A DNA stretch of 64,000 nt from Bretschneidera sinensis (Eukaryota > Streptophyta > Magnoliopsida > Brassicales > Akaniaceae). The translations under genes and the position numbers were made by a program. The notes beneath the pieces were generated by a model. That model was not told the origin of the DNA and did not search any database. It saw only the letters and a program-made list of their open reading frames with translations. This document shows positions 1 through 64,000 of the stretch, piece by piece (positions within the stretch are counted from its first letter, which is position 1; every line of letters begins with the position of its first letter). The stretch covers positions 144,254,001 to 144,318,000 of the forward strand of contig CM043698.1 in assembly GCA_023935145.1 (NCBI GenBank), in the 5' to 3' direction.

Positions 1-247
1 GATCTATGCAAATTTAAACAAGAAGATGAGTATATAAATGACAAATTAATATCGAATTAGAGCTATCATTTAAAATCAAATTATCTTACTTAATTGCTTA
101 ACCTACCAAACTAAGAAAAAAAATATTACCAACCATATATGTATATTGAAGAGTGGTGATCTCATAGACCCGGTTCTGTGGAAGTTACCACGGAACCGGG
201 AAAATCCACTAGTAATCATAAGAAAATTGAATAGTAAATGTTTCAAT
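1..247. other. AT-rich intergenic DNA
   Basis: No gene, RNA or element was recognised here. A short open frame beginning at 146 runs into the MITE that follows and has no recognisable product. Confidence 0.5.
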
Positions 248-608
248 ATATTTAGGCTTCATTACAAAAAACACTTTGTGGTTGACTGCATTTCAAAAAA
301 TACCTCTAGGTTTTTTTGTGGTAAAAAATACCCTGTGGTTGATTTCATTTTCAAAAAACACCTTGAAGACTTTTTTGTGGTAAAAAATACTCTATAATAT
401 ATTTCTGTTAGCAAAAAATACCCTGTGATATGTTTTTATTAACAAAAAATATCCAGTGGTTGGCTAAAAAAAACATACTACAAAGTATTTTTTACTAACA
501 AAAACTTACCACAAGGTATTTTTCACCATAAAAAAAAAAAAAAACTCGGAATATTTTTTGAAAATGCAATCAACAATAAGATATTTTTTGTAATTAAGTT
601 AAATATTT
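248..608. mobile_element. Foldback MITE, about 360 bp
   Basis: The two ends are long imperfect inverted repeats. The left end (from about 255) reads through TTCATTACAAAAAACAC and a TGGTTGACTGCATTT block; the reverse complement of the right end (to about 608) reads through TTAATTACAAAAAATA and TTGTTGATTGCATTTTC. The centre holds repeated CAAAAAATACC-type units. No coding capacity is present. The inverted termini and small size fit a miniature DNA transposon; the superfamily is unknown because no target duplication was resolved. Confidence 0.65.
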
Positions 609-1348
609 TTAAAAAAAATTAAATACTAAAATTACTACTTTATTTTTCTGTAATTATTAATAAACATTTTCGATTTCGTGGTAACTCCTACTGAACTGGT
701 TCGTGATATTAACACATTTTTCTCAATAAACTGCAGTATAAATAATTTCCATCTTAGACTTATATTTCATTGGTTTCTAAGTTACTCATGCAGCCTGAAA
801 TGGTAAATGAATAACCAACACCATGGCAGAATATTTTGTTTCTAAATACATTCTTGTTCTTGATTAAATTATAATCAAAGCCTCAAATACGAATTAAGAT
901 TCCTTTACCACAGTTTTTGGTACATTATTGTAGCATTTGATCATCTTTATACTAATGTTTAATAATGTCTGAAATTAGTTTTAATTTATTTATTAATTTG
1001 ATTTAACGATAGTATGTGAACTAATTTCTAACCTCCAATACGTAACATACATGACAACGGGACATGTTCGGAGAGGGGCATACATTTTTTCATCTCCGTC
1101 TCCGTTTTTGTTGGAGATTATTTTCCCTCATCTTAGCTCTCAACAGAAATTTTCTGCGACCTAAATCCCTGTTCTTGCTCCTATTTATGAAACAAAAAGG
1201 GGAATCTCCCACAAAATTACCAAAAATTCTTATTTAACAGCATCAAGTTATGATCTTGTTACCAAAAAAAATAAGATACCTAGTTTTATAACGCAAATCC
1301 CTTGGAACATGCTTTAATATAATCAAAGCAAAATTTATTTACGATTAT
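609..1348. other. Intergenic DNA, nothing recognised
   Basis: AT-rich DNA with no open frame of note, no RNA gene and no repeat that could be tied to the rest of the window. Confidence 0.5.
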
Positions 1349-1440
1349 GTTTGGTGTTGGATTTAATTTAATTTAAATTTAACTTAAATTTAATTTTTTA
1401 TTTTTAAAAAATTTAATTTAATTAAATCTAATACCAAAGG
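1349..1440. mobile_element. Very short foldback MITE
   Basis: About 90 bp with inverted ends: TTTGGTGTTGGATTTAATTT at the left and, on the complementary strand, CTTTGGTATTAGATTTAATT at the right. The middle is T/A-rich. The TTTGG termini recall small hAT or PIF-type MITEs, but assignment is only suggestive. Confidence 0.5.
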
Positions 1441-1609
1441 AATTCTTACCTCATTACTTATGATTGTGCTCACAAGATTATTTTAGTTAGGGGCGGCAAT
1501 GGGCCATTTCCATGTGGCGTGTCATGCTAGGCACGGTCCAAGTGGATGGGCCGTGTTAAGCCTAGCTTTTGAGGCTCCAGCATGAAGCACGACACGAGAC
1601 ATGGCACGA

Positions 1610-2031
1610 CGATGCAACTCGCTCAGTAAAAGAAAGCTTTTAGAATATCAATCTCTGATAAGCCAAAAGGGTTTGGAAATCTCTTCCAGAAATTAGAATC
1701 TCTCTAATATAACTGAATTTGGGTTTTCAATGATCGCTATTTTATTGCTAAAATAACTGAGCATATATACATGCTCTTTACAACCGACACTTTCCACAAT
1801 TAAAGCAACAACTAAAACACGTAAACAACAACTTCCATTTGTAATAGGACAACTCACAACAAGCAACAGCTAAAACACGTAAACAACAAATAAGGGAAAT
1901 GTGGTCCTCAAAACAGGGGTCATGAAGCCAGTTATTTGCTTGACTAAACCAACAAAACAATTTAACTAATTATGTGGGCTTGCAACAAAAGGATCATGCA
2001 AAGCATGGCAAATATTCTGTCATTTGCATCA
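1610..2031 (-). repeat. 3' LTR of the chromovirus
   Basis: 422 bp direct copy of 6761-7182. By eye only three differences are visible: the first base (C for T), one G/A near 1621 and one A/C in the AAATAAGGG stretch. The 60-residue open frame at 1778-1960 lies wholly inside the LTR, is repeated in the other LTR and is not a gene. Confidence 0.95.
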
Positions 2032-3203
2032 ATTGCCTCCCCCTTTAGAACTTGACTCTGGCAAGTGCTGCTGCAAGTAATTGTGAAGCAACTCAAGATG
2101 GAGACGCTGAACTTCTGGAGATTGTAACCACACAGCTTCAGATATTGGCTTCATTGCCCAGCGGACCAGAAACTTGTAACACCCACCTCGTCTTGTGGAC
2201 AAAAATTGATGGTCCAAGATAGCATCAATGGTGTCACGAGTTTGAGTAACTGAAGGAACGCGAAGGGTGGAGTCAGATGGTCGAATATCTAGCTCATCCA
2301 TGCCCGCAAATTTAGTCAAGTCTTCCACATTATATATCGGACTAAAACCATAGTCTGATGGAAGGTCTACCAGATAGGCATTAGGAGCCAACTTTTTCAA
2401 AATCGGAAATGGACCAGCTCGCCGCGCATGGAGCTTGGTAAAACTCCCTGGGGGAAATCGTTCGGGACGAAGACGAATGAGGACCATTTCACCAACAGAA
2501 AATTGAACATCCCTTTTCTTTTTATTCGCATGAGTCGTATAGTCAGCAGTTTAGTTGCTATTTTCCTTCTGATTTCATCATGCATAGTGGACATATGGCT
2601 AAAAAAATCTAACCCAGCCTCACTAACATTGGTGGGTAAAGGTAGCTGACCTGTATCAAGGGGAGTCTTGGGATTGAGCCTATAAACAATAGAAAAATAA
2701 GTATTACCTGTAGTACGGTTGACTGAATTGTTATATGCAAATTCAGCTTGGGGCAAAATTAAATCCCAACTTGAAGTGTGTTCATGAATCAAACAACGAA
2801 GCAAGTTACCAAGGCTGCGATTTGTCACCTCAGTTTGGCCATCCGTTTGCGGATGAAAAGCACTTGAAAATGATAGTTTTGTACCCAATGCAGCCCATAA
2901 AGTCTTCCAAAAGTAGCTCACAAATTTAACATCCCGATCTGAAACAATCGACATAGGCAAACCATGTAACCGCACAACTTCTTTGAGAAAAATTGATGCA
3001 ATATGAGAGGCATCAAATGTTTTCCGACATGGTATAAAATGGGACATTTTTGAAAACCGATCGACAACCACCATGATAGAATCATTGTTGCGGAGCGTCC
3101 TCGGCAAACCCAAAACGAAATCCATACTAACGTCTTGCCATGGCTTTTGAGGAATAGAAAGAGGAGTATATAATCTTGCATTCTGCTTTGTTTCTTTGTT
3201 CAC
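2029..3203 (-). pseudogene. Integrase with C-terminal chromodomain (broken)
   Basis: The C-terminal part of the chromovirus Pol. It would insert the cDNA, with the chromodomain steering it to marked chromatin. Visible are the end of the zinc-binding region (CRVCQVNKETKQ), the catalytic core with its first Asp in MDFVLGLP, the second in VSDRDVKF and the Glu in DGQTEVTNRSL, then GPFPILKKLAPNAYLVDLP and the chromodomain (IDAILDHQFLSTRRG ... YKFLVRW). A TGA at 3219-3221 separates it from the upstream RT frame, and a frameshift near 2535-2560 splits core from chromodomain. All three core acidic residues remain, so damage is by stop and frameshift rather than active-site loss. Confidence 0.92.
2032..2046 (-). 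other. Polypurine tract
   Basis: On the minus strand this reads AAAGGGGGAGGCAAT directly before the LTR terminus TGATGCAA. It is the expected plus-strand priming site of the chromovirus. Confidence 0.85.
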
Positions 3204-3218
3204 TTGGCATACTCGACA

Positions 3219-5057
3219 TCAACTAACAACAGTATGGATGTCATGGCGTAACCGTGGCCAGAAAAATCGATCAGTGACTAAAGTCAGTGTCTTGTCAAAC
3301 CCGAAGTGGCCAGTAAGTCCTCCCCCATGTAGCTCGCGAATGATGAACTCGCGCATGGATCCTTTGGGCGCACAAATACGTGAGTGCTTGATCAAATAAC
3401 CATCTTTAAGCATGAACCCTGCATGGTTTGGAGTTGTAGTATTCTGCAATGAGTACCAGATGTCCTTAAAATCTGAATCCAAAACATATTGTTCCTTCAT
3501 AGATTCAAACCCTGTAACATTAGAACAAAAAATGGTTAACAAATGTGGCTTGCGACTAAGAGCATCAGCCACCTTGTTCTCGCAACCCGCCTTGTGATGA
3601 ATGGAGAAATCAAACTTTTGGATGACGTCAAACCATCTAGCATGTCGAGCATTCAATCTGGTCTGAGAATATAGATACTTGAGCGAATCATGATCGGTGA
3701 ATAAAATGAATTCTCGGTGGATAAGGTAGGGGCGCCAATGTTTGAGTGTTTGAACCAAAGCATAGAATTCTATATCATACGCGGAGTACTTACGTCGAAT
3801 TTTGTTGAGCTTCTCACTAAAGAAGGCAATGGGATGACCTTCTTGGCTGAGTATTCCTCCAATTCCCACATGCAACGCATCGCACACTACCTCAAAAAAT
3901 TTTGAAAAATCCGGAAGACGTAATACTGGAGCAGAGGACATCTTTTGTTTAATAACTTCAAAGGCTTTGGTGGCTGCAAGTGTCCATTGAAAGGATTTGG
4001 CTTTAAGACACTCGGTAATGGGTGACATAATGGTGCTGAAATTCTGAATAAACCTTCGATAAAATGTCGCCAACCCATGGAAGCTTCTAACATCAAAAAA
4101 AGATTGTGGTGTAGGCCATTCAAGGATGGCTTGTATTTTACTGGGATCTGCAGCAACTCCCTTGTGAGACACAATGAAACCAAGGAAATTAGCTCCATTC
4201 TTTACAAAAGTACACTTCTTTCGATTAATAAAGAGCTGCTCTTTTCTGAGGGCTTCAAAGACTTGCCGGATATGAGCTAAATGTGCTGCAAGAGAATGAC
4301 TGTAGATGAGTATATCAACAAAATAAACAACCACACACTTACCCAAGAATGGTTTGAGAGCTTGAGTCATCACTCTCATAAAAGTACTTGGGGCATTAGT
4401 TAAACCGAAAGGCATGACAAGCTATTCGTAAAGTCCTTCTTTGGTTTTAAACGCCGTCTTCCATTCATCCCCAGGGCGAAGACGGACTTGATGATAACCA
4501 CTTCGTAGGTCAAGTTTTGTGAATATAGTAGCACCTCCCAATTGATCTAACATATCATCAAGGCGTGGAATGGGAAATCTATATTTAACAGTAATCTTGT
4601 TTACTGCTCGGCTATCAATGCACATCCTCCAACTACCATCTTTTTTTGGTGTAAGTAAGGTAGGTACTGCACAGGGTCTTAGACTCTCTCGGATGAAGTC
4701 TCGATTCATAAGTTCTTGAACCTGACGTTGCAACTCGTTGTGTTCTATAGGGCTCATTCGATAATGTGGTAGATTTGGTAGTGTGGATCCTGGCACCAAA
4801 TCAATAGCATGTTGTATGTCGCGCATAGGTGGCAGTTGGTGGGGTAAATCTTCTGGAAATAATTCTTGAAATTCTTGTAGAAGATCATTAAGGCTATTTG
4901 GAATTCGCCCATCAACTTTGTTTATTTCTCGTCCAACTAACACAAAAAATGGCACACCTTCTTGTAATTCTTTATTAACTTGACGAAGAATGAGGACTAA
5001 GTTGGTTACCTTCTGTGACTTGTCATCATAATGAGGTCCAAAATCGGCAATTGGCAA
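3219..5057 (-). pseudogene. Reverse transcriptase and RNase H (broken)
   Basis: The central Pol region, in the same frame as gag. RT motifs in order: [45 protein letters not shown], then the catalytic box. The box reads YFVDILIYS where the family has YFDDILIYS, so the first catalytic aspartate has become valine. A TAG at 4422-4424 replaces the tryptophan expected in GLYEW. RNase H follows (CDALHVGIGGILSQ, AYDIEFYALVQTLKHWR, FTDHDSLKYL), then the HHCC-type integrase start (HGGGLTGHFGFDKTL). The TGA at 3219-3221 ends this segment. With the catalytic change and the stop, no active enzyme could come from this copy. Confidence 0.94.
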
Positions 5058-5108
5058 GGGTTGTAGAGTGATTTTTCGCTTCTGAAAAACAAAGGAATAT
5101 GAGTTTTC

Positions 5109-5525
5109 TTACCCGTTATAAAGAACCCGCCAATCGTAGAGCCAAGGCCTCCCTAGCAGAAGGTGACACATGGTCATGGGTAGGACATCACACCAAACCT
5201 CATCAGAATAATTGGCCCCTAACGAAAACTTCACAAGACATCGATGTTGGATGGGAATGGTGCTTGTGTCATTGATCCAGCTTACTCGGTAAGGTGTAGA
5301 GTGAGGTTGTTGGGGTAAGTCCAATCGTTCCACCACCGTTTTCGAGATGACATTCATTCCGCTTCCGTTGTCGATAATCACATTCAAAGCTTTGTTGCTG
5401 TGAACCACTCTTGTATGGAAGATGTTGGTACGCTTCCAGTCATTAATCCCTTGTTCCAAAGGTTGCCTTTGCCCTGTTAAAACCCTGTTAATAACACAAA
5501 TAGGAAGATCAGTGGCTTCTAAAAT
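5109..5525 (-). pseudogene. Retroviral-type aspartic protease (broken)
   Basis: Continues the gag-pol frame between gag and RT. The active-site region reads VIIDNGSGMNVIS, with the catalytic Asp in an ID-x-GS context as in plant chromovirus proteases, and a GRPWLYDWRVLYNG segment near the end. TAA codons at 5526-5528 and 5109-5111 bracket it. The flanking reading frames join without a shift, so these stops look like later point mutations or, for the first, possibly a natural boundary. Confidence 0.85.
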
Positions 5526-6719
5526 TTATTCATCTTCCATTTCGAGAGTTTCTGGATGTGTGTGGTCTTCACTTAGCTCATCTTCAGTTTCCAACATCAA
5601 CTCTTTTTCACATATGTAAGCCACTCGCTTATCTCTGGTGGGGCAGACAACAGCAAAATGCCCATACCCTTTACATTTATAACATTGTGGACCTTCCCCA
5701 AACATTTTTGCTTTGCCTCTGATATCTTGCATTGCTCCTCCTTTCACTGTAACCTCAGTATTTTTGTGACTGATTGTTGTAGAGGGACGAGTGTGGGTTC
5801 CAAATTCGGTAACTTGATAGCGTCTCGAACCTTCTGAATTCACTTGTTTTTCTAATTGTAACGCCAATTGATACGCTTCTTCCACGCTATAAACTCGGGC
5901 CGTCAACATATCTTTCCGAATACTTGTTTTCAATCCATTCAAATAGTGTGCTAAAGTTTGAACTTCAGTCTCCACAGCTTTGCTTTGCACAGTTAATTCG
6001 TAGAACCTTTCCGTGCATTGATCCACCGATGCTTTGGGTTCTTGTTTCCATTGTAGCATTTCTTCGTAAACGAGTTGGTCATAATTAACTGGTAAATATT
6101 TGCTCTCTAATAGTTCTTTCATCTCACTCCAATCAGAAATAGAAGCTTGATGGATCCTTCTCAATTGTTCTTCTACACTGCTCCACCAGGCTCTAGCTGG
6201 ACCCTTTAATTTTAGTTTGACAAAATGCACCTTTCGATCCTCAGGCACTGAAAACCAGTCAAAGTAATCTTCCAACGCCGTTATCCAATCATGGAAGGCA
6301 TATGGGTTGAGTCTACCTAAGAAGTCGGACACTTCCACTTTCATTCTTTTAGTCAATTCGTCCATAGGTTCCTGTCATACGTTTGGACCACGAAACTGCA
6401 CTGGTACTGCTTGGTGTGCTCGTCGTCGACCTTCGCCTGGCTGTATTTCCCATTCATCATCGCTATCTCCAATGCCCTCTCTCCGATGGGGTGCCCTGTG
6501 TTCCATCCCGAAATCCCTCCCCCTTCTTGATGTACTGTGATCTTCAATAATGTCTAAACGGTGCATGATGGTACCTAGGGTCTGTGACAACTGGTCATGT
6601 TGTTGTTGAATATTGGGAGGTGGTGGTAGAGTAGGATCGACACTCGGGTTTGAGGGACTGGGGTTGTGTGAAGCTTGCTCCATGGAATTGTATGATTGTC
6701 CACTTCTAGTTTCGGGCAT
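5526..6719 (-). pseudogene. Gag polyprotein of the chromovirus (broken)
   Basis: Structural protein that would package element RNA. The ATG at 6719 opens MPETRSGQSYNSM shortly after the primer site, which supports this start. A Pro/Gln-rich N-terminus is followed by the Retrotrans_gag-type core (YAFHDWITALEDYFDWF, ARAWWSSVEEQ, LLESKYLPVNYDQL) and a CCHC zinc knuckle CYKCKGYGHFAVVCP near 5650-5700. A TGA at 6375-6377 interrupts the frame between N-terminus and core. Codons on both sides are in phase, so one nonsense change is sufficient to explain the break. Confidence 0.9.
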
Positions 6720-6745
6720 GAAGGAAATATTAAGACCTTAACCGG

Positions 6746-6757
6746 GCTCTGATACCA
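6746..6757 (-). other. Primer binding site (initiator tRNA-Met)
   Basis: The minus strand reads TGGTATCAGAGC three bases inside the 5' LTR, the standard complement of the 3' end of plant initiator tRNA-Met used for minus-strand cDNA priming. Confidence 0.92.
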
Positions 6758-6760
6758 ATT

Positions 6761-7182
6761 TGATGCAACTCACTCAGTAAAAGAAAGCTTTTAGAATATC
6801 AATCTCTGATAAGCCAAAAGGGTTTGGAAATCTCTTCCAGAAATTAGAATCTCTCTAATATAACTGAATTTGGGTTTTCAATGATCGCTATTTTATTGCT
6901 AAAATAACTGAGCATATATACATGCTCTTTACAACCGACACTTTCCACAATTAAAGCAACAACTAAAACACGTAAACAACAACTTCCATTTGTAATAGGA
7001 CAACTCACAACAAGCAACAGCTAAAACACGTAAACAACAAATACGGGAAATGTGGTCCTCAAAACAGGGGTCATGAAGCCAGTTATTTGCTTGACTAAAC
7101 CAACAAAACAATTTAACTAATTATGTGGGCTTGCAACAAAAGGATCATGCAAAGCATGGCAAATATTCTGTCATTTGCATCA
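6761..7182 (-). repeat. 5' LTR of the chromovirus
   Basis: 422 bp LTR next to the primer site; it would hold the promoter. It is nearly identical to 1610-2031 (three differences counted by eye), which implies recent insertion. Confidence 0.95.
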
Positions 7183-7244
7183 CACTACCCATAACATATA
7201 ATAAAATTTAAAATTACATACAATTTGAAGCCACTAAAATGATG

Positions 7245-7520
7245 AGTAAAAAAAAATTTGATTGTGATAAATCTGATATTTTAAGATAATGGAAGAAAAA
7301 TGAATAATAACCTATACTTAGCATAATAGCTCGTGATCTACTAACGGTTCCAGTGTCTATCCTAACATCGGAACAAGCTTTTAGTTCAGGTTTTAGAATT
7401 TTAGATGAACTACGATTAAGACTATTACTAGAAAACGTTACAAATGCTAATATGTACAAAGGATTGGGTAGATGCAAAATGTCGTACAACCAATATATTA
7501 AAGATAGATCGATATAGCGG
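7245..7520 (+). pseudogene. hAT transposase C-terminal dimerisation region (remnant)
   Basis: Reading codons from 7290 gives WKKNE, two adjacent TAA codons where the family has two tyrosines, then PILSIIARDLLTVPVSI, SEQAFSSGFRILDELR and a leucine-rich ENVTNAN stretch. This is the hATC dimerisation motif of hAT transposases (compare the general WWK...YP-LS-MARD-L-VPVS...SE-AFS pattern). The two tandem stops and the absence of the upstream catalytic and BED zinc-finger regions show it is a relic. It lies inside the hAT element at 1488-8126 and supports that assignment. It was not found as a clean open frame because of the stops. Confidence 0.85.
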
Positions 7521-8126
7521 ATTAAGTGACGATTGAAGATATCAAGAATGAAGAAAAGTTTGTAACTCCTTCCCTGCAAGAGTATAAACAATGAAAAACT
7601 AAATAATAATAATAATATTTTATATCTTTCTAATTTTTAAATTTTCTAAATTGTTTTTTATATTTTCACTCATTTGTAAGTAATTTCATTTTATTTATTT
7701 ATTTTAACATATTTATTTATTTTATATGTTATTGTTTTTATAAGTTATTTATTTGAAAGATATTTGGAACTTATAATTTTTAAGTAATTTGTTTATATTG
7801 TTTTTTTTTTGCAATTTCTAAGTTATTTGTAATATTTAACTTCATCAATAAAATGATTATTTTTATCATTCAATTAATTATTTATAAGTTTTTTTTATTA
7901 TTTTCAATAAAAAAATCAATATATATCTATAAGATCCATTGACCGACACAGCCAAATAGCCATACGGGCTTTGAGTCGTGCCAGACCTACATTCTTAAAA
8001 AATTATTATAGCATGACTATGCACGAAAGAGAATGAGATATAGTACAACACGACACGACACGAAAACACAGTGAACCGTCTTATGTGAGCCGTAGACCGA
8101 CATAACACGACCCATTCGCACCCTTA

Positions 8127-9130
8127 AGTTTAGGCAATCTTGCATTTTGTATTTGGGCTGTGTTGGGCCTGGCTGAGCAGGTGACTGAATCATGAGAAAT
8201 AAAACAAGCTCGCGATCCTTGATCTAAGCATTGTGACTGAATCCCTTTGATGATCGTCAGAGAATTTGTGCAAGCTCTTGACCATATGTGGGACGCGAGT
8301 CAAGACAAAGAACTTTTAAAAAAATTTAGTTGCTTCGAGGTTAAAATTAATGATTAATTTTATTGATAATATTATATTTTATATTTTATATTTACATTAA
8401 TATTATTAATAAAATTTTTAAAATTATCAATAAAATTTTTAATTAATCGTCTGATTTAAACTCCATCCAACCGAAAAATCTCCAAAGTCTCATGCTCACT
8501 ACCTTTCACTAAGCTCACGTGGCAAAAACCCCTTGGACAACAAGCAAAGAATGAACTGTAACCAGTGATGACAGTTAAAAGACCACCCAACACACTGAAA
8601 ACAAAGGTTCTTTTGTCATCATGCGTTGTTTACACGCATCCCAATAAATCCTCAGGCGTTAGATCTAAGCATTTGTTGCGTTTGATCGATTAAAAAAAAG
8701 TTGGTCACATTTACGTATTACAAAATTTCCAACAGCAGTTACTTTTATGGCGGGAAATGAATTTTCCTCGTAAACTACCCAAAACACCCTTCTAACTAAC
8801 TTATCTAACCAGAAGGAATGACGCTGCCTCGTGCTATAAGTGGTATTTTATGTTTCTTTATTAACAGAAAGGTTTTTCATGGCTCTACAGAAGATTTTCT
8901 CCACAGCAGGTGAAATGCTCGTTTTCAAAGAACTGGTAACGTGTCCTTTTCTTTTGGTAATATTTCTTTATTAAAAGAAATATTTTCATGTTTTCTTTTT
9001 TATTTTAATAGACTCTTGTTTCTTCAATACTAGCAGTCATAGACAGAGAGAAAATTGGGAAGAGCAAGGAGCAGAGGGCAAGAGAGAGAAAGAGGAGCTA
9101 GATCTTGTTGGGTATAGAACAAGAATATCA
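8127..9130 (+). promoter_or_regulatory. Upstream region and 5' leader of the DUF1218 gene
   Basis: No coding sequence. A CTATAAGTGG stretch at about 8834-8843 is a possible TATA element; a purine-rich leader (GAGAGAAAGAGGAGC-type, about 9040-9100) precedes the start codon at 9131. A leader intron cannot be excluded. The hAT element ends only about 1 kb upstream of the start codon, so it may bound the promoter. Confidence 0.4.
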
Positions 9131-11052
9131 ATGGCTTCAAAGCTGTTGTTGATTACAGTCTTTGTACTTGATCTCATTGCCTTCTGTTTAGCTGTTGCAG
9201 CTGAGCAGAGGAGAAGTAGTGTAAGTTCATATCCTTCTCTGTATATTGATTTTCATACTCTGTTTCACTAAAGCCAATGCAATCTCTTTTTGCATATATG
9301 GGTGTTAGATATAATTTTTCTTTTATGGTTTTTGGTTTCTGGGCTTGTTGAATAATGGTTATATTGTGCTGATGGGCTCTATTTGGGTACTGATAAATGG
9401 TTCATGGTTTTTCATTTTTGGGTTTGCTAGATTATGTGGTTGTTCTGCTCTGTTTTTGTTTGGCTTCTTAGAAAATTTGCAGGAAACAGGAGAAACTACT
9501 CTGAATTTCATGTTGGTTGGGGCTAAAAACTACAAATCTAAAGAAATTAGAAACCTGTTTCAACTTGTTGGTTGTTTTAGTTATGAAATTACCAGATCTG
9601 TTGTTACGAATGATAAACTTTAGCTGAATTTGCAATGAAAATGGTAGATCTCTTTGCTGTATGTCGCCCAGATACACACAAGTTCCACATTAGTGATGAG
9701 CTCCCTAAGAAGGATAATGGGAAACCCTTGTTTGACAGATTTTAATACAAAACTAACATTTAATCTAGGGAAAATTTGAGATCTTTTTGTGGGTATAGTT
9801 ATTGCTTTTGGACTAGAGTCCTCCTCCCTTTTGTATTTCTGGAATTCCATTTTTTTGGGAATTCTTGACTTAGATTTGCACCGGCTGGAAACTTAACTAG
9901 TAATGTTTGATAATTAACAGTCAAGTTTCCACTCGGTACAGCCAAGAATTTTTCATTTTTTTCCCTCTCTTGGTCTTCTTTATTTTGGGGCTTGTACCCA
10001 CTAGGTTTCTCCCTAATTTAGTCAATGTAACTGTAAAAAAAATTGAGAAATTCTTGTATAAACCCTGTCTATCACGTGGATTATACGCTAGAACCAATCA
10101 TGCTTCACCACGTCAAAAAAAATTGCAGATTTTGGTGCCTAACTAGCTTGTTGCTAATCAAATATAACCAATCATTTATAAATCTTCTTTTACAGGCCAG
10201 GATTGTCCAGGACACTGAAATACAGTATAATTACTGTGTCTATGACTCGGATATTGCAACCGGGTATGCTGTTGGTGCATTTTTGTTCCTCCTGACCAGC
10301 CAAGCCCTTATAATGGTAGCAAGCAGATGCTTCTGCTGTGGGAAGGTTTTGAGCCCCGGAGGTTCAAGGGCTTCGGCAGTTGTTCTCTTCATAGTCTGCT
10401 GGTATGTAACCACACCCATGTACATTATATTAAAGATCTTAGTCTCTAATAGACGGAGAAAAAAAGCAAGAGGAAAGAAAAGGGAGATGGTGGAAAAATA
10501 AAAGGATTTGTATTTTCTTTCATGTGTCTAGTAAAGATATGGAAAAACGATAAGAAAAAAGAATAGAATAAATTATTCCAGAACGTGATTTGTAGAAGAA
10601 AACATCAACTTTCTCAATTTTATTTCCTCTCCTATTTCCTTCCTCCTACTTTTCCTCCCTAACAATCATGACGGTAATGATCATATTTTGCCGGCTTAAC
10701 TGTGTAGGATTAAGAGGTAATTTTTGGTTTTCATTGTACCATATGGGTTTGGCTGTTTTTATTAATTCTTGTTGTTATTACTTCTCACAGGTTGTTTTTC
10801 CTCATCGCTGAGTTATGCTTGTTCGCGGGTTCAATTAAGAATGCTTACCACACCAAATACAGGACTCTGTTCAATGAGAATCCTCCCTCTTGCGAAACCT
10901 TGAGAAAGGGAGTTTTCGGTGCAGGGGCAGCTTTCATTTTCTTCACTACTATAGTCTCTGAATTCTACTATGTTTTCTATTCTAAGGCCAGAGAAAGCTT
11001 CCAACCATATGGCGGTCGAGAGACTGGTGTTAATATGGGAACCTACAAATGA
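9131..11052 (+). CDS. DUF1218 family four-pass membrane protein
   Basis: The only intact host gene seen. Exons 9131-9220, 10196-10401 and 10791-11052 join in phase (90+206+262 nt) to give 185 residues; all junctions are GT-AG. Introns are 975 and 389 bp. Residues 1-22 are a signal-anchor-like hydrophobic segment (MASKLLLITVFVLDLIAFCL), with further membrane segments at about 53-72, 90-113 and 139-162. Cysteines lie at 44, 75, 77, 78 (CFCCGK), 98, 108 and 133, as in DUF1218. The C-terminus is short and polar. The family includes the DESIGUAL/vascular-patterning and MODIFYING WALL LIGNIN proteins and the cotton Fb34-like group; it acts in ER or plasma membrane and influences wall or vascular development. 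Which subgroup this belongs to is not settled. The start is chosen because it opens the hydrophobic segment and follows a purine-rich leader. Confidence 0.92.
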
Positions 11053-11663
11053 GCCATATAGTTTAAGTGACTGTCTGGATTCTCTGCATTGATTTTATTA
11101 CTCTGTTGCCTGTTTTTCAGTTGCATATCATGTATTGAAGGCTCAAGTTTAGTGGGTAATAGTGGATTTTATTTTGGGTTGTAATCATTCATTTTTTGCT
11201 CCCCTTCCCCATTTATGATTTTTGTAAAAAATAATAATAATAACCTGTTTGTATCAATGATAGAAGATTGTTGTTTGTGTGTTTCCATACTACATGTAAT
11301 AATTTTGATGAACATAATCTTGGACTAGTTAAATGATCTTCAATATGTTGCAGCAATTTTTGGGTTTCTTCTTTTTGAACATCTTGCTAGGTCAATTATT
11401 TTTGCAGTAATTGTGAAAAAAAAAAGGTTCTTTTTGTTTCCTTCCCATAAGAATAGGATCTTTGTGCAACTTTTTGAGGTTAAAGAACCCAAACAGAAAA
11501 ATGTGAGATCTAAGAATGAACAAATGAAAATAGTTTTTCTAGCTACTCAAAGTGAATACACCAAAGCTATCGTTATCAATCAAAAGTATTTTTGAGTTTG
11601 AGTTCACTAGTTGAGGCGAGATGAAGTAGACCTTAACCGTAATTCATATGAACCGGTACTTGT
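11053..11663 (+). other. 3' flank of the DUF1218 gene
   Basis: Contains the 3' untranslated region. An AATAATAATAATAA stretch near 11230 is a candidate polyadenylation region. A short open frame at 11413-11595 has no recognisable product. The last five bases, CTTGT (11659-11663), are the left target duplication of the next element. Confidence 0.5.
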
Positions 11664-13006
11664 TGTTGTGAGTTTTAAATTACTCGCAAGCGTACGAGTC
11701 GTTTGCAATATAGTGTTGTGCAAGTGCGAGGTCGAATCTACGGGGAATTGCGTTGTAAAAATATAATTTTATCTAAACTAATCTTATTTTAACCTAGTTC
11801 CGAATTGTGAATTGTATTTTTTTGCAAAAGAAATATAAACTTAAATTAAATTGGTTTAAAACAAATGATAAAAAGACACTAAGGTTTCTGAATCCACCCC
11901 ACCAAAGTTAAGCATATATATTCATAAAAATAGTCTATCAAAACATTTCATGAATCCAACATAAAACAAAAAACAACGAATATCTCAATTAAACCAAAAG
12001 CATCCAATGTATCCACTTTTAACAAATCACAAAGGAAATCCAATTTAATCGAAAACGATTCGATGTATCCATCAGATGAAACGCAAGGAATATCCAACAT
12101 AACAATTTAAACACAATCAATCATAAGATTCTACACAAATAATTGACAAAACATTTATACTAAAAAAAACATCATAATTGTATAAACAAAACTGAAACTA
12201 ATATGCCAAACAACAGCGAGGCTTCATCTTCAACCTTAGATAAAGATTTTGGCCACTCATAATCATGAAACCAGAATTCATAATAAAAGTGCTAAACATT
12301 AAACTAAAAAGAAATAAATTACTTTACATGGGAGAAATTCCACTCGCTGTTGGGCGGCACTTCCCCTTGTGGTAGCAAGCCTTCGGGATCCACCAGAATG
12401 CTAGCAGACGTCCACCGGATTACACCAAATGGCCCAGGAATTGCACATCGGATTCCTCCTAAGGGCCCTATGGATTGCTCCTAAAGGCCCTCTGGATTCA
12501 CTTTCTGATGATCTCAGATTTTTCAATGATGCCTAAAGCTGAAGTAGAGTGGGTCTTTATAGGCAAATACCATGAGTGCAATGTGTTTCCAATCCGATGT
12601 AGGATATAGAAATATGTTTCCAACCGATGTGGGATGTGGGATTTAAGCCTTCACATGCCCTTCAAAACTTCTACTCACGCTGAAATCCCGCACAGCCTGA
12701 CTTTTGTCAACTAAAACTGCCATAACTTTCTCTAGAAAAATCATTTTTACGAGCCGTAAAATTCTCCAGAAAATAGACTTCCGGATCTTTCTAAGCATAT
12801 ATGGCTCATCTCCTGGTTCTTCCTGAATCAATACAGTAAAATCCACAAAAATGACTAATCTGCACATGAAATTCTGGCAATTTTAATGAACTCCTTTCCC
12901 AATACTTGTGAACCTGAAAAACAACGAAAACAACTCAAAGTAACAACTTCTTAAGCTAACAAATGTAAATTAAATGGCCAAAATATGCAATATTTAGCAC
13001 TCATCA
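11664..13006 (-). repeat. 3' LTR of the Athila-like element
   Basis: 1,343 bp, matching 16645-17994 throughout with scattered substitutions. The conserved open frame at 12643-12867 is repeated in the other LTR (17632-17835) and is LTR sequence, not an independent gene. Confidence 0.92.
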
Positions 13007-13019
13007 AATACCCCCAAAC
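13007..13019 (-). other. Polypurine tract of the Athila-like element
   Basis: The minus strand reads GTTTGGGGGTATT just before the LTR start TGATGAGTG, the expected plus-strand primer. Confidence 0.8.
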
Positions 13020-14857
13020 TTACATTTTGCTAGTCCCTTAGCAAAACAAAATAAAAAACTAAATGAAAAACAAAGAACACAAAGATAAGTTCATTACTCA
13101 TGGTATCCAAAAATTTAAGGAGTACTCAAAATCACGAAATTCATTCATGAGCAAGCTTAAAAAATCTAAGCCATCTTCACAATGAATAAGAATTTAAAAC
13201 CTAATTACTTACAAGAGGCATGTTAAGACATCACAAGCTTGAATCAGTGTAAAGTAAATTAGCATATACTGATGAGGTTTCCAAATAAGTTCAATGTACA
13301 ATGTTTCCACATCTCAAGATTCACATAATTTCTCATCAGAATAAACAAAGATGGTATAATTTTATTTTATTTTTTCCTCTTTTTTTTCTCTTTTTTTTTA
13401 TAAGGCTCTGCTATGTGTAGTTCCCTTAAGCTTTCTAATTGACCCATGTAACGAGTGTTGATTCAACGACTCCCAAACCAGATGGTTTTAGGGCATTAGG
13501 TGTAAAGACAGCCCTAAAGACTTACTAACTCAAGTCAAGAAGGCTACGAAACTAAACTGTCCTTAATGCTACCAAGCAAAATTTTCACCTTTTGACGTGA
13601 ACACTCACTGCTTATTAAGGCAAGAGGTCCAGTTACTCAGCGAAAAGTTTCGCAATGATCATTATGAATAAAATTCTCACATTTTGACGTGAACACTCAC
13701 TGCTTACTGAGGCAAGAGGTCTAGTTACTCAGTGGAAAGTTTATTGATGATAATCATTTTTTTTTTTTGCCTTTCTATGCCCAAGTGTTAATCCCACAAG
13801 TCATCCAGTTTCAGTTAAGTCAAGGAAACATACATATTGAAATCGCACGTCATACCTCACACAAATATGTGCTAATGTACTCGTGTTAGATTGGCTCAAA
13901 CATGTGACCCATGTAACGAGTGTTGATTCAATGACTCCCAAACCAGATAGTTTTAGGGTGTTAGGTGTAAAGACAGCCCTAAGGACTTACTAACTCGAGT
14001 CAAGAAGGCTACAAAACTAAACTGTCTTTAATGCTACCAAGCAAAATTTTCACATTTTGACCTGAACACTCACTGCTTACTGAGGCAAGAGGTCCAGTTA
14101 CTCAGCGAAAAGTTTCGCAATGATCATTATGAATAAAATTCTCACATTTTGACGTGAACACTCACTGCTTACTGAGGCAAGAGGTCCAGTTACTCAATGG
14201 AAAGTTTATTGATGATGATCATTTTTTTTTTTTGCCTTTCTATGCCAAAGTGTTAATCCCACAAGTCATCCAGTTTCAGTTAAGTCAAGGAAACATACAC
14301 ATTGAAATCGCATGTCATACCTCACACAAATATGTGCTAATGTGCTCGTGTTAGATTGGCTCAAACATGTGAATTCTCAAATGCCTAAAGTAAGTAACTA
14401 AATTTTAAAACTTTATCACCAGATCATGTGTTCAAAATTTTAAACTCACCAATGACACCACATCACAGAAAATGTATAGATCAACCAAAATTTCAAAATA
14501 ACATGAGCATGCATTTACCTTTTTTTTTAATTGAAGAAAAACAACAACTAATTAGGACAAAGTGTGTGGAATGTGTCTCCCATACCCCAAAACTTAAATT
14601 ACATATTGATCCCAATATGTGAATAATATGGAAAGAGCTGACCTGGGATATGGAGAACTATCTGGACTGGTATGGCTCATAACATACCCCCAAACTTGAT
14701 CTGAAGTACGCTTTGTCCCTGAAAAATAAAGACTGGAAAACAAAAAATACTGGAAACAAACATTAATCATAAATATGTAAAATAATAAATAAACAAAAAT
14801 GATAAGCTGTGGAGTGCCTCCCATGAGCGCTAAGTTTAACGTCTTCAGCCAGACCCA
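13020..14857 (-). repeat. Non-coding 3' region with a 465 bp tandem duplication
   Basis: Two head-to-tail copies start with GACCCATGTAACGAGTGTTG at 13441 and 13906; each is about 465 bp. Within each copy a block of roughly 95 bp (around TTTTGACGTGAACACTCACTG) is itself repeated. No protein is encoded. The minus strand near 14830-14857 reads GTTAAACTTAGCGCTCATGG, a sequence type found just after pol in Athila/Tat elements, marking where the pol end was joined after the internal deletion. Confidence 0.85.
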
Positions 14858-15301
14858 ACATTAGTAATCGTGCCCAACTAAACGCTCCACCATCTGATCA
14901 ATAAATGGGAGTGAAAAATGATCCTTAAGTGCGGTACCATTCAACTTACGGTAGTCTAGACACATTCTCCATCTTGACTGCACTCGAGTTGGAACCAACT
15001 CGTCGTCTTTATTTATTACTACTATCAATCTAGCCTGTTTTGGCACGACATGAATCAGGCTCACCCACTCGCTATCAAAGATTGGATAAAGGATCAGAAC
15101 CTTTTGTATAGCTGGGTTGAGCCCTCTTTGTGGCTCCTTCAATGGCTTGGCATTCTCCTCAAAATGTAACTTGTGCATAACCACCGAGGGGCTTATCCCC
15201 TTGATATCTTCAATAGTCCAGCCGATAGCTTCATTGTGCTCTCTTAAAATGTCCAGTAATTTATTCTCTTGAGCATCAACCAAATCTGAAGCTGTAGTCA
15301 C
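14858..15301 (-). pseudogene. N-terminal part of reverse transcriptase (truncated)
   Basis: Athila/Tat-type RT start: EHNEAIGWTIEDIKGISPSV, VMHKLHFEENAKPLKEPQRG, SEWVSLIHVVPKQARL, then RWRMCLDYRKLN and LPFIDQMVERLVGH. The frame stops right after GHDY, before the catalytic YxDD box, and runs into post-pol sequence. So the palm, RNase H and integrase were removed by one internal deletion. Upstream, codons continue in phase through LPDNLKYKFLGPADSLPV and join the gag frame after a one-base shift near 15370-15378, a run of six G. Confidence 0.88.
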
Positions 15302-15321
15302 AGGTAAGGAATCTGCAGGAC

Positions 15322-16458
15322 CTAGGAACTTATACTTAAGATTGTCCGGTAAAGGCTTAAGTTCCTTTTTGGGGGGTTTAAGTGTTGTGTTTCCTCCATC
15401 TCACTGATCTTTTGAGGAGCAGACTCCAAAGTAGCATTTGCTTGCTCAAACAACTTATCCAAATCCAAATCCTCTTCAAATTGAGCAAAGCATGCCTCCA
15501 GGGGGTCCTCAATGCGTGATTCATCCATAGTCTCCTCCGTTTCACTGCTCTTCTGAGGAGCAGACTCCAAGATAACAGTTACTTGCTCACGTAGCTTATC
15601 TAAATCCAAATCCTCTCCAAACTGAGCAAAGCATACCTCCAAAATGTCCTCAGACTCCCCTTCTTTCTTGGGCGCTTGTAATCTCTCAAAATAAGGCGCT
15701 TTAGGTAAAAACAACCTAGGGAGATCCTTAATAATAGGTGTGGCTGTAGATGGCTCAGCATCTCTCTTTTCTTTGTTGCCACTTTCTTGCCTTTGTATAA
15801 GAGTTGATAAATTTCCCTCCGCAAACTGTTTCTTCGGGTTAGGATTGGGTTGACTGAGGAACTTTTTGTTCTCTCCTTCACCCAAGTGACTTGTGATTTG
15901 ACCCATTTGACTTTCTAGCTTGGCAATCACGTGGGTGTTTACTATTGTTGCACTCCTCACTTCACTCATAGATTGGCTAGTCATTTTCATGAAATCATTA
16001 AGAGCGTCCTTCAATGACTGTGAAACCGACACTGGCGCTTGAATGGGAGCTTGGTAAGCGGGTGATGGTGCTGGATAGGCTGAGTGACCATAACTTGAAA
16101 TTGGTGGAGGAAATTCGGGAGGGTATTGATTGTGAGCATGATAAAGGGCTCCTCCCTGATTCATCAGTTGGTTCTGCTCCCATGAAAAATTAGAGTGGTT
16201 CCACCACCCTGGATTGTATGTTTTGGAGTAAGATCCATTTGATTGCCAACAACAGTCATTGAAAGCATTCGTTTGTTCTATGGGATACTCGACAAAAGCC
16301 GGCATTGATGAACAATTCTGTGCTAAATGCATAGGACTAACACAGATGGAACAACTATCAACATTGAATGTATTAGCTGCATTAATGGACTGATCGGTCA
16401 TCCTCATGAAATCCTTGAGGGCATCCTCTAAAGATTGTGAAACCGGTGCTGGATTCAT
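15322..16458 (-). pseudogene. Gag C-terminal region with internal duplications
   Basis: 378 codons. The region CSICVSPMHLAQNCSSMP and a YNPGWWNHSNFSWEQNQ segment identify the gag C-terminal half of Athila/Tat elements. The globular Retrotrans_gag core expected before it is absent, and the first ATG comes only about 160 bp from the primer site. Two duplications are visible: SQSLEDALKDFMRMTDQS against SQSLKDALNDFMKMTSQS, and two acidic units around CFAQFGEDLDLDKL and CFAQFEEDLDLDKL. No protease lies between this part and RT. Coding could in principle be open apart from the late frameshift; whether the product is made is unknown. Confidence 0.85.
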
Positions 16459-16620
16459 CCACGTTTTTGTTCATTTTTTTTAATTCATTTTTTTTGAGAA
16501 ATTGTAAATAAAATAAAATAAATCAAAATTAAAATTAAAATTAAAAAAATTAAAAAAATGCTAACTAAACTAGTAGAAAAATAAAATCAATTCGGACAAA
16601 AATTTCACAAACAAAACAAC

Positions 16621-16638
16621 TCCCCGGCAACGGCGCCA
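16621..16638 (-). other. Primer binding site (tRNA-Asp type)
   Basis: The plus strand reads TCCCCGGCAACGGCGCCA, matching the 3' end of plant tRNA-Asp; the minus strand is its complement, six bases inside the 5' LTR. Confidence 0.85.
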
Positions 16639-16644
16639 AAAATT

Positions 16645-17994
16645 TGTTGTGAGTTTTAAATTACTCGCAAGCGCACGAGTCGTCTGCAATATAGTGTTGT
16701 GCAAGTGCGAGGTCGAATCCATGGGGAATTGCGTTGTAAAAATATAATTTTATCTAAACTAATCTTATTTTAACCTAGTTCCGAATTGTGAATTGTATTT
16801 TTTTGCAAAAGAAATAAAAACTTAAATTAAATTGGTTTAAAACAAATGATAAAAAGACACTAAGGTTTCTGAATCCACCCCACCAAAGTTAAGCATATAT
16901 ATTCATAAAAATAGCCCATCAAAATATTCCATGAATCCAACATAAAACAAAAAACAACGAATATCCCAATTAAACCAAAAGCATCCAATGTACCCGCTTT
17001 TAACAAATCACGAAGGAAATCCAATTTAATCGAAAACGATTCGAAGTATCCATCAGATGAAACACAAGGAATATCCAACAAAACAATTTAAACACAATCA
17101 ATCATAAGATTCTACTCAAATAATTGACAGAACATTTATACTAAAAAAAACATCAGAATTGTATAAACAAAACTGAAACTAATATGCCAAACAACGGCGA
17201 GGCTTCATCTTCAACCTTAGTTAAAGATTCTAGCCACTCATAATCATGAAACCAGAATTCATAATAAAAGTGCGAAACATTAAACTAAAAAGAAATAAAT
17301 TACTTTACATTGGAGAAATTCCACTCGCTGTTGGGCAGCACTTCCCCTTGTGGTAGCAAGCCTTCGGGATCCACCAGAATGCTAGCAGATGTCCACCGGA
17401 TTACACCAAATGGCCCAAGAATTTCACATCGGATTCCTCCTAAGGGCCCTATGGATTGCTCCTAAAGGCCCTCTGGATTCACTTTCTGATGATCTCGGAT
17501 TTTCCGATGATGCCTAAAGCTGAAGTAGAGTGGGTCTTATATAGGCAAATACCACGAGTGCAATGTGTTTCCAATCCGATGTGGGGTGTGAGATATAGAA
17601 ATATGTTTCCAACCGATGTGGGATGTGGGATTTAAGCCTTCACATGCCCTTCAAAACTTCTGCTCACGCTGAAATCCCGCACAGCCTGACCTTTGTCTAC
17701 TAAAACGGCCATAACGTTCTCTAAAAAAATCATTTTTACAAGCCGTAAAATTCTCCAGAAAATAGACTTCCGAATCTTTCTAAGCATATATGGCTCATCT
17801 TCTGGTTCTTCCTGAATCAATACAGTAAAATCCACAAAAATGACTAATCTGCACTTGCAATTCTGGCAATTTTAGTGAACTCATTTCCCAATGCTTGTAA
17901 ACCTGAAAAACAACGAAAAAACTCAAAGTAACAACTTCTTAAGCTAACAAATGTAAATTAAATGGCCAAAATATGCAATATTTGACACTCATCA
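16645..17994 (-). repeat. 5' LTR of the Athila-like element
   Basis: 1,350 bp, next to the tRNA-Asp primer site. Its outer end ATCA is followed directly by the right target duplication CTTGT. Confidence 0.92.
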
Positions 17995-18089
17995 CTTGTG
18001 TTTGATCTACTTGGGTTTATAGAATTAGATTTAGAGTATGTTTGAAATAGATGAATATTATATAATTTATTTATTATTCTATGCTTGTT

Positions 18090-18643
18090 ATATTTGAAAT
18101 ACTAAAAGAAACAATATAATTTATTTTGTAAGCTATTTATTTAAAAGATTTTTTAATATTATAATATTTAAGTTATTTGTTTATGTTGTTGTTTGTGTTT
18201 AATTTCTAAGTTATTTATAATATTTAATTTCATCAATAAAATGATTATTTTTCTATACAATTATAAGCATTTAATTCAATATTTATATATTTTTTTTACT
18301 ATTTTCAACAAAATGGTAAAATAATCAATATATACTTATGAGGCCCATGGGCCGGCACGGCTTAGTAATCATGTGGGCCTTGAACAGTGCCGGGCCAAGA
18401 TTTTTAAACGTACAGCATGGCACAAAAGAGAGAGAGACACGACACGAAAGAGAGGGAGGCACGGCACGATACGACGCGACACGAAAGCACGGTGGGTTAC
18501 CTTGTGTGGGCCATGGACCGGCACAGCAAAAAAGAGAGAGAGACACGACACGAAAGAGAGGGAGGCACGGCACGACACAAAAGTAAGGTAGGTTGTCTTG
18601 TGTGGGCTGTGGACCGGCACGGCACAGCCCACTGCCACCCCTA
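18090..18643 (+). mobile_element. hAT terminal fragment, same family as 1488-8126
   Basis: Parallels 7690-8126: AGTTATTTATAATATTTAA, ATGATTATTTTTCTAT, then GC-rich CACGACACGAAAGAGAG units and the right end ACTGCCACCCCTA. Only this end was found, so the copy is truncated. Several overlapping open frames on both strands (18325-18758) come from the CACGACACGA subterminal repeats and are not genes. Confidence 0.78.
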
Positions 18644-19181
18644 GTTGTGAGCAATGTTCGGCCGAAATGAGAGCTTTAGCCCAAATCGACTGTGCTTCTC
18701 CTTTATTTAAAGGGTGTGCGTTTGCAAAGTGCAAAAAAAAAAAAGTTCTTATTGTCATTTACCAAGCTAAGAGTAAAAAGAAAATAACAAAATAATAATA
18801 ATAGTAGGATGGTTATGAGTTTGAGAGCTTAAACTATTCCACAAACAGATGTGATTCTATTCTATGGCAGTTGGCAGATGAATATGTTCATGTTCCCAAA
18901 CTCTCTTTCCATATTCCAAAATTTTCCAATGAGTCAATGAAACTTTTGTTAAATAATGGCTGAGAATTAGTGCCAGAAGTCATATTCCATCGATTATAAG
19001 CCTTATATGCAATTTTTCAAAGGGGATATATTCCCATGCATTATCAGTGGTATCAATTTCATTGATATTTCTCACTTCAGTGCTGATGTTTTCCCTTTTA
19101 CCAAGCTCTCCCAAATTCTCTGGTAGAGATACAAGATAGATGGGTTCAGTTTGTCAAAGCTTTACACAACACCCTAACGGT
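18644..19181. other. Intergenic DNA, nothing recognised
   Basis: No open frame, repeat or RNA gene could be supported. Confidence 0.5.
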
Positions 19182-19290
19182 CTGTTTGGTTACATGGAAT
19201 TAAAAATTTTAATTGATTTAGGATTACGGATTTATGTAAATTAACTATATATATATATATATATCAATTTAATTAATGCATCCAAACACA
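19182..19290. mobile_element. Short foldback MITE with AT core
   Basis: Left end CTGTTTGGTTACATGGAATT and the complement of the right end CTGTGTTTGGATGCATTAAT form imperfect inverted repeats around a run of alternating AT near 19247-19264. It resembles small PIF/Harbinger-like or hAT-like MITEs. Confidence 0.5.
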
Positions 19291-19461
19291 GCGTGTGATA
19301 ATATCAATGGGTTGCCCACAATGTGCAAAAATGATCAATATGCAGTATCTCACCTTGACTAGGTGTTTCACTGATTTTGGAGGACAAGCATAGATGTGAA
19401 AATTGAAGAAGTTAGATTCGTGTAGTGTTTGATTCAGTCATGCATAGGCAATTTTAGAATT

Positions 19462-20891
19462 TGACATGGGTTAGAGAATATTTCATAATATTTTAGAATA
19501 TTAACGTGATGTGATTTGGTTAAAGTTGTTAGGTGATTTAATCTTTTATTATGCTATTTAGTTTATTATATAAACTCTCCTAAGAATATCTTTATGTATT
19601 CACTTAAACTATTTTCAATAAAATCCTAATAAAGTTTTCTCGAGTTCATTCAAAGTTTCACTGGCGGTTTAACCTTTTCTTCCTGCTCTAAAAGTGAAGA
19701 AATTAATCTCTTAAAATCCTAGCCACTGGTCACCTCTGCAACCCTCTCTTTTTTGGCCAACCACCTCTAAGCAGCCATCTCTTTTTACAGCCAACTACCT
19801 CTTTTTTGGCTAGTCACTTCTTTTTCGGTCAGTTCTTTCTTGCACCTTTTTTCCTTTCTCTTTCTTTCTCCCTCTAATTCTCTCTCTACTTTAAATCTGC
19901 AACTATCTTCACATAATATTTTTCTCTCTTCCAAGTTTTCCCATCTTTGTTTTTTGTTCTCTTCACAACGTTCTTCTTATTCCTCTCTTCTCACCTCCTC
20001 CAAATGGACAGCAAGGGTTATAGGTAATAGCCCTTTTTGGTTTGAAATAAAGATTTTGAAGGGCCGGTCAAAGTAAAGGACTTCAACATCGCATGGTATA
20101 ATGAAAAACTCTCACCAGGATTGTGTTTCTTAGTCGATTGAATCAGCATTTCCCTCTTTGTGATAAGATGAGAAGCTTATAAATACTTTTCGACAAGGTG
20201 GGCAAAAGATTGAATTAAATACCAAGGGAGAATGAAGAAAATCAGTTTCTCTCGCTTGCTTATCTCTTTCCTCGTCACTTCTTTTCTCTTCCTCTCATTT
20301 TATTCTATCTTCATTATTTTTACAAAAATATTCTTACCTTCTGCTCACACTCTTTTGTGCTTGAGCCTTCTCTTCCTCTCTTTCTCCCACATTCTCTTTA
20401 GAATATTTTAATCTCTTTTTATTCTTATCTTTTGCTCGCATTCTTTTGTACTCGAGTTTTTTTATTGTGTTGTACACTCTCAGCGGTGCTCACGCTTTCT
20501 CGTTTGCACTCACGTGGGCTTGGCTATCCTTAATGGTGGCTTGGCATGTATTGATGCATATTACAATTCATAAAGCGAACGGATCGAAGTTGCAATCTAT
20601 TAAAGATCATGCAAATTATAAATTGATGGTGGTGTTCTGGATTACATCTTGCTCGGGTTGAATTTGTAATCAAACTCATGAACATTTTATTAAAATTACC
20701 ATGTGTTTGAGGGGTGACATTAGAGAATATTTCAAAATAATCTAAAATATTAATGTAGTGTGATTTAGTTAGGATTTTTAGGTGATTTAGTTTTTCTATT
20801 ACGCAACTTAGTTTATTATATAAACCCCACCGAAGGGTATTTCTATGTAGTCACTCGACTATTATCAATAAAACCCTAATAAGATTTCTTC
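19462..20891 (+). mobile_element. Small degenerate LTR element
   Basis: Direct terminal repeats of about 180 bp at 19462-19641 and 20715-20891, each starting TGACAT and containing AATATTAA-GT-TGTGATTT-GTTA, GTTTATTATATAAAC and TCAATAAAA-CCTAATAA. The second repeat is preceded by TTTGAGGGG, a likely polypurine tract, giving plus orientation. The internal region is pyrimidine-rich and non-coding. Just before the tract a short frame (20642-20710, LHLARVEFVIKLMNILLK then stop) resembles the end of copia RNase H, which suggests derivation from a Ty1/copia element; that link is weak. Confidence 0.6.
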
Positions 20892-21390
20892 TGTGTGTGA
20901 CTATTGCTTTTGGGAAGCAGAATGTTTAGATTTGTTTTTTTTTTCTATTTTTAAAATACGGTTTTGAAAAACAAGAACAAAAACCAAAATTTTGTTGTTC
21001 TAACTAAAAAAGGATAATTATTATTTTGGAATTTTTTTATTTTTATAAGCTATCTCATTATAACAAGACTACAATTTAACGAGAGAAAATTATATATTAT
21101 CCACTTTTTAAATTGTTTTCTCATTATTTTAAAAACTATTATAAAAAAGATCAAATTAACCAAACTTATTTAGAATATCAGAGAATTGAATTTCAATTTT
21201 CGGAAAGAAAAAAAAAACTTGAATTCCATTTTCCATTTTTTTAATCAAACAACAACATAAAATCATACTTATAAATGTTAGTTCATATCAAATAACTGGA
21301 TAAAGTCTATCACATCCCTTCATAACGAAAAGACTCAAATCCAAATATTTTTAAGTTAGTAAAACTAATCTTTACCAATCCATTTAAACT
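20892..21390. other. Intergenic DNA, nothing recognised
   Basis: AT-rich, with homopolymer runs only. Confidence 0.5.
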
Positions 21391-21683
21391 TTAGATAAAT
21401 TACATTTAGCCACCTGTAATTTGATTTAACCTACGCATAAGTATTCGTAGTTTTAAAATATACAACTACATTCTTAAAATATGCATTTTTCTATGTAAGA
21501 ATACAAATACCTCCTAAAATATACATTAGAATACAGATATCCCCTGGAATATGTATTTTTCAATAAAAGAATACATATTCCTCTCTGAAATATGTTTATT
21601 CAAATGATATTTTTATATTTTAAAACTATGAATTTTTATGTGTAAGTTAAATAAAACTAAAATGAGCTAAATATAATCTACCC
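21391..21683. mobile_element. Foldback MITE, copy 1
   Basis: About 290 bp. The left arm (ATAAATTACATTTAGCCACC ... TTTTAAAATATA) and the complement of the right arm (AGATTATATTTAGCTCATTT ... TTTTAAAATATA) are inverted repeats of roughly 70 bp. The centre has short repeats of the AATACAGATATCCCCTGGAA type. A second copy lies at 23248-23541. Confidence 0.7.
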
Positions 21684-22609
21684 TTAAATTTTTGTTCCAT
21701 TTAGTTTTGCATGTGAAGATATCTAAGCCATAGATAATTGGTACTTTGATGCTGTCAAACAAGGACATACACTTCGATTAAAGCGGAAAAAAAATTCTGG
21801 TAAATCATCTAAAAATGTCAAAAGGCCAACCTCTGCATTATTTTTTTTTTGGTCCATTGTTTCATATTTTTTTATCTATACAATTGAATGTGACATAGTA
21901 CAATTGCACATGCAAGCTTTTAAACAATTTAAGAAATGTTGTAGTGACATATCCCCTCAGCTTTGATTACAGTTTCCACTTGCTCTCTTCACCTGTCTTT
22001 ATTGCCACAATTTCTAGCAGTAGAAGTTAATACTTTTGTGTTGCTAGGTCTTTTCTATTGGACTGCCGTAGGATGGATTGCATTGCTTTTTCTGTAAATA
22101 ATAGTAATTTCACAAACAAAAAATGGGTTAGTATCCGTTTGGCCTAACTTGCTATATTAAAAACAATATTTTTTTTACTTAACATCTGTTTATTGGAAGC
22201 TTCCTTCTTTTGAAAGCTAAACCAAACGATATAGAATCATACAACTAAACCTTTCCTTCAAATTTAGTTTCAGGTTTAAAGTAAATTGGATAATTCCAGC
22301 TCCAATAATATCAATGACTACCCTTTGATAGAGATTATAAAAAGAAAAAACGGTTTATGTCTCATGAAAAACAGAGGTTAATCCGATACCTTAAAAAATA
22401 ATTATTTAGAAAGAATCAAAAGTTTTTAAAAAAATCTTACAAAGAAACTGAATTGATGACATATAATTAAATTGTTTTCATAACTATTTTTTTAAACACA
22501 AAACAGTTTATAACACCTTCTCTGCCACCAAAAAATATTTCAAAAACCATTTTAACAATTATAAACCAAAAGTACCGCTAAACCAAACAATATTGAGGTT
22601 TAGCCTAAC
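21684..22609. other. Intergenic DNA
   Basis: No gene seen. CGTTTGGCCTAA at about 22137 and AAACCAAACGATATAG at about 22220 hint at another decayed MITE, not well enough supported to call. Confidence 0.4.
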
Positions 22610-23155
22610 TATAATTTTGGTTTATACTTGTCAAAATATACTATTTTGTAAAATAATTGTGGAGCTAAAAATGATTTATGTTTGGTAAAACAGATGTTCT
22701 AACACATTTAGTTTGTTCAAAAACTCCATTTCAGATTTTTATTCTTTCTAAAAATAGGTTTTTTTAGAAGTTTTGGCATAACTTTAGTTTCAATTCATGG
22801 TTATCAAAATACAGTTTTTGATAAAAACAATTGTGAAGCTAAAACTATTTTGTGTTTGGTAAAATAGTTGTTCTGGCACAAATTCAGATTTTTAAAAACT
22901 CTTTTTCAACTTTTGCTTCCTTTCAAAAATAGTTTTGTTAAGAGTGTAATTGACCTAACTTCAATTTCATTTTATAATTGTCAAAATACAGTCTTTTGTA
23001 AAATAGTTGTGGAGCTAAAAAATTGTTTTGCATTTGATAAAACAGCTTTGAAATCAACTGTTCAAGTTCTGTCTCTTCAGACACAAATTCGGTTTCTTAA
23101 AAAAAAATATTCATCTTTCGATTCTTTTAAAAATCTTTTTTTAAGTATTTGATCT
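22610..23155. repeat. Degenerate tandem repeat, about 175 bp period
   Basis: Three units are anchored by TCAAAATATACTATTTTGTA near 22632, TCAAAATACAGTTTTTGATA near 22804 and TCAAAATACAGTCTTTTGTA near 22981. Each continues with TTGTG-AGCTAAAA and TTTGGTAAAA(C/T)AG. A related single unit occurs at about 25010-25170. The open frame over 22868-23152 is repeat sequence. Confidence 0.7.
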
Positions 23156-23247
23156 AATTAATTAATATATATTTATAAGATTGCAAAAAAAAAAACAATT
23201 CTAAGCATATATGTGCACGTTATCCCAAAGCATCCCCTATTATTTTT

Positions 23248-23541
23248 AAAGTAAATTATATTTAACCACATGTGGTTTGGCCTAAACTACACATAAAGAT
23301 TCATAATTTCAAAATATACAGATATCACCTGGATAAGCATATTCCATAAGAAAATCTGTATTTTTATTTCGAAAAATGCATATTCCATGAAAGTATCTGT
23401 ATTTTAAAGCACATCTGATGGAGTATTTGTATATTTTGAATCGAAAAATGCTTATTCTAATGGGTATTTATATATTTTGAAATTACAAATCTTTATGTAC
23501 AGGTTACCAAATTATAAGTTACTAAATGTAATTTACTCTTT
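23248..23541. mobile_element. Foldback MITE, copy 2
   Basis: The left arm AGTAAATTATATTTAACCAC and the complement of the right arm GAGTAAATTACATTTAGTAA form the termini, with ACATAAAGATT(C/T) and AATTTCAAAATATA shared further in. Internal order and size match 21391-21683. Confidence 0.7.
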
Positions 23542-24479
23542 TTCTTATTACTAATTAATATAAAATTGATTTAATTTTTTATTTATAAATCACTTATCAT
23601 ATATTTAATTGCGGGATATAGAATGATTAGCAGAAGTACCAAAGTAGCTCGCCAGGTTAATCTTTTTGCTCTCCAATGACCTGTCATCGCATCAGCTATA
23701 GCCATTAGGCCATTACCGTTGATAATTAAACTAAAGGACCACTAGCTAAATCAAAATTAATTAGAATTTTCTGCAAATTAAGTATTGGACAGTACTGCCC
23801 AGGAGTTTGATTACAAATTTGCATGTTATAGCACTCTCACAATTTGAAAAGTTCTTCACTTACTCTCAATTTTATTCGAGTAATTTAAACCCTTCGATTA
23901 ATTTTTTTAATAAAATTTAAACACGTGAGGGGTATGTGTTTCATTTAAACTTTAAAACTCATCATAGAGAATGATTGAATGGAAAAAAAAAGTAAATAAA
24001 TACTTAAAATTAAACTAAATGATATTATTGTTCTTATATAATAAATTGATCTAGAACAAAAAAAAAGATCTCAGTAAAGTTAACGGCTATTTGGATAGTC
24101 AATATTAGAGAAGAAATGTTTAATTCATAAGAAAAACACAACTGGTTCGCTATACTAATAAATACAATTACTCTTATCATTAGCTTTACCATATAAAAGT
24201 TCTTTCTATTTTTTTTTTTAGATCAGTTTGTTATAAAATAACAATAAATTATTTTTTTTTACTTATTTTTCAATCAATTACTGATTAAGATGATTTTAAG
24301 GTTTAAATGAGACACATGCCACTCATATATTTAATCTTGTAGAACAATTAGTTTGAGGGCATTTATTACATTTAATTTTCAATTAATGGTTTAATTGCTT
24401 CAAATAAAAGTAAAAGTAAAAAATACACCTGACCTTTCAATTGATGGTAATATTTACCTTTAAGCCTTCATTTTAAGAT
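23542..24479. other. Intergenic DNA, nothing recognised
   Basis: AT-rich; no open frame above background and no repeat assigned. Confidence 0.5.
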
Positions 24480-24965
24480 AAAGAATCATAAGGATGGTGA
24501 GCCAATATCAAATCTGATATCATTTATAATTTCATTAATTCATTACCTAAAAAATATAATCTCAAATTACTTTTCAAATTATTAAATTTTATATATAAAT
24601 GAAGATTTTTTTCAATACTATCCATATGTGGGATTTAGATCACTTCAAAAGCATGCCATATGGCAAAATAAAGCATGGGCATAAGGTTTCCTTTCTAATC
24701 ATGAATGTATCAATTCAGTGCCCAATTTCGCTAAAATTCCCAATTCTTAATTAAAGATAGTGGAGGCTTTGTGCATTACATGTGCTTAAGATGGATGCAT
24801 GCTAATTAAGAAAACCTTGGCCAAAACTTTGTACAACTTCCATTTTAGACCAATTTGATCATACTCTATGAACTTGGAGTAAATAAGTGACCCCTACTTA
24901 TGGTTTATTTGGGTACAAATTTGGTGTAAGTCACATGTACAATCTTGATAATTACATTTATGTTA
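24480..24965 (+). repeat. Diverged copy of the 33-34 kb repeat
   Basis: Shares long stretches with 32750-33070 and 34150-34790, for example AAGAAAACCTTGGCC, ACTTCCATTTTAGACCAA and CCTACTTATGGTTTATTTGG. It lacks the 50 bp tandem array seen at 34376. A third, older copy of that sequence. Confidence 0.75.
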
Positions 24966-25250
24966 GCCTATGACTGAAAAAAAAAAAAAAAAAATCTTAG
25001 AGCAATGGTTACCTTGAAATATAGTTTCAGATTTCAACTATTGAAATAGTTTTTAAACAGCTTTTAATCAAACAGATATGGAACTAAATCTATTTTAACA
25101 TTTAATATGACAGTTGTTTGACACATTTAGTTTTTTTAGAAACTGTCTTTCAACTTTTGATTATTTTTTTCAAAATCCCCTATTTAGGAGTATTTTACTT
25201 ATGTTCCATAATATAACTGAATTGTAAATAAACAATTTTGCATTAATGTT

Positions 25251-26522
25251 GCATTTGGTAACATAGAATTGAGATTTGGAATTAAAATTGAGATGAAATC
25301 ATATTATCTTTTTCAATCATTTTTATGTTAAAAAAAGTATTATTACACTTCAATTTCAATTTCAAACCTTAATTCTGTTGACCTGTATTTTATTTTAATA
25401 ATGACAAAACACTACTTAAATTGCACTAATAGTTTTATCTAAGTGTTTAAAGGGCAAAAACATTTAATATAGAAACAAAACGCAAGAACACAACACGTTC
25501 AAATATGAAAAGAAGACAGAAGATCTATAATAGGCTCTAAGGTAATTAAATCACATTGTAAATCTCTAATTTCAATTATCTAGCTTGAACTATGGTTCAT
25601 TTTACAAAAAGCTTTAACAAAACTAAAATATGAAAAATGTTTCTAAGCCAAAAACTGCTTTAAAACATAAAAACTGGGTTTGTGGACAACCCAGTCAACT
25701 GGATCTCTAAACCACTTAACTAGTAAAAAGGACAGTAAGTTCTCAATCGACTGGTAATAGGACCCAGTTGACTGGTAACTTCACGATCGACACTTTCCTT
25801 AAGCCTAAAAGTAAACTTTTTCACTTGACTCAGTCGATTGGTAATTCGAAAATATGACCGTTTGAGATGCAAGACTTGAGCATTTAATATTTCAAACATA
25901 CCAAATCAGTGTCTAACGACCATATAAGTCCAAGGTTATAAAAAAAAACTCCTTCAATGAGCATTTAGATATAGTAAGAGAGCATTCAATTCATCTTATA
26001 GCTCATTAATATTCTCAAAAGCCTTGAAAAATTTATTGCAAGTCATTCTTTAAGCTTGTTCTTGAAAGAGAGATAATCTTCGTTTTGTAAAGCATTCATT
26101 GCTATCTCTCTACCATTCCTTTACATTTAAATATCATTCATTGTAAAGAGAAAGAGTTTGTGTAACTCTTAGAGTGTTTAGAATTAAACACTTTGTTATA
26201 ACTTCCTTGAAAAAGAGATTGTTTGTAAGGTTTGTGCAACACTCGTGAAGTTGTTCGACGACATTTAGTGGATTACTTCAATGAGATTCCTTCAAAAGAG
26301 TAGACGTAGGATCAGAGAGATTATGATATTACCGAACCACTATAAACAGAGTTTGCATATTCTTTTTCTTAACTCCTTTATTTTCAAGCATATTATTTGT
26401 TTTGTGCCTTGCTTGATTGAACTGTTAAAAACTTGTGAGTTAATTAGCAAAAAGTTTTTAAAACCTAATTCACCCCCTCTTGAGTTTGTACCTCGGTTTA
26501 CAAATTCCATACAACTAAACAT
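25251..26522. mobile_element. MITE interrupted by a solo LTR
   Basis: The left part (25251-25375) starts CATTTGGTAACATAGAATTG and the short right part (26503-26522, with 5 bp duplicated) has the complement TAGTTGTATGGAATT. With the LTR and one target copy removed, GAATTGAGATTTGGAATT at the left pairs with the complement of TTCAAACCTTAATTC and CCATACAACTA at the right. So a foldback MITE existed first and the solo LTR landed near its right end. Confidence 0.65.
25376..26502 (+). mobile_element. Solo LTR, Ty1/copia SIRE/Maximus-like
   Basis: 1,127 bp, starting TGTTGACCTG and ending GGTTTACA, with a perfect 5 bp target duplication AATTC at 25371-25375 and 26503-26507. The end segment CTAATTCACCCCCTCTTGAG is the usual 3' part of SIRE/Maximus-type LTRs. 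No primer site or internal region follows, so the internal part was lost by LTR-LTR recombination. The open frame at 26281-26529 lies in this LTR and is not a gene. Confidence 0.85.
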
Positions 26523-26825
26523 GGTGTAAATGGCATATGTTATAAAATCAATTCAAGGTAATTTTGGTTTTGGTTTTGATGTAAACGAAGACATAAGAAA
26601 GTGTTTTAGCTTAACAAAGTGCTTTTAGAGCAATTAGCTTAAGGGTTATTATCTCAAATCTAAATATTTATCTCAAGTTTAATTATTTAGATGTCTTGAA
26701 GTCTTAAAATTATGTTAGAATACCAGGCTTATGAAAGTTGTGCAGGTGGAATCTCTCCGGTGATTTCAGTTGGCTTTCCGTTGAATGCATTTTCAATTTT
26801 GGAGGAGGAGGGTAGTGGCTTAGAG

Positions 26826-27528
26826 GTTAATTAAGATGAACATTCTAATGATAGTGGTGTCTCTTTAGTTGGTAGAACAAGGCATAAGCGTCGTGGGGAC
26901 AAAGTTAAAACTAATGCTCGTTCCTTTGATGCCAAATCGTTGTCCATGAGAAAGAAGAAAAAATTGGAATGGTTCTCTAAAAAAGGGTTATTAGAGAATG
27001 GTATTAGTTTCAATGGCCATAGCTATGTTTTCAGAGACGAAGGTGTTGGGCGAGGTGTTTTGCCAAAAATGAAACAAGGCGTAAGTCCAGAGACATTGGG
27101 GCGACAACTATTCTCCTGCACCAGCCCGTTAACGCTAAATACCCATGGCTGAAGACATCATGCTGTTAGGACTTGGTCTCAATCTTCCTAAGGACTCTAT
27201 CTCCCTTAGAGCTTGGCCTTCGATGCGCCCCAATCCACAATCAACATCACACCCACTAACTTTCCATTTGGTGAGCATGCAAAATGCATATCCTTGGTCT
27301 TTTTTCTCCAAGGAACATCATGCTTGACCTCATGCTCTCCCTCCCATGGGACAACACTGCACCCGAACAGCTGATCTTACTCTTGAGTAGCCTTCGTCAT
27401 TTCCCACCGTAGTGCACTTCACAAACCTTTAGCTCCATGCTTTTGGTCTTGTCAATACTAGCTTGCGTCCTAGTACACCGACGAGTCTTCATCATCAATG
27501 CATGTGCCATCATCATCACTAACCACAG
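26826..27528. repeat. Unrecognised direct duplication, unit 1
   Basis: About 703 bp, noticeably richer in GC than its surroundings. It begins AGGTTAATTAAGATGAACAT and ends CATCACTAACCACAG. One frame reads SMRKKKKLEWFSKKGLLENG; other parts are open on the minus strand. Neither strand gave a recognisable family. The mixed frames suggest decayed coding DNA, perhaps from a retroelement or a captured gene, but nothing firmer can be said. Confidence 0.6.
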
Positions 27529-28212
27529 AGGTTAATTCAGATGAATATTCTAATGATAGTGGTGTCTCTTTAGTTAGTAGAACAAGGCATAAGCGTCATG
27601 GGGACAAAGTTCAAACTAATGCTCATTCCTTTGATGCCAAATTGTTGTCCATGAGAAAGAAGAAAAAATGGGAATGGTTCTCTAAAAAAGGGGTATTAGA
27701 GAATGGTATTAGTTTTGATGGCCATAGCAATGTTTTCAGAGGCGAAGGTGTTGGGCGAGGTATTTTGCCACAATGAAACAAGATGTAAGTTCAAAGACGT
27801 TGAAGTGACAACTATTCTCCTGCACTAGCCCGCTGATGCTAAATCTAACCATGGCTGAAGACACCATGTTGTTAGGACTTGGTATCATTCCTCCTAAGGA
27901 CTCTCGCTCCGTTGGATATTGGCCTTCAATGCACCCCAATCCATAACCAACATTACACCCACTAACTTGCCATTTGGTGAGCATGCAAACTGCATATCCT
28001 TGGTCTTCTTTCTCCAAGGAACATCATGCTTGACCTCGTGCTTTCCCTCTTATGGGACAACACTGCACCCGAACAGCTGATCTTACTCTTGAGTAGCCTT
28101 CGTCATTTCCCATCGTAGTGCACTTCACAAACCTTTAGCTCCATGCTAGCTCGCGTCCTAGTCCACCAACGAGTCTTCATCATCAATGCATGCGCCATCA
28201 TCATCACTAACC
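27529..28212. repeat. Unrecognised direct duplication, unit 2
   Basis: A tandem copy of 26826-27528, beginning AGGTTAATTCAGATGAATAT. It keeps the SMRKKKKWEWFSKKGVLENG frame but has its own substitutions and a small deletion near 28145. Sequence of similar composition (28213-28725) continues beyond the repeat without being duplicated, with a VMMMAHALMMKTRWWTRTR-type minus frame that is not recognised. Confidence 0.6.
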
Positions 28213-29660
28213 ACATCCTCATAGTGTGGTGAATTGAGCTATTCATAGTTCCAACTACCAAATGATCTCCATACATTCCCTTAAAATCGGTCATTCCATC
28301 GTCGAGTGTTCACCATCGCATATGAAACATCTTGGCCAATGCAACACCATGTGCCTTGACCTCTCATGCATACCATCTTGCATGGTTTACACACTAACCA
28401 TATTAAAACCCACAACTTTACAAACTTCTTACATGATGATCGTGACTTGTACCCCTAGCTCGTGCTTCACGAACAACTCCCCTTGAGTCTCGACTTATCA
28501 AGCTCGACTTAGGCGACCTAAACTTTCGGTTTGTGCACCACTCGTTGGCACTTGCGACAAGAAAGGGTTATTCTCTTGCACTCTCGAACCTACAATGTCA
28601 CGCACACGTCATCTTCTCCTTGGTTCGAAGTTTTCCAACTAGAGAATATGCACAAGACACCTAATAATATGTCTGTTGTTAGTGTGTCTGTGACACATGG
28701 CACGTCACCATCACTGACTCTATAATGACATGAAATGAACGTTATAAGATTTTTGGAATTACTAATCATTTTTTTTTGCTTATTTCTTTCAATGGGGAAA
28801 AAATGTGTGTAAGGGGAGAATGGGGACCGAAAGTTTCAGAAGTGGTAAATAATTTCATACATTAAAATTATTGGTGAAAATTGCATCTCACTAATTTTAA
28901 ACTAATTTAGGTTTCTAATATGGGTACGTTCGTTATGCGAGAAATCGATATGGAAGTTATAAATTCTTAAGAATTGACAAAACTTTTGTTGTTCATTTGA
29001 TAAAAGTCATGAGAATTATAATTTCTTTAGAAATCACAATTCACATAAAATATGATAACTCTAACTTCCACCAAATAAGTGACAAATGCTAATTTTCACT
29101 TTGTCATTATAACAAAAATTACACATATCAAATTAAAATTGTGTTCTTAATATTAAAAATCTTATTTTAAAATTAATTTTAAAGCTAATATTTTTTTTAG
29201 AAGAATGTTTGTTGTAGCTTAAAAAGATTTTTGGTCATTTCAATAAATAATTTTTATTCTAAGTTTCACATTAGAATAATAAGTTAATTAATGCAAAATG
29301 GCAATGTTACGTCAATCCAAATTAATAAAAATAGGAATTATATTATTGAAATCAAACTTGTTTTAAAAAAAAGGTTTCAGAGTTTCTATATTAGATATTT
29401 CAAATTCTAAATATATGCGAACGGTAAAAAAGTTAATTCTCAAGAAATCTAATTCTTAAGAGTTCAAAATTTTGAGAATCAATGATTCACAAAAAAAAAA
29501 AAAAAACAAAAAAAAAACAAGTTATTTGTTATTTGTATATGAGTTATTTGTCTGATTTAGGTTTCTAATATACAAATCAGATTCATATCTATTTATACAT
29601 TGGTTTAGTGTGTTTCTATTTTTTTTAAAATTTCCACTTCTTATGTTAAGTTATTTGTCT
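28213..29660. other. Unassigned DNA
   Basis: The first 0.5 kb continues the relatively GC-rich unknown sequence; the rest is AT-rich. GTTCGTTATGCGAG near 28929 and ATATGCGAACGG near 29414 could be old inverted ends of a MITE but pair poorly. Confidence 0.4.
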
Positions 29661-30070
29661 GATTATATTATATGATTGATTATGATGAAAAGTTGCATTT
29701 TTACGGGCTCATCAGCTAAAAGTATTAACTTTTGGGATTATTAATTCATTGTATTTTCAATATAAGATGTGAATCATCGTAAACTTTCCCGATAGAACCT
29801 ATTGTATACGCACGAGGAATGAATACAAAATCACATTTTACATAAATCACACGAAACAAACCAATTGTTTTGCGCAGTTGAGTGCTCAATTACCACGATT
29901 AATTTGTAACTAGCTTAAATATCACACATCTACGTAGTAGTACGTAGTGGGCCAAGGTTAACTTTGATATCATTTGTAATTTTAGGAGCTCATTACATAA
30001 TAATATTAACTCAAGTTATTTTTAGTATCATTAGATCTTAAATATAAATCATGATATTTTTCATTGTACT

Positions 30071-30390
30071 TGTTAAAGTATAAAAGAATAATTAGGTTTT
30101 TCTATCAGTTTAAGTTTTTGAGACAATTGGTAACTCAATTATTTCTTAATATAGTATCAAAGCTTCGGGTCTTGGATCATATCGTGGGGATGCCCATTTT
30201 CATTTAATTTTTCACCGTATTCTCTCCCCTTTTAGATATTTGGGTTTTTTACGTTTGTGTTTCATGTACAAAGTCTTTAATCCTTCAATTGGCTTACACA
30301 AGAAATGACATGTTAAAGTATAAAGAAATAATTAGGTCTTTACCCTTCAATTTAAGTTTGGGGACAAATGATTACTCATCTATTTTTTTT
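30071..30390 (+). mobile_element. TRIM-like element, copy A
   Basis: Two short direct repeats starting TGTTAAAGTATAAA at 30071 and 30311, each about 80 bp, flank about 160 bp. The first is followed by TAGTATCAAAGC, a two-mismatch version of the TGGTATCAGAGC primer site that copy B keeps intact at 33624-33635. Too small to code; the layout fits a terminal-repeat retrotransposon in miniature. Confidence 0.65.
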
Positions 30391-30396
30391 AACAGT

Positions 30397-32461
30397 TGTA
30401 ATACCTGTATTTGTAAAATAAAGGTAAAGAAATAATTTAATAAATAAGGTATAGAGTTCAAATATTTTATGTATAAAAAAAATAAAAAATAAAAAAATTC
30501 CAGAGTGTTCAAAGAACGGCAAAAAAAAAGAAAATAATAATAAATAAATAAAAAGTTAAAATAAAATATATTAATAATAAAATAAATAAAAAAATCTGGG
30601 ACATGAACATCCCAGAAAAAAAGAAGAAAGAAAATGGAAGAAGAAAAAAAAAATTACACGTGCATGGCAGTAGGTGGCAGCACCTGCTGCCCAATTTTAT
30701 ACCAAAATTACATGTGTAAAAGTTGTCCTCCGGTTAAACAAAAACGTGGAAGACTTTGGGTGGGGGGAGCTGTAGATTTCTTTAAAAAAAAAGGTAACTT
30801 TGGTTTGTATATATATTGCAATTGTTAAAAAAAAGTTTTAACCGATTTTATTTGTTTTTCTTTCAAATTTTTTATTTTCTTTAAATATTTGGGGACTCAA
30901 AGAAAAGTTAAAAGAGTAAATTTTTGATAGTATTTTCTGCGGAATTGCATAGAGAATCAGGAAAAACTCTTCGAAAAACAAAAGGTAATAACATAGTATT
31001 TTTTTTTAATTTCTGACATTTATAAAATTCTCAGAAAGTCAAAGTAAGAATTTTCAAAGTGTGTGCTTTATGAAGAAATAAAGAAATAATTATAAATTAA
31101 ATACAAATATTATGTCAAGTGTTGACAGTCAATAATCGGGGGAAGTTTCAAATAAGAACGAGAAAGGTAAGGAGGTGATTCATGGGTAGCTTTAAGTGCT
31201 ACGTGGTGAGTTAGATTTGCTTTAAGTAGTTAAAAAAAATCAAATATCTAGTGATAATATTAAATTTAATTAGTAGCGTATGCTTTAGTGGTAGATAAAT
31301 ATTTAGTTAATAGGTATGATATAAATATTGGTCACATAGAAAATTATTATGTAAAAAAAAATATTATTAGAATAATAAGTTAATTTAATAGTAAAAGGGA
31401 TAAATAAAATTCGGTACGAGTCTGGGTAAATAAATTTATATGATATATGAGGAGAAGAAATTAGTGAAATAATAAGCTGATTTAATAATAAAATAGATAA
31501 GTAAAATTATTGATGAGTTATGTTTAATTAGTAGATGTGATATATGAGGAGAGAAATTTTGAGGAATTTATTTCAATGATAAATTGAAAATGATCATGGT
31601 AGTTAATTCAAATATTTTTGTTTACACGTTATTGTTATATTACTGTTCATAGGCATATTTCATATCGTTGATCATATGCATATGCATTAAATAAGATAAC
31701 CGAAAGAACCGAGAAAGGGCCGGTCTAATGGAACAACCGTGACAGCCGGTATACACTGGAGATAAATTCCGTGACAGCCGTGATAAGCTGTAAAGAACCG
31801 GGAAGGGGCTAGTCTAAGATAATAATAACCTGTCGACAAGTGGGAAGACGTTCCCATCATAATCATTTATGCATTGCATCTGTTTTAATTATTGCTTCCA
31901 TTATTGAAATGATGAGATGTGGTGTATTTATTGTGAATATAATTAGAGATGAATGAGTCTCCCAGTGAGAGACAGTTACAGTGAGAAAAAGAGAAAAAGG
32001 CATAGAAATATGATCATATGAGAATTATATAAATATTAGACTTTTTGCTATTATCCAGTTATAGAAGAAATAAATGATTAAATATTAAAGGACTGTTTAA
32101 GAAATTGGAATATTTTTAGTAAATTTAATTCACTGAGCTTGTGAAGCTCACCCCTCATTGTACAATGATTTCAGGTAGCAGACAGGACTAGTAGTATGGT
32201 GGGTTGAAAGTCAAACGAAATCATTTGCTGTAAGCCATGTACGTGTCAATATCCTCAAACAAATGAGCAAATGAAAAACAAAAATTTGTTTGTAAATATT
32301 CATGCATGTTAAGTTGTATATTATGTTTAAATTATATCAGATTGATGTAAAATTCTTGTTAGTTTTATTTTGCTTTATTGTTGCATATATGTATCGTGTT
32401 GGGATTTTCAAAATGTGATAACACCGTCTCGGGGTTGGCCAACCCAGGATGGGTTGTTACA
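30397..32461 (+). mobile_element. Solo LTR, Ty3/gypsy Tekay-like
   Basis: 2,065 bp, starting TGTAATACCTG and ending GGTTGTTACA, bordered by ACAGT (30392-30396) and ATAGT (32462-32466), a target duplication with one difference. The duplicate locus shows the empty site ATAGT at 33864-33868. Near the 3' end GAGCTTGTGAAGCTCACCCC followed by TTTCAGGTAGCAGACAGG is typical of Del/Tekay LTRs. No internal region is left. Open frames at 30509-30828 are inside it and lack any known product. Confidence 0.85.
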
Positions 32462-33542
32462 ATAGTACTATCAATGTGAGATGTAAATCATTATGAAAAC
32501 ATATATAGCAAAATAAAGCATGACTGTCAATGAAGTTTTGTCCTAATGGTCAAGATTGAAATTTTGGGACTACAAGGTTTCAAGTTTGATTCCCACAATA
32601 TGCAGGTTATTTGTCTGACTTATATGTCGGTTATTTTTTCAACTTTAAATAAATTTTAATAATATTATGACATTTTGTAATAGAATAGTACTACTTTATA
32701 TTGTAATCAAATTATCGATATATTATTTATACATAGCTTCACTTCAATTTTAATTTTAAAATTTTTTTTACCACGAGGGTTCCTTTTCTTGTCATGAATG
32801 CGTTATGCATCGATTCGGTGCCCAATTTGCTTAAAATTTTTAGTTAAAGATAGTGGGAACTTTGTGCATTACCTGTAGGTTTAACATGGCATGCATTCTA
32901 AATAAGAAAACCTTGGCCACAACTTTGTACAGCTTCCATTTTAGACCAACTTTATCATACTCTATGATCTTGAAGTAAATGATTTAGCCCTACTTATGGT
33001 TTATTTGGGAACAAATTTGGTGCAGGTCACATCTAGAATCTTGCTAATTACATTTATGTTAGCCAGACGCAACTAGACATTTTTAGGGCAATGACTATTT
33101 TGTTAATATTGTTTATTATAATATTAATCTATGATTATATTATATGATTGATTATGATGAAAAGTTGCATTTTTACGGGCTCATCAGCTAAAAGTATTAA
33201 CTTTTGGGATTATTAATTTATTGTATTTTCAATATAAGATTTGAATTATCCTAAACTTTCTCGATAGAACCTATTGTATACGCACGAGAAATGAGTACAA
33301 AACACATTTTACATAAATTACTCGAAACAAACCAATGGTTTTTGTGCAGTTGAGTGCTCAGTTACCATGATTAATTTGTGACTAGCTTAAATATCACGCA
33401 TGTACATAGTAATACGTAGTGGGCCAAGGTTAACTTTGATATCATTTATAATTTCAGGAGCCCATTACATAATAATATTAACTTAAGTTATTTTTAGTAT
33501 CATTAGATCTTACATATAAATCATGATATTTTTCATTGTACT

Positions 33543-33860
33543 TATTAAAGTATAAATGAATAATTGGGTTTTTCTATCAGTTTAAGTTTTTGGGACAATT
33601 GATAACTCAATTATTTCTTAATATGGTATCAGAGCTTCGGGTCTTGGATCATATCGTGGGGATGCCCATTTTCATTTAATTTTTCACCATATTCTCTCCC
33701 TTTTTAGATATTTGGGTTTTTTTACATGTGTTTCATGTACAAAGTCTTTAATTCTTCAATTGGCTTACACAAGAAATGACATGTTAAAGTATAAAGAAAT
33801 AATTGAGTCTTTACCCATCAATTTAAGTTTTGAGGACAAATGATTACTCATCTATTTTTT
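33543..33860 (+). mobile_element. TRIM-like element, copy B
   Basis: Terminal repeats at about 33543 and 33782 (TATTAAAG and TGTTAAAG starts) with TGGTATCAGAGC at 33624-33635, an exact complement of the initiator tRNA-Met end, directly after the first repeat. Confidence 0.7.
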
Positions 33861-34375
33861 TTAATAGTACTATCAATGTGAGATGTAAATCATTATGGAA
33901 ACATATATAGCAAAATAAAGCATGACTGTCAATGAAGTTTTGTCCTAATGGTCAAGATTGAAATTTTGGAACTACAAGGTTTTAAGTTTGATTCTCACAA
34001 TATGCAAATTATTTGTCTGACTTATATATCGATTATTTTTTTCAATTTTCAGTAAATTGTAATAATATTGTGACTTTTTGTAATGAAATAACACAACTTT
34101 ATATTGTAATCAAATAATCGCTATATTATTTATACATAGCATCACTTCAATTTTAATTAAAAAAAAATTGGTCATGAGGGTTCCTTTTCTTGTCATGAAT
34201 GCGTTATGCATCGATTCGGTGCCCAATATGCTTAAAATTTTTAGTTAAAGATAGTGGGGGCTTTGTGCATCACCTGTAGGTTTAGCATGGCATGCACTCT
34301 AATTAAGAAAACCTTGGCCGCAACTTTGTACAGCTTCCATTTTAGACCAACTTTATCATACTCTATGATCTTGAA

Positions 34376-34735
34376 GTAAATAATTTAGCCCTACTTATGG
34401 TTTATTTGGGTACAAATTTGGTGTAGTAAATAATTTAGCCCTACTTATGGTTTATTTGGGTACAAATTTGGTGTAGTAAATAATTTAGCCCTACTTATGG
34501 TTTATTTGGGTACAAATTTGGTGTAGTAAATAATTTAGCCCTACTTATGGTTTATTTGAGTACAAATTTGGTGTAAATCTTTATCATACTCTATGATCTT
34601 GAAGTAAATAACTTAGCCCTACTTATGGTTTATTTGGGTACAAATTTGGTGCAAGTCTTTATCATACTCTATGATCTTGAAGAAAATAATTTAGCCCTAC
34701 TTATGGTTTATTTGGGTACAAATTTGGTTTAAGTC
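34376..34735 (+). repeat. Minisatellite of 50 bp units plus two longer units
   Basis: Four 50 bp units start GTAAATAATTTAGCCCTACT at 34376, 34426, 34476 and 34526. Two more units of about 80 bp follow, each prefixed by CTTTATCATACTCTATGATC. The 50 bp core occurs once in 24480-24965 and once in copy A, so the array grew only in copy B. Confidence 0.92.
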
Positions 34736-34795
34736 ACATCTACAATCTTGCTAATTACATTTATGTTAGCTAGATGCAACTAGACATTTTTAGAG

Positions 34796-35496
34796 CTTAT
34801 TGTTTAGTATTTGATAAAATATTTGTTCTAATAAATATAAAAACGGGTTTTTAGTTTTTGAGTCTTTTTATGAAAAAAATTCAATACTTATGTTTCATAA
34901 TATTATTGAATTTTAAATAAATAATTTTAAATTAAATGGCATAGGTTATCATATTTTTTTTAAAATAAAAGTTGGAATGATCATCAAATCAATTTATTTT
35001 TTATTTTTTTTTGCTTTGACATAAATGAAGACACAACAAAGTGAGTAAAGTTGAAATAAAGAAGACATAAAAATTAAATAAAACCCAATAAAATAATGGA
35101 GAACTATGTAAAATAGAAATACTATTATGACTGGAAAGGTGTTCATGAAGGGGTAGTAAAATTTTCCGAGAAATACTTGTCTGGACTGGGTGCAAGCATG
35201 ATGCACTTGCATCAAGCCCATACCAACTATCCATCCAGAGAGTGACTCTGATGGACGACTGATATGATCCGGTGTAAATGCACAGTAAATACTTAATGAT
35301 CCAGGCGAATCATCCATCGAGAGAGTGACTCCGCTATAGATGGATGGTTAGCATTGACTCGGTGAATGTGCACAATACTTTCACCCGAGCCAGACAAGAA
35401 TTTCACCATTTCTCAATAAATTAAAATTGGCATGCTTTGCTTGAAACGGATTTCATTTTCAACAACTTCTGAACACAAAAATATAACTATAAATAC
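34796..35496. other. Intergenic DNA
   Basis: No gene. Two similar motifs, ATCCA(T/G)-GAGAGAGTGACTC around 35231 and 35312, with GTGTAAATGCACA and GTGAATGTGCACA after them, form a small imperfect duplication. Overlapping minus-strand frames here are not recognisable. Confidence 0.45.
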
Positions 35497-36054
35497 GCTT
35501 GTTTGGGGAGAGTTTTCAACCAAAAAAAAAAATCAGTGTTCAAACACTGGCTCTCTTGTTTGAGACAGTGTTAAAAAACCATGCTTGAACACAGTTTTGT
35601 AAAATTTGCTATTCAAACACTGATTTGAGAAGACTGCAAATTGACGTTTTCGGGTTCAAATCAGTGTTCAGTTTTACTTTCACTTTCCCAATTCACAGAC
35701 CTCTTCTCTCACTCGCGACCTCGCCTTCTCCTTCTCCAATTCACAGAGCTCTTCCCTCTCTCTCTGCAATGCCTTCATCTTCTCTCTCCCTATTTCCTTT
35801 CTTTTCACTTTCACCAGGTCGCTCTCATTTCATCGTCAACAAGTTGCGACGGTGACGAGCTTGAAGAAACCCAGAAGAGCGGAGAGAAATTTTCCTCTCA
35901 TTTTCCTACTTCCCAAACACATATTTGTCACTCAGCCTTACCTCACTTCAAATCCCTGAAAAAATATACCCATCTCTCCGATCTGTAACTCTCTCTTACA
36001 TTATCCATCTGAACGGACGACAAGAAGATACCCATCTCTCCGATCCCATTTGTT

Positions 36055-36525
36055 TTTGCTCAAATATGTGTTCATAGTGCTCAAAGCTGATGATAATGGT
36101 GAAGGAGGAACTTTTGCTCTCTACTCGTTGCTGTGTCGACACGCCCGGGTCAACTCATTGCCCAATTGCCAATTGGCAGATGAGAAGCTCAGCGAGTACA
36201 AAAAGCATAGCATTGGGTGGGCACCAAAATCAAGTTTTGGGTCAAGGTTAAAATCTACTCTAGAGAAGCATAGAATGTTGCAGAGGGTTTTGCTTGTGTT
36301 GGCTTTGATTGGGCTTGTATGGTGATTAGTGATGGTGTCCTCACACCAGCTATTTCTGGTAATTTTGGATTTTTTGGGTGGGTTTTGATTTAATTTTGGA
36401 ATTTTGGGTGATATCCATCATTGATTTGGGTTGGTTGATTGATTATTTTGGGCTTCTTTTTTTTGCAGTTTTTTCTGCGGTGTCAGGGCTCGAGCTTTCG
36501 ATGTCGAAATAGCATCACAAATGTG
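36055..36525 (+). pseudogene. HAK/KUP potassium transporter fragment, left arm
   Basis: Two exons from the N-terminal part of a KUP/HAK/KT K+ transporter. The first reads [20 protein letters not shown], then [18 protein letters not shown] and [10 protein letters not shown], and stops at a GT donor near 36359. The second, after an AG at about 36470, gives VFSAVSGLELSMSK. Both segments are signature sequences of the family around membrane helices 2-4. A one-base deletion near 36315 breaks the CMVISDG stretch and a TAG follows SMSK where the family has glutamate. No start region and none of the later helices are present, so no transporter can be made. Confidence 0.92.
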
Positions 36526-36647
36526 AGATCCTCATCCTTGTCTCAATTTTCATCTATTAACATATAATACCTATAAGATGATAAGATAGATCATGGTTGA
36601 AGAGTTTATGGAATTGATGTGGGCCTGTAGTTTCTAAGTCAAATAGT

Positions 36648-36935
36648 TTGGAACCTGTAGTTTCGTTTCAGTTTTTGGTATTCAAAAGGGTTTTTGAAAC
36701 AATTTTGGTAAATGGTTGTGCAGCTAAGAATTTCATTTTATCAATTTTGAGTTCCTATGGTATTACCCATTATCTTCACATTCTCGTTCCACTATCTATT
36801 TTGGATGTTCTGGGCATTGCTTATATTTATTCCCAAGTATCATCCCAACTATCACCTAAATTGAGTACTACTATGTTGTGGAGTCCATGGCGTTATATGC
36901 CACCTCAAGTTGTAGAAATCATTGTTAATGAATAG
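36648..36935 (+). other. Unassigned open frame, left arm
   Basis: 95 codons from MEPVVSFQFLVFKRVFETIL to a TAG at 36933. It contains SILDVLGIAYIYSQVSSQ and SPWRYMPPQVVEIIVNE. The same frame is open in the right arm (46145-46441, 98 codons), where the stop is a CAG codon and reading continues for QPK. It lies between the HAK and VTI1 pieces and could be a further captured exon. The family was not recognised. Conservation between arms does not prove coding because the arms are duplicates. Confidence 0.35.
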
Positions 36936-38071
36936 CCTAAGTGAGCATGTATAGGAGAACTCAATTATCAGGAATCTTCTCAAACTGTTGAAATTGAATT
37001 TATTTCCATGACATATCCACTTTTCTGTATTGTTTTCAGCTGAGGCATTTGTTTTTAATTAGGATGGCCCACTTCTTGAATATTGGAGGTGTTTACATGT
37101 GCTCTACCATCTACTTCCAAGTTTGGTTAGAAGAAACTAAACCATAATCTCCTATAGGTTTTTCTACACACCTTTAAGTTGATAAAAATAAATCCCCTTG
37201 GAGCACTAGGATAGTACAGGAGTTTGAAGAGAAAGAATAAGAGAAGCTATGTAGAAGTTTGGAGCATATTTAGTGCATAACTAGCTCTCTAATTTTAGCA
37301 AGTGTCAAAGGAGGGGCGAGGAGGTACCAGAGAAAATCACATACTTGCATCAATAGACCTGTTAAAGATGTTTATATGGTTTTTTTCATTAACAAGCCTC
37401 CTTTAGCTTCATATTGTAAGATTAACATCTACATGCTAGAATTTGTAATTGAATTTCAAGTTCGAAAAGACTAAATTTGTTTTCGAAACATGCTTAGAAT
37501 TGTTAATAACTGGAAGTTGTTTCCATTGTCATTTTTCAGTTCCCAGAGTGACCTCTTGGAGATTTATGCCATTCTCTCCATGACCTGTTGGAGAAAAACT
37601 ATTGTGTCTTTATAACATGATTCTTCTTTGAGTTTTCAGTGCGAATTTTGACTATTCTTCTCACTTGGAAAAGGTGCTTCACTTGAGGGTTGTAGTCAAT
37701 GTGAATATTCCATAAAATAATGGGTATTTCAATGCGGGTGTTGTGCTTATACATCTGACTAGCTACAACAGTTGCAAGTACCATTTTGATCCACTATAGT
37801 TTTATGAAATGATTTATCTAGTTAGAAGAAGCTCTTTGTAAGTTTTTGTTGAAATTGTTACATGCTGTTTATGGGGCTTCCATGCTTGTTTGAGTTATGA
37901 CTGTAATGGAATGGGAATGGGTCTTGTATTGATTTAGTTTTGCAGATGAAAGTCTGGACTAGATGATGCTGATGTTTTGGTACTGTCTGGATAAACTTTA
38001 TCACATCCTCTATGCTCATAGATTTCTATTCCTCCTTCATTTTGTTGGATCTTTGTTATGATATCTTTTTA

Positions 38072-39004
38072 GGTTTTGGAAGATTCGAAAAATGGACCTT
38101 GAGGCAAGAAGTTTGCAGCCAAGTGTGAAGGCTATGCTTCTTGCTAAGCGAAGGGAATATAAATCTGACCTGAATCAGTTGAAGAGGGAATTCAAAAGAA
38201 TTTCATCACCTATTGCTAATCAGGCTGGCCGTGGAGAGTTGCTGGAATCTGGAATGGCAGATCCACATACAGTATGTCTTGATTGTACTATCTCAGTTTC
38301 TGATTTTATCTGTATTTCATGGAAATTCTTCAAGGAGACTTTGTGATTTACTTAATATTATAACAGAGCTGAGATTCAGATTATTTGTTCAAATTGAGGG
38401 CAGTGGTCCTTTGATATTTGCTTTATCCATCTGTCAACTCCTGCATCTTGGTATAAATACTTGCTATATGTTGTTTGATTTATCTATCCTTATATCTCAA
38501 TATAGCTAAATAAACATCTGTTCATTGGTGCATCACTTTCTGCCGGTTTTTTATTTTCATAACCGACATATTTTTGGATTGCTTAGAATGGAAAATACAA
38601 TTCTGACCTTTTAATTTCAAACAGCTGTCTAAGGTACTTTGAACAGTGCAAGAACTTATACTGACTGTTTGTTGAAATTTCTTTCTTACCATTCAGTTTC
38701 ACTGAAATGATGATAGCTGAGAGTTTGTTTGATGTCCTGCTACTTGAATTGTTACATGGCAGATGTCACGCTGATGTTTGTCTTTTATTTGATTTCTGAA
38801 AAAATTTATAGTGACTGATAAACACTGGTACAGGTTTCTGCTGATCAAAGAGAAAGATTGGCTATGTCAGTAGAGAGACTAAACCAATCAGGTGATAGGA
38901 TCAAGGAGAGTAGAAGAACCATACTGGAGACAGAAGAGCTTGGTGTCTCAATTCTTGAAGATCTGCACCAACAGCGTCAAACTCTTTTAGTTGCCCATAA
39001 CAAG
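38072..39004 (+). pseudogene. VTI1: VTI1-type v-SNARE fragment, left arm
   Basis: Two exons of a plant VTI11/VTI12-like Qb-SNARE, a protein for trafficking to the vacuole. Exon one (about 38072-38271) reads IRKMDLEARSLQPSVKAMLL and YKSDLNQLKREFKRIS, ending GMADPHT at a GT donor. Exon two (38834-39004) reads VSADQRERLAMSVERLNQ, then RRTILETEELGVSILEDL and LLVAHNK. These match the VTI1 N-terminal domain and the start of the SNARE motif. The first exons, the rest of the SNARE helix and the membrane anchor are missing, and the following sequence is LRR kinase. Both exons are open here. Confidence 0.93.
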
Positions 39005-39261
39005 GTAGCATATATAGTCTAATTTTTTTAGAGTTGGGGGATTGTCTAGCATGTTTGCTTGTCAGTTTCAGTTGTGTCAGTCGGTTCACTGTTCTTAATT
39101 TTGGTTTGCAGTTAACCAACCTTTAATGGATATCATTTCCATACTCCAGTGGACAATAAGGACTAACATGTTAACAATAATAGGAGAATATCGCGTAGGG
39201 ATGTTTATAACTATGTTCTTATTAATTGATTCAAAATTGTGTATTGATAATTTTATAATAG

Positions 39262-41577
39262 TGCGGATTTCAATAAGCTTACAGGGGATTTGCCTCTAGA
39301 GCTTGAGAGTCTACCCATTATAGAGAGAATGTAAGACCATTATTCAAGTTTTTATGATCCTTGCAAATCCTTACTAACAAAATATAGTTTTCCTCTTTTT
39401 TTTTTCCTCCTTTGGTATGAATTTTTAATTTTTGTTTCATTTAATGTCCCTTTATTTAAAAGGGTTTTAAAGATTCACATTGATATTCTGATTGCTTGAA
39501 TTTATTTGTTTATATTTTTGTTGTTTATGTTGATCTTGTAGGCTGCTAACCTCAAATAATCTTAGTGGGGAAGTCCCTGAAACATTTGCTAAGCTGACTT
39601 CATTGAAGGAGTTGTAAGCATTTTAGTCATGTTTCATTAAGCTCATATTAATTACTGTTTATCGCATTTGAAGTTGATTAATCATTTTTTCAAACATTAT
39701 GTAGTCAGATCAGTGACAACCACCTTACAGGAAAGATACCTAATTTTATTCAGAACTGGAAAAAACTTGAAAAATTGTGAGAGCTTCATCATTTGTGATA
39801 TTCTTGAGTTCATAGGATTATGCATTATTGCTTATTTGACTCAATATTTTGCAACAACAGAGTAATTCATGCTAGTGGTTTGGTTGGACCAATTCCTGGT
39901 GGTATTACAGCTCTTGAAAAATTAACTGATCTGTAAGTATGATTTTTTTATATTCTAATTAATTTCACGTATATTTTCAATTAGTAATGTACCTTGTATT
40001 GGTTGAACGTGATATATGCAGGAGAATTAGCGATTTAAATGGAACTGAAGCTACCTTTCCGCAACTTAGCAACATGAAAAAGACGAAGACACTGTGAGTA
40101 AAATGTTTACGCAATATTGAACTTAATTTATAAAAAGTGGCAATACCTTCCTCCTTTTTCCTTTTTTTTGGCAACTCAAAGTGTATGTCATTTGTTTGTG
40201 TTATAGGATTCTTCGGAGTTGTAATATCATCGGGCAACTACTTGTATATCTTTGGGAAATGAGAGAATTAAAGAACTTGTTAGTACAGACTTGTTCTCCT
40301 CCTTGCCCCCTTCTTTAATGCAGATAAAAGGATTTTTCCTTTGAAAATGTTGTGATACCATTTGAAGGATCATCTAGTACCCTTTCATAGCTCAGTTTTC
40401 ATTATCTTATATCGATGGAATAAACTCGGTTAGGGCTATATCATGATATTAACTCTGTTATTAGAGAATATGAGAAATGAAGGAACCTTAAGAGATGTGT
40501 TTGTCACACATGTAAAACTGGTGCCGAAACATTGACACTTGAAAGTAGTTCCTTTTTTTTTTTTGTTCTAATGGTTGGTTGCAATGAGCTAGCCCTCTCT
40601 GATCTCTTATCCCCAAACCCCATGTGAAGGTGAAGGTCGAATTTGATCCCAAGTCTTTAGTACAACCCTTAAATGACTATACCAATTAAGCTAGTTGGCA
40701 CCTTCTACTTTGTATGGTTTAGACCTTGTCTCTGACATTCTTTTGTGGCAAAGGCAATTTTTTTTTTCCCGTCTTTTTGATTGCACAGTTCACTATGATG
40801 TTTGAAAGCTTTTTGGTTGTCTACCATTCATCCTGAATTAAACAGGTTATGGAAATAAATACTTTGTTGTTTTTTAATGCTTTGTTTATAAATTCACTTG
40901 CAGAGACCTCAGCTTTAACAAACTGAGTGGAGAAATTCCAAGCACGTATATTGTTCTGAGTAGGGTGGTTTATATGTAAGCATCTGGTTTGTGTGTAAAT
41001 TTTCTTACAATAAAATGCATAAATCCATTTTTCGAGTACTAAGGAACAGTGTACAAGCTCATGTCTTGTTAATTAGCAAGAGATAAAATAAAGGACCATC
41101 ATAATGGCCCAAACAAGCCGACAATATTAGAAGTCACTTTGTTCAAATTGTGGTTTCAACATTGCAGTATTCGAAGTATTAAAGTTGTGTGAAGGATGAT
41201 GGGAAACCTTCTCTTGAATTGAAAATTATTCATAAACTAAGCAAAAAAATGCATAGACTAAGTAGTTATCAGTATTGAACTCTGATATCTAGAGATCATA
41301 GGTTTTCTCTTTTCTGTGACATTGAACTTAAAGTCACATGCACAATTAGTATTAAATCTAAGGCATTAAACTGAAATATATAGTTGTGTTTGTTGCATTT
41401 CAATTTTTTCAGTTATCGTGTTAAAAATTAACATAATCATTTAGATTCCTTGCTAAGATTTTTTTTGCTGAAAGCTCCAAAATTTTATTGATTTTATATG
41501 AGTTTTCAGATATTTAACTTGAAACTTGCTAACTGGACCGATACCTCATTGGGTGCTAGTAAAAGGAAACAACATGT
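39262..41577 (+). pseudogene. LRR-VIII-type receptor kinase fragment, left arm
   Basis: At least eight short exons, mostly of about 72 bp and each one leucine-rich repeat, typical of LRR-VIII kinases of the At1g07650 type. In order: FNKLTGDLPLELESLP (about 39275), SNNLSGEVPETFAKLTSLK (39548), DNHLTGKIPNFIQNWKKL (39712), ASGLVGPIPGGITALEKL (39873), DLNGTEATFPQLSNMKK (40032), NIIGQLLVYLWEMREL (40222), LSFNKLSGEIPSTYIVLSR (40911) and a last exon near 41510. The last exon has an in-frame stop (YLT then TGA), so the copy is broken. Only ectodomain repeats are present; malectin, membrane and kinase regions are absent. Confidence 0.92.
40553..40702 (-). mobile_element. tRNA-derived SINE, left arm
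   Basis: On the minus strand it starts GTGCCAACTAGCTTAATTGG, has an A-box-like TTAATTGGTATAG and a B-box-like GGGATCAAATTCG, and ends in a poly(A) run (poly(T) at 40553-40564 on the plus strand). It lies in an intron of the LRR fragment. The same SINE sits at the mirror position in the right arm. Confidence 0.7.
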
Positions 41578-41593
41578 AAGCTTCTCTTCTCTT

Positions 41594-41634
41594 CAAATAA
41601 GCGGCGCCGATGACAAAACTTATAAAGCACTTCA
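41594..41634. other. Palindrome spacer
   Basis: 41 bp that do not pair, including GGCGCC at 41603-41608. This would be the loop of a hairpin RNA formed by read-through of both arms. Confidence 0.85.
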
Positions 41635-41649
41635 AAGAGAAGAGAAGCT

Positions 41650-43930
41650 TACATGTTGTTTCCTTTTACTAGCACCCAAGGAGGTACCGGTCCAATTAGC
41701 AAGTTTCCAGTTAAATATTTGAAAAGTCATATAAAATCAATACAATTTTGGAGCTTTCAGCAAAAAGAATCTTAGCAAGGAATCTAAATGATTATGTTAA
41801 TTTTTAGCACGGTAACTAAATAAACTGAAATGCAACAAACACAGTTATATATTTCAGTTTAATGCCTTAGATTTAATACTATTTGTGCATGTGACTTTAA
41901 GTTCAATGTCACAGAAGAGAGAAAACCTATGGTCTCTGGATATCAGAGTTCAGTATTGATAACTACTTAGTCTATGCATTTTTTTGCTTAGTTTATGTAT
42001 AATTTTCAATTCAAGATAAGGTTTCCCATCATCCATCACACAACTTTAATACTTTGAATACTGCAATGTTGAAACCACAATTTGAACACAGTGGTTTTCA
42101 AAATTGTCGGCTTGTTTAGGCCATTATGATGGTCCTTTATTTTATTTCTTGCTAATTAACAAGACATGAGCTTGTACACTATTCCCTAGCACTCGAAAAA
42201 TGGATTTATGCATTTTATTGTAAGAAAATTTACACACACAAACCAGATGCTTACATATAAACCACCCTACTCAAAACAATATACGTGCTTGGAATTTCTC
42301 CACTCAGTTTGTTAAAGCTGAGGTCTCTGCAAGTGAATTTATAAACAAAACATTAAAAAACAACAAAGTATTTATTTCCACAACCTGTTTAATTCAGGAT
42401 GAATGGTAGACAACCAAAAAGCTTTCAAACATCATAGTGAACTATGCAATCAAAAATATCGAAAAAAAATTTGCCTTTGCCACAAAAGAGTGCCACAGAC
42501 AAGGTCTAAACCATACAAAATAGAAGGTGCCAACTAACTTAATTGGTATAGTCATTTAAGGGTTGTACTAAAGATTTGGGATCAAATCCGGCCTTCACCT
42601 TCACATGAGGATAGGGGATCAGAGATGGCTAGCTCATTGCAACCAACCATTAGAACAAAAAAAAATGAACTACTTTCAAGTGTTAATGTTTCGGCACCAA
42701 TTTTACATGTGTAACAAACACATCTCTTGAGTTTCCTTCATTTATCATATTCTCTAACAACAGAGTTAATATCATGATATAGCCCTAACCGAGTTTATTC
42801 CATCGATATAAGATAATGAAAACTCAGCTATGAAAGGGTACTAGATGATCCTTCAAATGGTATCACGACATTTTCAAAGGAAAAATCCTTTTATCTGCAT
42901 TAAAGAGGGGGGCGAGGAGGAGAACAAGTCTGTACTAACAAGTTCTTTAATCCTCTCATTTCCCAAAGATATACAGGTAGTCGCTCGATGATATTACAAC
43001 TCCTAAGAATCCTGTAACACTTTGAGTTGCCAAAAAAAAAGGAAAAAGGGGGAAGGTATTGCCACTTTTTATAAATTAAGTTCAATATCGCGTAAACATT
43101 TTACTCACAGTGTCTTCATCTTTTTCATGTTGCTAAGTTGCGGAAAGGTAGCTTCAGTTCCATTTAAATCACTAATTCTCATGTATATATCACGTTCAAC
43201 CAATACAAGGTATATTATTAATTGAAAACCCACATGAAATTAATTAGAATCTAAAAAAATCATACTTACAGATCAGTTAATTTTTCAAGAGCCGCAATAC
43301 CACCAAGAATTGGTCCAACCAAACCACTAGCCTGAATTACTCTGTTGTTGCAAAATATTGAGTCAAGTAAGCGATAATGCATAATCCTATGAACTCAAGA
43401 ATATCACAAATGATGAAGCTCTCACAATTTTTCAAGTTTTTTTCAGTTCTAAATAAAATTATGTATCTTTCTTGTAAAATGGTTGTCACTGATCTGATTG
43501 CACAATGTTTGAAAAAATGATTAATCAATTTCAAATGCGATAAACAGTAATTAATATGAGCTTAATGAAACATGACTAAAATGCTTACACTCCTTCAATG
43601 AAGTCAGTTTAGCAAATGTTTCAAGGACTTCCCCACTAAGATTATTTGAGGCTAGCAGCCTCCAACATCAACAAAAATATTAACAAATAAATTCAAGCAA
43701 TCAGAATATCAATGTGAATCTTTAAAACCTTTTTAAATAAAGGAACATTAAATAAAACAAAACATTAAAAATTCATACCAAATGAGGAAAAAAAGAGAGG
43801 GCAAAACTATATGTTGTTAGTAAGGATTTGCAAGTATCATAAAAACTTGAATAATGGTCTTACATCTCTATATCGGGTAGATTCCCAAGCTCTGGAGGCA
43901 AATCCCCTGAAAGCTTATTGAAATCAGCAC
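41650..43930 (-). pseudogene. LRR-VIII-type receptor kinase fragment, right arm
   Basis: Mirror copy of 39262-41577. The last exon (about 41652-41719) is open here, giving NLLIGPVPPWVLVKGNNM, and LPVYLWEM and LPPELGNLP keep the ancestral form where the left arm has LLVYLWEM and LPLELESLP. Other exons carry their own changes, for example NIIERLPVYLWEM and altered splice surroundings. A kinase domain is absent. Confidence 0.9.
42527..42665 (+). mobile_element. tRNA-derived SINE, right arm
   Basis: Starts GTGCCAACTAACTTAATTGG, contains TTAATTGGTATAG and GGGATCAAATCCG, and ends in a run of nine A. It is the mirror of 40553-40702, so insertion came before the inverted duplication. Confidence 0.7.
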
Positions 43931-44190
43931 TACTATAAAATTATCAATACATAATTTTGAATCAATTAATAAGAACATAGTAATAAACATCCCTACGCAA
44001 TATTCTCTTATTATTGTTAATATGTTAGTCCTTATTGTCCACTGGAGTATGGAAATGATATCCATTAAAGGTTGGTTAACTGCAAACCAAAATGAAGAAG
44101 AACAGTGAACCGACTGACACAACTGAAACTGAGAAGCAAACATGCTGGACAATCCCCCAACTCTAAAAAAAATAAGACTATATATGCTAC

Positions 44191-45017
44191 CTTGTTACGT
44201 AACTGGTTTAGTCTCTCTACTGACATAGCCAATCTTTCTCTTTGATCAGCAGAAACCTGTACCAGTGTTTATCCGTCACTATAAATTTTTGCAGAAATCA
44301 AATAAAAGACAAACATCAGCATGACATCTGCCATGTAACAATTCAAGTAGCAGGACATCAAACAAACTCAACTATCATCATTTCAGTGAAACCGAATGGT
44401 AAGAAAGAAATTTCAACAAACTGTCAGTATAAGTTCTTGCACTTTTCAAAGTACCTTAGACAGCCGTTTGAAATTAAAAGGTCGGAATTGTATTTTCCGT
44501 TCTAAGCAATCCAAAAATATGTCGGTTATGAAAATGAAAAAACCGGCAGAAAATGATGCACCAATGAACCGATGTTTATTTAACCATATTGAGATATAAG
44601 GATAGATAAATCAAACAACATATAGTAAGTATTTGTACCAAGATGCAGGAGTTGACAGATGGATAAAGCAAATATCAAAGGACCACTGCCCTCAATTTGA
44701 GCAAATAATCTGAATCTCAGCTCTGTTATAATATTAAGTAAATCACAAAGTCTCCTTGAAGAATTTCCATGAAATACGGATACAATCAGAAACTAAGATA
44801 GTATAATCAAGACATACTGTATGTGGATCTGCCATTCCAGATTCCAGCAACTCTCCACGGCCAGCCTGATTAGCAATAGGTGATGAAATTCTTTTGAATT
44901 CCCTCTTCAACTGATTCAGGTCAGATTTATATTCCCTTCGCCTAGCAAGAAGCATAGCCTTCACACTGGCTGCAAACTTCTTGCCTCAAGGTCCATTTTT
45001 CGAATCTTCCAAAACCC
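44191..45017 (-). pseudogene. VTI1: VTI1-type v-SNARE fragment, right arm
   Basis: Mirror of 38072-39004. Exon one has lost one base in the LQPSVKA stretch, shifting the frame before MLLARRREYKSDLNQLK. Exon two (44191-44257) has VSADQRERLAMSVERLNQ but then jumps to the last two codons, losing about 115 bp that include the TEELGVSIL segment. Confidence 0.9.
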
Positions 45018-46144
45018 AAAAAGATATCATAACAAAGATTCAACAAAATTAAGGAGGAATAGAAATCTATGAGCGTAGAGGATGTGATAAAGTTTATCCA
45101 GACAGTACCAAAACATCAGCATCATCTAGTCCAGACTTTCATCTGCAAAAGTAAATCAATACAAGACCCGTTCCCATTCCATTACAGTCATAACTCAAAC
45201 AAGCATGGAAGCCCTATAAACAGCATATAACAATTTCAACAAAAACTTACAAAGAGCTTCTTCTAACTAGATAAATAATTTCATAAAACTATAGTAGATC
45301 AAAATGGTACTTGCAACTGTTGTAGCTAGTCAGATGTATAAGCACAACACCCGCATTGAAATACCCATTATCCTGTGGAAGATTCACATTGACTACAACC
45401 CTCAAGTGAAGCACCTTCTCCAAGTGAGAAGAATAGTCAAAATTCTCACTGAAAACTCAAAAGAAGAATCATGTTATAAAGACACAATAGTTTTTCTCCA
45501 ACAGGTCATGGAGAGAATGGCATAAATCTCTAAGAGGTCACTCTGGGAACTGAAAAATGGCAATGGAAACAACTTTCAGTTATTAACAATTCTAAGCATG
45601 TTTCGAAAACAAATTTGGTCTTTTCGAACTTGAAATTTAATTATAAATTCTAGCATGTAGATGTTAATCTTACAATATGAAGCTAAAGGAGGCTTGTTAA
45701 TGAAAAAAACTGTATAAACATCTTTAACAGGTTTATTGATGCAAGTATGTGATTTTCTCTGATACCTCCTCGCCCCTCCTTTGACACTTGCTAAAATTAG
45801 AGAGCTAGTTATGCACTAAATATGCTCCAAACTTCTACATAGCTTCTCTTATTCTTTCTCTTCAAACTCCTGTACTATCCTAGTGCTCCAAGGGGATTTA
45901 TTTTTATCAACTTAAAGGTGTGTAGAAAAACCTGTAAGAGAGTATAGTTTAGTTTCTTCTAACCAAACTTGGAAGCAGATGGTAGAGCACATGTAAACAC
46001 CTCCAATATTCAAGAAGTGGGCCATCCTAATTATAAAAAAATGCCTCAGCTGAAAACAATACAGAAAAGTGGATATGTCATGGAAATAAATTCAATTTCA
46101 ACAGTTTGAGAAGATTCCTGATAATTAAGTTCTCTTATACATGC

Positions 46145-46441
46145 TCACTTAGGCTGTTCATTAACAATGATTTCTACAACTTGAGGTGGCATATAACGCC
46201 ATGGACTCCACAACATAGTAGTACTCAATTTAGGTGATAGTTGGGATGATACTTGGGAATAAATATAAGCAATGCCCAGAACATCCAAAATAGATAGTGG
46301 AACGAGAATGTGAAGATAATGGGTAATACCATAGGAACTCAAAATTGATAAAATGAAATTCTTAGCTGCACAACCATTTACCAAAATTGTTTCAAAAACC
46401 CTTTTGAATACCCAAAACTGAAACGAAACTACAGGTTCCAA
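46145..46441 (-). other. Unassigned open frame, right arm
   Basis: 98 codons, mirror of 36648-36935 with FWVFKR for FLVFKR and a C-terminal extension QPK. Not recognised. Confidence 0.35.
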
Positions 46442-46574
46442 ACTATTTGACTTAGAAACTACATGCCCACATCAATTCCATAAACTCTTCAACCATGATC
46501 TATCTTATCATCTTATAGGTATTATATGTTAATAGATGAAAATTGAGACAAGGATGAGGATCTCACATTTGTGA

Positions 46575-47041
46575 TGCTCTTTCGACATCGAAAGCTCGAG
46601 CCCTGACACCGCAGAAAAAAACTGCAAAAAAAAGAAACCCAAAATGACCAATCAACCAACCCAAATCAATGATGGATATCACCCAAAATTCCAAAATTAA
46701 ATCAAAACCCACCCAAAAAATCCAAAATTACCAGAAATAGCTGGTGTGAGGACACCATCACTAATCACCATACAAACCCCAATCAAAGCCCACACAAGCA
46801 AAACCCTCTTCAACATTCTATGCTTCTCTAGAGTAGATTTTAACCTTGACCCAAAACTTGATTTTGGTGCCAACCCAATGCTATGCTTTTTGTACTCGCT
46901 GAGCTCCTCATCTGCCAATTGGCAATTGGGCAGTGAGTTGACCCGGACGTGTCGACATAGCAACGAGTAGAGAGCAAAAGTCCCTCCTTCACCATTATCG
47001 TCAGCTTTGAGCACTGTGAACACATATTTGAGCAAAAACAA
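46575..47041 (-). pseudogene. HAK/KUP potassium transporter fragment, right arm
   Basis: Mirror of 36055-36525. The first exon is fully open: [20 protein letters not shown] ... [16 protein letters not shown]. The second keeps SMSKEHHK, where the left arm has a stop, but has one extra T in the run at its start, shifting the frame. So each arm is broken in a different place. Confidence 0.92.
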
Positions 47042-47616
47042 ATGGGATCGGAGAGATGGGTATCCTCTCGTCGTCCGTTCAAATGGGTACTGTAAGAGAG
47101 AGATACAGATCGGAGAGATGGGTATATTTTTTCAGGGATTTGAAGTGAGGTAAGGCTGAGTGACAAATATGTGTTTGGGAAGTAGGAAAATTTCTCTCCT
47201 CTCTTCTGGGTTTCTTCGAGCTCGTCACTGTCGCAATTTGTTGACGATGAAATGAGAGCGACCTGGTGAAAGTGAAAAGAAAGGAAATAGGGAGAGAGAA
47301 GATGAAGGCGTTGCAGAGAGAGATGGAAGAGCTCTGTGAATTGGAGAAGGAGAAGGCGAGGTCGCGAGTGAGAGAAGAGGTTTGTGAATTGGGAAAGTGA
47401 AAGTGAAAACTGAACACTGATTTGAGCCCGAAAACATCAATTTGCAGTGTTCTCAAATCAGTGTTTGAACAACAAATTTTACAAAACTGTGTTCAAGCAT
47501 GGTTTTTGAACACTATGTCCCAAACAAGAGTGCCAGTGTTTGAAAAGATTTTTCAGTGTTTAAACACTGAAAAGAGTTTTTGAAAACTCTCCCCAAACAA
47601 ACCCTTAGTTTTCCAG

Positions 47617-48068
47617 TGTCTCATTTCACACACAAAAATAATTTTCTGAAGAACTATTTATATTGAATGATTTTTACAATGAACTAAGACCAACTATTTA
47701 TAGTAGCTGTGATGAAGTAACATGATAACACCAAACCTCTAACTGATAATGAAAAAAGAATAAAACTATGATAATCCTAACTATCTAATAATCCTAACAG
47801 ATGATAAATAGGAATTATCTAAAAGATAAATACAACCTAATATCAAAACAATAAAGATAATAACTTGCCCCCAGGGCATATGGCGCAGTGGTAAGTTCGA
47901 CCTTCGAGATGGCGATGTCCCCGTGAGGTCTCGGGTTCGAGTCCTGTCACTGCGCTGCACATCCTGCGATTTACATCCTCCATAGGGTCCTAGGGCAAGG
48001 ATTGTGAGGGCGGTCGTAATGGTCCGTTATCCAAAAAAAAAAAGATAATAACTTGGTTTAATCCTACA
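47617..48068 (-). repeat. Copia LTR interrupted by a SINE
   Basis: Direct copy of 48073-48345: ATTTCACACACAAAA, ATTTTCTGAAGAACTATTT, GATAATCCTAACTATCT and GTTTAATCCTACA at the end, split by a SINE at 47868-48041. It starts TGTCTCATTTC about 10 bp from the end of the palindrome and is separated from the next LTR by only four bases (TAAA). It has no internal region of its own. Confidence 0.85.
47868..48041 (+). mobile_element. tRNA-derived SINE with 14 bp target duplication
   Basis: 174 bp, from CCCCCAGGGCATATGGCGC to a run of A. A box TGGCGCAGTGGTA at 47881-47893 and B box GGTTCGAGTCC at 47934-47944 are near-perfect polymerase III promoter elements. It is flanked by AAGATAATAACTTG at 47854-47867 and 48042-48055, a perfect 14 bp target duplication made by LINE machinery. 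Intact boxes, tail and duplication indicate a young insertion. Confidence 0.93.
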
Positions 48069-48072
48069 TAAA

Positions 48073-48345
48073 TGTAAAATTTCACACACAAAAAGAATTT
48101 TCTGAAGAACTATTTTTTTTTAAATCTTTTTTACAATGAACTGAGGCCAACTATTTATAGTAGTTGTGATGAGGTAACATGATAACACCAAACCTCTAAC
48201 TGATAATGACAAAAGAATAAAACTATGATAATCCTAACTATCTGATAATCCTAACAAATGATAAATAGGAATTATCTAAAAGATAAATTCAACCTAATGT
48301 CAAAACAATAATAATAAAGATATAATAACTTGGTTTAATCCTACA
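48073..48345 (-). repeat. 3' LTR of the Tork-like copia element
   Basis: 273 bp, TGTAAAATTTC to CCTACA on the plus strand. The minus strand reads TTTAAGGGGAGCTA just before the LTR start TGTAGGATTAAACC, a normal polypurine tract. Confidence 0.88.
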
Positions 48346-50324
48346 TAGCTCCCCTTAAACCAAGTCCTTCATAACTCATCATGCCCAAAGACTTCTTAAG
48401 CTTCTGAAAAGTGTTAACTTTGAGCGGCTTCTTGAAGATGTCTGCAACCTGTTCTTCTGAACAGCAGTACTCAATCACGATCTCTTTCTCTTTCACCAAG
48501 TCTCGTATAAAGTGAAACTTGATATCAATGTGCTTACTTCTACCATGGTATACTGGATTCTTGATCAAGGAAATGGTGGACTTGTTGTCACAGTAGATCA
48601 CCGTGGGAGCATCATGTTGATGCTTTAACTCAGAAAGCATGCGACACAGCCTGTGTAGCACCACCACCAGCTACAATGTACTCAGCTTTTGTTGTTGATA
48701 AAGCAACCACCTGTTACTTCTTCGATAACCAAGAAAATACTCCAGAACCAAGATGGAACGCAAATTCGAAAGTGTTTTTCCTCTTCTTCATATCACCTGC
48801 CCAGTCACTATCTGTATATCCAACAAGCTCGACTTTGTTAGCGGAAGAGTAAAAGATACCATCACCCAGTGTACCTTTCACATATCGCAAGATATGTTTG
48901 CCAGCCTGCAAGTGAGATTGCCTCGGAGAGTCCATGAACCTACTAATAAGCCCAACTCCATAAGAAATATCAGGCCTAGTAGAAGTTAAGTATCTCAGAC
49001 TTCCTACTAGCCTCCGAAAGATGGTAGCACTAACTAGCTCACCAGACCTATCCTTCTCCAACTTCAACCTTTCTTCAACTGGAGTTAGCATCGGCTTACA
49101 TCCCTCCATCTTAAACTTTTTCAGCACATCACCAGCATACTTCTTCTGACACACAAAGATACCATTATCTGTCTGAGTCACCTCAATGCCGAGAAAGTAG
49201 AACATCAACCCCAAATCTGTCATCTCGAAATGACTAGTCATTACACTCTTGAACTCTGCAATCATCTCAGGATTATTATCGGTAATGATCAGATCATCAA
49301 CATATAAGCACACAATAAGAATATATTCATGGGAATTGGATTTGATATACAAAGTGTGCTCATAAGGACATCTCTAAAACTCATGCTGGATAAAATATAT
49401 GTCAATGCGTGTATACCACGCTCTGGGTGCTTGTTTCAACCCATATAAGGCATTCTTCAGCTTGTAGATCTTATTTTCTTGCCTCTTCTTTACATACCCA
49501 GTAGGTTGCTGTATGCAGACTTCCTCCTCTATCTCCCCATTTAAAAATGCGGATTTCACATCCATCTGGAAGATTCTCCAGCGATTCTGTGCAGCAAGAA
49601 ACACAATCAAGCGAACAGTGTCAAGTCTGGCAGCAGGAGAAAACACATCAAAATAATCGATCCGTGGCCTTTGCTTGTAACCTTTCGCAACCAGACGCAT
49701 TTTGTAGCGTTCCACCTCACCATTCGGCTTGTATTTTGTCTTATACACCCACTTAACACCAATGGGCTGCTATCCACCTGGCAAATCAGTAAGCTCTTAT
49801 GTGTTATTCTTTTCAATCGCACCTATTTCCTCTTCCATTGCTTTTAACCAGCAATTATTACGAGCAGCATCTCCATATGTGATAGGATCACAATCTGCAA
49901 ACAATGCAAAGTTCACCAACTCTTCATCTGTTGGATCGTCGTCATTACTGAGAACACAATCTTGCAAACGAGCTGGGAACACCAGTTCACGTTGTGGACG
50001 ACTAGAAGATTCTGCTGGATGTGGGTTCACTGGGGATGGTGGAACCATTGGGGTCGAAACCGGATCCTCTCTGGGATGACCATCAATCTCATCCAGGTCA
50101 ATATCAATATCTGAATAGCTCCCCATACCGCAAGACCAATCCCAATATCCCTGCTCATCGAAGGTAACGTCCCTGCTGACAATCACCTTTTCGATCACTG
50201 GATTATAAAGTTTATAACCCTTCGTTACCTGACTGTAGCCGATGAAGATGCACTTTTCTGCCTTATCATCAAGCTTCTTTCTTAAACCATCAGGTACATG
50301 AGCATAGGCAATATACCCAAACAC
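48341..50324 (-). pseudogene. Copia RT and RNase H (broken)
   Basis: Four frame pieces. The linker after integrase (FGYIAYAHVPDGLRKKLDDK, FIGYSQVTKGYKLYNP) leads to RT: TKYKPNGEVERYKMRLVAKG, MDVKSAFLNGEIEEEV, then YVDDLIIT, which keeps both catalytic aspartates, and GLISRFMDSPRQSHLQAGK. RNase H gives YCDNKSTISLIKNPVYHGRS and KHIDIKFHFIRDLV. Interruptions occur near 49360, 49790 and 48700. Active-site residues remain, so inactivation is by frame breaks. Confidence 0.92.
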
Positions 50325-50351
50325 TCGTAAGTGTTCAATACAGGGTTTGAG

Positions 50352-51417
50352 TCAAGTCCAGGCTTTCTGATGAGTCTTTTCGAGAACACTATTGATGGAA
50401 CATCTATTCAACCGATAGAACGCATAAGCAACTGCATCACCCCAAAAACCTTTGGGCAGTTTCTTCAAGTGTAACATACACCTGACCATGTCTATGATTG
50501 TTCTATTTCTCCTCTCTGCTACACCATTCTGCTGAGAAGTATATCTCGCTGTCAACTGATGATTGATGCCATATTTTTGCAAGAAACTATCATAGACAAC
50601 ATATTCTGTCCCTCGATCTGTTCTCAAAGTCTTGATAGACCTTTCACTCTGATTCTAGGCATCACAAGCATCTGACTTCTGCTACAAGAAATACACCCTA
50701 AGCCTTCCTGCTGAAGTCATCAATAAAGGTAATAAATACCTATATCCCCTATTCGATGGAGTCTCCACATAGCATAGGTCTGAGTGCACTAACTCCAATG
50801 GCCGACTAGTTCTCCACGTCTTCTTTGTAGAAAATGGGTCTCTGTGCTTCTTTCTCACAACACATCTCATATACCTTCTTTGGAGGATCAATGATCGGCA
50901 ATCCTGAAACCATCTTCCTTAAAGAAAGTAGCTTCAGACTTCCAAAGTTTACATGGCCAAACCACATATGCCATAACCAACTCCCATCTCTGATTACAGA
51001 ACTAAGGCATTGTAAAATGTCACTGTTAATATGCAGTGGAAACAAACGATTTGATGACATATTTACCATTGCTATCAAACCTTTCTGTGCATCATTGATG
51101 GTGCTTACCCTTTTGTAGATCCGCATATCATACCACTTCTCTGAAAGTTGCCCCATACTTAATAGATTTTGATGCAGACTCAGGACAAACAATACCTCTG
51201 AGATGGTATTCTTGGATCCATCCTTCAAAGAGATGGATATTTTTCCCTTCCCCATCATTGACACCTTTGAGCTACTCCCAAACTTCACTTCCGAAGTAAA
51301 TGTCTCATCCAATTCTGAGAACATCTCCTTCCTACCACACATGTGGTTGCTGCAGCCTAAATCCAGAAACCATTTGTACTTGACATCATCCACTGCTACA
51401 CTACACGCTAGCAGCAA
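50352..51417 (-). pseudogene. Copia protease and integrase (broken)
   Basis: The protease has WFLDLGCSNHMCG, with DLG in place of the usual DSG. The GAG-pre-integrase domain follows (LWHMWFGHVNFGSLKLLS), then the integrase core with LVHSDLCYVETPSNRGYRY, LRTDRGTEYV and QQNGVAERRNRTIIDMVR, covering the D, D and E positions. Frame breaks lie near 50640-50680 and 50810-50890. Confidence 0.9.
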
Positions 51418-52191
51418 TGTTTCTGAATAGTATCCATCTTCTGCAACATTTGCCTGGAAATTTTTCCCATTGGATTTGCACTCATTCTTGTAGTGGCCAT
51501 ATCTTTTGCATCTGAAACACTGAATCTGAGATTTATTCTTTTGATTAGTGTTATTGCCTCCTCCGCCTTTCGTCTGGCTAGATCTGGAAGCACTTCCCCT
51601 CTAATTTTGCAAATTCTAACCCTTCTAGCTTGCCTCAGAATTCTTCTGGGTCTCCACTTTGTCTTTCTTAGGACTCAACTGGCTCTGGAAAGCTTCTTCC
51701 ACCTCGATCTCAGATTTCTCATCCAAACGTTGTTCGTGGGCTTGGAGTGAGCCCATCAACTCATCCAACATCATCTTCTCGAGATCTTTAGACTCCTCGA
51801 TGGCAGTCACCTTGTACTCAAACTTCTCAGTCAGTGTTCGAAGAATCTTCTCCATGATCTGAACATCTGAAATTGTCTCACCATTGGACTTCATCTGATT
51901 AACAAGTGCCAATGTCCATTAGCAGTAATCTGCCACCTTCTCCGTTTTCTTCATCTGGAGAAGCTCTAGCTACTTCCGCATGGTCTACAAACGGAATTTC
52001 TTCACCTTTTCTGCTCCCTTGTATGTGTTCATCAGAATGTCCCACGCCCGTTTTGCTGATGTTGTATGTGCAATTTTCTCAAAAATCACCAGATCCAGCG
52101 GCTGATTAATGAAAAACCCTGCCTTCAAATTCTTCATGGTTGTTGCAGCATCTGCTAGCCCAACAATACTCTCGGAAACAACAGTCCACAA
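51408..52191 (-). pseudogene. Copia gag (5'-truncated, broken)
   Basis: Starts inside gag at MWTVVSESIVGLADAATTMK, then INQPLDLVIFEKIAHTTSAK and AWDILMNTYKGAEKVKK. After a break come TISDVQIMEKILRTLTEKFE and a charged linker, then the zinc knuckle CFRCKRYGHYKNEC near 51480-51520. The normal N-terminus is lost at the junction near 52197. Confidence 0.88.
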
Positions 52192-52362
52192 CTCCTAGTA
52201 TTCAAACAATAGTTGCTCTTCAATATATAAAATGTACCATAAAATTTCAAAATGTTCTTCAATATATAAAACATCATCCAAAAAAATTCTTTAACTCAGT
52301 ACAAATTAAAGTCATCTCATGTACAAGAAATAAAACAATCATAGTTACCATCACAGTTGACA

Positions 52363-55300
52363 TCAATTTTGAGGTCCTCTACTAACCAATTGTTTTAGTA
52401 AAGACTTCAGCTCATCCATTTGGGATTGCATACTGTTCATTTGATCATCATACTTAGCTGTAATTTCTTGAATATGATGCGACTGTTGTTCAATTTGATG
52501 CGACTACTGTTCAATCTGATGCGCATACTGTTCAATCTGATGCGCATGTTGTTGATTGGTTTCTTCCATTTGTGCTCGCAGACTATTTATCTCTTCAGCA
52601 TAAGCCCCATGGTATCCCATTTCATTCCTCATTTGAGTTAAAAGTCCAAACACAGCAGAAGGTATAACTCCAAAACCCTGACCTCGGACACGACCGAAAC
52701 TCTCTTCACCCATAAGCTCGATGAAGACTTCATTTTGTATTGCTAGATTATTGCTAGCATCAGAGGATCCGAAAGCTGCAACAAGTTCAGCAACACGAGC
52801 TTCAGCTGTCACCTACAATTAGGAAACAATAAAAGATTAAACTTCTTCGAATATTTAGTAGCTAATTACAGCTATATTTACATAAAACAAAAGGTGCTTA
52901 TCATATTTTATAGAAAAACGAGCAGAATTTCCCCTATTTTCCATAACATCTTCTGCAAAAGAAAAACAAATATACAATCCAAACGAAGTTTCCAATTCAC
53001 AACTTAACAAATATACAATCCAAACATCGATGTTGAAAAAGATTATACAGTCAACAACTATAACCACGGAAACTCTACAATCAAGGCAATACAATCTAAA
53101 GACTTCCCACATACATGAATGAAAGAGAATATATCACTGACAGTGTAACCAAAAAAGGAAAAAAAAAATAACATACATCGTCAATAAATAAATCCAAATC
53201 TGCATTAAAGACAATCTTCCTATCAGAATCAACATAATGTCTCTTGTGCCATCTTGCAATTAATGATTTGTTACATAGGCTATGCTTAGAAGTTAATTTA
53301 AAAATACCACAAAAGCTTTAACAGATGTAGAAGAACTTGTATGCATACCACTCCACTAGTTTTGTGAGTAAATCTACTTTCATTCAAAGAATTCAAGTTA
53401 GGATTCCTAGCATAGTCGACCCAAAGAGGAAGAAGTCCTTTGAGCGGTGTAGTAGTCGTGCAAGAAGTGTAAAGAGTCAGCTTCTGATTCAATGATCAGT
53501 GAAATTCGGGTGTTGGAAAGAATAAGCTCTCTTCATAATAACAGTGAAATTCAGCAGGTTGAATGATGCAAGTTACAAAATCATCCTTGTTTTTAACTCG
53601 ACCCAACACAAGCTGTGCACACCTCTATTAGTACACACTGATCACAGCTTCTCACACACAACTTTATTATATACTTGCAAGTATATCGAACTTTAAAAAT
53701 TTATGTTTGATGAGAATATGCAATCTATGTCATACTACCAGCATATAATGCCGTAAGTGTATGTGAAAAAGCTAGATTTCTTTGAACTATTGAAATGAGC
53801 ACCTCATATTCCATCAGCGAGCCTAAATTTGGATAAAAAAAAGTGGATGCATTAAATTTGATTTTCTTTTCTGTTTAACATAGGCATGAAAAAATGATGT
53901 GTTGTTATCCCTATCTGCAATCCATTTAACCTTTGCTCTTTGTCTCCAATAAGTCTCTTCTTGTTTCAGCAAACTGAGATATTTTCGAGAGACTTCAATC
54001 TCCTTTGAAATGAGATTGGGATAATTAGGGGACTCTCTAAGCGACTGTATATTACCTAGTTCAATTTTAGTATGAATAATTTGATGCTTTAGATCAGAAA
54101 ATTTATCCCATTTAAAGTATTACAAAGTGACTTTGTGCAGACAAAGCTGACCAAAAAATAAGTTCAAAGAAAATGTGAGAGAAGCAAATTTTGAGTCTCA
54201 TGCTCTCTGTTGTCGCCAGTCCAAATAAATAAATTGATAAATATTCAGTGAATTAAAATAGCATCAAAGTTCTTCTCAGTTCCTACACGCCACATAATTA
54301 AAAAAAATGTAATCTTCCATAGCAACAAATGGAGAGCATGAACAAATACCTAGTTAATCAGATGGACCAAAAGTAAATGGAAATTACAAAACCGAACATT
54401 GACAAAACATAATCTAGCAGAAAAAATGGCCAGATCCATAAGACCAAGAAATACCAAAATGGAAGTATTTACAGACACACTTAGATCACATGGGCGGCCT
54501 ATTGCCTTTGCTCCCAGAAAAGGCATAATTTATTGAAAAACTTTACTAGGTGCAGCATTTGGATTTTTAGCTGTGTGATTGCATAACTACCAACAAGACT
54601 CAATATTTGTTTTTATACCTATCCCATGTATGGACCTCTTTGTATTATCCTTAACATTCCTGTTCCTTTCAATCAATCCATCAAGTACTGTAGCATAGAA
54701 CATTCAGTATTTCATTATACTTCCTTTTCTTACATTTTCTCAGTGACCAAACTAAAAAAATTTCAAAAAATAAAATTAATACCATAGATAGCACATAATT
54801 GTTCTTCTTAATAGCAGCGAAAACAGAGTGAAAGAAACTGAAATTAGTATTAAAATTTCATCTGATTTTCTCTTAAAAAATACAAAAGGTAAGAAAAAAA
54901 ATCGTGATCAATTAAGCCCTAAAAAAAGCTGCCAAAAGAGGAAAGTCGAGTAAACAACTAAACCAGTACCAATCTCTCCAAAGAAAATATACAAATCATG
55001 TAAGTTATCAACTATACAAATAGTTGCATATTCACACACTTTGACTTTCCGGTCCCAAAAAATAAAAGAAACAACAAAAAAATCCATTTCGTTTCCAAAT
55101 TTTCTCAGAAACCAAACAGAGAATATGAATCAACAACGAGAACAAAATTAAGAATTTTTTTTGAAGAAAGCCAACACCAAACCAACATCGATCTCCAGAT
55201 AAATACTCACCTGAAACACAGTACTTTCAAAAAAACCTTGTTTCCCCCTCTTTATTTGGTACAGCCAAAGCCATAGTTGTTTTTATCCCCTCTTTACACT

Positions 55301-57038
55301 CAAAACCTAGCTCTAGTTCTAAAATCACCATCTATTGAACTTATGGATTTACCTCGATTCTTCACGAGGACCTCTTTTATATAGAGAGGAAGATTCCTAA
55401 TACTAGGAAAATAAACTAATTAACATAAAAATTGATTACTACTAGAACACATAGCTCTACAAAATAGCAAAGTCTCAAGACTTTTCAAAACCGAATAGAA
55501 AAAGGATTTGAAGGAAAACCCAACTTAATTAACCGATAAAATAGCAAGTCAAGCTGAGCAACTCTACTCACGGGTACAAAATCCAATCTAGTCTAGGAAA
55601 ACCAAAAATAAAAACAGAACACTCACAAATAAAAAATAAATTCCTAATTTTATATTCTAGTATAGCTCTTCATAAATCACAATAATAAGGCACGCTGGTT
55701 TACAAATCAAATTACCATAAATTGTGCAGTGAACTTACCATAAATTGTCGTGATGCATCATTAATAAAAGTCTCATCCTTGTGTTTATGAGTTTCAGCAA
55801 AAAATTCTACGCGCCCGGGCTCATTCCCATGTGTCATCCCCTACCATGTATGAAAAGAGTTAAAATTGTGACTCAATACACTACAGTAGCAACCTGAAAA
55901 ATTGGATAAATGAAGCAAATTAACTCACATATTCATCCCGTCGTCTAGCAAAACTCTTTGAACCGGACGTGTGAGGACATTGTTGTCTTTCACGTGCCAC
56001 TATCCCTATATTGGAATATTTCTACACCAATAATAAATCAATTGAATAATCAGTCGTTATTAGAAAAATAGAAACAATGGTAATCCAAATTAACATAATT
56101 ATCTTAAAACAACCTTACTCTGGTCAGAGAACCAGTAGTTCACCAGTTGCTTCCATTGGTCTTGATCTACGCCTTTTGGAACATCATTGGTCAAAACTTG
56201 TTGTTTAGTTTTGTTCCTCACGTAGTCCCTCTTCAACACATATCGGTAGTCCCTCTATTTTTTCCCTATCATCCTCAACAAAATGTTGTCTATCGCCTCA
56301 ATCGTAGGGTAATGGAACTTTCTCTACCACAAAGAAAGGAAATCAATGTCAAATAAGCATTATTGGTGTTAGGGATTATGCATGTACAACACCACGAATA
56401 CAAAAAAACAAAAAATATTGGAGGCAATCAATGGTTAGTAAGTTGTTACTAACCCGAATCAATATAACAAGGTCCTTCTTGTAGCTAGAAGGGACCTTCT
56501 TCCAATCCGTGTAATTAAGCGGACAATGGTTCCCTCTCTTCGCAACCTTGCCCAACTAGCTACTTAACATTTGGCCACCTTTCTTAATAGGTTGATGATG
56601 TGCATTGAAATGGACCACAATTTTTTCCCCACGTTCAAGGGGCCAGACTTGTGAAGTTCTGAGGACATGTGTTTGCTTCCTCACCCTCACTTCAGAATCT
56701 ATACATTGAAAACATAAATTTTATAAGTAGTATAACAATGTGGTAAAAATACAGTTATAGAGAGAATGTATTCTACTACAAATATTACCAATTATCTTGT
56801 ATTATTCACTGTCACTGTGATCACTTCCCGTTGTTATTGGATCGGTCTCAGAATCATTTTGAGAGTCATTATCATCATCAAGATGATACTTATGCTCATG
56901 CTGAATATCTTCTTGATGGTGTGAAGACTCAGTTGCATGCTGGTTTGACATGTTATCTCTCACTGATTGAGGGATATTTTTTGACCTATACATCTTGCAA
57001 TCTGTATACATAAAAACATTAAAATGATTATATCTCAC
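52363..57038 (-). pseudogene. Transposase_24 (Ptta/En-Spm) gene, broken
   Basis: Multi-exon accessory gene of CACTA elements. From the 5' side: an acidic exon (about 56802-57000, DDDNDSQNDSETDPITTG); about 56455-56700 with WPLERGEKIVVHFN and LNYTDWKKVPSSYK; about 56100-56330 with RYVLKRDYVRNKTK and DQDQWKQLVNYWFSD; about 55925-56030 with GSKSFARRRDEY; about 55735-55850 with HKHKDETFINDASRQFM; and the last (52363-52812) with ELMGEESFGRVRGQGFG and a glutamine-rich coiled coil ending VSRGPQN. The segment between the last two, 2.9 kb, holds a LINE fragment and unassigned DNA. Stops lie within the second and third exons and in the coiled coil (a TAG for CAG). Confidence 0.87.
53860..54130 (-). pseudogene. 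LINE reverse transcriptase fragment
   Basis: The minus strand reads a region just upstream of the RT core of plant L1-type LINEs: SLLKQEETYWRQRAKVKW, then IADRDNNTSFFHAYVKQ and a basic KRKSNL stretch before a stop. It corresponds to the EE-W-QK-R--WL--GD-NT-FFH pattern of that family. No endonuclease, RT catalytic box or poly(A) tail was seen. It lies between exons of the Transposase_24 gene and probably inserted there. Confidence 0.82.
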
Positions 57039-57409
57039 ACTATCAATAATGCATTAAAAGTTAACAAGAATTAGAAGAACCACACCTGAAAGATAAGAAT
57101 GGTCAAGGGATTGCAGCAAATGCAGCAATCAATAACTTCGAAGTACCTGAGAACAAATGAACATCTAAGTGATTCAAATAGGATTTAAAGAACAAGCAAT
57201 AATCAATGATACAACCAAAACATAAATTTACGACATTCTAAAGTAGCATTCCACAAATAGTACGCAAAAAAGTTCAAGACTCTTGTTATGTGTGATACAA
57301 AGCAACAGTAACCCGATAGATTACAATAAAACCTTACAAAACTCTTTGACACACATGTCCATCACATAAATACACATCCAAATATAATTACACAGAAATG
57401 CACATAAAA

Positions 57410-60400
57410 CTAGTTGGTATTTTCGTCAATGTCCATTCTAGCCCAAGTTGAGATACAATCTAATTGATCGTCTACCACTACATTAGAAGGCATACACTGA
57501 TTGTAAGTGTCATCATTCTCTTCCTGTGTTTTTTTCCCCATTTCATATAGGTCCCTTGGCTTTGTGATCATAACATGATGCCATTCCTTTATTGTTGGGT
57601 CTTGCACATAAAACACTTGTTTCGCTTGAGATGAAAGTATGAACGGGTCATCCTTCAATAACTGACCAGTGTGTATTAACTTATTCAAGTTCACGAGAAT
57701 GCACCCACTTGCATCTTTCTTTAAACCCCTTGGTGAATTAATATCCAGCCAATCACAACGGAACAACACAATCTTAAACGTCTCATAGTAATCTAACTCG
57801 ATGATATCGTTGAGCACACCATAATACATTTTATCATCCACTTTAATCATAACTCCCGAATTTTGAGATCGTCTACACCTCTCATGTTCCTTCGTGTGGA
57901 ATTTAAAACTATTGATGTTGAATCCATTGAATCTCCTAACAACATTATTCGGACCTCGAGCAAAGGCAATTAGTTCATCTGAATAATTTTTATCCACCAT
58001 CCATGGCACCTAAACATTTTCCAACAATTAATATGAGACTACAACATTCAATGTTTAATTGAAGACACTTATATCATTCGAAAACTCTTGTTATTACGCC
58101 TAACTTGTCTCATAAGCCATGAGGGAAATTTCTCAACCAACCACTTCTGTTCGAGACTTTGTATTGGTCGATTGGAACGGTTGGTTAGTCTTTGAGCAGC
58201 CAAAAATTCGCTGCAGTAATTGATGTTTTTATGTAACTGTTAGGCATCACAGTGATAACAACAGATAATAAAAACTCAATTTAAATACATGATTACTAAT
58301 TAAGTTCATTTATTGATACTAACCTACAAATTTCAGAAAGTTTATCATTATGTAGCAACACATAACGATGTGCTTGAGCCAATGACATGTCATCGAGCTC
58401 AACACTCACAATCTTTCCCATTATTCGCCTGCCAGAGGAAAACATGTATTCATCCAAAAAATTTACAGTATCATTGTTCCTTTAGAGGCGGTTGAATCTT
58501 GTCTCTACACCTTTAAGAATTGGGAGCAATATATTAGACACTCCTCCCCATTGTACTCTTCAGCAATTGACCCCTCGGGTCAACTTCTATTACATATGTA
58601 AGATTTCAAGCGCACTAAATACCTTGCAAAGCCAAAAAAATTAAAGATAAATTAAGTATCCAATATGCAACAAAAAATTTACAAGTGCACTAAATAGCAT
58701 TGAACATCTAACCTCTCAACAGCATACATCCACCTGTAGTGTACAGGACCCCCAAGTCTAGCCTCAGAGGCTAAGTGAATGATAAGATGAACCATAATGG
58801 TAAAAAAACCCAGGGGGAATATTTTCTCCAAATGGCAGAGTGTCAAAGCAACACGCGACTCCAATAAGTCAAGCTCATGAGGATCAAGGGCTTTAGAGCA
58901 TAAAGCTTTGAAAAATTATGATAACTCAAACACAAATGCTATAACATGTCTAGGCAAAGATGCTCTTAAGGTAATCGGAAGGATTTCTTGCATCAATATG
59001 TGACCGTTATGACTCTTTAAGTTTAACAGCTTACGACCCTTTAGGTTCACACATCTCGAGATGTTTGATGCATACCCATCAGGAACTTTAAGATTTGCCA
59101 AAACTGTCAAGAAATTTTGCTTCTCCTTCGTGGACATAGTGTAGCATACTGGAGGCGAGTGATCTTTTCCATTAGGAATAACAACTAAATGGAGGTCTTT
59201 CCTAATACCAATTTCCTCGAGATCGCGGCGTGCCTTCTTATTATCTTTAGTGTTACCATCTATATTCAATATTGTTCCAATCAAATTATCACATACATTC
59301 TTCTCTATATGCATCACATCTAAATTATGACGCAATAGATTGTCTTTCCAATATGGTAACTCAAAAAAAATGCTTCTTTTTTTCACAACGTATCTACAAC
59401 TCTTTCATCCATGGGAATATCCTCATTATCAACATTTTCAAGGAAATCATCCACACCCTCAAAAAGGTGATCAACTTCATCCACTAGCACTTGCCCCGTA
59501 GAGGTACCAATATCCTCTCTTGCTCTCTTTTTAGAAGGCTTCAAGGTTTTACCATAACTATAGTTTCCACCCTCTAGTTGTCTTAATACATCGTGCCCAG
59601 ACGGTGGAACAGGAGCAGATCCCAACTCTATGGTGCCATCAAACTGATCCTTCTGAAAACGAAACTCATGGCTTTCTGCTAACCATCGACAATGACCCAT
59701 ATAGCAAAACTTTCCCCCGTGCTTTAACCATACAGAATGCTTGGATTCCCCACAATATGGACAAGCAACCCGCCCCTTGGTGCTCCAACCAAATAAGTTT
59801 GCATAGGCTGGAAAATCATTAATGGTCCAAAGAAGAAAAGCACGCAGATTAAAGCTTTGATTGGTGGACGCATCAAAGGCATCGACATCATCTCATAATT
59901 GTTTCAACTGTTCAATTAGAGGCTGCAAAAAGATGTCAATATCATTACCGGGGCTTTTCTCATCAGGAATAACCGTTGAAAGGAGGAAGGATGTTTGCTT
60001 CATGCAAAGCCACAGTGGCAAGTTGTATGGGACCAAAAGAACGGGCCATATGCTATAAGTTGAACTCATTGTTCGAAAGGGATTGAACCTGTCACTAGCT
60101 AGGCCAAGCCTAACACTCCGAGGATCAACTGCAAAATCGGGATACAAAGTATCAAATTCATTCCAGGCTAGTCCATCCGCCGGGTGTCTTAAAATCTCAT
60201 CCTTTGTCTGATCTTTATCATGCCATCTCATCAGCGAAGCCGTTTTAGATGACATATATATCCTCTTCAATCTTGGTATTAGCGAAAAATAACGCAATAC
60301 TTTAGCTGGCTTTTTCTTTTTCGATTGACCATCCATCTCATTCAATGGATCCTCATCATCAGCATTGTTTTTAACCCACCACGGCACACAACACGCATGA

Positions 60401-61203
60401 CAAAATTCATCATTCACATGCTCACCCCAATACAATGTGCAGTCATTATGACAAACATGAATATTGTCATACACAAGTCTCAATCCTTTGATAATCTTCA
60501 TGGCTTCATAATAATTTGAGGGCAATGGAGCACACATCGGAATTACCATGTTGATAAACTCAAGCAACATAGTCAGAGATTTACCAGACCACCCATTCAA
60601 ACATTTGAGGTGTAGTAGATATAACATGAAACTTAACTTTGTGAAATTTTGACAACCTGGATAAAGTTCAGTATCGTAATCTTTCATCAAATTACGATAC
60701 TGAGTCGTCTCATCAATAGCAGAACGAACTTGATGTTCGACGTGTGAAGGATCACCACAATTATTGAACTCAAACCCACCATGAGCATGTTGTTCTTCAC
60801 CATGCTCATTTGAAGATCCCAGTTCGATTCCTAAACGTAACGGTTCATTGTTTGGGTTTTCACAAGTAACCTCAAAGGCACCTTGGAGAAAACCCAACAC
60901 GTCATCTCGTCCCATGAAGCCACTGGGAACATTAATGGGCTGTGAACTAGTGTGAGTGTGGTCTATACGAGAGACTTTCTCCCCATGAAAAACCCACTCG
61001 GTGTAACCTGGACTAAACCCATTATACAATAGATGCTCCTGAACAGTTTTTGGTTCGAATAAATAACAATTACCACATCTCCTACATGGACAAACAATAC
61101 TACCACGACCCCAAGCTTTCTGACACGCAAATCTAATGAAGTTTGCAACACTATCCATATAGGTTTTACTCGACCTCGGTTTATCTGTCTAACTTTTATC
61201 CAT
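57410..61203 (-). pseudogene. CACTA transposase TnpD-like (Transposase_21), broken
   Basis: The main transposase, which would bind the element ends and cut. The true start appears to be the ATG at 61201-61203 (MDKS); codon five is TAG (61189-61191) where the family has tryptophan, followed by TDKPRSSKTYMDSVANF. Next come the Transposase-associated domain (CPCRRCGN), the Transposase_21 region (WRHDK-like MRWHDKDQTKDEILRHPADG, FLLWTINDFPAYANLFGW, CPYCGESKHSVWLKHGGK, LLRHNLDVMHIEKNVCDNL), DUF4218 (LGGPVHYRWMYAVER, ARPEGSIAEEYNGEE) and, after an intron, DUF4216 (YYGVLNDIIELDYYETFKIV, FRCDWLDINSPRG). More stops lie near 59890, 59385 and 58915. Length and domain order match intact relatives, so decay is by point changes. 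Confidence 0.93.
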
Positions 61204-61356
61204 TTTTAGATGACGCCCCTAAAACAATGTTAATAAAGTCAGAATTGTAATATTTTTGGCAAAAGAAGGTATAATCACAAATTTGTATTATTACAGTCAG
61301 AATTAATATTAATAATTATTACAGTCTTAATATTATAAACAAATATGAAATTATAC

Positions 61357-61448
<92 letters not shown>

Positions 61449-61799
61449 ATATTATAATAAATACCTTATTAATTATAATAATAATTAAAAACTAATATTA
61501 TAAGTAGAAATAAAATAATACTAAAAATTATAATATATATGATCATAATTATTCTATTACAATATAATAAGACATTTAAATATTAATATTCATAATAATT
61601 CTAAAAATCAGTATTTGTAGTCACGCCTAAAAATCCTTTTAATCTTGATTGTTATCCTTGTGAATTATACTAAGGTGTATCCAGTATTTGCACTCAAGCC
61701 TAAAAATCAGCAGTACCATTTTCATTGATTTTTAAACCAATTGTAGCACAAATCATGAGAACTTATCAAATTTATATAACTTCAGGAATAAAAGCTAAT
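61204..61799. other. Region upstream of TnpD
   Basis: AT-rich, with the ATT microsatellite at 61361-61441. No coding sequence. Confidence 0.5.
61361..61441. repeat. (ATT)n microsatellite
   Basis: About 27 uninterrupted ATT units, then degenerate ATTATAAT sequence. Likely length-polymorphic. Confidence 0.97.
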
Positions 61800-62014
61800 A
61801 TAGTAATGAGATCAAAACCATACTTAGGTGCAAGAAAGAATGGCATTGGATCTCTAACGAAAGTTGGATGAAGAATTCCAGGCAGATTACAGCTTCTGCT
61901 AAGATAAATCGGCTTGCTTTCCTTCAAAGCTGTAGAAATGGCAGTTTCTAGAGGTTCATGTGCATCATCCAAGTGTCCTACTTCCTTCAAAGCATTAGAA
62001 TTTCTTAACTTCAA
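61800..62014 (-). pseudogene. PDC: Pyruvate decarboxylase fragment
   Basis: The minus strand reads DDAHEPLETAISTALKESK, then PIYLSRSCNLPGILHPTF and DPMPFFLAPKYG. This matches the part of plant pyruvate decarboxylase after the thiamine-pyrophosphate N-domain (family pattern DAHE--DTAI-TALKESKPVYI-ISCNL-G-PHPTF). The residues before GHLDDAH (KLRNSNALKEVGH) do not fit the family, and a near-repeat EVGHF lies just upstream. Only one exon-sized piece is present, so it is a captured or relic fragment; the enzyme would convert pyruvate to acetaldehyde. Confidence 0.82.
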
Positions 62015-64000
62015 TTTCTTTGGGAAAGCAGTAAGAAAGTGTCCTACTTCCTGAATGTAATCAAATCAACAGCATCAACATTATAGTAATAAAGAGGAAC
62101 TGAAGCAACGAGCAACATGATAGCACGAAATTTACACACTGATAAGAAAAGAAAAGAAACAAAACAGCTAAGGTCCACATCTGATACTAGGTATCATTTT
62201 CTTCTGCTTTCAGTCCAACTATTAGGAGAAATATTGTTAAAGACTTTAATAGCTTAGTTGACTCATTTCAATCTTAAATTATGAACCTTAGGTGTAATTT
62301 AGATTTATTTCAGCTCATTAATTATTTTGCATTGACTAAATTGTACCATGAAATTTAAATTGTATCAAATGGTCAAGTAGTTCAATTCACTTAAACCTAA
62401 CACAACCAAACTGTCATCTAATTTCAACTTAAAGCTAAATATTCTGATCTTGCAGGCCAATAACCAACTCTATCCAATGTTCGAACTGTGCAATGTTATA
62501 TTATCAGCAAAATTAAAATGCCTAACGTATATAAAGTAGAAAAAAAAACTGAATCAAACTCTCTTCGGTTCAAAGAAATTAAAATGCCTAACGCACCTTT
62601 GAAAAAAAAACTGAATCAAACTCATTCTTGCTCTTCAAGTAACCTTTTGTTTTTCCCAATTAGTAGTGTTGAAAGAGAGAAGCAGAGCTGAAACCTTGTA
62701 TGAAGTTAAAAAAAAAAAAAAGAACTGTTTTCATTTTTAAAACCCAAAAACGCCTTAAAGTCTAGAGAAATATAGAATTTAAATACATCATTTTCCACAC
62801 TTCAGAGAATTCGAAATATGTCTCTTTTCCACACTTCTTTTGCGAGAGAATTTGAAAAACATATAACATCTTAAGCACTCCAAAACCAACTGATGATTTC
62901 AACAAGAGATTTCCCAAAACCAACTGATGCTATTCAGCACGGAGAAAATTAAATTCATATATCAATTTGGATAAAGAAACTATATATATCATATTATATC
63001 TGCTCATACCTTTTACATTTACTAGGTCTAATCTTAAGTAGGTTGCATGCATGAGTTGATCGACAGAAGGAAAATTGTGGAAATCATTCACAAATGGAAC
63101 AGTAAGAGTCATTCAATTAGATCAAACTTTGTCACTTAAGTTGGCATAGTCGTTAGATAACGTACTTGAACATGATCCAACAATAGGGTACCCCAGCTTG
63201 CATGAAAATTAAATAGAGGGCGGGGAGATAAACTGCTTAAATGTAACCGGCATAATGCAAAACTGAAACAAAAACAATCCAACAAGAAACAAGACTAGCA
63301 TTATTGTATAACCTAGGCAGCTAAGATACCTACAATATGTCATTTTGGTCAAGAATGCTTATCTGATATCTCTATCAAGTAAATCTATCCTACATGAATC
63401 CTCCTTTTCAAAATCACTTCCACTAAATTGTACTAACATTTTTATATTCTCACTGAATTGCTCTCATTTTAACCAGATACGAATGTAATCTGGCCAGATT
63501 TCTATCACATGAAGTTTGGACACCATAAAAAGGGAACTTATGTTCTAAATAATTTGCTTTTCCGAATTCTCATGAAAAATTACAAATTTAACTCATTTAA
63601 TGATGAAAATATATGATATACTATTACTAAGCAGAACATGTTGTGGATGGTACATAATCTACCATCCACAGAACTTACAGCTGCATGCGTGTTTTAAACT
63701 TCCAACCAAGATTTGATTGATAGGGTAACAGGTACCTCTTACTGAAAAAAGTGGAACTCCCCTCATCAATCATATCACCAAGAACTCTTCTGTTTAGAAT
63801 TAAGGATGAAACAGGCATTTAGTACATCAATGTTCAGCAGAACACTCTAACTAAGGAAAGGATATCATATAGGTCATGAATAGGATGCACCTAAGACCAA
63901 TATTTGTTCACAGACCCCAAGTACATTATCTGGAAAATTTACCTTAACTTTATTAATCCCATAAAAGCCACAGATGAAACTGATAAAGAAAGTACTTACA
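62015..64000. other. Intergenic or intronic DNA, nothing assigned
   Basis: No recognisable exon. A small duplication at about 62512-62630 repeats AAAATGCCTAACG and AACTGAATCAAACTC. Intron or flank of a gene to the right is possible. The sequence is less AT-biased after 63120 but gives no coherent frame. Confidence 0.4.

Follow-up and report, generated by a model that had tools for sequence, protein, structure and literature searches.

A mirrored gene-fragment transposon in Bretschneidera sinensis, probably of PIF/Harbinger type, and its proposed origin

How does a palindrome of 12.1 kb, each arm of which carries pieces of several host genes, come into being in a plant genome, and what could have moved it? 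We address this question in a window of 64,000 nucleotides from Bretschneidera sinensis (GCA_023935145.1, CM043698.1:144,254,001-144,318,000, forward strand); plain coordinates are those of the window.

The palindrome and its cargo

When the window is compared with itself using BLASTN, inverted matches span the palindrome: 35528-38886 against 47553-44204 at 96.4%, and 38998-44197 against itself at 92.4%. The element end GCTTGTTTGG begins on the left at 35497; on the right, the element end and the TTA that goes with it extend to 47607. The palindrome is therefore real and has the boundaries given in the first-pass annotation, which had also called it near-perfect. This is generous, as 5694 of 5944 positions (95.8%, 226 gap columns) are identical in a global alignment of the arms. 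The spacer, counted on the printed sequence, has the 41 bp reported before, see Table 1. An inverted duplicate of an entire cargo is unusual, as had been remarked. About 11.9 of the 12.1 kb of the element are aligned arm positions; since inverted repeats occupy most of it, the palindrome is a Foldback element, which is a structural class and not a lineage.

Table 1. Features of the palindrome copy in the window.
Feature	Position	Strand	Remarks
Whole palindromic element, probably PIF/Harbinger-type, two L ends, right TTA included	35497..47607	.	
L end, left copy; TIR GGGCTTGTTTGG.., subterminal repeats, degraded first bases	35497..36056	+	Same L end dispersed genome-wide; HAK donor homology from 36057
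HAK/KUP K+ transporter fragment, introns kept, left arm	36057..37413	+	97.1% to C5:103588945-103590310
Filler, HAK to VTI1, left arm	37414..37625	+	Many matches elsewhere for query 417-553 and 558-625
VTI1 v-SNARE fragment, left arm	37626..39191	+	94.4% to C9:53469046-53470637; V-SNARE, V-SNARE_C
VTI1/LRR junction, left arm	39184..39215	+	Only in palindromic copies (4 places, <=2 mismatches)
Malectin/LRR receptor-kinase fragment, left arm	39195..41593	+	89-95% to four C2:142-148 Mb kinase-cluster loci
41-bp spacer with inner-arm scraps CAAATAAGCGGC and CCGATGACAAAACTTATA	41594..41634	.	Both scraps at C2:150716594-150716635, sister copy
Receptor-kinase fragment, right arm (mirror)	41635..43997	-	
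VTI1/LRR junction, right arm	43976..44007	-	
VTI1 fragment, right arm, ~105 bp shorter; mirror border approximate	43998..45463	-	
Filler, right arm; mirror borders approximate	45464..45675	-	
HAK fragment, right arm; mirror borders approximate	45676..47034	-	K_trans 4.7e-16
L end, right copy	47035..47604	-	TAAGGGTTTGTTTGG at C2:144301574-144301607
TTA target triplet, right side; left counterpart degraded (ATA/TAC)	47605..47607	.	

Two of the three cargo identities proposed at first pass are confirmed by Pfam, HAK by K_trans (2.5e-17 in a right-arm ORF) and VTI1 by V-SNARE (1.3e-10) and V-SNARE_C (2.5e-13), and the same domains are found at the donors. For the kinase part Pfam gives no match within the window arms; here the assignment comes from a gene at C2:148.22 Mb that is 91.8% identical at the DNA level and further parts of which score malectin and kinase domains. 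The best donors are unlinked, on C5 (HAK), C9 (VTI1) and C2 (kinase), in agreement with three unrelated host genes as sources and not with parental loci where the fragments already lie side by side. No transposase domain was found in the three forward frames of the left arm or the three reverse frames of the right arm. The palindrome thus has host fragments between TIRs, donors elsewhere and no transposase of its own in the frames scanned, as in a Pack-TYPE element.

Element ends, family and target site

The outer ~560 bp of the palindrome corresponds to the left (L) end in a family of PIF/Harbinger-type transposons, and both palindrome ends are L. The R end differs from L and is seen in ordinary copies and in a relative on C9; it is absent from the palindrome, both in the window and in the sister copy at C2:150.7 Mb. 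The three ordinary copies that were read are built as L-HAK-VTI1-R. From this layout of one L and one R the palindrome departs, which is a variant feature. The ordinary copy on C1 is flanked by TTA and TTG. Ordinary copies carry, in addition, a segment X (C5:2018809-2019857).

The relative at C9:4.165-4.172 Mb has an L end, a match to DDE_Tnp_4 (1.6e-16), which we take to be the Harbinger-type transposase domain, and an R end with 86-89% similarity to those in the three ordinary copies. For seven of the 71 L ends listed, DDE_Tnp_4 is matched 4.5-6.4 kb further in; six of the seven are on the same strand, and one match near an L end is on the opposite strand. Within 15 kb, eight pairs of L end and DDE_Tnp_4 are observed against ~0.26 expected. 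Relatives with the same ends thus encode a transposase of this type. The TIR pattern with its TWA flank gives 47 matches at <=2 mismatches and none in the reversed control; TWA is absent in nine of the 47, although it is part of the pattern.

The 3-bp TTA/TAA target site duplication of PIF/Harbinger elements is clear in the C2:150.7 Mb copy only, where TTA flanks the element left and right and the empty site has it once. The window copy has TTA on its right side only, and the left target bases are degraded. A search with the joined flanks of the window copy found no empty site, as none of the matches listed joins both flanks over their lengths. Among these, the left flank matches only itself, bar an 18-base extension of one match, and 40 of the 41 matches listed contain right-flank sequence, which is an abundant repeat from 47623 on.

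From the sequence, the palindrome is likely a non-autonomous PIF/Harbinger-type element, which the transposase of the family would have mobilised. The carriers invoked as precedents at first pass, Pack-MULEs and Helitrons, do not agree with such a transposon and its TTA target site. Helitrons have neither TIRs nor a target site duplication, and here TIRs and a TTA duplication are present. For Mutator-like elements a duplication of 9-11 bp is given in the available part of PMC3310237, whereas the C2:150.7 Mb copy has 3-bp TTA and the relatives carry DDE_Tnp_4. Three other points of that interpretation, the three-fragment cargo, the inverted duplication and a likeness to Mu killer, stand.

Sister copies and the proposed origin

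The palindrome is found at three sites on C2, at 144.3 Mb (the window), 150.7 Mb and 153.2 Mb. The sister copy at C2:150.7 Mb is fuller, with arms of ~9 kb and a centre of ~20 bp, and lies on a TTA target adjoining the empty site, which is paralogous. At C2:153.19 Mb a deleted remnant crosses the palindrome centre. In the window copy each arm lacks an inner stretch of ~2.9 kb that the sister has, and the flanks of the two copies are unrelated. The VTI1/LRR junction occurs at four places in 1.21 Gb (<=2 mismatches), all in the inverted pairs of the window and C2:150.7 Mb; the single-arm copies of it that had been proposed as a check were not found in this search. The spacer scraps CAAATAAGCGGC and CCGATGACAAAACTTATA are exact matches to the inner arm of the sister and also occur in the inverted kinase-cluster genes at C2:142.40 and 142.46 Mb, one of them in a C8 gene as well. 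A loose alignment of the spacer scores 15, as does the best of 200 shuffles, and the filler claim is therefore based on the exact scraps.

We suggest, and hold it to be probable, that a broken one-ended copy was mirror-duplicated together with adjacent kinase DNA and then moved as a unit by a related transposase, which would give a non-autonomous PIF/Harbinger-type gene-fragment transposon with L ends on both sides. The starting point would be ordinary L-HAK-VTI1-R copies; these are present, as is the relative that shares their L and R ends and bears DDE_Tnp_4. VTI1 is truncated in the palindromic lineage and joined to the receptor-kinase fragment at a microhomology of ~3 bp (TTG, by eye). A break just past the kinase transmembrane exon could then have turned back on itself, by fold-back synthesis or sister-chromatid fusion, at a loop of ~20 bp with ~1 bp of microhomology, and two mirrored L-HAK-VTI1-LRR arms would result. 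The sites and the empty site suggest that the inverted L ends acted as a TIR pair, by which the unit transposed on C2. Judging from its centre, the window copy would afterwards have lost its inner arms, with templated filler becoming the spacer. The HAK part is 97% identical to its donor in the palindrome and 92-94% in ordinary copies, a disparity that the proposed origin does not explain.

Distances among the four arms of the window and sister copies are nearly star-like (outer 3.16-3.85%, inner 4.59-5.52%), as would be the case had mirror duplication and spread taken place at about the same time. At 1.95%, the third site is nearer to one sister arm than the sister arms are to each other (3.35%). 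At the outer informative sites the two window arms (wL+wR) group together in 13 of 16. This may reflect arm-to-arm gene conversion; one chimaeric half mirrored on separate occasions would also favour this grouping and is a less simple explanation.

The kinase mirror could also have come first, with an inverted receptor-kinase pair already in the C2 cluster, a broken element joining one of its arms and gene conversion copying it to the other. The cluster does hold inverted gene copies of its own (C2:142.40 and 142.46 Mb), given which the LRR mirror may predate the element, and the arm sites lean to wL+wR. However, the native pairs turn at ~q8190 and q7815/5671 and the C2:150.7 Mb copy at ~q8971. 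Further, the VTI1/LRR junction and all out to the L ends are common to both arms, so that conversion would have to cross a non-homologous insert of >3.5 kb, and we consider this order of events unlikely. That segmental duplication and not transposition spread the palindrome is very improbable: the three sites found are all on one chromosome, in a stretch of 9 Mb, but homology between the window and C2:150.7 Mb stops at the L ends, and a paralogous empty site with one TTA lies beside the latter copy. Palindromes are a known assembly trap, but an artefact from a missed hairpin adapter or collapsed haplotypes can practically be dismissed, as the window arms are ~4% apart with arm-specific indels, the two LTR-type insertions of the sister are both in the same arm and the palindrome is present at three sites.

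It can be speculated, at somewhat less than even confidence, that mirror duplication is itself a means by which genes are captured and transposons rescued. A one-ended transposon would regain two working ends from an inverted copy of the end it still has, sweep in a neighbour gene and become a mobile locus whose hairpin is directed at several families of host genes, all in one step.

Silencing potential and related elements

Among self-mirrored transposons known to act in silencing, Mu killer is the best known. Transcription through the centre of the palindrome would yield dsRNA with a stem of ~6 kb matching HAK, VTI1 and kinase genes, and siRNAs from it acting on these genes are possible, if doubtful. 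The 21-mers unchanged in both arms, introns included, number 624/1346 for the HAK donor, 378/1572 for the VTI1 donor and 220/2418 for the kinase gene c148_2, and two like ends with an inverted duplication are the layout of Mu killer. However, the arms differ by 4%, and intron makes up much of the donor match.

According to the accessible text of PMC3440606, both ends of Muk of maize derive from a single end of its parent transposon, it has a partial internal inverted duplication, and a hairpin RNA is proposed. It stems from MuDR and contains transposase sequence, its inverted duplication is ~1.3 kb long, it silences MuDR, and its centre resisted amplification in that study. The palindrome shares the like ends, from one parental end, the inverted duplication and the proposed hairpin, and the earlier comparison with Mu killer thus holds. 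Unlike Muk as described there, it has PIF/Harbinger-type ends, three host-gene fragments, arms of 6-9 kb and three sites, and is at most a putative silencer. The layout is known from Mu killer; the host-gene cargo, the PIF-type ends and the several sites are new here.

Other systems share single features. Pack-PIF elements in the available portion of PMC8903248 are likewise non-autonomous, PIF-type and locally spread with captured gene fragments. The example given there has 15-nt TIRs and captures of 163 bp and 58 bp explained by fused neighbouring insertions; in the palindrome, by contrast, the inverted repeat includes the whole cargo, and one of the two natural ends is absent. The Pack-TIR/FoSTeST model also involves a break and, at microhomology, a switch of template to DNA nearby, with a chimaera that then transposes, but it concerns animals, and mirror duplication or end loss is absent from the model as described in the text available from PMC8277862. 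In Galileo, a Foldback-like element, long inverted repeats are also much of the element, but it belongs to the P superfamily, and host-gene cargo is not among the features described in the part of PMC4168063 that is available. A literature search of titles and abstract openings, with subscription journals mostly outside its coverage, found no palindromic Pack or PIF element.

In the sister copy at C2:150.7 Mb the turning point can be read to the base, and the same genome also has the donors, the ordinary relatives, an empty site and a third copy with a deletion. It is now testable how plants form inverted-duplicate loci able to seed small RNAs, and how Pack elements combine fragments of several genes. 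If transcribed, the RNA of the palindrome would form a long hairpin, a possible silencer of HAK, VTI1 and kinase genes.

Structure of the palindrome and origin of its cargo

The palindrome that the first-pass annotation had described inside the window (C2:144254001-144318000) is real. The genome, 1.21 Gb in size, is probably a plant's, judging from its genes and retrotransposons. Its two inverted arms, identical at 5694 of 5944 aligned positions, surround a 41-bp spacer, and within each arm all cargo lies in a single orientation. We explain it as a mirrored PIF-type Pack transposon. The same annotation had also read the cargo as pieces of three unrelated host genes, which the mutually unlinked donors on C5, C9 and C2 confirm. 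The HAK donor has the Pfam domain from profile position 1, beginning upstream of the captured stretch, the VTI1 donor has both V-SNARE domains, and one gene of the C2 kinase cluster contains malectin and kinase domains. Additional C2 and C8 loci match the kinase part at 70-87%. The cluster genes have further upstream DNA in common that is missing from the element, and position 39195 is therefore a capture border.

Features of the palindrome, its relatives and other repeats (positions without chromosome are window positions)
Feature	Position	Description
Palindrome	35497-47607	arm order from outside: ~560-bp end, HAK/KUP fragment, filler, VTI1 fragment, receptor-kinase fragment
Spacer	41594-41634	41 bp
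HAK part	36057-37413	97.1% to C5:103588945-103590310
VTI1 part	37626-39191	94.4% to C9:53469046-53470637
Kinase part	from 39195	89-95% to four loci, C2 cluster at 142-148 Mb
Sister copy	C2:150698243-150726905	same palindrome, longer, interrupted by two ~5.3 kb insertions
Third site	C2:153190828-153185916	L end, HAK, VTI1 to 38827, then kinase transmembrane region reversed
Segment X (L036)	C5:2018809-2019857	~1.05 kb; in ordinary copies (C1, C5, C9), not in palindrome
L018-L023	C2:142.40, 142.46 Mb	native receptor-kinase genes that also form partly palindromic inverted pairs; their turning points differ
L021	C2:142455576-142460785	2.3 kb inverted repeat, 96.9%, ~620 bp spacer, adjoins kinase gene
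L014	C2:148229698-148232124	tandem repeat array adjoining kinase gene
L020	C2:142419011-142420603	tandem repeat array adjoining kinase gene
Direct repeats	1611-7182	421 bp each, 99.5% identity, spacing ~5.15 kb (TGATGCAACT...TTGCATCA); young LTR retrotransposon-like
Direct repeats	11663-17994	1.35 kb, 95.6%, 5 kb apart, LTR-like
Copia-like element	47623-52000	adjoins palindrome; ORFs judged by eye
Abundant repeat	48079-48311	second copy; the first starts 16 bp past palindrome end
Short inverted repeats	61342-61590	imperfect, clustered, 75-79%

The carrier family and its ordinary copies

The outer end of the palindrome, the L end, is found across the genome (40 of 438 candidates scored and listed). 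The pattern TWA-GGGCTTGTTTGGGGAGAGTTTTCAAAAACTC gives 47 matches genome-wide at up to two mismatches (reversed control, 0); TWA, which the pattern itself favours, is kept in 38 of them. From the listed similarity matches 36 L ends were taken and from the pattern matches 35, i.e., 71 outside the window and the 150.7 Mb sister copy, with duplicates between the lists removed. With 150 of 639 DDE_Tnp_4 candidates scored, a match lies 4.5-6.4 kb inward of 7 of the 71, on the same strand in six. An eighth pair within 15 kb has DDE_Tnp_4 outside the element, making eight observed against about 0.26 expected. Read on its far side, one such relative, on C9, contains DDE_Tnp_4 (1.6e-16, stops in frame) and then an R end, the different right terminus, 86-89% like those of the C1, C5 and C9 ordinary copies. 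The carrier is a PIF/Harbinger-type family.

Three ordinary copies were read (C1:140.70, C5:2.02 and, not to its very end, C9:42.48 Mb). Their layout is L end, HAK from the palindrome's border, VTI1 pieces and R end; C4:70.96 and C6:61.08 Mb resemble them in search rows, and C5:8.42 Mb has L end and HAK. In the three copies read, VTI1 continues past the palindrome's switch to kinase sequence. The palindromic lineage therefore has neither the R end nor the tail of VTI1, and its kinase DNA is attached to VTI1 at ~3 bp of microhomology (TTG). The HAK capture border is the same in the palindrome (L034) and ordinary copies (L036-L038), while identity to the donor is 97% in the former and 92-94%, over shorter stretches, in the latter, a gap for which conversion or a rate difference may account.

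Related copies on C2 and the turning points

Leaving out the insertions, the sister arms are ~9 kb long and identical at 8505 of 8899 positions. Both insertions lie in one arm and are, by structure, putative LTR retrotransposons, the direct repeats at their ends being 98.0% identical in one and 97.2% in the other. The window and sister copies have no flanks in common. The sister's flanks match a paralogous stretch just to its left (~67-82%), where both are continuous across a single TTA; this is an empty site. TTA/TAA target sites are described for PIF/Pong/Harbinger elements (PMC4561436).

The sister turns directly after a putative transmembrane exon, judged by eye. Native kinase genes read AAAGAATGATCATGAATGTGGTGGTATAACCC here (one gene with one base different), which the palindrome tracks as far as TATAA before turning to TCATTCTTT, with a loop of ~20 bp and ~1 bp of microhomology. 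The window arms end ~2.9 kb before this centre. Two stretches of their spacer, CAAATAAGCGGC and CCGATGACAAAACTTATA, recur in the inner arm of the sister with starts 30 bp apart; kinase genes at C2:142.40 and 142.46 Mb share both, and CCGATGACAAAACTTATA is present at C8:84.82 Mb as well. The window centre is consistent with an ancestor whose longer arms suffered a deletion that was sealed with templated filler. At the third site the reversed orientation of the kinase region is that expected of a palindrome with a deletion spanning its centre; no more matching sequence was found beyond this region.

Allowing up to two mismatches, the VTI1|LRR junction (LRR being the kinase part) occurs at four places genome-wide (control, 0); the window and the sister copy each contain two of these, as an inverted pair. 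The single-arm copies for which the first-pass annotation proposed a search were not found at this threshold, which a more diverged chimaera would escape.

The four arms of the window and sister copies differ by 3.16-3.85% in the outer block and 4.59-5.52% in the inner block; in the outer block the third site is 1.95% from the left arm of the sister. Informative sites join the window arms 13 times in the outer block (window left with sister right 2, with sister left 1) and 10 times in the inner block (with sister left 9, with sister right 5). Arm relationships are close to star-like, with some window-specific stem or conversion.

Proposed origin and possible silencing

We favour a mechanism in which an element would have broken, been joined to nearby kinase DNA, turned back and then transposed, with an L end in inverted orientation on either side; we infer the order of break, joining and turn-back. 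The main rival, that a kinase mirror came before the element, is based on the inverted kinase copies native to the C2 cluster. The FoSTeST model consists of break, template switch and transposition (PMC8277862). Pack-PIF elements are already known, with a published growth model of fusion of neighbours (PMC8903248), as are MULEs with several TIRs, mostly in tandem (PMC3310237). No palindromic Pack element was seen in a literature search that most subscription journals lay outside.

Mu killer has two TIRs derived from the mudrA end and an inverted duplication (PMC3440606). Unchanged in both arms, introns included, are 624 of 1346 21-mers of the HAK donor, 378 of 1572 of the VTI1 donor and 220 of 2418 of the kinase gene c148_2. 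It is possible that the palindrome could act as a silencer of its cargo donors.
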